This document shows positions 1-28,091 of a stretch of 28,091 nucleotides of DNA, piece after piece. The stretch comes from a virus. Each line of letters starts with the position of its first letter. The stretch's first letter is position 1. The stretch lies in the IMG/VR virus record IMGVR_UViG_3300042350_002942, positions 1 through 28,091 of that record; one strand, written 5' to 3'. The notes below the pieces were generated by a model. The model was given only the letters and a program-made list of their open reading frames with translations, ran no database searches and was not told where the DNA came from. Both the position numbers and the translations under genes were made by a program.

Positions 1-99
1 TTTATTTTCAGTTTTTTTCTTCCTTGGTTTGTAAGTTCTTTTTTTTGTGGGTGACGGCTTTTCTTTACTCACGGTTTCTTTTAATATTTCTTTTTCCAT
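1..99 (-). CDS. Lysine-rich hypothetical protein, N-terminal part only
   Basis: Reading leftwards from an ATG at 99, 33 codons run without a stop to the window edge. The visible peptide begins MEKEILKETVSKEK and continues with many Lys, Arg, Thr and Pro residues (KKRTYKPRKKK), so it is very basic and probably disordered, like nucleic-acid-binding tails. It lies about 40 nt downstream of clpP, behind a long hairpin. The rest of the gene is outside the window, so no function can be given. The start is supported only by frame and position. Confidence 0.5.
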   Translation of the reverse strand, partial: MEKEILKETVSKEKPSPTKKRTYKPRKKKTENK

Positions 100-114
100 A
101 TTATAAATTTAATT

Positions 115-159
115 AAGAAGTAATGTGTGTAAATATTTACTTTACACCCATTACTTCTT
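115..159 (-). terminator. Long stem-loop overlapping the 3' end of clpP
   Basis: Two 19-nt arms (115-133 and 141-159) are inverted repeats with one mismatch around a 7-nt loop. The right arm lies within the last clpP codons and the stop codon is in the loop. On the transcribed strand the stem is followed by TTCTTAATTAAATTT, a poor U-tract, so it may be a weak terminator, an RNA-processing site or a 3' stabilising structure rather than a strong terminator. Confidence 0.5.
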
Positions 160-862
160 TTTTATAGTATTCTTCAAACCCATCTAAGTAGTTCGTAATA
201 CTTTTGCTGTTATCTACACCAATAACCTCATCAATTAACCCAAAAGATAAAGCCTCATCTGAAGTATACCATCTATCTCTTGATGAGAAATCTAAAACTT
301 CTTGGAATGTTTTCCCACAATTCTCAGCTAATATCTTAAATAAGATGTAGTTGTATTTCTCACCTTCCATTTGGTCAATACGAGTGTCTTGGATATTTCC
401 TCGTGTTCCGTGACTAACTTGGTGGGTCATTACTTTTGAGTGGATAAGTGACGATCTTTTACCTTTTGTCCCTGATGATAATAGAACAGATCCCATTGAC
501 GCACACATACCCAAGTTTGTTGTAACGATATCTGAACTAACGTAGTTCATTAAGTCCACAATACCAAGTCCACACATAACAGATCCACCAGGACTATTAA
601 TGTAAAGGGTGATGTCTTTCTTTTCAACCGAATCTAAAAACAATAATTGTGCTTGGACGATGTCTGACATATGTTGGTCTACCGGACCTGACAACCAAAG
701 TATTCTATCTCTCATTAATCTTGAGAAGATGTCCATTTGAGTTACTCTCATTTCTCTCTCTTCCAAAATATATGGTGTTAATCCATTCTCAAACTGATCC
801 AACGCCAGTGAACTAATTCCTTCGCTCTTTGCGAAACTTCTAAACTCTTTTCCGTAATCCAT
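137..862 (-). CDS. clpP: ClpP-family serine protease
   Basis: This 241-aa protein is a member of peptidase family S14. The nucleophile is Ser122 in GMCASMGS, the catalytic His is His147 in VMTHQVS, and the Asp is probably Asp196 in SRDRWYTSDEA, which aligns with the ERDRF segment of E. coli ClpP. The oxyanion-region motif INSPGGSV is at 89-95. With about 36 extra N-terminal residues and a ~20-residue tail it is somewhat longer than cellular ClpP (~195-207 aa). The complete triad predicts an active peptidase. Cellular ClpP works as a tetradecamer with an AAA+ unfoldase, whereas in phages ClpP-like enzymes may process virion proteins or retarget host Clp machinery. No clpX or clpA is visible; the AAA+ protein at 26451-27422 is not of the ClpX type. 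It starts 3 nt after the preceding gene's stop. Confidence 0.92.
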   Translation of the reverse strand: MDYGKEFRSFAKSEGISSLALDQFENGLTPYILEEREMRVTQMDIFSRLMRDRILWLSGPVDQHMSDIVQAQLLFLDSVEKKDITLYINSPGGSVMCGLGIVDLMNYVSSDIVTTNLGMCASMGSVLLSSGTKGKRSSLIHSKVMTHQVSHGTRGNIQDTRIDQMEGEKYNYILFKILAENCGKTFQEVLDFSSRDRWYTSDEALSFGLIDEVIGVDNSKSITNYLDGFEEYYKKEVMGVK

Positions 863-865
863 TTA

Positions 866-1102
866 TTATTGATTGTTTTTTATATATTCTAATGTTTCTT
901 CATTTACAAGTTGTTTGAACTTTCTTTGGTTCTCCCAATCAAACATTCTGTAAAATACCATCGCGTTGTCTTGGATATTATTTAACCCATTAACGTAGTT
1001 TAACTTCTCATCCACATACCCATACTCATTATCGTATGTTTCCCATACTTGAGTTGCAGCTTGTTTCATATCATTGAAAATCTCTATACTTGGTGTTTCC
1101 AT
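866..1102 (-). CDS. Small acidic protein of unknown function (78 aa)
   Basis: The ATG at 1102 lies one nucleotide after the TAA of the upstream kinase gene, the spacing that recurs in this genome. A TTG start three codons upstream is possible but less likely. The product (METPSIEIFNDMKQAA...) is soluble, mostly helical and rich in Asn, Asp and Glu, with aromatic residues around QVWETYDNEYGY. There is no signal peptide or membrane segment. I do not recognise the family. Its place between a P-loop kinase and clpP suggests co-expression with both. Confidence 0.7.
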   Translation of the reverse strand: METPSIEIFNDMKQAATQVWETYDNEYGYVDEKLNYVNGLNNIQDNAMVFYRMFDWENQRKFKQLVNEETLEYIKNNQ

Positions 1103-1103
1103 T

Positions 1104-1541
1104 TTAATCAATTACATCAGCCAAATACTGACCCTTTTCTAATTTAACTTTGTATAATGTTTGACCTTTTGGTGCTTCCATCTGATCCATCTCGTCCATC
1201 CAATTATCCCAATTTTTTTCCAATAAGTCAACAAACGCATCGTTATTTCCTCTGTCTTTATATCGTTGGATGTATTCATCTTTGATGTCTCTGTTTGGAT
1301 AAACCAATACAAATGGGATTCCTTTCTTAAGAAGTGCGTCTCTCACATCTTTATGTGATGAAACTAAAATCTTATCCACCTTTGGATCCTGAATGTTTCT
1401 TTCAATGTGTTCAATATAGTTATCAGGAAAATGTTTCTTATCGAACTTTGAACTATCGCTGTCCAACACATTTCTATCTGTAGTGTTGAAGTAGGTCGTC
1501 TTCCCTACACCGGGGAATGCTGAATATACTTTTGTCTTCAT
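1104..1541 (-). CDS. P-loop kinase-like NTPase
   Basis: The 145-aa protein opens with a Walker A motif, FPGVGKTT, at residues 9-16, followed by LDSDSSKF at 27-34, a DxD-like segment often seen in small phage nucleotide or polynucleotide kinases. Later segments (ILVSSHKDVRDAL at 58-70, then an Arg-rich lid-like region IQRYKDRG at 91-98) fit a nucleoside-monophosphate-kinase fold: substrate strand plus mobile Arg lid. A role in nucleotide metabolism is plausible because thymidylate synthase is in the same operon, but the substrate cannot be read from the sequence. The ATG follows the preceding stop by 3 nt. Confidence 0.65.
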   Translation of the reverse strand: MKTKVYSAFPGVGKTTYFNTTDRNVLDSDSSKFDKKHFPDNYIEHIERNIQDPKVDKILVSSHKDVRDALLKKGIPFVLVYPNRDIKDEYIQRYKDRGNNDAFVDLLEKNWDNWMDEMDQMEAPKGQTLYKVKLEKGQYLADVID

Positions 1542-1544
1542 ATT

Positions 1545-1784
1545 TTAATAAATTTTTATTGTTGGGTGTTCTATAATTTCAACGTGTTTCTTACATACTT
1601 GGTAATGTTTATCTAAAACTTCTTTGAGTAACTCTTCTTTTGTTTTACCATTATAATATGCGTAAAAACCACCATATCCCATATCAACCGAGTACCCAAG
1701 ATACTTCCATCTGAACCATCCCTTTCTTTGGATATTATAAGATTCATCACTATTTTTTACAAATCTAATCTTAATTGTTTTCAT
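1545..1784 (-). CDS. Small basic aromatic-rich protein of unknown function (79 aa)
   Basis: I chose the ATG at 1784 (MKTIKIRFVKNSDES) because it follows the upstream TAA by 5 nt; an earlier in-frame ATG at 1826 would overlap the upstream gene by 37 nt. The protein has a beta-rich first half with many aromatics (GWFRWKYLGYSVDMGYGGFYAYY) and a helical second half (KEELLKEVLDKHYQVCKKH). There are no catalytic motifs. The family is not recognised. Confidence 0.65.
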   Translation of the reverse strand: MKTIKIRFVKNSDESYNIQRKGWFRWKYLGYSVDMGYGGFYAYYNGKTKEELLKEVLDKHYQVCKKHVEIIEHPTIKIY

Positions 1785-1789
1785 ATTTT

Positions 1790-2482
1790 TTAAAATTTTC
1801 TTTCCTTCATCATCCTTTTGAGACATTGTTTAATTGTCTCACCTTTTTTAATGTTGTGTCCTGTACCATAAACGCCTCCTTTATATGAAGTAACACCTTT
1901 ACCAATAGGTTTACTGAACTCAACATCAATACTTCGTTTTACTTTTCTAAAAAGTCGTGTCCACTTAAACATTAATGGTCTCCATTCTCTTTCCTCTAAC
2001 TCACAAGTTGCTTCTGTCTCTTGGAACTCATCGTGAATGTAATAGTACTTATGGGTTTCTTTATGAATCTTTTCTTTCCATTCTTCACTATAAAAATCAA
2101 TTTTGTTTTTTTTAGTGTGGTTGGCCCAAGTCCCATCTTTTAGGTATTTGGAGGTTCTTATCCAATCATATTGCCAAGGTAAATCAATACATTTTATTTT
2201 TTTAGTTCCCCTATAAATCCATAATGAATCAGGAAACCAACTACCTACCGAATAAAAATAAAAACCATATGTAGGTGTTTCATCCTTATATTTTGGCGGA
2301 CGGTTTGTTTTAAATTTTAAATAAAACTGACCCCAAATAAAAGAAAAATCCAATTTCCAATCCAAACCATTACTTGGTAGGTATCTTACATTCCACTTAC
2401 GGAACCCGGGATAAAACTCCATCCAATCATTTTTCCAACTAACATCTCTCGTGCCACCATCAACCTTTCTTAACCCTAACAT
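1790..2482 (-). CDS. Aromatic-rich conserved phage-type protein of unknown function (230 aa)
   Basis: This soluble protein is rich in Trp and Tyr (WKNDWMEFYPGFRKW; FSFIWGQFYLKFKTNRPP). Its second half carries acidic-to-basic segments ELEEREWRPLMFKWTRLF (161-178) and ending KGVTSYKGGVYGTGHNIKKGE. There is no signal peptide, membrane helix or obvious active site. The pattern of a WRP motif followed by a Gly-rich segment looks like uncharacterised proteins of large phages, from memory only. Its ATG overlaps the stop of the short gene at 2476-2613 by 7 nt, implying translational coupling. Confidence 0.7.
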   Translation of the reverse strand: MLGLRKVDGGTRDVSWKNDWMEFYPGFRKWNVRYLPSNGLDWKLDFSFIWGQFYLKFKTNRPPKYKDETPTYGFYFYSVGSWFPDSLWIYRGTKKIKCIDLPWQYDWIRTSKYLKDGTWANHTKKNKIDFYSEEWKEKIHKETHKYYYIHDEFQETEATCELEEREWRPLMFKWTRLFRKVKRSIDVEFSKPIGKGVTSYKGGVYGTGHNIKKGETIKQCLKRMMKERKF

Positions 2483-2613
2483 AACTTTTTATATTTTCTG
2501 ATCCCATAACCAATGACTTCATTGTCCATTATTATAGAACATATTTCTACTTTGAATATTTTTCTAAGTGTCGGATTAAACCATCGTTTAAACCAAACAT
2601 TGTGATTTTCCAT
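2476..2613 (-). CDS. Short protein of unknown function between thyA and the 230-aa gene (45 aa)
   Basis: An ATG at 2613, one nucleotide after the thyA stop, opens 45 codons ending in TAG at 2476. The peptide begins MENHNVWFKRWFNPTLRKIF and ends RKYKKLC. It is basic and aromatic with a hydrophobic centre (VEICSIIMDNEVIGYGI). The stop overlaps the next gene's ATG. The exact filling of this gap, with tight junctions on both sides, is the main evidence that it is a real gene. No function is assigned. Confidence 0.7.
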   Translation of the reverse strand: MENHNVWFKRWFNPTLRKIFKVEICSIIMDNEVIGYGIRKYKKLC

Positions 2614-2614
2614 A

Positions 2615-3862
2615 TTAATTTGATAAGGGTGCTTTAATACTTGGGTGTGATTGGTAGTTTTCCACCATAAAATCTGTTGGATTTAGGTGGTGGAATAGTG
2701 AATGATCCTCACTTAAAGATTTGTAGAACTCATACGTTTTCATGTGTTTTAAAAAGGGTAGTGGATATGGTTCTCTTGTTCTATTTGGAATATTATATTT
2801 AATGTAATCCTCATCTGTAATAGCCCGTAATTTACTCATCTGTTGAGTTACTAATTCATATCTTTCATCTTCAGTCAAATCTCTACCAATCTGTTCTTTT
2901 GCTTGTTCGATATGGTTTGAATACAAATGAACATCACCTAAATTACCAACCAATTCATCAGGAACCATATTCACTTCTTTCGCAATTATTTCCAATAACA
3001 AACCATAAGATGCAATGTTGAATGGTAATCCTAAGAATGTATCTACTGAACGTTGATTCCACATTAGAGAGATTGTTCGTTTAGGAATATTTGAATCATT
3101 TAATACAGATTCATCCTCAACAATTAATCTTCCATTCCTATCATAGAAATCTTTCTTATTATCACTTTTATTTACAAGAAGTTTTGTTCTTTCTTCCAAA
3201 CTCAACTCTCTTGTATAAACTTGAAATCCATAATGACAAGGTGGAAGAACCATTTGGTCTAATTCTCCAACATTCCAAGCATTGACCATCAATCGTCTTG
3301 AGTCTGGGTTTGTTTTAAGGTCGTTGATTAGGTTTTGGATTTGGTCATTAACTCTAACATCTTCGTATTTAATAGGTACAAATGTATCCTCATCAAACTC
3401 AACAGCCTTTGTCGAAGTCCAACCTCTCCACTGCTTACCATAAATTGGGCCTAACTCACCCCACTTCTTAGCAAACTCATCATCTGTTTTAATTTTGTTG
3501 ATGAATTCTTCTTGTGTCAATAACTGACCATCTTCATTGATGTAATCTTTTGGTGGATTAGATTTTTTTATAGGAAAACTATTCTTAAAGAACTTATAAG
3601 CGTCACCATCCCAAATATGACAACCGTTATCAACAAGATATTTGATATTTGTATCACCACGAAGGAACCATAATAACTCGGTCACCATAGTTTTCCAAGC
3701 CATTTTCTTGGTTGTAAGTAAAGGAAACCCCTCACTCATTTTATGACGGATCTGTCTACCGAATACTGAAATGGTACCAGTACCAGTACGATCACTTTTA
3801 GTACTCCCATTGTCCAAAATGTCTTGAAGTAACTCTTGGTATTTTATGTCTAAATTATTCAT
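2615..3862 (-). CDS. thyA: Thymidylate synthase with three insertions
   Basis: It methylates dUMP to dTMP using methylene-tetrahydrofolate. Visible landmarks are DRTGTGT (24-30), the LTTKK loop (49-53), the catalytic Cys209 in LPPCHYGFQ, the dUMP-binding SRR (188-190) and NQRSVDTFLGLPFNIASY (269-286), GDVHLYSNH (309-317) and the C-terminal closure HPSIKAPLSN. At 415 aa it is much longer than the usual ~264. Extra material sits at about 93-140 (in the place where L. casei ThyA also has an insert), about 219-262 just after the catalytic loop, and about 327-368. All catalytic residues checked are present, so activity is expected. ATG at 3862 overlaps the upstream gene by 8 nt. Confidence 0.95.
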   Translation of the reverse strand: MNNLDIKYQELLQDILDNGSTKSDRTGTGTISVFGRQIRHKMSEGFPLLTTKKMAWKTMVTELLWFLRGDTNIKYLVDNGCHIWDGDAYKFFKNSFPIKKSNPPKDYINEDGQLLTQEEFINKIKTDDEFAKKWGELGPIYGKQWRGWTSTKAVEFDEDTFVPIKYEDVRVNDQIQNLINDLKTNPDSRRLMVNAWNVGELDQMVLPPCHYGFQVYTRELSLEERTKLLVNKSDNKKDFYDRNGRLIVEDESVLNDSNIPKRTISLMWNQRSVDTFLGLPFNIASYGLLLEIIAKEVNMVPDELVGNLGDVHLYSNHIEQAKEQIGRDLTEDERYELVTQQMSKLRAITDEDYIKYNIPNRTREPYPLPFLKHMKTYEFYKSLSEDHSLFHHLNPTDFMVENYQSHPSIKAPLSN

Positions 3863-4295
3863 CTATGTTCTGTGTTTTTAAGATTTTATTTATTTTATTG
3901 TTGTTTACCTTTGTAGGTAATTTACTCAAATACTTAATGAATTGTTCTCGGTTCATTCTTGGGAATGTCGATTTTGGCCACTCTCCTGAAGTTGAGTCCC
4001 AGTTCTCGTTATCAATGTTTTCCCAAAATAAACTTTGTAAAATATTATCCACAATACTATGTTCATCACTTTCACCCCAATAATCGGTGGTTCCATAATG
4101 AACTTCAGGCATATACACAGGATATCTGTATTTACTGTGTTTTGATCTATACTTCTTTTTATTTGACCAATGATATTCAGCCCAATAAAAATCAGATACC
4201 TTAAAATCTGAAAGTAATCCTTTTCTATACAGAAGACGAACAATTCGCTTCTCCTGTTTAATCCATAATCTTTTTTGTTTTGGGTTTGTTGCCAT
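3855..4295 (-). CDS. Basic, Tyr/Trp-rich protein of unknown function (146 aa)
   Basis: The protein begins MATNPKQKRLWIKQEKRIVRLLYRKG, a basic helix, followed by a Lys/Tyr/His-rich middle (HWSNKKKYRSKHSKYRYPVY) and an acidic aromatic segment (LFWENIDNENWDSTSGEW). It ends in a basic helical stretch. No known motif is seen, though the basic N terminus could bind nucleic acid. It overlaps thyA by 8 nt and is probably translated with it. Confidence 0.65.
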   Translation of the reverse strand: MATNPKQKRLWIKQEKRIVRLLYRKGLLSDFKVSDFYWAEYHWSNKKKYRSKHSKYRYPVYMPEVHYGTTDYWGESDEHSIVDNILQSLFWENIDNENWDSTSGEWPKSTFPRMNREQFIKYLSKLPTKVNNNKINKILKTQNIDE

Positions 4296-4319
4296 AATTT
4301 ATGTATTTCCCTAAATTGA

Positions 4320-4499
4320 TTATCGTTTTTTAACCCTTAATTCTTTAAATCTTTCTTCGTCACCAGGTTTATCGTAACCTTGGGTTAGAACATACTCAAG
4401 TGTTATCAATTCTCGGTATTCTTCATTAGTTAAATTACCTCTCAAATCCTCAACTATCTCATCATAAATCCCCTCAAATGTACTACTTTGTTGTTCCAT
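4320..4499 (-). CDS. Small acidic helical protein of unknown function (59 aa)
   Basis: The first ATG in this frame is at 4499 and overlaps the preceding gene by 17 nt. An upstream TTG at 4559 would force a 77-nt overlap and is rejected. The peptide (MEQQSSTFEGIYDEIVEDL...) is charged and helical, with NLTNEEYRELITLEYVL in the centre and a basic C terminus. No family is recognised. Confidence 0.6.
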   Translation of the reverse strand: MEQQSSTFEGIYDEIVEDLRGNLTNEEYRELITLEYVLTQGYDKPGDEERFKELRVKKR

Positions 4500-4689
4500 C
4501 TTGTTTTTTAATTTTGAAATTAACCACGAACCACAATGCCGCCATTGTTGGTATTCCAACCCACCATATCCACTCTCTATTAGGGTTAACTATACCCATT
4601 AAACTTTGGATAAAGTATGTCATTGCGGGAATCACGAATATTGACATTGTTTGTATGGGACTTGCCGATTTTCTTTTAATTATTTTCAT
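4483..4689 (-). CDS. Small two-helix membrane protein (68 aa)
   Basis: After a basic N terminus (MKIIKRKSASP) there are two hydrophobic stretches, about 12-33 (TMSIFVIPAMTYFIQSLMGIV) and 40-58 (WIWWVGIPTMAALWFVVNF), separated by a short NPNREW turn, and then a basic tail KIKKQDG. This predicts a hairpin inner-membrane protein with both ends cytoplasmic. Such small proteins in phages may act in lysis or membrane remodelling, but nothing here identifies which. The ATG overlaps the preceding gene by 14 nt. Confidence 0.65.
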   Translation of the reverse strand: MKIIKRKSASPIQTMSIFVIPAMTYFIQSLMGIVNPNREWIWWVGIPTMAALWFVVNFKIKKQDGTTK

Positions 4690-4861
4690 TGTCTTCTATT
4701 TTATTTTTACTAATTCTTCTTTTCACAATCCCAACAAGATCTTTTTCAATTTGATCTTCAACACTAATGTCTAAACTATCGTACCATTCTTGGAATCCCT
4801 CGTGTTCGTATAGTTTATCAATCATTTCAATCACCATCTTATAATAGTCAAAATTTTTCAT
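4676..4861 (-). CDS. Small acidic protein of unknown function (61 aa)
   Basis: It begins at an ATG in a TAATG overlap with the preceding stop. The peptide (MKNFDYYKMVIEMIDKLYEHEG...) is predicted helical with an acidic first half and a Lys/Asn-rich tail. No motif was recognised. Confidence 0.65.
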   Translation of the reverse strand: MKNFDYYKMVIEMIDKLYEHEGFQEWYDSLDISVEDQIEKDLVGIVKRRISKNKIEDNENN

Positions 4862-5070
4862 TATATCAAATCTTTTGATTTATTTTTCCATTCCTTCCAA
4901 GTGTTAAAATCTTTAAGGGACTCCATCTGATCTTCCATCCATAACATACCATCAATTATTCCTTGGTAATAACCAACTCTTTTTAACCTACCTTCTTCCC
5001 ACACATCATCACGATAAGCGTTTTCAGTTAATCTTTCAGCAACTTCTTTAATTGTTTCCTTATTTTCCAT
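4861..5070 (-). CDS. Small charged helical protein of unknown function (69 aa)
   Basis: The sequence MENKETIKEVAERLTENAY... includes a Met/Trp/Tyr-rich segment VGYYQGIIDGMLWMEDQMES. It is highly helical and contains no cysteine. The arrangement of a helix-rich start and a DGMLWMEDQM segment resembles small uncharacterised proteins of Bacteroidetes phages, from memory only. The ATG overlaps the upstream stop by 11 nt. Confidence 0.65.
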   Translation of the reverse strand: MENKETIKEVAERLTENAYRDDVWEEGRLKRVGYYQGIIDGMLWMEDQMESLKDFNTWKEWKNKSKDLI

Positions 5071-5377
5071 CTTTAATAATCCCTAATTCTTTTCTAAATT
5101 TTTTAATCTTAATCCTTGTTGCTTGGAATTCATCTCCATCGTTTGCGCTATGACCATTCATAACCGCTTCAGTTATTTTCAATTCGTTATCAAGTATGAA
5201 TGTCATTTTTTCCTGATTTGTTAATTCATACGGAACCACTTCCATTCTAATAAACTCTCGGATCATCGATCTAATTTTATCAATCTGTTCGTCTGGGTTT
5301 TTTTTGGACCCGTGAGACATAACAGATGTTTGGTAGATCGTCCTACTCAATTCCAATATTTTCTTATCAAATCCCAT
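5060..5377 (-). CDS. Helical protein of unknown function (105 aa)
   Basis: The soluble protein MGFDKKILELSRTIYQTSVM... has amphipathic helices throughout (IDKIRSMIREFIRMEVV; KIKKFRKELGIIK) and no signal peptide or catalytic motif. It overlaps the downstream and upstream neighbours by 11 nt each, so it is embedded in the same operon as the tandem repeat proteins and is co-translated with the first of them. Confidence 0.65.
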   Translation of the reverse strand: MGFDKKILELSRTIYQTSVMSHGSKKNPDEQIDKIRSMIREFIRMEVVPYELTNQEKMTFILDNELKITEAVMNGHSANDGDEFQATRIKIKKFRKELGIIKDGK

Positions 5378-6560
5378 CTTTATCCGTATTTCTAATTATA
5401 CCTTCAACTCTACCCATATGATGGTAATGATCTTCAATCACTTCCTTAACATAATCTGTATGTGGTTTTGTCCAATTTTCTTGTCTATGATAGTAATCAC
5501 CATAACCTTTAAGTTCTCCGCTTTTATCAGGTAACTCTTTTATTTCTTTAACCCCATCTTTTACGACTTCATCAACAATACGTTCGGTATTGACCCATTC
5601 CTCCATTGGTTTAGCTACTTTAACGCCATTTTCAATAATGTCATCAACTCCGAGCTTAGTTCGTCGTAATGTACTATAAATTTCCTTTACCCCATTTTGG
5701 GTAGTATCTTCAACCGTTTTAAAGTGGTCAAATTCAACCACTTTGGTGTCTTTCACACCATTTTGAATGGTATTTTCAACCGACCAGTTTATTTCCCAAT
5801 CTATCTGACGGGTGTCTTTAACACCATTTTTAATTGCGTTATCAATATTTTCAGTATTGTCCCATTGTCGTGGACCTATGTGTTTCACCCCATTTTCAAT
5901 GGTATCTTTAACATATTCCTTCGCATTACACACTCGACCGCTGGTTTCTCTCACCCCATTTTGAATTGTGTCTTCAACAATCCTTTCTTGTTTGAACCAA
6001 TTCAGTTTGGTTTCTTTAACTCCATTTTGTATGGTGTCCTCAACACTATCTGTTCTTCCTGATTCCAATATATCGGTGTGTCTCACCCCATTTTGAATGG
6101 TATCTTCAACGACACGTATCATATCTAAGTCGAACGACTCGGTGTGTTTCACCCCATTTTGAATGGTATCTTCAACTAACCTGCCATAACTCCCAAATGC
6201 TTCAAAGGTGTCTTTCACCCCATTTTGAATGGTATCTTCAACTCTTTTTGTTACTCGGTGTTTGTAAGGTGAGGTATGTCCAATAGTTGGTTTATTCAAA
6301 AATCTTAACTCAAACCATTTGGATATTGTTTTGGTTTCATCCGCACATTTTTTTCCAATTAATTCTAATTCTGATTGGAAAGAGTTATAATTAAACCATA
6401 AAGTCCCTGACTCCGTAAATTCGGTTATCCATTTTTTTTCTTCGGTGAATATCAACCAAGTTGACCCTTGTTTTGTTATATACTTGTCAGATCCTTCAAC
6501 CATTTGGTCAAACAACCTAAACATAAGTTTCTCTAATTTATTTCCTGATGGGTTTTTCAT
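5367..6560 (-). CDS. Array protein A: conserved N-terminal domain plus 11 VEDTIQNGVKxT modules
   Basis: The 397-aa protein has an N-terminal domain (about 1-90: NPSGNKLEK..., WLIFTEEKKW, SGTLWFNY, ISKWFELRFL) also present in the next gene, then 11 copies of a 12-aa module (consensus VEDTIQNGVK[HDE]T) starting at Val107, then a His/Tyr-rich tail. The first ten modules are exactly 22 residues (66 nt) apart, each followed by a 10-aa linker with no obvious similarity between linkers. Repeat differences are often at third codon positions, so protein sequence is what is being kept. Each module could form an amphipathic helix ending in an NG turn. I do not recognise a named family; function is unknown. 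Confidence 0.8.
   Translation of the reverse strand: MKNPSGNKLEKLMFRLFDQMVEGSDKYITKQGSTWLIFTEEKKWITEFTESGTLWFNYNSFQSELELIGKKCADETKTISKWFELRFLNKPTIGHTSPYKHRVTKRVEDTIQNGVKDTFEAFGSYGRLVEDTIQNGVKHTESFDLDMIRVVEDTIQNGVRHTDILESGRTDSVEDTIQNGVKETKLNWFKQERIVEDTIQNGVRETSGRVCNAKEYVKDTIENGVKHIGPRQWDNTENIDNAIKNGVKDTRQIDWEINWSVENTIQNGVKDTKVVEFDHFKTVEDTTQNGVKEIYSTLRRTKLGVDDIIENGVKVAKPMEEWVNTERIVDEVVKDGVKEIKELPDKSGELKGYGDYYHRQENWTKPHTDYVKEVIEDHYHHMGRVEGIIRNTDKDGI
5541..6242 (-). repeat. Coding repeat array A, 11 units, 36-nt repeat with mostly 30-nt spacers
   Basis: Repeat units begin (on the coding strand) at 6242, 6176, 6110, 6044, 5978, 5912, 5846, 5780, 5714 and 5648, a strict 66-nt period; the last starts at 5576 after a 36-nt spacer. 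Many units contain the small dyad CCATT-CAA-AATGG. The geometry is close to that of Bacteroidetes CRISPR arrays, but the array is one open reading frame and repeats diverge mainly as a coding sequence would. Confidence 0.85.
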
Positions 6561-6563
6561 CTT

Positions 6564-7826
6564 CTATATTTTTTCACCATTTTCAATAATATCCTCAACC
6601 GTAGTATCACCATAATAACCAAGATCAAAAGCAAAATCAACGTACTTCACCCCATTTTCAATAATATCCTCAACACTATTATCGCCACAATTATAAGCAA
6701 AACAGACGGACTTCACTCCATTTTGGATAATGTCGTTAATGCACTCAAGTTCTATCCCCAAAGGTCTATCTGAAGTTTTTTTCACCCCATTTTCAATGGT
6801 ATCTTCAACTTCCTTACGACGATGGTATCTGTTGGTTGTGGTCTCCTTCACCCCATTTTGAATTACCCTTTTACTATTAACCTTAAATATTTCACTTACT
6901 AAACTAAGTTCACTTACTTCTTTCACTTCTTTAACACCATTTTTAATGGCGTCTTCAACACGATACGATGGATCTAAACGCTTTAATGATGTGTGCTTTA
7001 CCCCATTTTGAATGGTGTCTTCAACTTGTAATTTGTTTTCACCAAAAGCACGTTGGGTGTCTTTCACCCCATTTTTAATGGTGTCTTTAACCAGTCCGAT
7101 ATCACGGTTCCAATCAATTTCTTGCGTATGTATAACTCCATTTTGAACCGCATCTTCAACGAATGCCGGATGTCGTAGAGTACCTTTAGTTTGTTTCACA
7201 CCATTTTGAATGGTATCTTCAACCAACAAAAGGACATCTTGATCGTGTTGTATGGTGTGTTTCACCCCATTTTGAATAGTGTCTTCAATTATTGTGTTGA
7301 CCTTTTTGAAAGAAAAATGGGTGTGTTTCACCCCATTTTGAATGGTATCTTCAACTGTTCTCGTATAGTGATAATTTCTTCCGGTGTTCTTCACCCCATT
7401 TTTAATGGCGTCTTCAACACGATACGATGGGTCTAATAGGTTTAAAGAAAAATGGGTGTGTTTCACCCAATTTTGAATAGTGTCTTCAACACCTTCCCAT
7501 TGACCACGATTTGGATAAAAGGTGTGTTTTACCCCATCCTGGATGGTTTTTTCAACCTTAGGTTTAAGGAATCTTGTTTCAAACCACTTTTGGATAAGGT
7601 CTTTGTTTGTAACACAATCTAAACCAACAAGTTCCATTTCATTCTTAAAGAATTGGTAGTTATACCACAGAGTTTGTGTGTCCGTGTATTCAACAACCCA
7701 CTTCATATCATTGGTAAAGATTAACCATAAACTTTTGTTATGGTTATATATATCGGCGTTTTCGATAGATTTATCGAAGATCTCGAATAAAATTTTTTCT
7801 AATTTATTTCCTGTTGGGTTAATCAT
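6564..7826 (-). CDS. Array protein B: paralogue of array protein A with 15 modules
   Basis: The 420-aa protein shares its N-terminal domain with array protein A (NPTGNKLEK, LWLIFTNDMKW, TQTLWYNY, IQKWFETRFL within 1-90) and carries 15 VEDTIQNGVKHT-type modules from Val91 to the C terminus, without the tail seen in A. Linkers are 9-13 aa, except a longer one before the incomplete eleventh unit (NSKRVIQNGVKET). Variant modules such as VEDAIKNGVK occur twice with the same linker end LDPSYR, pointing to internal duplication. It starts 21 nt after the lipoprotein gene and ends 3 nt before gene A. Tandem paralogy and shared architecture are seen directly; the role is not known. Confidence 0.8.
   Translation of the reverse strand: MINPTGNKLEKILFEIFDKSIENADIYNHNKSLWLIFTNDMKWVVEYTDTQTLWYNYQFFKNEMELVGLDCVTNKDLIQKWFETRFLKPKVEKTIQDGVKHTFYPNRGQWEGVEDTIQNWVKHTHFSLNLLDPSYRVEDAIKNGVKNTGRNYHYTRTVEDTIQNGVKHTHFSFKKVNTIIEDTIQNGVKHTIQHDQDVLLLVEDTIQNGVKQTKGTLRHPAFVEDAVQNGVIHTQEIDWNRDIGLVKDTIKNGVKDTQRAFGENKLQVEDTIQNGVKHTSLKRLDPSYRVEDAIKNGVKEVKEVSELSLVSEIFKVNSKRVIQNGVKETTTNRYHRRKEVEDTIENGVKKTSDRPLGIELECINDIIQNGVKSVCFAYNCGDNSVEDIIENGVKYVDFAFDLGYYGDTTVEDIIENGEKI
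6567..7556 (-). repeat. Coding repeat array B, 15 units with variable linkers
   Basis: The units are 36 nt each (one shortened), with spacers of about 27-39 nt and one longer. Two pairs of identical blocks are present: 6937-6971 equals 7396-7430 (35 nt, repeat end plus linker start), and 7309-7333 equals 7444-7468 (25 nt). These identities cross the repeat/linker boundary, indicating recent intragenic duplication or gene conversion. Confidence 0.8.
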
Positions 7827-7847
7827 TTTAATATTCTTCTATAGGTT

Positions 7848-8279
7848 TCATAAACTTATTGGTAATAATTTTTCGGGTAGATATTTCTCAGGACATACAA
7901 TAACGAATGAGGTAACTAAATACCACTCACTACCAAGTAATTGGTTTGTACTACGATTATAATAATCTCGATAAGTTATATAAAGGTATGGTTTATTAAT
8001 TGTGTTATCAATTTTAATTCTCGCATCTTTAAAATCAAACTCAATAAGACGATAGAACCCATTCACTTTACCCATCAATTTAATTTTAGTGGTAACTTCC
8101 TCACTATAAGACGCCGATCCCATCACTAAAAAATAACTAGCGGAACCCTCTTTCGTTACCTCATCCGTTTTAACTAATTGTCGTAAATAGATATTTTCCG
8201 TTCTACCTCTTTTTTTGACAGGCATATCACAAGAAAACAATCCAAATACCATTAAGGTAATAAATAATAAATTTTTCAT
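7848..8279 (-). CDS. Putative lipoprotein (143 aa)
   Basis: The ATG at 8279 follows the upstream TAA by one nucleotide and places a lipoprotein signal at the very N terminus: MKNLLFITLMVFGLFSC, with lipidated Cys17. In-frame starts further upstream would bury it. The mature part is basic at first (DMPVKKRGRTENI) and then beta-rich (KIKLMGKVNGFYRLIEFDF, PYLYITYRDYYNR), suggesting a small periplasm-facing or surface beta domain. It is the first of two adjacent lipoprotein genes. No family was recognised. Confidence 0.75.
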   Translation of the reverse strand: MKNLLFITLMVFGLFSCDMPVKKRGRTENIYLRQLVKTDEVTKEGSASYFLVMGSASYSEEVTTKIKLMGKVNGFYRLIEFDFKDARIKIDNTINKPYLYITYRDYYNRSTNQLLGSEWYLVTSFVIVCPEKYLPEKLLPISL

Positions 8280-8280
8280 A

Positions 8281-8568
8281 TTAATATTCTTCTTTTTCAT
8301 TAACCTCAATTACCCTTTGTTTGTTTCGTTCCAAACAATATTTACAATTCCCTTTGTGTGTTAATGCCGGTTCACGATTATCCATTCCATTAACTAAAAT
8401 GTATTCACACCCATCAATTTCTTGAATGTGGTACACATCCATATCGGTATATTCAAACTCAAGACCACCAATATCTTCCACCTCAGTTGTTTTTTCGACG
8501 GTTACTTCAATTTCTCTTTCACAAGACACCAATAGGAATAATCCCATTAAAAATACTAACTTTCTCAT
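8281..8568 (-). CDS. Putative lipoprotein with a HKGNCKYC motif (95 aa)
   Basis: ATG at 8568 lies one nucleotide after the preceding TAA. The signal MRKLVFLMGLFLLVSC ends in a lipobox with Cys16. The mature part is acidic (EREIEVTVEKTTEVEDIGG) and contains DGCEYILVNG and LTHKGNCKYCLERN, giving three further cysteines, one pair as CxxC. These could form disulfides in the periplasm or bind a metal. Small proteins with an HKGNC segment occur in Bacteroidetes phages, from memory only. Membrane-anchored placement is well supported; function is not. Confidence 0.75.
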   Translation of the reverse strand: MRKLVFLMGLFLLVSCEREIEVTVEKTTEVEDIGGLEFEYTDMDVYHIQEIDGCEYILVNGMDNREPALTHKGNCKYCLERNKQRVIEVNEKEEY

Positions 8569-8569
8569 T

Positions 8570-8887
8570 TTAATAACCCTCTCCTGTTTCATTTATAAAT
8601 TCAATACCATTTTCATTTGCAAACTCTGATACCAGTTGTTCAACAACATCTTTATCCATACGACCGTAGTCAACCGAATAACCGTAAACTCTAATACCAA
8701 GATCAGACCATCTAACTCTACCACCACCACGAATTCTCCATTCCTTTAGTTCTGGATCAATTCCTCTGAATCTATTTGCAACATCTTCGTGGAACTCTCC
8801 TGGCCCTGAACGAAATACAAACTCACCGTCTTTTTCCAAGATTACGCATTTGCGAACCGCATCTTTTTCTATAATAACTTTTTCCAT
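8570..8887 (-). CDS. Phosphohistidine phosphatase-like protein (PHPT1/Janus family)
   Basis: The 105-aa protein matches the Janus/Ocnus/PHPT1 fold in order. It has a first strand region KCVILEKDGEFVF, a FHEDVANRF segment carrying His33 (equivalent to catalytic His53 in the YHADIYD of human PHPT1), a GGGR motif at 54-57, IRVYGYSVDYG at 65-75 (human: IHVYGYSMAYG) and a final acidic tail ending GEGY (human: NDGY). The human enzyme removes phosphate from protein histidine or lysine. The match to the catalytic and binding motifs makes an active phosphatase plausible. It heads a long operon and has its own TATATTTG promoter box. The partner substrate in infection is unknown. Confidence 0.75.
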   Translation of the reverse strand: MEKVIIEKDAVRKCVILEKDGEFVFRSGPGEFHEDVANRFRGIDPELKEWRIRGGGRVRWSDLGIRVYGYSVDYGRMDKDVVEQLVSEFANENGIEFINETGEGY

Positions 8888-8891
8888 AATA

Positions 8892-8923
8892 CAAATATAT
8901 TAATAAATTTAAAATCAGACAAC
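8892..8923 (-). promoter_or_regulatory. Bacteroidetes-type promoter for the PHPT-like gene
   Basis: The transcribed strand has TTG, 20 nt, then TATATTTG (8899-8892), matching the Bacteroidetes TTG-N19/20-TAnnTTTG consensus. The ATG begins only 4 nt after the box, so a transcript would have little or no 5' leader. Confidence 0.6.
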
Positions 8924-8934
8924 CGGTATTTATT

Positions 8935-9300
8935 CTAATTCTTTCGTTCAAAGTAAAAAACCACAGGATTTTGTTTGACTTCAATAAGTCCGTAATCACG
9001 AGCTAATCTGAAATTAGGAGTATCTCTCTCCATTCTATCGATAGAGTTTTCGACTATGGTTCTAAACATCTCTAAACTGAATGTTGATTTCCATTTATTA
9101 CAACGAGAACAGGATGGATTTAAATTGTCCATCTCATCTGTTCCTCGTTCAACACCCCAAGCCTCAAGTGTCTCAACTTTATCATTACGATATAATGGTT
9201 TTATGTGATCCACTTGCATCTGTTTGAATGTTATTTCAATTCCACAATAAGCGCAATGACCTGAACACTTATCATAAACTTCTTGTCTGTTGATTTTCAT
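8935..9300 (-). CDS. HNH endonuclease
   Basis: The 121-aa protein has the standard layout: zinc pair CAYCG (Cys16, Cys19), core VDHIKPL (31-37), and NLNPSCSRCNKWK with the second zinc pair. The His, Asn and Lys/His positions of the HNH fold are intact. The C-terminal half is basic and helical. It is the last gene of its operon and immediately follows a GIY-YIG nuclease. A freestanding homing endonuclease is the likely role, but a phage DNA-processing nuclease is possible. Confidence 0.85.
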   Translation of the reverse strand: MKINRQEVYDKCSGHCAYCGIEITFKQMQVDHIKPLYRNDKVETLEAWGVERGTDEMDNLNPSCSRCNKWKSTFSLEMFRTIVENSIDRMERDTPNFRLARDYGLIEVKQNPVVFYFERKN

Positions 9301-9307
9301 TATATTA

Positions 9308-10027
9308 TTAATTTAGATATTTCCAAATAAAACCTCCAGATGTTTTTTGTCTATTTGATAGGCAATCTTTAATTCCTTTTATATTTGTTTTTCTCATTGC
9401 CTCGCTTATACTTGGAAAAATTTGGATAATCTCATTAGTTAATTTGTCAATTTGTATAATTTCCTTTTTTGGTGTTCCAGCATTTGCGGGTCTATTTTTG
9501 TAAAAAAAACTTTTTTCACCAGAAATATCTGGACGTTTTTTACCTTTTTTAGATTCAGAAATTTTAGGTTGTTTTTTTCCTGTTTTATTCTTTATTATTT
9601 TTTCCCTAACCCCCTCAATATTGTTTGGGTTGTTTGTTAACATTCTTTGTCTTAACTTTTCCTTGTACTCATCACTATGTATTTTTTTACCTAACATGGA
9701 TGTTTTTATTTTATTTTTAGTTTCTTCAGATAAATAACCACTTTTAGTGTCTGTTTTGGTTTTTATTAAATTCAACCCTTCCTCTAAAACGTTATAGTAA
9801 TCTTGCCAATACCTCTCTCGATCATTCAAGTTTTCCAACAAACATTCTTCAATAATTTCAAATTTGTGACTATCAATACCATATTTTTTTAGTGAATTCA
9901 GTAATTTTGTTTGAGATGGGCAATTTAATTTAATATATTTTTTAAACCTTTCTTCAATATTAACACTTTGTCCAATATAGACTTTATTTTTTGGGTTGGT
10001 AATTTTGTATATTCCTATCATACCCAT
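9308..10027 (-). CDS. GIY-YIG homing endonuclease with NUMOD-type DNA-binding repeats
   Basis: The N terminus reads MGMIGIYKITNPKNKVYIGQS, the GIY...YIG signature, followed by ERFKKYI and the distal catalytic region RERYWQDYYN (Glu). A basic linker carries NUMOD3-like units (LSEETKNKIK, HSDEYKEKLRQRM, GKKRPDISGEKSFFYKNRP) and the C terminus a NUMOD1-like segment (IIQIDKLTNEIIQIFPSISEAMRKT... GGFIWKYL). This is the layout of T4 Seg/I-TevI-like enzymes. I start it at the ATG at 10027; a GTG at 10036 would overlap the upstream stop. No intron boundary is visible next to it. Confidence 0.88.
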   Translation of the reverse strand: MGMIGIYKITNPKNKVYIGQSVNIEERFKKYIKLNCPSQTKLLNSLKKYGIDSHKFEIIEECLLENLNDRERYWQDYYNVLEEGLNLIKTKTDTKSGYLSEETKNKIKTSMLGKKIHSDEYKEKLRQRMLTNNPNNIEGVREKIIKNKTGKKQPKISESKKGKKRPDISGEKSFFYKNRPANAGTPKKEIIQIDKLTNEIIQIFPSISEAMRKTNIKGIKDCLSNRQKTSGGFIWKYLN

Positions 10028-10032
10028 AAATA

Positions 10033-10641
10033 TCACGAAAGAACGTTTGGTAAATAAAGTAGTGTCGGATTCTTTTTTTGAATACTAATTTCCGGATATT
10101 TTTCAGAAAAGGTTTTAACATCAAATCTAGCAGTTATTAAATGGTATCCATTTTTAGTTGGGATTACCATTTCAACCTTTGGACCTTCAGGTCTGAGGCT
10201 GGTTATAAATTGTGTCACTTCAGTAACAGCGTGATAATCGGTCGTATCGATATCGACAATCCAGCGTTTCTCTTGTGTTTTAACTTGTCCCACAACAGAA
10301 TCAAATAAACCTTGTTGTTTATGATTACCGTCTTGTATTCTTTTAGCAAGATCAACCATCATATTCAATGACACGTCCGTATGATTTTGTTTTTGGACGT
10401 GGATATAAGCACGAGCCTTAAACATCTCACAAAGTTGTTTAATCTCATCGTATCTACGATCCAAATGTTCAATGGACTCAATACAATATGATTTAATTGT
10501 TCTAACTGACTGGTGATTATCTCTTTCCCCCTCAGGTTGGTCCTTCTTACGTTTAAGAACGTAAAGCATATAAAAGTCACCCTTATTTTCGAAGTTGAGT
10601 AATTTTTTTATTTGTTCTATATTATCAATCTTGTTCGTCAT
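10033..10641 (-). CDS. Conserved protein with primase/polymerase-like motifs (202 aa)
   Basis: The second half has WIVDID (127-132) followed about 30 residues later by IPTKNGYHLIT (160-170), a spacing and style like motifs I (DxD) and II (sxH) of archaeo-eukaryotic-type primases. The first half contains YVLKRKKDQ, RTIKSYCIESIEHL and CEMFKARAYIHV. The protein ends KKNPTLLYLPNVLS. It is shorter than most such primases, and a third Asp motif is not evident, so it may be a divergent, partial or regulatory version. The proposal rests on motif resemblance only. It overlaps the upstream gene by 17 nt. Confidence 0.5.
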   Translation of the reverse strand: MTNKIDNIEQIKKLLNFENKGDFYMLYVLKRKKDQPEGERDNHQSVRTIKSYCIESIEHLDRRYDEIKQLCEMFKARAYIHVQKQNHTDVSLNMMVDLAKRIQDGNHKQQGLFDSVVGQVKTQEKRWIVDIDTTDYHAVTEVTQFITSLRPEGPKVEMVIPTKNGYHLITARFDVKTFSEKYPEISIQKKNPTLLYLPNVLS

Positions 10642-11065
10642 CTTTGTGTTTATCTAAAAAGTATCTCTCAAAGGTTGTTATGTTAGGAAGTCCAACTTCC
10701 GATATTCTATCCAACACATCGTCAATACTTAAATTTTCAACTAAATATTTATCTAACTTTTCAATCAGCGTAATAGGTAATAAATCAATATTTTCTAAAA
10801 GTAAGTGAGTTTCATCTTCCACCTCAAACGGAACATTGTATTTAACTAATACCTCATCGATTTTATTTTTTAACTTATCATCAAGAAAAAAACAATCCCA
10901 AGAATCAGTGTCTGTTCCACCAGTGTCATTAACACCTTTCAAGGTTAACTGAATCGCCCATTTGGATTCTTGATCATTCATTTTATCCCATATCATTACT
11001 CCTAATTCATCTGAAGAAAAGGGGTATGCGTATTTTATAATCTTGTATTTTGATAAATCAATCAT
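10625..11065 (-). CDS. Acidic protein of unknown function (146 aa)
   Basis: It begins MIDLSKYKIIKYAYPFSSDE and is rich in Asp and Glu throughout (TGGTDTDSWDCFFLDDKLKNKIDEVL; LEENIDLLP-like helices), ending in the very acidic KHKDDEQD. A beta-rich N-terminal half with helices after it is suggested. DNA-mimic behaviour is possible given the charge but is only a guess. No family was recognised. It is 3 nt from the upstream gene. Confidence 0.6.
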   Translation of the reverse strand: MIDLSKYKIIKYAYPFSSDELGVMIWDKMNDQESKWAIQLTLKGVNDTGGTDTDSWDCFFLDDKLKNKIDEVLVKYNVPFEVEDETHLLLENIDLLPITLIEKLDKYLVENLSIDDVLDRISEVGLPNITTFERYFLDKHKDDEQD

Positions 11066-11068
11066 TCT

Positions 11069-11320
11069 TTATATTGTTTCGTGATCAACGGAGGTGATTT
11101 TTGCCTGATAGTTTTTTAACAACATTTCTTTTGTTTCACAATACTCACCCTTAACTATTAAAGAAAAAACCACCTCAATGTCTTCTTTTATAAACTTTTG
11201 GGTCAATGGATTATTCGCCCACACTAAAGTTTGTGGGCACAATGGGTAAAGTACAATATGTCCGTCATTATCATACTTAACAAACCATTCACCAAGTGAT
11301 TTTACTAGTTTACCATTCAT
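11069..11320 (-). CDS. Small protein of unknown function (83 aa)
   Basis: The protein MNGKLVKSLGEWFVKYDNDGHI... is beta-rich in its first half (WFVKYDNDGHIVLYPL), with a PQTLVWANN segment and an amphipathic C-terminal helix. One Cys lies in each half. Similar short proteins with an LYPL motif occur in large phages, from memory. No function can be given. Confidence 0.6.
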   Translation of the reverse strand: MNGKLVKSLGEWFVKYDNDGHIVLYPLCPQTLVWANNPLTQKFIKEDIEVVFSLIVKGEYCETKEMLLKNYQAKITSVDHETI

Positions 11321-11333
11321 TCCGCAAGTTTTA

Positions 11334-11552
11334 TCAATTTATCAATTTATCACGTTTAATAGTTAATGTAAGATCCAATGAAGATCTTATACCCCACATT
11401 AATCTAGTATCAACTTTGTTACGAGACATTTGTTTACCAAAATTAACTATTAACATTTTAGCTGCTAATGTTTGTTGATATGTCTCACAAGAATCAATTA
11501 CCTTTTCAATCCATTTTACAACGTCTCCGTAATGTCTACTTCTATTTTCCAT
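11334..11552 (-). CDS. Small basic helical protein of unknown function (72 aa)
   Basis: The ATG at 11552 is 2 nt after the HD-hydrolase stop; a TTG two codons upstream would overlap it. The protein (MENRSRHYGDVVKWIEKVID...) has a Cys-containing helix, a basic middle (NFGKQMSRNKVDTRLMWGIRSSL) and a C terminus encoded by a short direct repeat (TTGATAAA twice). A small nucleic-acid-binding helix bundle is conceivable but not shown. Confidence 0.6.
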   Translation of the reverse strand: MENRSRHYGDVVKWIEKVIDSCETYQQTLAAKMLIVNFGKQMSRNKVDTRLMWGIRSSLDLTLTIKRDKLIN

Positions 11553-11554
11553 AA

Positions 11555-12088
11555 TCAATCATTAAATAAGTTTTCTAAATAATTACACATTTCACCAAGG
11601 GGATGTGCTTGCCCTTCAACAAAACCTAAGCTAGTCAAGAAGTTATCACTTTCTTTCTTATACATCTCAAACATACGACTACCTGTCATCTTTGAGTATT
11701 GTACGTTCGCAATACGATCACACAACTTAACGAACACCGCACCTGGCGTATTTCTAATACCTTCGTAGTATTTGTCGTTTGCTCGTTCTTTACGGTTCTT
11801 ACCTTTCTCGTTGGTAACTGCGTAAATGATGTCGGCAGCATCTTGACCCAAATGATTCTTCACATCATTGTATGAAACACGAGTGTCCTCAATTAGGTCG
11901 TGACCCCAAGTTGCAATAAGTACTGATCCTCTAAATGAAGTTTCCCCATCATTTCTATCCGGCACAAAATTAATAAATTCCTGTGCAACATTTGAAACCA
12001 TTCTCAAGTGAAATTCATACGGAAGATACGTATCATATTGATGATTCGTACTTTTGTGTTGTTCTAAAATCCAATCTATCTTACTCAT
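11555..12088 (-). CDS. HD-domain hydrolase, SpoT/MESH1-like (possible alarmone hydrolase)
   Basis: Counting from the ATG at 12088 (MSKIDWILEQ), the 177-aa protein has His27 in FHLRMV, the HD pair His63-Asp64 in WGHDLIEDT, VTNEKGKNRKER (91-102) and Asp124 in KLCDRIANV. These are the ordered metal and substrate motifs of small (p)ppGpp hydrolases (HDxxEDT ... ER ... KLxDRxxN). I chose this start because a promoter-like box lies just upstream, within the extra 7 codons of the longer frame. A pyrophosphohydrolase acting on ppGpp or a related nucleotide is the best reading; in infection it could blunt the stringent response. Other HD nucleotidase substrates are possible. Confidence 0.75.
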   Translation of the reverse strand: MSKIDWILEQHKSTNHQYDTYLPYEFHLRMVSNVAQEFINFVPDRNDGETSFRGSVLIATWGHDLIEDTRVSYNDVKNHLGQDAADIIYAVTNEKGKNRKERANDKYYEGIRNTPGAVFVKLCDRIANVQYSKMTGSRMFEMYKKESDNFLTSLGFVEGQAHPLGEMCNYLENLFND

Positions 12089-12092
12089 ATCA

Positions 12093-12100
12093 CAAATATA
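12093..12100 (-). promoter_or_regulatory. Promoter -7 box for the HD hydrolase operon
   Basis: TATATTTG matches the Bacteroidetes TAnnTTTG element and lies 4 nt before the ATG at 12088, a few bases after a terminator for the preceding unit. No good -33 TTG was found 19-20 nt upstream. Confidence 0.55.
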
Positions 12101-12116
12101 ATAAAACATTTTTAAA

Positions 12117-12143
12117 TAAAAAACCCACCTTATTGGGGTGGGT
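12117..12143 (-). terminator. Rho-independent terminator after the KLTESDL genes
   Basis: On the transcribed strand a 7-bp stem ACCCACC/GGTGGGT with a 7-nt loop is followed by a run of T. It ends the two-ORF unit at 12151-12533. Confidence 0.85.
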
Positions 12144-12150
12144 ATTAATA

Positions 12151-12198
12151 TTATATAATATTGGTTAAATCAGATTCGGTTAGTTTGATAATTTTCAT
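12151..12198 (-). CDS. 15-residue KLTESDL peptide
   Basis: An ATG in a TAATG overlap with the preceding gene's stop opens a 15-codon frame, MKIIKLTESDLTNII, ending in TAA just before a terminator. Its first 11 residues match the N terminus of the preceding gene (MKKIVKLTESDL) almost exactly. It may be a real tag-like peptide or the remnant of a duplicated and truncated gene. The overlap and the sequence match are seen directly; translation is not proven. Confidence 0.5.
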   Translation of the reverse strand: MKIIKLTESDLTNII

Positions 12199-12533
12199 TA
12201 GATCAATCCTTTTATTTCACTTTTTACTTTACCAAGTTCATTAAATTTAAATTCTTTACCAAATTTACTACCAACCTTTTTAACGGTTATTCCATCTTTT
12301 CGGAACATAACTTGTCCAACGTGTTTTCCATCACAATGAATTTCAAAATCGTTACCAACTTGTTTTACTTTACAATCGTGTGATTTAATAAAGTTTTTAA
12401 TTGTTTCTTGAAATCTATCGAGTTTAACGTCAACATCCTTTTCCTTAACTCCTTTATCTGTTTTACCTTCTTGGATAACTCTTTGTACGATTCTAATTAA
12501 ATCGGATTCTGTAAGTTTTACAATCTTTTTCAT
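12198..12533 (-). CDS. KLTESDL-tagged small protein (111 aa)
   Basis: The N terminus KLTESDLIRIVQRVIQE is an amphipathic segment ending in Glu-Gly, followed by a Lys/Asp-rich linker (KTDKGVKEKDVDVKL) and a compact C-terminal domain (about 40-111) with two cysteines and beta-like segments (FEIHCDGKHVGQVMFRKDGITV). N-terminal tags of this kind recur on otherwise different proteins in large marine phages, as far as I recall. By analogy with the T4 capsid-targeting sequence it could direct the protein into the prohead and be clipped after VIQE. That is inference. Confidence 0.65.
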   Translation of the reverse strand: MKKIVKLTESDLIRIVQRVIQEGKTDKGVKEKDVDVKLDRFQETIKNFIKSHDCKVKQVGNDFEIHCDGKHVGQVMFRKDGITVKKVGSKFGKEFKFNELGKVKSEIKGLI

Positions 12534-12538
12534 AATGA

Positions 12539-12546
12539 TAAATATA
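12539..12546 (-). promoter_or_regulatory. Promoter -7-like box for the KLTESDL unit
   Basis: TATATTTA differs from TAnnTTTG in the last base and lies 5 nt before the ATG at 12533, in a 93-nt gap that follows the terminator of the upstream operon. An imperfect inverted repeat (GTTAA...TTCTC / GAGAATTAAC, about 12548-12586) precedes it. Confidence 0.45.
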
Positions 12547-12589
12547 TGTTAACTACCATATATTCTCCATTATATGAGAATTAACATAT

Positions 12590-12619
12590 AAAAAAACCCC
12601 ACCTTATTGGGGTGGGGTT
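12590..12619 (-). terminator. Rho-independent terminator after the 73-aa gene
   Basis: Stem AACCCCACC/GGTGGGGTT (9 bp, 7-nt loop) followed on the transcribed strand by TTTTTT. It closes the unit that runs from about 16778 to 12627. Confidence 0.88.
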
Positions 12620-12626
12620 GGTTTAA

Positions 12627-12848
12627 TTATTTAACAATAATCATATTTGTATTTGAGATTGGTAATCTCATCACGGGGATTACACCTAAGGATTCTGTAT
12701 CCATTTTCTGCATTACCTCGTAAAAACCTAACTCAGAACATTTAACGGTTGGGACATTATCAAAAGATTCCACAACATCTCCTGTGTGTCTATAATTACT
12801 TAGTACTTTAACCGTTTTTAAGGTTGTATTAAAAATTAATGTTTGCAT
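12627..12848 (-). CDS. Conserved small protein of unknown function (73 aa)
   Basis: The protein begins MQTLIFNTTLKTVKVLSNY and ends GVIPVMRLPISNTNMIIVK. The run VPTVKCSELGFYEVMQKM followed by PVMRLPISNTNM looks like a strongly conserved small phage protein, to my memory. It is beta-rich, with no membrane segment or catalytic signature. It starts one nucleotide after the SPFH stop, so the two are likely co-translated. Confidence 0.65.
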   Translation of the reverse strand: MQTLIFNTTLKTVKVLSNYRHTGDVVESFDNVPTVKCSELGFYEVMQKMDTESLGVIPVMRLPISNTNMIIVK

Positions 12849-12849
12849 A

Positions 12850-13803
12850 TTATTTTTTATTTAAGTTTAAAAACATTCCACTATTACCTGCCATTGTTGT
12901 TGGCAATTTCCCGTCCCAAGCTTGTGCTTTCAAATACTCAATATACATTGGTGTAATTTGATTTTGTTTAATCTTAATTGCTTGTGCCGCGGCGTAAGCG
13001 TTAATGATTAATTCCGCAGAGTCAGCTCTAGCTACAGCAACTTTACGTTTACCTTCAGCAATCGCAGTTAATGCTTGTTGTTCCGATGCTTCCGCTTGTT
13101 GGATCGCCTTTGTTTTAGCGATAATTGATTCTTGTAATGCTTCAGGTGGTGTGATGTTTGTACGTAATTGTGATACGTTGAACCATTTAGATAATCGAAC
13201 GTTACATTCAGCGACGATAGATGCTTCAAATGCTTGTCTGTGTCCAAAGATACTATCAACCTCCCAAGTGTTTGCCACGTCATTCACCGCTCCGATAATT
13301 GCGTTTTTCAACCATCCTTGCTCTACTTGTTTCACATCCAATCGTAAATTCACGAACATATCCCCAATATTTGCCTCTTTCAAAGAGTAGTTAAATGTTG
13401 GTTTAATGGTTGCAGGGAATCCACCTTTTGTGATTACTTGTTGGTCATCATACTCAATGTGTTGTTGGAACGTTGGGAACTCTAACATCTGTTCTGTCCA
13501 AGTATTATAAACTACCCACCCTGTTTTGTATTGGTAATTTGTAACACCACGTTGAGATCCTACCAAACTAACTTTTAAACCTTTGTATCCACTATCTACT
13601 TTTTCAAGGGCAAATGGTTGAACCATCGATAAAATTAAACCTAAAACGAAAACACCAATAGGCTTGATTAACCAACTCGCTTGAAATGTCTCTCTGGTAT
13701 CATTCCATCGATCTGTTTCAACTTTAAACATACTTCCTCGTGTTTTTAATGCGATGAGGATTGCCGCAATTAAACCTGTAATAAAAATTAATGTACTAAT
13801 CAT
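12850..13803 (-). CDS. SPFH/prohibitin-family membrane protein
   Basis: The 317-aa protein has two hydrophobic segments (about 3-19 and 47-64), then a Band-7/SPFH domain (about 66-230: EKVDSGYKGLKVSLVGSQRG, YKTGWVVYNTWTEQMLEFPTF, then FNYSLKEANIGDMFVNL), and a long Ala/Gln/Glu-rich coiled coil (about 222-280, KAIQQAEASEQQALTAIAEGKRKVAVARAD region) typical of prohibitin/HflK-C oligomers. Such proteins form large ring or cage scaffolds in membranes and regulate membrane proteases such as FtsH. In a phage it might reshape the host membrane or host proteolysis. It overlaps the next 2-TM gene by 8 nt, a likely partner. Confidence 0.82.
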   Translation of the reverse strand: MISTLIFITGLIAAILIALKTRGSMFKVETDRWNDTRETFQASWLIKPIGVFVLGLILSMVQPFALEKVDSGYKGLKVSLVGSQRGVTNYQYKTGWVVYNTWTEQMLEFPTFQQHIEYDDQQVITKGGFPATIKPTFNYSLKEANIGDMFVNLRLDVKQVEQGWLKNAIIGAVNDVANTWEVDSIFGHRQAFEASIVAECNVRLSKWFNVSQLRTNITPPEALQESIIAKTKAIQQAEASEQQALTAIAEGKRKVAVARADSAELIINAYAAAQAIKIKQNQITPMYIEYLKAQAWDGKLPTTMAGNSGMFLNLNKK

Positions 13804-14014
13804 CTTTTTTTTCTTTTAAATTGTTATAAATAAATTTGTAAATGAGTTTAAACATATAATATGTGCTAACCAAAACTCCTAATGTCGACACAATTTGTAA
13901 TTCGATCGATACTTCCCTACTTAAGATAAACTCAGTGTATAAGTTTACAACGTAAAGATGTATTATAACTAGTATGGTGACTCCCCACCCTCCTAATTTA
14001 ATTTTATTAAACAT
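13796..14014 (-). CDS. Small two-helix membrane protein beside SPFH (72 aa)
   Basis: Two hydrophobic helices are visible, about 10-30 (GVTILVIIHLYVVNLYTEFI) and 41-62 (IVSTLGVLVSTYYMFKLIYKF), and the C terminus is basic then acidic (NNLKEKKDD). The end overlaps the SPFH start by 8 nt, so a membrane complex with the SPFH protein is an economical guess. No homology is claimed. Confidence 0.65.
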   Translation of the reverse strand: MFNKIKLGGWGVTILVIIHLYVVNLYTEFILSREVSIELQIVSTLGVLVSTYYMFKLIYKFIYNNLKEKKDD

Positions 14015-14055
14015 ACTACTTCATATTTTATTTATTGGTTATTACTTGTGAGATA

Positions 14056-14063
14056 CAAATTTA
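14056..14063 (-). promoter_or_regulatory. Possible internal promoter before the 2-TM/SPFH genes
   Basis: TAAATTTG matches TAnnTTTG in the 90-nt gap 14015-14104. The ATG of the next gene is about 42 nt downstream, giving a normal short leader. I saw no terminator in the gap, so it would be an internal promoter. Confidence 0.4.
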
Positions 14064-14104
14064 ATCATTTTTTCAATTACTATCAAATGGAATTTGTTCT
14101 AATT

Positions 14105-14686
14105 TTAATCCCACCATTGAGCCAGCCTTTCCTCCAAAACTCGGAAAAGAAGTTTATTTGCTTTATTATGGTTATGGTAAGACACCAATAAACATAAACG
14201 TTTTTTATCAACTTGTTCTCCATTCTTTTTGATAACATCACGAACTGAAGAAGGATACTTATTTAAGTATTCATCAAATCTTTCACCCGTTATTTCAATC
14301 TCAATAGATTTTAGATCTGGTTTATTTGGTACATCTTCAAAACTAATATTAGTGTCCCAATAATCCATACATTCTAATTGATAATGTTCTTCCATAACTC
14401 TTTCAAGTAAGTTAAGAGCCAAAGTCATATAACGATTATCTCTATCAATATCCATATGTCTATTGGCATTGACAAGTTCCTTTCTTTGGAACTCGATTTT
14501 CTTTTGTAATATTTTTAGGATAAAGTTACCGTCCCAATCTCTATCGTGGTAAATAGTTGGCATCCATTTAAAAATGTTTTTTACACCGGTAAGAAAGTAT
14601 TTTATTCTCCAATGTAATCTACTAAATAAAGTATTTCTACTCCAAGCAGAATCTTCAGGTATCGGTAATTGTTTATATGTTTTCAT
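14105..14686 (-). CDS. Conserved phage-type protein of unknown function (193 aa)
   Basis: It reads MKTYKQLPIPEDSAWSRNTL, then LHWRIKYFLTGVKNIFKWMPTIYHDRDWDGNFILKILQKKIEF in the first third. The segment with consecutive KWMP, DRDWD and a helix is the most distinctive part. The C terminus ends ANKLLFRVLEERLAQWWD. The protein is helical and soluble, with no signal peptide. I recall similar sequences in phages of Bacteroidetes but no function. It starts with an ATGA overlap after the lipoprotein gene. Confidence 0.7.
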   Translation of the reverse strand: MKTYKQLPIPEDSAWSRNTLFSRLHWRIKYFLTGVKNIFKWMPTIYHDRDWDGNFILKILQKKIEFQRKELVNANRHMDIDRDNRYMTLALNLLERVMEEHYQLECMDYWDTNISFEDVPNKPDLKSIEIEITGERFDEYLNKYPSSVRDVIKKNGEQVDKKRLCLLVSYHNHNKANKLLFRVLEERLAQWWD

Positions 14687-14916
14687 TTATTTAATTTAAA
14701 AATTTTAAATGGAGGTTTAATTCTTACTTCACTCCCATCACTATTAAAATAATATGCAGTGTCCCCATCAAACGATATGGTATCGGTATACCAAATGGCA
14801 TCGTGCATTGGGTTTATACCTGAGGTTGGGACATAGACCTTTCCTCTGATTTCGTATTTGTATTTTTTACCAGCACAAGATACCAATAAAAGAGAAATAA
14901 AAAGTAATTTTTTCAT
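14683..14916 (-). CDS. Putative lipoprotein (77 aa)
   Basis: MKKLLFISLLLVSC forms a short lipoprotein signal with lipobox Cys14. The mature part (AGKKYKYEIRGKVYVPTSG...) is beta-rich with conserved-looking HDAIWYTDTISFDGDTAYYFNSDGSEV. It is likely anchored in a membrane facing the periplasm or exterior. The gene starts 14 nt after the PcfJ-like gene. Function is unknown. Confidence 0.75.
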   Translation of the reverse strand: MKKLLFISLLLVSCAGKKYKYEIRGKVYVPTSGINPMHDAIWYTDTISFDGDTAYYFNSDGSEVRIKPPFKIFKLNK

Positions 14917-14930
14917 ATTATGTTTTTTTA

Positions 14931-16778
14931 TTATGGTAATAGATCGTCACCGGCTAACCAATCATCGTATCTTACAGGTTCAATTTCATTATATTCCGGC
15001 AACGGATATTCAAAAAGGGGGTCATAATAGGGTGAAAATTCAGTAGTGGTAACGTCCCAACTTGGTGTCATTCTAATCAGTCTACCCCTTTCACCAACTA
15101 AATTGGCTTCATTAAACACCGCCTGTTGTTCAATCTCTTTACCATTACGATATTTTTTAATCATTTTTGGTAATTTAAGAGTTCCCAATTTATACAATAA
15201 ATTAATATTCACCAATTGGATTCTTGCGACGTGTGAGAATGTTAAAGAAGGTTCATTATTAAATCTTGCTCGTTCTTGGACGTTTATTAATTCATTATTT
15301 CTGTATTGATATTCCACCGTAATTCTATCATCACCATCGACGGATCCCTTTCTTATTGAGAATATTAAACATTCAGGTCTTTCAGTGTAAGTTCTCACGC
15401 AGTTTCTTTGGTGTTGGGACTCTTTTTCGTAATCATTTGTTTTACGGAGTAACACCGGATAATATGTTTCATTTTCATACTCAATTGGGGTTTCTAACGA
15501 ATCAACATCACCATAGAATCTTTCAACCTCACCTTTTTTATATGAATCAATTAATCGACTGAATTCCTCGTGTTCCTCATTAAATTCCGCTTCAGAGTTA
15601 AATTTAAATCTTACTTTTTCACCCAATTTCTCAAGTTCACTCTTAAATGCTATGTGTTCATATAGGGTATCAAAATGTCTATCATCCCACAGAAAACCTA
15701 TTTTAACAATTCTCTCTTTTTCTTTTTTTGTTAAAACATTTCCCAATACATTAATAAGATTTTTTTGTTGTTCCTTTGAGGTTGAGTACCAATATCTACC
15801 ACATCTTTCTTCATCATAGTGAACAGAAACCGGCACCTCTTCATCGTAATTAGGAACCGGAATTAGATCTTCTATGTTTTGATTTGGGTATGATCTACCC
15901 ACTCTATATCGTTCATCAAATAATTCATCCGGAAGTTGGTTAAAACTATCGATCCCTAACATAGTATACATCATAAACATTCTATCGAAAGCAACCCATT
16001 CAATCTCGTTGAGGATCTTTTTAACTTTGGATCCTTTGAGATTCATCTTACTCATCATCGCATCAACAAGATTCATATTGTGTTTACGCAATTCAACCCT
16101 TGAGAAAAATGTTCCTCCGAACTTCTTCCAATTATTAGGTACTTTAACACCATTTACCAAATAGGTGGTTAGGGTATAGAAATTTCTAATATTATCAGTT
16201 TTAAAGTCTTGGGCATTAGTTATACCCAATCTATCCCAAATTTTTTCAAAAAAACTAAAGAAGTAAAAGTCAGGTTTAATATCTTTATCAATACCTAAAC
16301 TACTATACAATCCATAAATTGCCTCATTAGTAGGGTTTATTTTCATAGTTCTACTAATAATTTTTTTCTGTTTGGTAGAAAAGACCCCCGAATAAAATAA
16401 TTTTGTTTTGAAGTTGAATGTGAGGTACCTTGTTGTTTTTCTTACCCTAAAGTATTTTTTCCCAACTCTTCTGTCTCTAGTTTGGTATTGATACTTAATA
16501 GAGATTTTATTTTCACACTCCTCAATAAAAACTCTTTGTCTTTCAAAATGAACCGCAGAAAGTACATTACCATAATGTTTAATAAAGTCCTCCTCAGTTA
16601 ACAATAATGAGTCAGAATAAAACCTTTCTTTATTATCAGATAAGGCGTAATCGTCAGTGTTATATGTTCTAACGCCCGATAAATTTTTATTAACAGGACA
16701 ATAGTTGAGGAAAGTCTTTATTCTATACGACTTCTTCTCAACAAACTTACTGAATGTTTTACCTTCAACTACTAACAT
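14931..16778 (-). CDS. PcfJ-like protein (615 aa)
   Basis: The 615-aa protein contains at 452-507 a segment ESQHQRNCVRTYTERPECLIF ending with SIRKGS, DDRITVEYQY and LINVQERARFNNEP. That series (a Cys in an HCVxxY-like motif, an SIR segment, an E-rich strand, then Q-R-N) is the signature of the PcfJ domain (PF14284), known from conjugative plasmids and phages with unresolved biochemical function. The ~430-aa N-terminal part is basic and helical with no motif I recognise; the C-terminal tail is Pro/Tyr-rich (YYDPLFEYPLPEYNEIEPVRY). It begins a transcription unit directly after a terminator and a TATTTTTG box. Confidence 0.72.
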   Translation of the reverse strand: MLVVEGKTFSKFVEKKSYRIKTFLNYCPVNKNLSGVRTYNTDDYALSDNKERFYSDSLLLTEEDFIKHYGNVLSAVHFERQRVFIEECENKISIKYQYQTRDRRVGKKYFRVRKTTRYLTFNFKTKLFYSGVFSTKQKKIISRTMKINPTNEAIYGLYSSLGIDKDIKPDFYFFSFFEKIWDRLGITNAQDFKTDNIRNFYTLTTYLVNGVKVPNNWKKFGGTFFSRVELRKHNMNLVDAMMSKMNLKGSKVKKILNEIEWVAFDRMFMMYTMLGIDSFNQLPDELFDERYRVGRSYPNQNIEDLIPVPNYDEEVPVSVHYDEERCGRYWYSTSKEQQKNLINVLGNVLTKKEKERIVKIGFLWDDRHFDTLYEHIAFKSELEKLGEKVRFKFNSEAEFNEEHEEFSRLIDSYKKGEVERFYGDVDSLETPIEYENETYYPVLLRKTNDYEKESQHQRNCVRTYTERPECLIFSIRKGSVDGDDRITVEYQYRNNELINVQERARFNNEPSLTFSHVARIQLVNINLLYKLGTLKLPKMIKKYRNGKEIEQQAVFNEANLVGERGRLIRMTPSWDVTTTEFSPYYDPLFEYPLPEYNEIEPVRYDDWLAGDDLLP

Positions 16779-16782
16779 ACCA

Positions 16783-16812
16783 CAAAAATAAAAAAATCCC
16801 CCAACTTAATCA
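16783..16812 (-). promoter_or_regulatory. Promoter overlapping the upstream terminator, before the PcfJ-like gene
   Basis: TATTTTTG (16790-16783) lies 4 nt before the ATG at 16778; TTTG sits 20 nt upstream, in the loop of the preceding terminator hairpin. The T-tract of the terminator abuts the -7 box. This gives a compact stop-and-restart junction. Confidence 0.5.
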
Positions 16813-16823
16813 AATCGGGGGAT
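16790..16823 (-). terminator. Rho-independent terminator of the 19861-16910 unit
   Basis: Stem ATCCCCC/GGGGGAT (7 bp) with a 14-nt loop is followed by TTTTTT on the transcribed strand. Confidence 0.85.
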
Positions 16824-16857
16824 ACATTTTTTCTAAAATCTTATTCATTTTGTTTTA

Positions 16858-16894
16858 ATACTAAGACACCTTGTCTATGTAAGTGTCCTAGTAT
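16858..16894 (-). other. Inverted repeat downstream of the 97-aa membrane gene
   Basis: Arms of 12 nt (16858-16869, 16883-16894) pair with one G-U on the transcribed strand, around a 13-nt loop. No T-run follows, so it is not a simple terminator; it may be an RNA stability or processing hairpin upstream of the terminator at 16790. Confidence 0.4.
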
Positions 16895-16909
16895 AATCCA
16901 ATAAATTAT

Positions 16910-17203
16910 TTAAAGTGGTAAATCTTTGTCTTCCTTATTCTTATCTCTGAGATCTTGGATGTATTGGATCGTTATCCCATTTGCAATTAATTCTTGTCTG
17001 TTATTCCAAATCTTGAATAACGCAAACATCAAAGGACCATAAACCATAAACACAAATGAAATGTAATCTAACATTAATAAAATAACCTCAACAATAACAA
17101 ACAAACTCATTATTAAGTTTAGATTTAGAAGGACAATATTCTTTTCCAATATTTCAATAATCATTTGATTATATTCGTATTCGGTTATATTTTCATCATT
17201 CAT
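16910..17203 (-). CDS. Small multi-helix membrane protein (97 aa)
   Basis: I start at the ATG at 17203 (MNDENITEYEYNQM), which overlaps the preceding gene by 8 nt; another ATG at 17215 and a GTG at 17263 are possible. Hydrophobic stretches at about 23-43 (VLLNLNLIMSLFVIVEVILL) and 47-65 (YISFVFMVYGPLMFALF) suggest two membrane helices, with a charged cytoplasmic tail ending RDKNKEDKDLPL. No family was recognised. It is the last gene of its unit. Confidence 0.6.
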   Translation of the reverse strand: MNDENITEYEYNQMIIEILEKNIVLLNLNLIMSLFVIVEVILLMLDYISFVFMVYGPLMFALFKIWNNRQELIANGITIQYIQDLRDKNKEDKDLPL

Positions 17204-17834
17204 TTTCTGTATCATAGAACATCCTATCGCTATCCTCAGTATGCCACTTATCAAACCCCTCACAATTATAATAATCCTTGTTTACCAAATAGTCAGGTTT
17301 TTCGGGGAATGGTTTGGTTACAAAACTTGGTTCAGACCATTTTATTCTATTATTTGGTTGTAACGCAATTTGTCCGTTATCAAGTAAAATAATATGATGA
17401 CTCTTATGTTCTAATGGATCTTCAGCCAATGATAGGTCCGTATTCATATCGTTTGAACCCCAGTTGATTGTACCATAATAACTTCCTGAATAAAACTTCT
17501 TATCTTTCATAAAGACCTCAACTTTTGTATCGTATAGGTACGATAAATGTAACAAGGTGAAGTTATATGAGAAACAATTCCAAATCTGTAAGTAGTGGAA
17601 TGGTAAATCATCTTTAGGGATCTCAGGTTCGTGTAATAGAGCGTGACTTGGTAATTTATCCCTTAGTACCCCATTTTCTAACAACACTTGGAATAAAGCC
17701 GCTTGACCTGGCATACACCTAACAGATATAATAACACCTGGTGTTAGATCACCCTGACCTTTCTTATGTTGATACATATATTCGTTTCGAACCCACACCT
17801 TAAGTGGGAAAAAATTGTGCTCTATATAAGCCAT
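17196..17834 (-). CDS. Conserved phage-type protein of unknown function (212 aa)
   Basis: The soluble protein includes GQAALFQVLLENGVLRDKLPSHAL (in a 43-66 window), then FHYLQIWNCFSYNF and a C-terminal part with DPLEHKSHHIILLDNGQIALQPNN, RIKWSEPS and PDYLVNKDYYNCE. These blocks are so strongly patterned (RDKLP, QPNNRIKW, YD at the end) that I take it for a widely conserved protein of large phages, from memory only. It has no membrane segment or known active site. It starts in a TAATG overlap with the upstream gene. Confidence 0.7.
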   Translation of the reverse strand: MAYIEHNFFPLKVWVRNEYMYQHKKGQGDLTPGVIISVRCMPGQAALFQVLLENGVLRDKLPSHALLHEPEIPKDDLPFHYLQIWNCFSYNFTLLHLSYLYDTKVEVFMKDKKFYSGSYYGTINWGSNDMNTDLSLAEDPLEHKSHHIILLDNGQIALQPNNRIKWSEPSFVTKPFPEKPDYLVNKDYYNCEGFDKWHTEDSDRMFYDTENE

Positions 17835-18139
17835 TATAAACTATATTTATAAACTCCATCTTCTAAAGTCACATCCATCAAACCTTCGTTTTCAAGAATT
17901 TTTTCAATTTGTTCTGAAGTAAATTTTATGTGTTCAGGTTCCATAAAGATCTTAAACGATTTTGTTGAAGATAATTTAGACTGCGTTAATAAATTTAAGA
18001 CCGTCTCATTCTCGCATTCAACAATTGATGGGTATTGCCCATTTACCGTAACAATTGCTTTATCCCCTATCTCAATATCATTTAATGATACGACATATGG
18101 TTTTTCTTCAATCATTATTAATTTAACTTTCTGTGTCAT
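17834..18139 (-). CDS. Small protein of unknown function (101 aa)
   Basis: MTQKVKLIMIEEKPYVVSLNDIEIGDKAIVTVNGQ begins a beta-rich N-terminal part, followed by FMEPEHIKFTSEQIEKILENEG, a helix, and a C-terminal beta hairpin. The segment DIEIGDKAIV... resembles small beta-barrel domains, but this is weak. No catalytic residues are obvious. It overlaps the upstream gene by 17 nt. Confidence 0.6.
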   Translation of the reverse strand: MTQKVKLIMIEEKPYVVSLNDIEIGDKAIVTVNGQYPSIVECENETVLNLLTQSKLSSTKSFKIFMEPEHIKFTSEQIEKILENEGLMDVTLEDGVYKYSL

Positions 18140-18443
18140 TTTCTTTTTTTATATAAGTATGATTATGATTCCAATTTCCGCACTGATCACAAGGTTCGTA
18201 GTCCCTTGAATTTTCAGTATCGTATTCGAACTCATCCCCTTTATCGATAATTATGTTGGCAATATCAGTCCAATCATTCATACCTAGTTTATGTTTTAAG
18301 GATTTTAATTTATCCAATAATTTGTCTTGTAGGTCACTAATCATTTCAGGATTTCTATTGTCATATTCGTGGATGAATAAAGATTCATCATCCACATATA
18401 CATCAACACCAAAACAATTTTCACTTAATGTTATTTTTTTCAC
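18123..18443 (-). CDS. Small protein with a C-terminal CxxC zinc-knuckle-like motif (106 aa)
   Basis: Translation appears to start at a GTG (18443) in a GTGA overlap with the preceding stop; no ATG is available near the junction. The product MKKITLSENCFGVDVYVDDES... is acidic, with helix MISDLQDKLLDKLKSLKHK and a C-terminal region YEPCDQCGNWNHNHTYIKK that carries CxxC plus two His, possibly metal-binding. Function is unknown. Confidence 0.65.
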   Translation of the reverse strand: MKKITLSENCFGVDVYVDDESLFIHEYDNRNPEMISDLQDKLLDKLKSLKHKLGMNDWTDIANIIIDKGDEFEYDTENSRDYEPCDQCGNWNHNHTYIKKENDTES

Positions 18444-18751
18444 AACCCAAATTTATACGTTACATTTATATCTTCGATATACCTCTTAAGGTTAACTATA
18501 GATTTCTCAAAATCAACTCTTGGTGTCTCACCAAATCTTACGGATTCTTCTTCATCTTTAATTAACTGACGACAACTAGAATATATTTCTTTTACAATAT
18601 TATGTAAGATCTCTTCCTTATCGTATTGTTTATTTATTTTAACATCCAAAACATCACCTTCCAATTCTCGACAATACTCTATTAACTCCATTACTTCTGG
18701 TTCGTCCATCAGATGTTTATTATTCTTGAATATTTGATTTATGTTCTTCAT
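18440..18751 (-). CDS. Acidic helical protein of unknown function (103 aa)
   Basis: I start at the ATG at 18751 (MKNINQIFKNNKHLMDEPEV); a GTG four codons upstream also exists. The protein is highly helical with segments ELIEYCRELEGDVLD and EILHNIVKEIYSSCRQLIKDEEE, and ends in GTGA with the next gene. It overlaps the upstream zinc protein by 32 nt, unusually long for this window. I recall the ELIEYCRELEGDVLD pattern from phage proteins of unknown role. Confidence 0.65.
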   Translation of the reverse strand: MKNINQIFKNNKHLMDEPEVMELIEYCRELEGDVLDVKINKQYDKEEILHNIVKEIYSSCRQLIKDEEESVRFGETPRVDFEKSIVNLKRYIEDINVTYKFGL

Positions 18752-19106
18752 AGTGTTTATCACATAATGTTGTATGCCAACCTATATTTGTTCTTAATTC
18801 TCCCTTTTCTCCACAGGTCTCACAAGTTTCATAACTTAGTTTCTCCGCAACCCATATTCTTTTATGAACATCATTTGATGCCGAATTAATATAAAATCTT
18901 AATCCACCAAACTTTTCCTTCACCTGACAAGTTTGTTTATCCCACCCTAATTCTATTAGATCGGTTATAAGGTCCTTAATTAAAGGATACCATCCATCAC
19001 CAACACTAAAGAATCTGGAGTCCTTAATTGGTTCCCTATCAGTATAATATCCGTTTTCCAACCCCCCAATGGATTCCAAAAACTCATTCATTTCTTTATC
19101 TGTCAT
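18720..19106 (-). CDS. Zinc-ribbon protein of unknown function (128 aa)
   Basis: The first half contains FFSVGDGWYPLIKDLITDLIELGW and the second TCQVKEKFGGLRFYINSAS. A zinc-binding site is suggested by CETCGEKGEL... TTLCDKHYEEH near the C terminus (two Cys pairs spread as CxxC and CxxH-like). The set KEKFGGLRFY plus CExCG is a pattern I associate with conserved phage proteins. It may bind nucleic acid. No enzymatic motif was found. Confidence 0.7.
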   Translation of the reverse strand: MTDKEMNEFLESIGGLENGYYTDREPIKDSRFFSVGDGWYPLIKDLITDLIELGWDKQTCQVKEKFGGLRFYINSASNDVHKRIWVAEKLSYETCETCGEKGELRTNIGWHTTLCDKHYEEHKSNIQE

Positions 19107-19117
19107 ATAATTTTAAT

Positions 19118-19192
19118 TTAAAGCTCCCAAATTGATTTTCGTTTCTTCTTTGGGAACTTAAGTGATAACCATAAAGTGACCTTTTGGATCAT
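19118..19192 (-). CDS. Possible 24-residue basic peptide
   Basis: An ATG 4 nt after the HAD gene's stop opens a 24-codon frame (MIQKVTLWLSLKFPKKKRKS...), ending 11 nt before the next start. It is strongly basic with a hydrophobic beginning, which could associate with membranes. It fills the only notable gap in this operon. Its short length leaves it uncertain. Confidence 0.4.
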   Translation of the reverse strand: MIQKVTLWLSLKFPKKKRKSIWEL

Positions 19193-19196
19193 TCTT

Positions 19197-19784
19197 TTAA
19201 TCCCCATTAGTTAAAAAATTAATAATCTTTTCTTTAACGCCACATTGTTTAATACCTTCACTTGATTTTGGGGTTAAAACGAAATTACTAATTGCCCAAG
19301 CATCTTTCCAAGGTTCACCATTCTTACCCATATTAAGATCGTCAACTGAAACCCAGTGTGTAACCTTAGGATGATCGTGTAGGTATTGTTGAATCTCAAC
19401 GGTTCGTGTTTGTTCTAACTCCCATTGTGGTGACCATATAAATAAATCACTATGAACAGTACAATTCTGAATGTTTGGAGTTAATGCGATTGGTCGTTTG
19501 ATGATACCTTGACTTTCGTAGTAGTCACCAAGTTCTTCAAGTGTTGCGTGTAGTTTCCAATCTGAACTTACAACAATTTCACATCCTGTTTCTTCGATAA
19601 TCTCATTCAATAACTTAATTGCCTTCTTATCGAAATCATCAAAACGATACTCAACAGGAGCTTCCTTTAAATTTGGTGATGAATCAGGATTCGCTGAACG
19701 ATATTTCGCCCATTTTTTCTTTCGTCCACCCCAATTATTAGAGAGACAAATTACACCATCGTTATCTAAGAAGAGTACTTTCAT
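19197..19784 (-). CDS. HAD-superfamily phosphatase
   Basis: The protein starts MKVLFLDNDGVICLSNN, the HAD motif I (Asp7, Asp9). Motif II is VVSSDWK (71-77, Ser73) and the late acidic motif is VDDLNMG (147-153, Asp148-Asp149). The intervening region (ETGCEIVVSSDW; DYYESQGI) is like HAD domains of the 'Swiss army knife' RNA-repair type (PF18143), though confirming that needs alignment. The lack of a large cap suggests a macromolecular or polynucleotide 5'/3' phosphate substrate. ATG at 19784 overlaps the stop of the upstream 26-aa ORF as ATGA. Confidence 0.75.
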   Translation of the reverse strand: MKVLFLDNDGVICLSNNWGGRKKKWAKYRSANPDSSPNLKEAPVEYRFDDFDKKAIKLLNEIIEETGCEIVVSSDWKLHATLEELGDYYESQGIIKRPIALTPNIQNCTVHSDLFIWSPQWELEQTRTVEIQQYLHDHPKVTHWVSVDDLNMGKNGEPWKDAWAISNFVLTPKSSEGIKQCGVKEKIINFLTNGD

Positions 19785-19861
19785 TTTCTTATGTGTTTGC
19801 CGTGTTTTCCAATTAATCCTATTACCATTATAAGTAATATGAATCCTACAAAATTAATCAT
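19781..19861 (-). CDS. 26-residue single-span membrane peptide
   Basis: ATG at 19861 begins MINFVGFILLIMVIGLIGKH followed by a basic tail GKHIRK; the TGA overlaps the HAD ATG as ATGA. One hydrophobic helix (2-18) plus a positive tail predicts an inner-membrane micropeptide. A TACATTTA box lies exactly 4 nt upstream of the ATG and a terminator just before that, so it is the first ORF of a transcription unit. The tight overlap and promoter support it as a real gene. Confidence 0.6.
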   Translation of the reverse strand: MINFVGFILLIMVIGLIGKHGKHIRK

Positions 19862-19865
19862 AATT

Positions 19866-19873
19866 TAAATGTA
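19866..19873 (-). promoter_or_regulatory. Promoter -7-like box before the 26-aa peptide
   Basis: TACATTTA matches TAnnTTTR and lies 4 nt before the ATG at 19861. It follows the terminator at 19891-19920. I found no TTG at the expected -33 position. Confidence 0.4.
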
Positions 19874-19890
19874 TTCAAAATTTTATTAAT

Positions 19891-19920
19891 AAAAAAGGGG
19901 AAGTAGCGAATTTCCCCTTT
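19891..19920 (-). terminator. Rho-independent terminator upstream of the HAD unit
   Basis: Stem AAAGGGGAA/TTCCCCTTT (9 bp, 9-nt loop) with TTTTTT following on the transcribed strand. Confidence 0.85.
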
Positions 19921-19945
19921 AATTGTTGCCATAACGACAACGGTC

Positions 19946-19973
19946 CTAAAAGCCCACCCTCAAGGAGTGGGGT
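19946..19973 (-). terminator. Weak terminator-like hairpin after the SprB-repeat gene
   Basis: GC-rich arms CCCACTC and GAGGGTGGG pair with a 2-nt bulge and are followed by CTTTTAGG, a short T-run. It lies immediately after the stop at 19978. Together with the stronger hairpin at 19891 it probably ends this transcript. Confidence 0.5.
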
Positions 19974-19977
19974 ATTT

Positions 19978-20973
19978 TTAGTTTCTTATAACTTTTTCAG
20001 TTGATCCGTCACTATATCGGATGATATGTAATTCACCTGATTCAGGTTTACATTCTCTACCTAACATATCTGTGATTTTAACGATTGTCTTCCCATATTG
20101 AGTTAACTCTTCAATTTCTGCAAATCCTATACTCTCAGTTTGATTGATAACAATAGTTTTATAATCCATTGATTTAGTATAACAATACACAACTAATTGG
20201 AAGTTATAACATCCTGTTGAGTCGATCATTGGGTAGTTCACCATATATGTTTGGTATGTACCTGTTGTATCAATAACATACCACACACATAAAATACTGT
20301 CTAAACCACTATTAATAAGACCATTTATTGTCATATATGCTGTGTCGATTGTGTTAAAATTTATATTACAATCTTCTATGGTTGTGGTGAAATTACCAAT
20401 TGGACTATTACAAGTACCTGTTGAATTTAACACTAAAGTATCTCCGAAATTGGTTGATTGTGTTACGATTGAATCACATAATGTTGTATTACATCCGTTA
20501 GCATCCATTACATAACAACAATACCCCCCTACAGATAAATTATTGATCGTCTGAAGCATATTACCATTACTCCACTGATATGTGTATGGTGCCGTTCCGT
20601 TAATAACATTTGCTGTCATTGATCCATCATTAATTGTAGAATCAATTGTTGTGATATATCCACCGAAGTTAAAACACGGATTGAATGTACCTGATGTTAT
20701 GTTGAACGTAAGTGTTGTTGGGGTATTATTAACAACGAATGAAACTGTGTAAGTTCCAGGACAAAGACTATCAACATAGTATCCTCCTGATTGGATCACC
20801 GCGCCAAATCCATTCCAATTAATCACCGATAAGTTAACACTCGTATCTAATACTGCAGTACCATCACAGATGTTAGGACCACTAGTAGGTGAGGTATAAA
20901 CCATTGTTTGGGACATTACCCCAAAAGAAATAACACTAATAAGTGTCAGTAATAATAATTTTAATTTTTTCAT
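19978..20973 (-). CDS. Secreted SprB-repeat protein with T9SS-like C terminus
   Basis: The 331-aa protein has a signal peptide (MKKLKLLLLTLISVISFGVMSQ) and a Gly/Thr/Asn-rich body. Residues about 105-165 contain a SprB-type repeat: DGSMTANVINGTAPYTYQWS, then LSVGGYCCYVMDANGCN (consensus GGTPPYTYxWSxG ... GTYxVTVTDANGC). The C terminus GKTIVKITDMLGRECKPESG, HIIRYSDGSTEKVIRN looks like a short type A T9SS sorting domain. In Flavobacteriia, T9SS substrates with SprB repeats are cell-surface adhesins or secreted proteins. A secreted or surface role is well supported; a phage-tail or receptor-binding role is less likely because of the signal peptide. Eight cysteines suggest disulfides. Confidence 0.72.
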   Translation of the reverse strand: MKKLKLLLLTLISVISFGVMSQTMVYTSPTSGPNICDGTAVLDTSVNLSVINWNGFGAVIQSGGYYVDSLCPGTYTVSFVVNNTPTTLTFNITSGTFNPCFNFGGYITTIDSTINDGSMTANVINGTAPYTYQWSNGNMLQTINNLSVGGYCCYVMDANGCNTTLCDSIVTQSTNFGDTLVLNSTGTCNSPIGNFTTTIEDCNINFNTIDTAYMTINGLINSGLDSILCVWYVIDTTGTYQTYMVNYPMIDSTGCYNFQLVVYCYTKSMDYKTIVINQTESIGFAEIEELTQYGKTIVKITDMLGRECKPESGELHIIRYSDGSTEKVIRN

Positions 20974-20999
20974 AAATTTGTTTTTTAGTTAACTATAAA

Positions 21000-21007
21000 C
21001 AAATATA
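21000..21007 (-). promoter_or_regulatory. Promoter -7 box for the SprB-repeat gene
   Basis: TATATTTG matches TAnnTTTG and lies 26 nt before the ATG, giving a normal short leader, in contrast to the 4-nt spacing elsewhere. It follows the TonB gene's terminator. Confidence 0.55.
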
Positions 21008-21021
21008 AATAATATATCAAT

Positions 21022-21045
21022 AAAAAACCCTCCTTTTGGGAGGGT
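21022..21045 (-). terminator. Rho-independent terminator after the TonB receptor gene
   Basis: Stem ACCCTCC/GGAGGGT with a 5-nt loop and a following T6 run, 7 nt after the stop codon of the receptor gene. Confidence 0.88.
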
Positions 21046-21051
21046 AACTAA

Positions 21052-23613
21052 TTAAAACTTATATTTAACCGATAGTGAAACCGTTTGACCAAAAGTAATC
21101 TCTTGCCACCTATTATCTTCTGTGTCATATCTATGATTACCATTTAGGTCTTGGAAATATATAAGTTTTTGTGCTAATATATCTTTTAAGTTTAATTTTA
21201 ATTCAACCTTTTTAAATGTTTTTGACAATTGGAAATCGATCACATTTCTTCCGTTTTCCCAAACGCTAGGTTCCTGTTGATTACCAACAATATAGATTCT
21301 AGGTCCGATAACATTATAGGATAATGTAACATTAAAATCTTCTTTTTTGTTCGTGTAAAATAACCCTGAATTAATGATGTATGGTGATTGTCCTTGTAGT
21401 GGTCTGTTACCACCAGCACCTATAACCTCATCCATATTTACCACTGACTTAATAATTGAAATATTACTATAGATTGTAAGTTGGTTCCATAATTTATGGT
21501 TTTCAACTTTAGATAAAAACCCTAATTTAAATCTGAATTCTAACTCACCACCAAAACTTTGTGATCTTTCAATGTTTGAGAAGTATAACTCAGGTGCTCC
21601 TGACGTTCCGGTCCTATTTATAGTTTCAATAGGGTTATTAAAGTTTTTGTAAAACCCTGACAAACTTATAATCTGACCACTACCAGGGTAAATCTCATAT
21701 CTAATATCACAATTAGTTATCTTAGTTCTTTTTAAATATGGATTACCTGATGTGATATTATCCAATACGAAGTTATAGAAGTTAAATGGCGCTAATTCTC
21801 TAAACTCAGGTCTAGATACCGTTTGACTAATACTTCCTCTTAACTTCATTTTTTTATTGAAGTTATAAATTACATTAACAGAAGGTAATAAATCAATTAC
21901 CGTTGTGTCAATGTTTCTATTTAAGTTACTCCCAAACTCAATGTAGTTAAAGTTTTGATTGTAAGATTCTAATCTAACTCCACCCGCAAATCTCCACTTG
22001 TTCAATTTGTAATCAACCATAGTGTAGAAAGAATTTAAGAATGAATTTGCATCATAACTATCATCAACTTTGGTTGCCTCATCTAATTTAAAACCACCCT
22101 GACCATTACTTAAAAGACCCATATTCTCAGTGGAGAATATTTGATCCATAGGTAATAAAAGTAAGTCACTATTAAAGGTACTACCGTTTGGTTTATATTG
22201 TGAAAACCCAAAATTTCTTGATTGAAAGTCTTTCATTCTAAATTGATTCCACCCACCGATCTTGACTGAATTAACATCTTTAAATGGAATTGTTAGATCA
22301 TATCTTGCACTTATAATTTTTTCATCTGATTCAGACCAAAACATATTACCAGCAGCAGTTGGTATTGTACCGTTCTGTTGAATAACTGCAACATATTGTT
22401 CTGTTGGGTCATCCTCATTTAAAGAGTATTTTCTATACACTACTCTCCTTAGGTTCGGAATGTCTCTTTTAACATTACTATAACCAACACTCCAATTAAA
22501 TTTATTTTCTTTTATCGTGTGAATCCCAAGTAATTGATTAGTTAAAAAGTTATTTTGAGTATACCAAAAATTCGTAGATTTCTCCCATTGTCTTGGATCA
22601 CTATCTAACTCTCTAACACCCTTTCTAACATTAACCTTATCTTCAGAATTTACAGAATAAATATTCTTAAACTTGATGGTGTTGTTTTCATTAATCTTAT
22701 AAACCAAATTTAACATACCACTATTTAAAACACTCTGAGTAAATACAGAATCATTTAGTTCCATTTTCTTAACCACACCCGTTGCTTGTTCCTCAAACTC
22801 TCTTCTAACAATATTATTATAGTTGAAGTTGTTTTGGTAGTTATACGTTAAAATGAAACTTAACGTTTGTTTCTTTTTAAATTTAATGTTTCTACTTAAG
22901 GTATATTGAATAGATGGGTTAGGTAACGCGAGCCTATCTTTAGTTGACCAAGTAAAGTCCATTAGTTTTGCAACCTCAGACCTTTCTTGTTTTGATAAGT
23001 TTTGGAAATCAATAGTTCCATTAATATTTGGTAACCCTCTAGATTCAACACTATATGTTTTAAAATCCCTAAATGTTGCAATTGTATTATGTGATCCACC
23101 AATCTGTATTGTATGAGTATTCTCATTTTTAGGTTCGGAAGTGTTAATATCAATTACGCCTCCAGCAAACTCACCAGGTAAATCAGGACTAGCAGTCTTC
23201 ATCACCATTAGATTGTCAATCATATTTGATGGGAATATATCAAACGAAAAAGATCGCTTATCGGATTCCGAACTTGGTAAAGGTAGCCCGTTCAATAATG
23301 CGAAGTTGTATCTATCATTAAGACCCCTCACAACCACGAACTTATTATCCACAACACTTATCCCACTAACACGTTTAAAAACATCAGAGACCTTAGAGTC
23401 TGGTGTTCTCTTAAAGGTCTCTGCGTTAATTCCGTCTACAGATGTAATACTATTTCTTTGTAGTTTTACAAGTTCTGTTGTTGATTCTTTATTAATTTTA
23501 AAGGTAACCGTAACCCCCTCAACATTTCTAATTGTATCTTTTTTAAATGTCTCAGATGGTTGAGCCAATAATTGTATTGGTAGTACCAATAATAACGTCA
23601 ATAAAAATTTCAT
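21052..23613 (-). CDS. TonB-dependent outer-membrane receptor
   Basis: The 853-aa protein begins with a signal peptide (MKFLLTLLLVLPIQLLAQ). A plug domain at about 45-160 reads SVDGINAETFKRTPDSKVSDVFKRVSGI, then VVVRGLNDRYNFALLNGLPLPS, FDIFPSNMIDNL and SPDLPGEFAGGVIDI. The long beta-barrel follows and ends in KYKF, with the C-terminal Phe typical of outer-membrane proteins. It lacks the N-terminal carboxypeptidase-like domain common in Bacteroidetes SusC-type receptors. The substrate is unknown. It follows the T9SS-sorted beta-helix gene by 5 nt in one operon, an arrangement typical of host chromosomes, so horizontal acquisition from the host is likely. The frame is intact over its whole length. 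Confidence 0.93.
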   Translation of the reverse strand: MKFLLTLLLVLPIQLLAQPSETFKKDTIRNVEGVTVTFKINKESTTELVKLQRNSITSVDGINAETFKRTPDSKVSDVFKRVSGISVVDNKFVVVRGLNDRYNFALLNGLPLPSSESDKRSFSFDIFPSNMIDNLMVMKTASPDLPGEFAGGVIDINTSEPKNENTHTIQIGGSHNTIATFRDFKTYSVESRGLPNINGTIDFQNLSKQERSEVAKLMDFTWSTKDRLALPNPSIQYTLSRNIKFKKKQTLSFILTYNYQNNFNYNNIVRREFEEQATGVVKKMELNDSVFTQSVLNSGMLNLVYKINENNTIKFKNIYSVNSEDKVNVRKGVRELDSDPRQWEKSTNFWYTQNNFLTNQLLGIHTIKENKFNWSVGYSNVKRDIPNLRRVVYRKYSLNEDDPTEQYVAVIQQNGTIPTAAGNMFWSESDEKIISARYDLTIPFKDVNSVKIGGWNQFRMKDFQSRNFGFSQYKPNGSTFNSDLLLLPMDQIFSTENMGLLSNGQGGFKLDEATKVDDSYDANSFLNSFYTMVDYKLNKWRFAGGVRLESYNQNFNYIEFGSNLNRNIDTTVIDLLPSVNVIYNFNKKMKLRGSISQTVSRPEFRELAPFNFYNFVLDNITSGNPYLKRTKITNCDIRYEIYPGSGQIISLSGFYKNFNNPIETINRTGTSGAPELYFSNIERSQSFGGELEFRFKLGFLSKVENHKLWNQLTIYSNISIIKSVVNMDEVIGAGGNRPLQGQSPYIINSGLFYTNKKEDFNVTLSYNVIGPRIYIVGNQQEPSVWENGRNVIDFQLSKTFKKVELKLNLKDILAQKLIYFQDLNGNHRYDTEDNRWQEITFGQTVSLSVKYKF

Positions 23614-23618
23614 TCCTA

Positions 23619-25181
23619 TTATTTTTTAACTATAACTTTTTCTGTATGACCTTCAGCGTTGATAATATAAATACCATTTTCCAAATCTGATAAGTCCGTA
23701 TTGTTTTGTTTTACAACTTTACCCAATGAATTGTAGATTACAAAATTTAAAGATTTTTTATCAGAATCAATACTGATTAAACCTTCTGTTGGGTTAGGAA
23801 ATACTTTAAACGATGTTTTGATTGTTTCAGTAATACTATTAGTTAAATCACCAAATTTAGAATTTGTAAAGTCAGCACCTGTTGCAACAACTGATGTGCT
23901 ATCTAATCTACAATCAGGTACAACACCACTTGGTACAAATATGTTTACCCAATTGATTTGATTGATTGTTGTTAACGTATCGTTATTGTGACTCGAAAAG
24001 TATGTTGTTAAAATTCCTGGTGTTGTAACTAAACAATTTGTTGGTATTTCACAAAGAACATTACTTTCGAAAGCCAATGTGTCCCCTAACAAATTATCCT
24101 CAACTGATGTACCTTCTAATGATAATCCCTTTTCCCATCCAACAACAAGAGTATTGAACACTGATGTTGCGGAGTTTCTTCTAATTCTAAAAGCTTTCTC
24201 AAACTTCTCACCTGTTGGTAGAGTAACCGTACCATTACCTTTCGCACCTACAATAGTGAAATTAGAGAATATCGGAGCGGTTTGTGGTAAAGACGAACTA
24301 CCTTGTGCGTCATTATCTGATTCGAAACAATTTGAGTCACCTGCGGCGTCTGATAAATTTTCATTTCTAATTGATAACCCAAACTGAACGTTACCTCTGT
24401 ATCCAAAATCAGTGTCGAAATCATCGTCTGTTGTTGAATAAGCTATTAAATGTTTACAATTAACCGTTCCTCCAAACCATTCAAAAGCATCGTCACCTGA
24501 ATAACTTACCTGAATAAAATCAACTTGAGTTCCCGAACCAACTGATCCAAAAGTAATACCATTTATTTCTTTATTTGGTGCTAATGGTATTCCCGCGAAT
24601 TCAATTCTAATATATTTTAATATTCCTGAATTATCATTATCGTTATTACCACCAAATTCGGTATCAGATGTTGGAGCAATACCCTCAATGTTTGCAACAC
24701 CACCAGGTTGGTTATTAACACCGTTACCTAAAAGTACAACTCCACCCCAATCACCTTCAGATCTATTTCCAATAGAATTGTTTGATGTAAAAACAATTGG
24801 TAATTGTTGTGTTCCTTCAGCGATTAATTTAGAACCTCTTGTTATAATCAAAGTCCCTTGTGTTGCATTATCACCTCTGATGATTGTTCCTGGTTGAATC
24901 GTTAGTGTTGATCCGTTTTTAACATAAATTTTGTTTTCTAACAAGATAACACCTGACCAAATTGTATTTGTTGTGATGTCCGAACTAACGGTTGTTTGTG
25001 TCGATGGGTAATTTGTATTTTCGGGATTAAAATTAGACCACCCATAAGTCCAATCTGTTTGTGGTGTATTGTCCGTCACAGGAAAAGCTCCCTTATAATT
25101 GGTAACGGTCCAAAACTGACTTTGTGCGCTTGTTAAGAAAACAAACATTAACATTACGATACTTGCGTAAATCTTTTTCAT
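23619..25181 (-). CDS. T9SS-sorted secreted beta-helix-like protein
   Basis: The 520-aa protein has a signal peptide (MKKIYASIVMLMFVFLTSAQ). The central region (about 75-300) has repeated short beta-strand segments such as NGSTLTIQPGTIIRGDN, LIITRGSKLIAEGTQQLPIVF and SEGDWGGVVLLGNG, a right-handed beta-helix pattern, with Asp/Asn-rich loops (GNNDNDNSG, TDDDFDTDFGY) that might bind calcium. The C terminus FKVFPNPTEGLISIDS ... GIYIIN ... EKVIVKK is a clear type A T9SS sorting domain. It probably is exported and surface-attached, and works with the TonB receptor encoded 5 nt downstream, perhaps capturing or processing its substrate. Confidence 0.88.
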   Translation of the reverse strand: MKKIYASIVMLMFVFLTSAQSQFWTVTNYKGAFPVTDNTPQTDWTYGWSNFNPENTNYPSTQTTVSSDITTNTIWSGVILLENKIYVKNGSTLTIQPGTIIRGDNATQGTLIITRGSKLIAEGTQQLPIVFTSNNSIGNRSEGDWGGVVLLGNGVNNQPGGVANIEGIAPTSDTEFGGNNDNDNSGILKYIRIEFAGIPLAPNKEINGITFGSVGSGTQVDFIQVSYSGDDAFEWFGGTVNCKHLIAYSTTDDDFDTDFGYRGNVQFGLSIRNENLSDAAGDSNCFESDNDAQGSSSLPQTAPIFSNFTIVGAKGNGTVTLPTGEKFEKAFRIRRNSATSVFNTLVVGWEKGLSLEGTSVEDNLLGDTLAFESNVLCEIPTNCLVTTPGILTTYFSSHNNDTLTTINQINWVNIFVPSGVVPDCRLDSTSVVATGADFTNSKFGDLTNSITETIKTSFKVFPNPTEGLISIDSDKKSLNFVIYNSLGKVVKQNNTDLSDLENGIYIINAEGHTEKVIVKK

Positions 25182-25292
25182 ACTCTATTTTTATAATTTT
25201 ATTACACCAATAGATAGTCCAACAAATAGGTTAAATCAACTTGGTCGCTATGATTTAGCGATAACCTAATACTCTTAACGTTTAGGTAGCAC
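25182..25292. other. Upstream region of the beta-helix/TonB operon
   Basis: This non-coding stretch holds a perfect 6-bp inverted repeat TCGCTA-TGATT-TAGCGA (25245-25261), about 64-80 nt before the operon's ATG, and further upstream CCTAA/TTAGG arms around AACGTT. They could be an operator or leader hairpin. No exact TAnnTTTG was found; TATCTATTG at about 25214-25222 is a weak candidate. Confidence 0.4.
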
Positions 25293-25323
25293 AAAAAAAC
25301 CCCCACATTTCTGTGAGGGTTTC
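25293..25323 (-). terminator. Rho-independent terminator after the coiled-coil gene region
   Basis: Stem AACCCTCACA/TGTGGGGGTT with one G-U, a GAAA loop and a TTTTTTT tail on the transcribed strand. It lies about 180 nt after the stop at 25505, implying a long 3' region. Confidence 0.85.
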
Positions 25324-25438
25324 ATATGATTTGTCTCAAAGAGTCAAAAATAGGTCAAAAAGAGAGTTTTAAGTTTTAATCAAATGACTTTTGAGTATTT
25401 GAAATTTCGTTTTAATGTCAGTTCGTTACCTTTATCAA

Positions 25439-25504
25439 TTATCTATCCAATCGGATCCATAATGTAGAACAACCATCACTTTTTAACCCTATCCACAAAC
25501 CATA
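25439..25504 (-). other. In-frame 21-codon extension after the coiled-coil gene's stop
   Basis: Directly after the TAA at 25505-25507 the same frame continues for 21 sense codons (YGLWIGLKSDGCSTLWIRLD...) to another TAA. It may be a read-through extension, a remnant of a longer protein, or chance. The remaining region 25324-25438 holds no ORF I can support; it is AT-rich with two TTTTTGAC copies. Confidence 0.25.
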
Positions 25505-25939
25505 TTAAATTTCTGTGGTTGCGTTGAAGGTATCCAACTTATCTTGAATTTCTTCAATTTTTGATTCCAACAATTTAATCTCTTGATTTCTATTTACCAA
25601 AGAGATTTCAGAAGTTAAAACCACTTCGTGTTCCATTCGGTAACGATCACGATTTGATTTCCCTTCAGTACAGTCCATTTTCTTTAGGGCTGCAATTGTT
25701 GATTTCATTTCTGACATCCAAAAAATGGATTGCATCACCGGTGTGTTTGCGATGTGGATTTTCGCCTTTAAAGACGCCAACTCCTGTGTGTCTTTTTGGA
25801 TTTCTTCATACAACATCTGTGTGCTGTATGGTCTTTGGTTTCCAACCTCAACCGAGTTGTGTTGTTGCATCAACTTCGTGTTCTCCGAAATGTTTTTAAC
25901 CAACTTATTTTTTTGTTTAAGAGCTTGTTTAATTGTCAT
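25505..25939 (-). CDS. Coiled-coil protein, possibly DIP1984/DUF6847-like (144 aa)
   Basis: Nearly the whole protein is charged helix: MTIKQALKQKNKLVKNISEN, then NSVEVGNQRPYSTQMLYEEI, LKAKIHIANTPVMQSIFWMSEMKST and a C-terminal KLLESKIEEIQDKLDTFNATT. The order (helix, NS...G.RPY, LKxxIxxANTP, IQDxLDxFN) is reminiscent of the DIP1984 family, which is of unknown function; I hold this loosely. No transmembrane or catalytic residues are present. It has its own sigma70-like promoter, so it may be expressed separately from the AAA+ group. Confidence 0.6.
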   Translation of the reverse strand: MTIKQALKQKNKLVKNISENTKLMQQHNSVEVGNQRPYSTQMLYEEIQKDTQELASLKAKIHIANTPVMQSIFWMSEMKSTIAALKKMDCTEGKSNRDRYRMEHEVVLTSEISLVNRNQEIKLLESKIEEIQDKLDTFNATTEI

Positions 25940-25960
25940 AATAAATGTTTTGTGTATGAA

Positions 25961-25989
25961 AGTATAATTAATCTTTATTTATTTGTCAA
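25961..25989 (-). promoter_or_regulatory. Sigma70-like promoter for the coiled-coil gene
   Basis: TTGACA (25989-25984), 17 nt, TATACT (25966-25961): an almost ideal -35/-10 pair, with the predicted start about 15 nt before the ATG at 25939. It differs from the TAnnTTTG boxes found elsewhere in the window. Confidence 0.5.
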
Positions 25990-25997
25990 GTTCGTTT

Positions 25998-26288
25998 TTA
26001 CCATTTATCAACATCAGTAAGATCTATGGTGGTTTTAGTTAATTGACTATAAACCTCAACCATTTGACCTATACCTGAACTTGAAAATCTGTATTCGTAT
26101 TGACCATAACTTCCATAAATAGCCTTTATGTGTTCTTGCCATTCCTCCAACTTCTTTACCTGATCTTCATCAAGCGTAAATGTTTTAGTTTTACCTTTTT
26201 TTGGTGGAGGAGGTGGTATTTCACGGTCAGTCATCTCACCATTGATTCTCAAATACATTTTTTTAATAGGTTCTTGATACTCATCCAT
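25998..26288 (-). CDS. Small protein with a Pro-rich linker, unknown function (96 aa)
   Basis: MDEYQEPIKKMYLRINGEMTD is followed by the linker REIPPPPPKKGKTKTFTL, then a helix and a distinctive C terminus IYGSYGQYEYRFSSSGIG... LTDVDKW. The repeated YG/GI tail pattern looks like conserved small phage proteins, from memory. The poly-Pro linker suggests two flexible parts. Function is unknown. It starts 6 nt after the 50-aa membrane gene. Confidence 0.6.
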   Translation of the reverse strand: MDEYQEPIKKMYLRINGEMTDREIPPPPPKKGKTKTFTLDEDQVKKLEEWQEHIKAIYGSYGQYEYRFSSSGIGQMVEVYSQLTKTTIDLTDVDKW

Positions 26289-26294
26289 AATTCA

Positions 26295-26447
26295 TTATTT
26301 TAAAAATCTTAAGTAATAAACTTCTGAAAGTAATAATAATGATGTTGCCCACCCTAAACCTCCAAGTGCATTACCAATGTAAAAACTTAATATAGTGTTA
26401 GATATCACTATTAAAAACAACGGTATATAATATCTTCCTTTTTTCAT
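26295..26447 (-). CDS. 50-residue two-helix membrane protein
   Basis: ATG at 26447 is 3 nt after the AAA+ gene's TAG and opens 50 codons (MKKGRYYIPLFLIVISNTIL...). Two hydrophobic segments, about 8-24 and 28-40 (the second containing GLGWATSLLLL), predict a membrane hairpin; the ends are basic. It fits exactly between its neighbours and is therefore likely real. Confidence 0.65.
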   Translation of the reverse strand: MKKGRYYIPLFLIVISNTILSFYIGNALGGLGWATSLLLLSEVYYLRFLK

Positions 26448-26450
26448 AAT

Positions 26451-27422
26451 CTATCTTCCAAACCCTACGGTTCCTGACCCTTTTATATTCGGAGCTTTTT
26501 TCATTCCCTCCAAATTATCCATTGTTTCTTCAAATGTTCTTCCCATAACTATAACGGAAATAACAACTTCTTTCAAGTGTGAAAGAGACATTCCTTTAGT
26601 TCTTTCGACCCACATATTAACATCAACACCTTTAAGATCCTCATCATTTAATTTGTGGTTAATATACGCCTCTCTAATTTCATCGTTAGGTAATTCAACT
26701 TTATATCGTCTATCAAAACGAGATGGTCTGTTGGTAATACGATCTTGTAACTTCTCAGGGTAGTTTGTTGTTGCAATATATACCACACCTTCAATTTGTT
26801 TTACACCGTCCAAAATATTCAACAACTTACTAGTTGAGTGATTATTCTCTCCCGCAATAGAATCAATATCTTCCAATAACACAATTAAAGGTCTGTTTGG
26901 TTCGATCTTTCTAAAAGTTGTGATGAAATCAATGAAGTATTCAACATCTTCACCATCTTTAATATTTAAGATAATACCATCCTGTTCTATTAAGTCTTTC
27001 GCAATTAGTTGAATAATACCTGACTTACCACATCCTGGTTCACCGTACATTAATATCCCTCGTTTATGGATAAAATTATACTCCTTATACTTTTCTTTAC
27101 GATCCCAAAAGTTTTTAATGTCTCTTAGAATGTCCATTATCTCATATGATGGTAACTGGTACAATTCATCAGTTTTAAATGGTTGTTTTTTCAACGTATG
27201 TTTTTGAGCGTCTCTATTCCAAGTCATCTCATAAACCCCTGATGGTACCTTTTCAATTGATTGGAATGATGGTACAAACTCTTCATCAGGTAATGATCCC
27301 CAACAAGTTGGCGATGGTGATGTTTTATTTTCAACATATTCATTTTTTAAAGTCGTCAAAGTTTCCATTGCTTCAATTTCTTTTAACTCTTCAATGTAAT
27401 CATCTATTTGATATTCTCTCAT
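26451..27422 (-). CDS. AAA+ ATPase (BCS1/FtsH-like AAA domain)
   Basis: The 323-aa protein carries Walker A GEPGCGKS (127-134), Walker B LIVLLEDID (179-187), sensor 1 IATTN with Asn220, and the Arg-finger region RPSRFDRRYKVELP (232-245). The ~90-residue N-terminal region (MREYQIDDYIEELKEIEAME...) has no motif I recognise. The NRPSRFDR signature and short C-terminal helical lid fit AAA proteins of the BCS1/FtsH/Cdc48 type rather than ClpX. There is no protease domain. A remodelling or unfoldase role is likely; the substrate is unknown. It starts in ATGA overlap with the previous gene. Confidence 0.85.
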   Translation of the reverse strand: MREYQIDDYIEELKEIEAMETLTTLKNEYVENKTSPSPTCWGSLPDEEFVPSFQSIEKVPSGVYEMTWNRDAQKHTLKKQPFKTDELYQLPSYEIMDILRDIKNFWDRKEKYKEYNFIHKRGILMYGEPGCGKSGIIQLIAKDLIEQDGIILNIKDGEDVEYFIDFITTFRKIEPNRPLIVLLEDIDSIAGENNHSTSKLLNILDGVKQIEGVVYIATTNYPEKLQDRITNRPSRFDRRYKVELPNDEIREAYINHKLNDEDLKGVDVNMWVERTKGMSLSHLKEVVISVIVMGRTFEETMDNLEGMKKAPNIKGSGTVGFGR

Positions 27423-27664
27423 CTTACTAATATTGGGTGTATAATTATTAATATTTCTTCTGTTTTATCTTTTATTCTCACAACTCTATCTTTGTGAATT
27501 TTTAAAGTTTCTTTTGAGTTTTTTGTTTTCAAGTGTTCGAACTGAGTTTTCATTTCTGTTCTCGCATCTGATTCTTTTTTGAAGTATCCGAAGTAGTCAT
27601 CACAACCACCAACTCCTCTTGTTCTATCGTAAACCCCATATATCAGGTCGTTGTCTTTTGCCAT
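27419..27664 (-). CDS. Small protein of unknown function (81 aa)
   Basis: MAKDNDLIYGVYDRTRGVGGCDDYFGYF is a Gly/Tyr/Asp-rich start, followed by a basic helix and a hydrophobic end EEILIIIHPILVR. It has one Cys and no known motif. The ATG overlaps the preceding stop as TAATG and its own stop overlaps the AAA+ start as ATGA, tying these genes together. Confidence 0.65.
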   Translation of the reverse strand: MAKDNDLIYGVYDRTRGVGGCDDYFGYFKKESDARTEMKTQFEHLKTKNSKETLKIHKDRVVRIKDKTEEILIIIHPILVR

Positions 27665-27930
27665 TATAATTTATTAGCAATTTGTTTAATAATCTCTTGA
27701 TCTTCTATTGTTAATTGGTAATGACCGTTCCAAAGTTTTGTTAAGTCGTTTCTAAAGTCATATTCACCCAGTGATTCATCATCTCCTCTTACAAGTTTCC
27801 TAATTTCAGAATTTGGGTGTGATTGTAAAATACCATCCTCGTATAACCATTCCGCTATAGTTCTTTTGTCCCCACGATCCATTTCATTATAGATATTATC
27901 TAAATCAACATCAATTCTAATCCAACTCAT
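27664..27930 (-). CDS. Small acidic protein of unknown function (88 aa)
   Basis: MSWIRIDVDLDNIYNEMDRGDKRTIAEWLYEDGIL is followed by an acidic loop GDDESLGEYDF and a C-terminal helix TIEDQEIIKQIANKL. A helical, soluble protein with WLYEDGIL at its core. It may be the first gene of this transcript since a terminator precedes it; I saw no recognisable promoter box in the 24-nt gap to that terminator. Confidence 0.65.
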   Translation of the reverse strand: MSWIRIDVDLDNIYNEMDRGDKRTIAEWLYEDGILQSHPNSEIRKLVRGDDESLGEYDFRNDLTKLWNGHYQLTIEDQEIIKQIANKL

Positions 27931-27954
27931 TTGTTATTTTTTTTAATGTTAAGT

Positions 27955-27989
27955 AAAAAAAGTGACCCCATCAAGTTAATGGGAGTCAC
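27955..27989 (-). terminator. Rho-independent terminator after the ligase gene
   Basis: Stem GTGACTCCCAT/ATGGGGTCAC (one bulged base, 7-nt loop) and a T6 tail on the transcribed strand; the hairpin overlaps the last codons and stop of the ligase gene. Confidence 0.82.
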
Positions 27990-28091
27990 CTACGTTATTT
28001 TTTTCACCATAGATCAAATAATCCGGATTAATAATCTTAGCAATTTTGTGTCTACTACCATCCAAAGATTTAACAACAACACCTTCGTGAG
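27976..28091 (-). CDS. RNA/DNA ligase, C-terminal fragment (gene cut by window edge)
   Basis: The frame enters from the right edge and ends at TAA (27976-27978). The visible 37 residues are HEGVVVKSLDGSRHKIAKII followed by NPDYLIYGE and a short tail. EGVVVK is motif IV of the covalent nucleotidyltransferase ligases, and the following K-x-K-like segment with NPDYL fits motif V near the end of the adenylation domain. Phage RNA ligases of this type repair tRNA breaks made by host defences. Which ligase family it is cannot be told from this fragment. Confidence 0.65.
   Translation of the reverse strand, partial: HEGVVVKSLDGSRHKIAKIINPDYLIYGEKNNVGDSH

Follow-up and report, generated by a model that had tools for sequence, protein, structure and literature searches.

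The genes termed A and B of a phage consist largely of short repeats with the dimensions of a CRISPR array, and this raises the question of whether the locus is a CRISPR array or a protein-coding gene, and of how a gene of this type may have originated. The window, i.e. the whole stretch of DNA that was analyzed, is a virus record of 28,091 bases. Its features that are relevant here are as follows.

5367..6560, minus strand: gene A, 397 aa, with an N-terminal domain, an array of 22-aa units and a conserved C-terminal end
6285..6560, minus strand: N-terminal domain of A (residues 1–92), with a predicted structure
5541..6242, minus strand: array of A, eleven 36-nt (12-aa) modules and ten linkers
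6207..6242, plus strand: first module of A in its opposite-strand reading, which is the orientation of the type VI-B direct repeat
6564..7826, minus strand: gene B, 420 aa, a tandem paralogue of A
7557..7826, minus strand: N-terminal domain of B
6564..7556, minus strand: array of B, fifteen modules
5060..5377, minus strand: conserved partner gene, 105 aa, directly downstream of A

The module consensus peptide is VEDTIQNGVKxT. Modules 1–5 of A are at 6207–6242, 6141–6176, 6075–6110, 6009–6044 and 5943–5978, and modules 6–10 are at 5877–5912, 5811–5846, 5745–5780, 5679–5714 and 5613–5648. The coordinates confirm the first-pass annotation, which had described ten 12-aa modules, each with a linker, at exact 66-nt intervals; all nine steps between them are exactly 66 nt. 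Module eleven (5541–5576) follows after a 72-nt step, and a possible further module, which is very degenerate, is at 5373–5408 (13 mismatches allowed). No two of the ten A linkers look related on inspection. The fifteen modules of B are spaced by 63, 66, 69, 72, 75 or 84 nt, every one of which is divisible by 3, and two of the B linkers have the ending LDPSYR in common. The N-terminal domains of A and B (N-domains) are each about 90 aa long and are 51% identical. Tandem Repeats Finder reports only 2.6 copies in A (6073–6243), thus a standard tool overlooks most of the array.

Nine terminator-like sites are found within positions 4300–9300, where 2.3 are expected, and all of them are within the A and B arrays (5541–7556). 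Seven of the nine are on the plus strand, and these might end antisense transcription.

Reading frame, predicted structure and distribution

The array of A was described in the first-pass annotation as open in one frame throughout. This holds for A, whose frame is open over 397 aa, and for the phage arrays in general: each of the 683 module spacings that do not exceed 150 nt is divisible by 3, and 533 of them equal 66 nt (75 loci, which hold the 79 non-redundant arrays). By comparison, 586 of 748 distinct units are multiples of 3 in the type VI-B-like arrays of bacteria described below (702 of 917 spacings with overlapping loci included); there the mode is also 66 nt (577 of 748), and units of 65 nt (81) and 67 nt (58) are common. 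The A/B array is coding DNA.

An AlphaFold2 model of residues 1–200 of A, based on a 54-sequence alignment, displays a folded N-domain and repeats without secondary structure. The pLDDT is about 96 over residues 11–80 and about 28 over residues 93–200. The predicted N-domain fold consists of a helix, four strands and two helices, and the repeat tail is predicted to be disordered to residue 200. The alternative named at the outset was an ordered repeat protein, such as a solenoid, with the linkers as ordinary surface loops. The strict 22-aa period is in keeping with such a protein, as is a weak Dodecin match of B (E-value 3.4e-5; 24.5 bits, cut-off 22.5), which was taken as a matter of composition. 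The low pLDDT and the predicted lack of secondary structure over residues 93–200 argue against it, as does the exchange of linkers one by one (see below), and a solenoid is considered very improbable.

No credible match of A, B or the N-domain was found among Pfam, PHROGs and PDB sequences. With A as the tblastn query, 19 phage records were retrieved at 20%–27% identity, nearly all of them with a tape-measure annotation; this assignment was rejected because the N-domain alone matches nothing there. Foldseek comparison of the N-domain with the PDB gave nothing at an E-value of 0.001 or better, and comparison with BFVD gave two matches at 0.001 or below and a few weaker ones, all uncharacterized Caudovirales proteins. 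The best Z score from VIA-align is 3.7. Despite the lack of a confident match, it is possible that the N-domain has a known fold.

The family is widespread in viral DNA. A 27-nt degenerate module pattern matches at least 119 IMG/VR stretches, a number that includes some repeated viruses or contigs and shows that the array is no product of chance, and an N-domain profile detects 147 relatives among IMG/VR viral contigs, of which 80 were kept. Among cellular genomes of 84,980 species, 75 stretches match a pattern and none was confirmed as carrying the N-domain family. Contigs bearing the family are up to 308 kb in length. N-domain matches, one or two in each, are present in all 16 phage records searched, one match being weak, and the median N-domain identity is 46% (22 representatives less than 70% identical). 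In three contigs (L004–L006) the A and B proteins are identical to those of the window, thus these evidently represent one virus.

The partner gene (5060..5377) overlaps the end of A by 11 nt. Its cluster is found within 4 kb of arrays at 87 loci, with a median distance of 5 nt, and a profile search detects the gene at 82 loci. The partner protein is predicted to have four helices, and comparison with PDB structures gave nothing at an E-value of 0.001. At positions 8570–8887 of the window is a product that matches the Janus/Ocnus family (E-value = 2.3e-6), relatives of which are within 4 kb of arrays at 35 loci.

Three proteins are encoded at positions 19978–25181 of the window: an SprB-repeat protein, a TonB-dependent receptor and one with a sorting tail for type IX secretion. 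Eight related phage records contain nothing that matches the TonB-dependent receptor, which points to host cargo or a chimeric contig. On the basis of the SprB, TonB-receptor and Por-sorting domains in the window, together with the repeat likeness described below, the hosts of the array-gene phages are probably Bacteroidota.

Linkers as exchangeable cassettes

In 108 arrays, 618 of the 909 inter-module intervals are exactly 10 aa in length. The linkers were counted in the 79 non-redundant arrays among these, where some N-domains are cut by contig ends. A copy that is at least 90% identical in DNA sequence is found in another array for 155 of the 513 distinct linkers. There are 288 linker pairs of this identity between different arrays, and 96 of them join arrays whose N-domains are less than 60% identical; this bears out the earlier proposal that linkers are exchanged between phages. 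Where the N-domains are less than 60% identical, a flanking linker is also shared in only 2 of 132 comparisons, thus it is single units that recur across distant lineages. Where the N-domains are at least 90% identical, the flanking linker is shared in 70 of 170 comparisons. Linkers are exchangeable cassettes.

The first-pass annotation had weighed diversification against the presence of identical linkers at identical positions in relatives. The latter is found in the three contigs of the same virus and in part in close relatives; between diverged arrays, linkers move singly. The contigs with identical A and B proteins display no diversification of linkers on a short time scale. A comparison of substitution rates had also been proposed, and for shared linkers pN/pS is 0.33–0.38 over 160–372 pairs, the pairs being selected by DNA identity and not independent of each other. 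The value of about 0.35 indicates that shared linkers are maintained as peptides.

The DNA of the modules is unusual in its codons, and codon choice is far from that of the linkers and N-domains of the same genes. In 738 modules Val-1 is encoded by GTT at a frequency of 0.97 (0.49 in linkers), Thr-4 by ACC at 0.84 (0.26 in linkers) and Asn-7 by AAT at 0.98 (0.69 in linkers). Some of these loci had been retrieved by way of the module DNA itself; in 159 modules of 19 arrays represented by protein-retrieved loci, the base frequencies are similar and in part lower. In arrays of at least six units, module DNA departs further from the consensus toward the C-terminal end, with an identity of 0.877 in the N-proximal fifth and 0.743 in the final one, as if new units were gained at the N-terminal end and older ones were drifting. 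The sameness of the modules is most simply explained by recent exchange.

Flanking modules of 36 nt have a length that can be used by phage annealing recombinases. RecA family searches of 16 phage records gave hits in 7, all of them weak and below the cut-off. On balance it seems likely that recombination uses the near-identical 36-nt modules as homology arms, which would make each linker a cassette.

The origin of the linkers was also considered. The new spacers of the VI-B and II-C systems of F. columnare are 28–32 bp, mostly 30 bp, in length (PMC8092290); 66-nt units would thus arise naturally. Comparison of the linkers with 1,015 spacers, a small data set, gave nothing beyond chance, the ten best matches being 13–18 nt in length, and the suggestion that the linker DNA is of spacer origin finds no support there. 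The best matches of spacers to the phage loci likewise include nothing longer than 18 nt, and linkers have no match beyond chance to protospacer sequence (again a small data set). The linker LFDFIKGRVF (L123, unit 7) aligns in frame with leuC (L217:591–617) over 27 nt at 92.6% identity. This was discounted because its E-value of 7e-5 is for one of 617 queries, or about 0.04 overall.

At the peptide level, linkers show no excess of matches to flanking viral open reading frames over two shuffles, with one exception. The linker AGTYNVTLTD reaches a score of 46, above all shuffles, against the viral open reading frame segment SGTYNVTVTDANG, a motif which we take to be that of SprB-like surface repeats of Bacteroidota. 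Against bacterial open reading frames there is a slight excess at score 34 (31 matches versus 18 and 23 in shuffles), which is gone at 38 and above.

Likeness of the module to type VI-B repeats

A two-copy pattern, built from the module together with type VI-B repeats and therefore partly circular, matches 114 stretches in the genome collection. Among the 80 stretches listed, nearly all are from Bacteroidota, the exceptions being Thalassospira and one Chlorobiota genome. From the 114 loci, 83 distinct repeats were retained (at least 3 copies, conservation of at least 0.85). Six of eight large open reading frames tested beside pattern-found arrays are Cas13b by NF038190. The Cas13b profile search, with the search-centre genomes counted, detected 3 of 395 Bacteroidota genomes, and 9 of 246 and 6 of 299 genomes in two families. 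Rfam gave nothing credible in the phage arrays; two loci with type VI-B arrays (L357 and L353) also gave no CRISPR match, so that the Rfam result carries no weight.

Type VI-B repeats were derived from the flanks of Cas13b genes without reference to the module; of 19 rows eleven repeats were used, and duplicates, 12–18-nt partials and two non-CRISPR rows were left out. The resulting repeat-blind set consists of seven repeats from Cas13b-profile genomes only, which are related to each other and some of which are partial. For all seven, the best alignment to the module is antisense and in a single common register, with local scores of 9–14. Thirteen repeats from 20 Cas9 regions have scores of 5–8 (mean 6.5) in scattered registers.

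The likeness is highest in the last 21 nt of the plus-strand reading of the first A module (6207–6242). The null set consists of 2,317,616 phage windows outside of the array genes, some of them from overlapping loci. Over the first 21 nt of the module, a part that was chosen after its likeness had been seen, the GAT form of the consensus has 103 matches of 139 summed over the repeats, a sum reached by none of the phage windows and none of 20,000 shuffles; the GAC form has a sum of 98, reached by two windows and no shuffles. At all positions, the seven repeats match the module at 131 of 213, and the summed match over all 36 nt is reached by one window (GAT) or seven windows (GAC). At the 24 positions that are outside of the search pattern, the module is at the 5th–7th percentile of VI-B-like repeats (p = 0.003–0.007).

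Most of the likeness is located at sites that determine the amino acid. Synonymous recodings of the module reach the 21-nt sum in 126 of 3,000 cases (GAT) or 333 of 3,000 (GAC), thus codon choice contributes little to the likeness. The best local score is reached by 494 of 3,000 recodings, in a comparison with eleven repeats of which four (L352, L353, L357 and L361) are from pattern-found genomes. The third positions of codons 2 and 3 show no lean toward the type VI-B repeat, and codon 3 is opposite to it.

The type VI-B repeat of F. columnare, which is from a pattern-found genome, matches the module in antisense at 19 of 21 nt, where 12 of the 21 positions were preset by the search pattern, and at 24 of 36 nt over the full length. 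The best match of 24 of 36 is reached by 13 phage windows; here windows near module-like motifs were masked, and the repeats were two pattern-found ones and that of L350, which had been completed with the consensus of the pattern-found L261. In duplex prediction with the F. columnare repeat, N-proximal modules have −23.3 kcal/mol, synonymous recodings −16.9 (sd 4.4) and C-proximal modules −14.9. With the II-C repeat, the predicted duplexes of modules are no different from those of recodings.

The hairpin of the type VI-B repeat is not preserved in the module, which is predicted to form two short separate hairpins and not a single long one. Folding was compared for five modules, counted from the first, in each of 24 arrays (the first 24 of the 79); these modules are more stable than synonymous recodings, with a mean z of −1.47 for the mRNA strand and −2.35 for the opposite strand. 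Pair covariation in the modules is not convincing; control pairs of the second hairpin are equally strong.

The sequence comparisons make it quite probable that the module is related by descent to type VI-B repeats, a grading that allows for the two strands, the registers, the chosen 21 nt and the many repeat families. The first-pass annotation had noted CRISPR likeness as a matter of geometry. The geometry is that of type VI-B arrays, but the claim is understated since the module sequence itself is VI-B-like in antisense. Its parallel with both II-C and VI-B arrays extends to sequence for VI-B and does not for II-C.

The likeness may instead be a coincidence, in which case the genes would encode ordinary phage proteins with disordered repeats that recombination homogenizes and shuffles. 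Exchange alone accounts for the sameness of module DNA, synonymous sites lean toward VI-B at only p of about 0.04–0.16 with one consensus, and type VI-B was singled out for comparison, so that the true number of comparisons is greater than one. Coincidence is nevertheless rather unlikely in view of the null set, where none or two of 2.3 million windows (depending on the consensus variant) equal the module, the single register in which the ends of the module match the ends of the repeat, the identical 36 + 30 geometry, and the specificity for VI-B over II-C.

A role of the array at the RNA level is a further explanation, i.e. counter-defence in which anti-repeats in the mRNA soak up type VI-B crRNA or its precursor and the protein is secondary. 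The mRNA strand of the array is the complement of the VI-B repeat, N-proximal modules are predicted to pair more strongly than recodings with the F. columnare repeat (see above), the module codons are far from usual usage, and RNA anti-CRISPRs that mimic repeats are known (PMC10651486). Those RNAs mimic repeats, however, and the word "antisense" is absent from the text of that paper. The strict frame and the protein-level constraint on shared linkers also argue against an RNA sponge, as do the partial complementarity (24 of 36 with F. columnare) and the departure of codon 3 from VI-B. This explanation appears improbable.

Possible origin and comparison with known systems

Degenerate VI-B-like arrays (36 + 30 nt) are present in Parapedobacter and Sphingobacterium, with several clusters close together (L207, L224, L226, L238, L242, L265, L272, L276, L287, L306 and L313). 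Searches of five genomes of these genera with VI-B-like arrays gave no Cas13b hit in any of the five. The repeat of Parapedobacter soli (L224) matches the module at 29 of 36 positions, and an antisense frame of its array reads VAHTFQNGVTHT. The VI-B-like two-repeat pattern is also found in 16 viral stretches (L368–L383), two of them from one contig. The antisense reading of the L372 repeat is VVYTIQNIGINS, and the L379 repeat matches the module at 28 of 36. The P. soli and L379 repeats are the closest found, and both start with GGTGT as does the phage module. Most of the viral VI-B-like arrays are not open in one frame throughout. From their sequences, it is plausible that such bacterial and viral arrays are precursors of the coding array.

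Several large open reading frames are associated with VI-B-like arrays. In L369, the stretch that holds the array also has a stop-to-stop frame of 1,144 residues in which two RxxxxH motifs occur. Beside the arrays of L219 and L294 are open reading frames of 1,237 aa (1324–5034, two RxxxxH motifs) and 1,091 aa (857–4129, one RxxxxH motif); both are NF038190-negative and possibly encode divergent effectors. Three stretches from Thalassospira, an alphaproteobacterium, have VI-B-like arrays of the repeat ATTGTAGCAGGTTCGATTTTGGATGGTAGCTACAAC (L249, L251 and L260).

The phage array could also function as a CRISPR array: it would be transcribed from the opposite strand, a host Cas13b would use it, and the linkers would serve as spacers. 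This is in agreement with the orientation of the repeat, with the geometry, and with the viral occurrence of the two-repeat pattern. Against it are the strict frame, the peptide-level selection on shared linkers, the lack of spacer or protospacer matches and a repeat fold that is not kept; promoter-like sites on both strands are not in excess in the region 4300–9300 (16 found, 21.6 expected). A working array is therefore most unlikely. A search for Cas13b was negative for the window and for 15 related phage records (0 of 16; the records may be fragments).

The explanation that we favor, and consider somewhat more probable than its negation, is that A and B are frame-kept arrays of type VI-B descent, with a folded head and a disordered tail of cassettes that are swapped by way of the modules. 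The starting point would be a type VI-B CRISPR array, or a phage-borne array without cas genes, that came to be read antisense and in frame. A 36-nt repeat and a 30-nt spacer together make 22 codons, so that a read-through CRISPR array would yield such a repeat protein. The near-identical 36-nt modules would then recombine, and linkers would be swapped singly between phages. The N-domain would present the tail, whose short linear motifs or decoys would form a combinatorial set. That the tail peptides are motifs or decoys for host or rival-phage proteins is a tentative suggestion; if they are, the tail would probably serve counter-defence or host takeover. It is also conceivable, if doubtful, that phages captured a type VI-B array, fused it in antisense to a small domain and now put it to dual use, where the mRNA supplies anti-repeats against Cas13b crRNA and the protein supplies a traded peptide repertoire. 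Peptide cassettes would in that case be traded singly, much like the gain and loss of spacers.

The module peptide was not found in the text of open-access papers, and searches of that literature, judged by titles and the openings of abstracts, showed no account of the A/B family, of a protein array derived from CRISPR or of a repeat-based counter to type VI-B. If the proposed history is correct, the locus may represent a possible counter-defence against an RNA-targeting CRISPR type for which the Racr survey (PMC10651486) lists no repeat units. It would also represent a route to new genes in which a CRISPR array is turned into a protein domain, and a phage peptide repertoire that spreads cassette by cassette across distant lineages. 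There is a hint here that an array of bacterial immune memory was possibly turned into a shuffling viral protein. CRISPR finders may miscount such coding genes as arrays.

In recombining repeat proteins, repeats provide the homology for shuffling. The phage array differs from these in general by its single cassettes, usually of 10 aa, that are found across distant phages, and by its CRISPR-like repeat. VIPR (PMC13142463) is a phage tandem-repeat RNA system, and it has GGY/NN repeats, unlike the phage array. Racrs and solitary repeat units are, like the phage array, phage-borne look-alikes of CRISPR repeats. However, Racrs are small non-coding solitary RNAs, whereas the phage array is coding, has many units and is antisense to the repeat; the Racr survey lists repeat units for all types except type VI (PMC10651486). 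Type II-C arrays have a repeat sequence unlike the phage module (scores of 5–8, versus 9–14 for VI-B). The VI-B-like arrays of Parapedobacter and Sphingobacterium and of viruses have spacings that are free of the multiples-of-3 rule, unlike the phage array. Type VI-B arrays of Bacteroidota differ in that the phage array holds strictly to one frame and is translated as part of a protein with an N-terminal domain, its shared linkers are kept as peptides, the repeat hairpin is not kept and no cas13b was found in the 16 records. The two have in common a 36-nt repeat, a 30-nt unique unit and a modal period of 66 nt, with the repeat in one common register and orientation.
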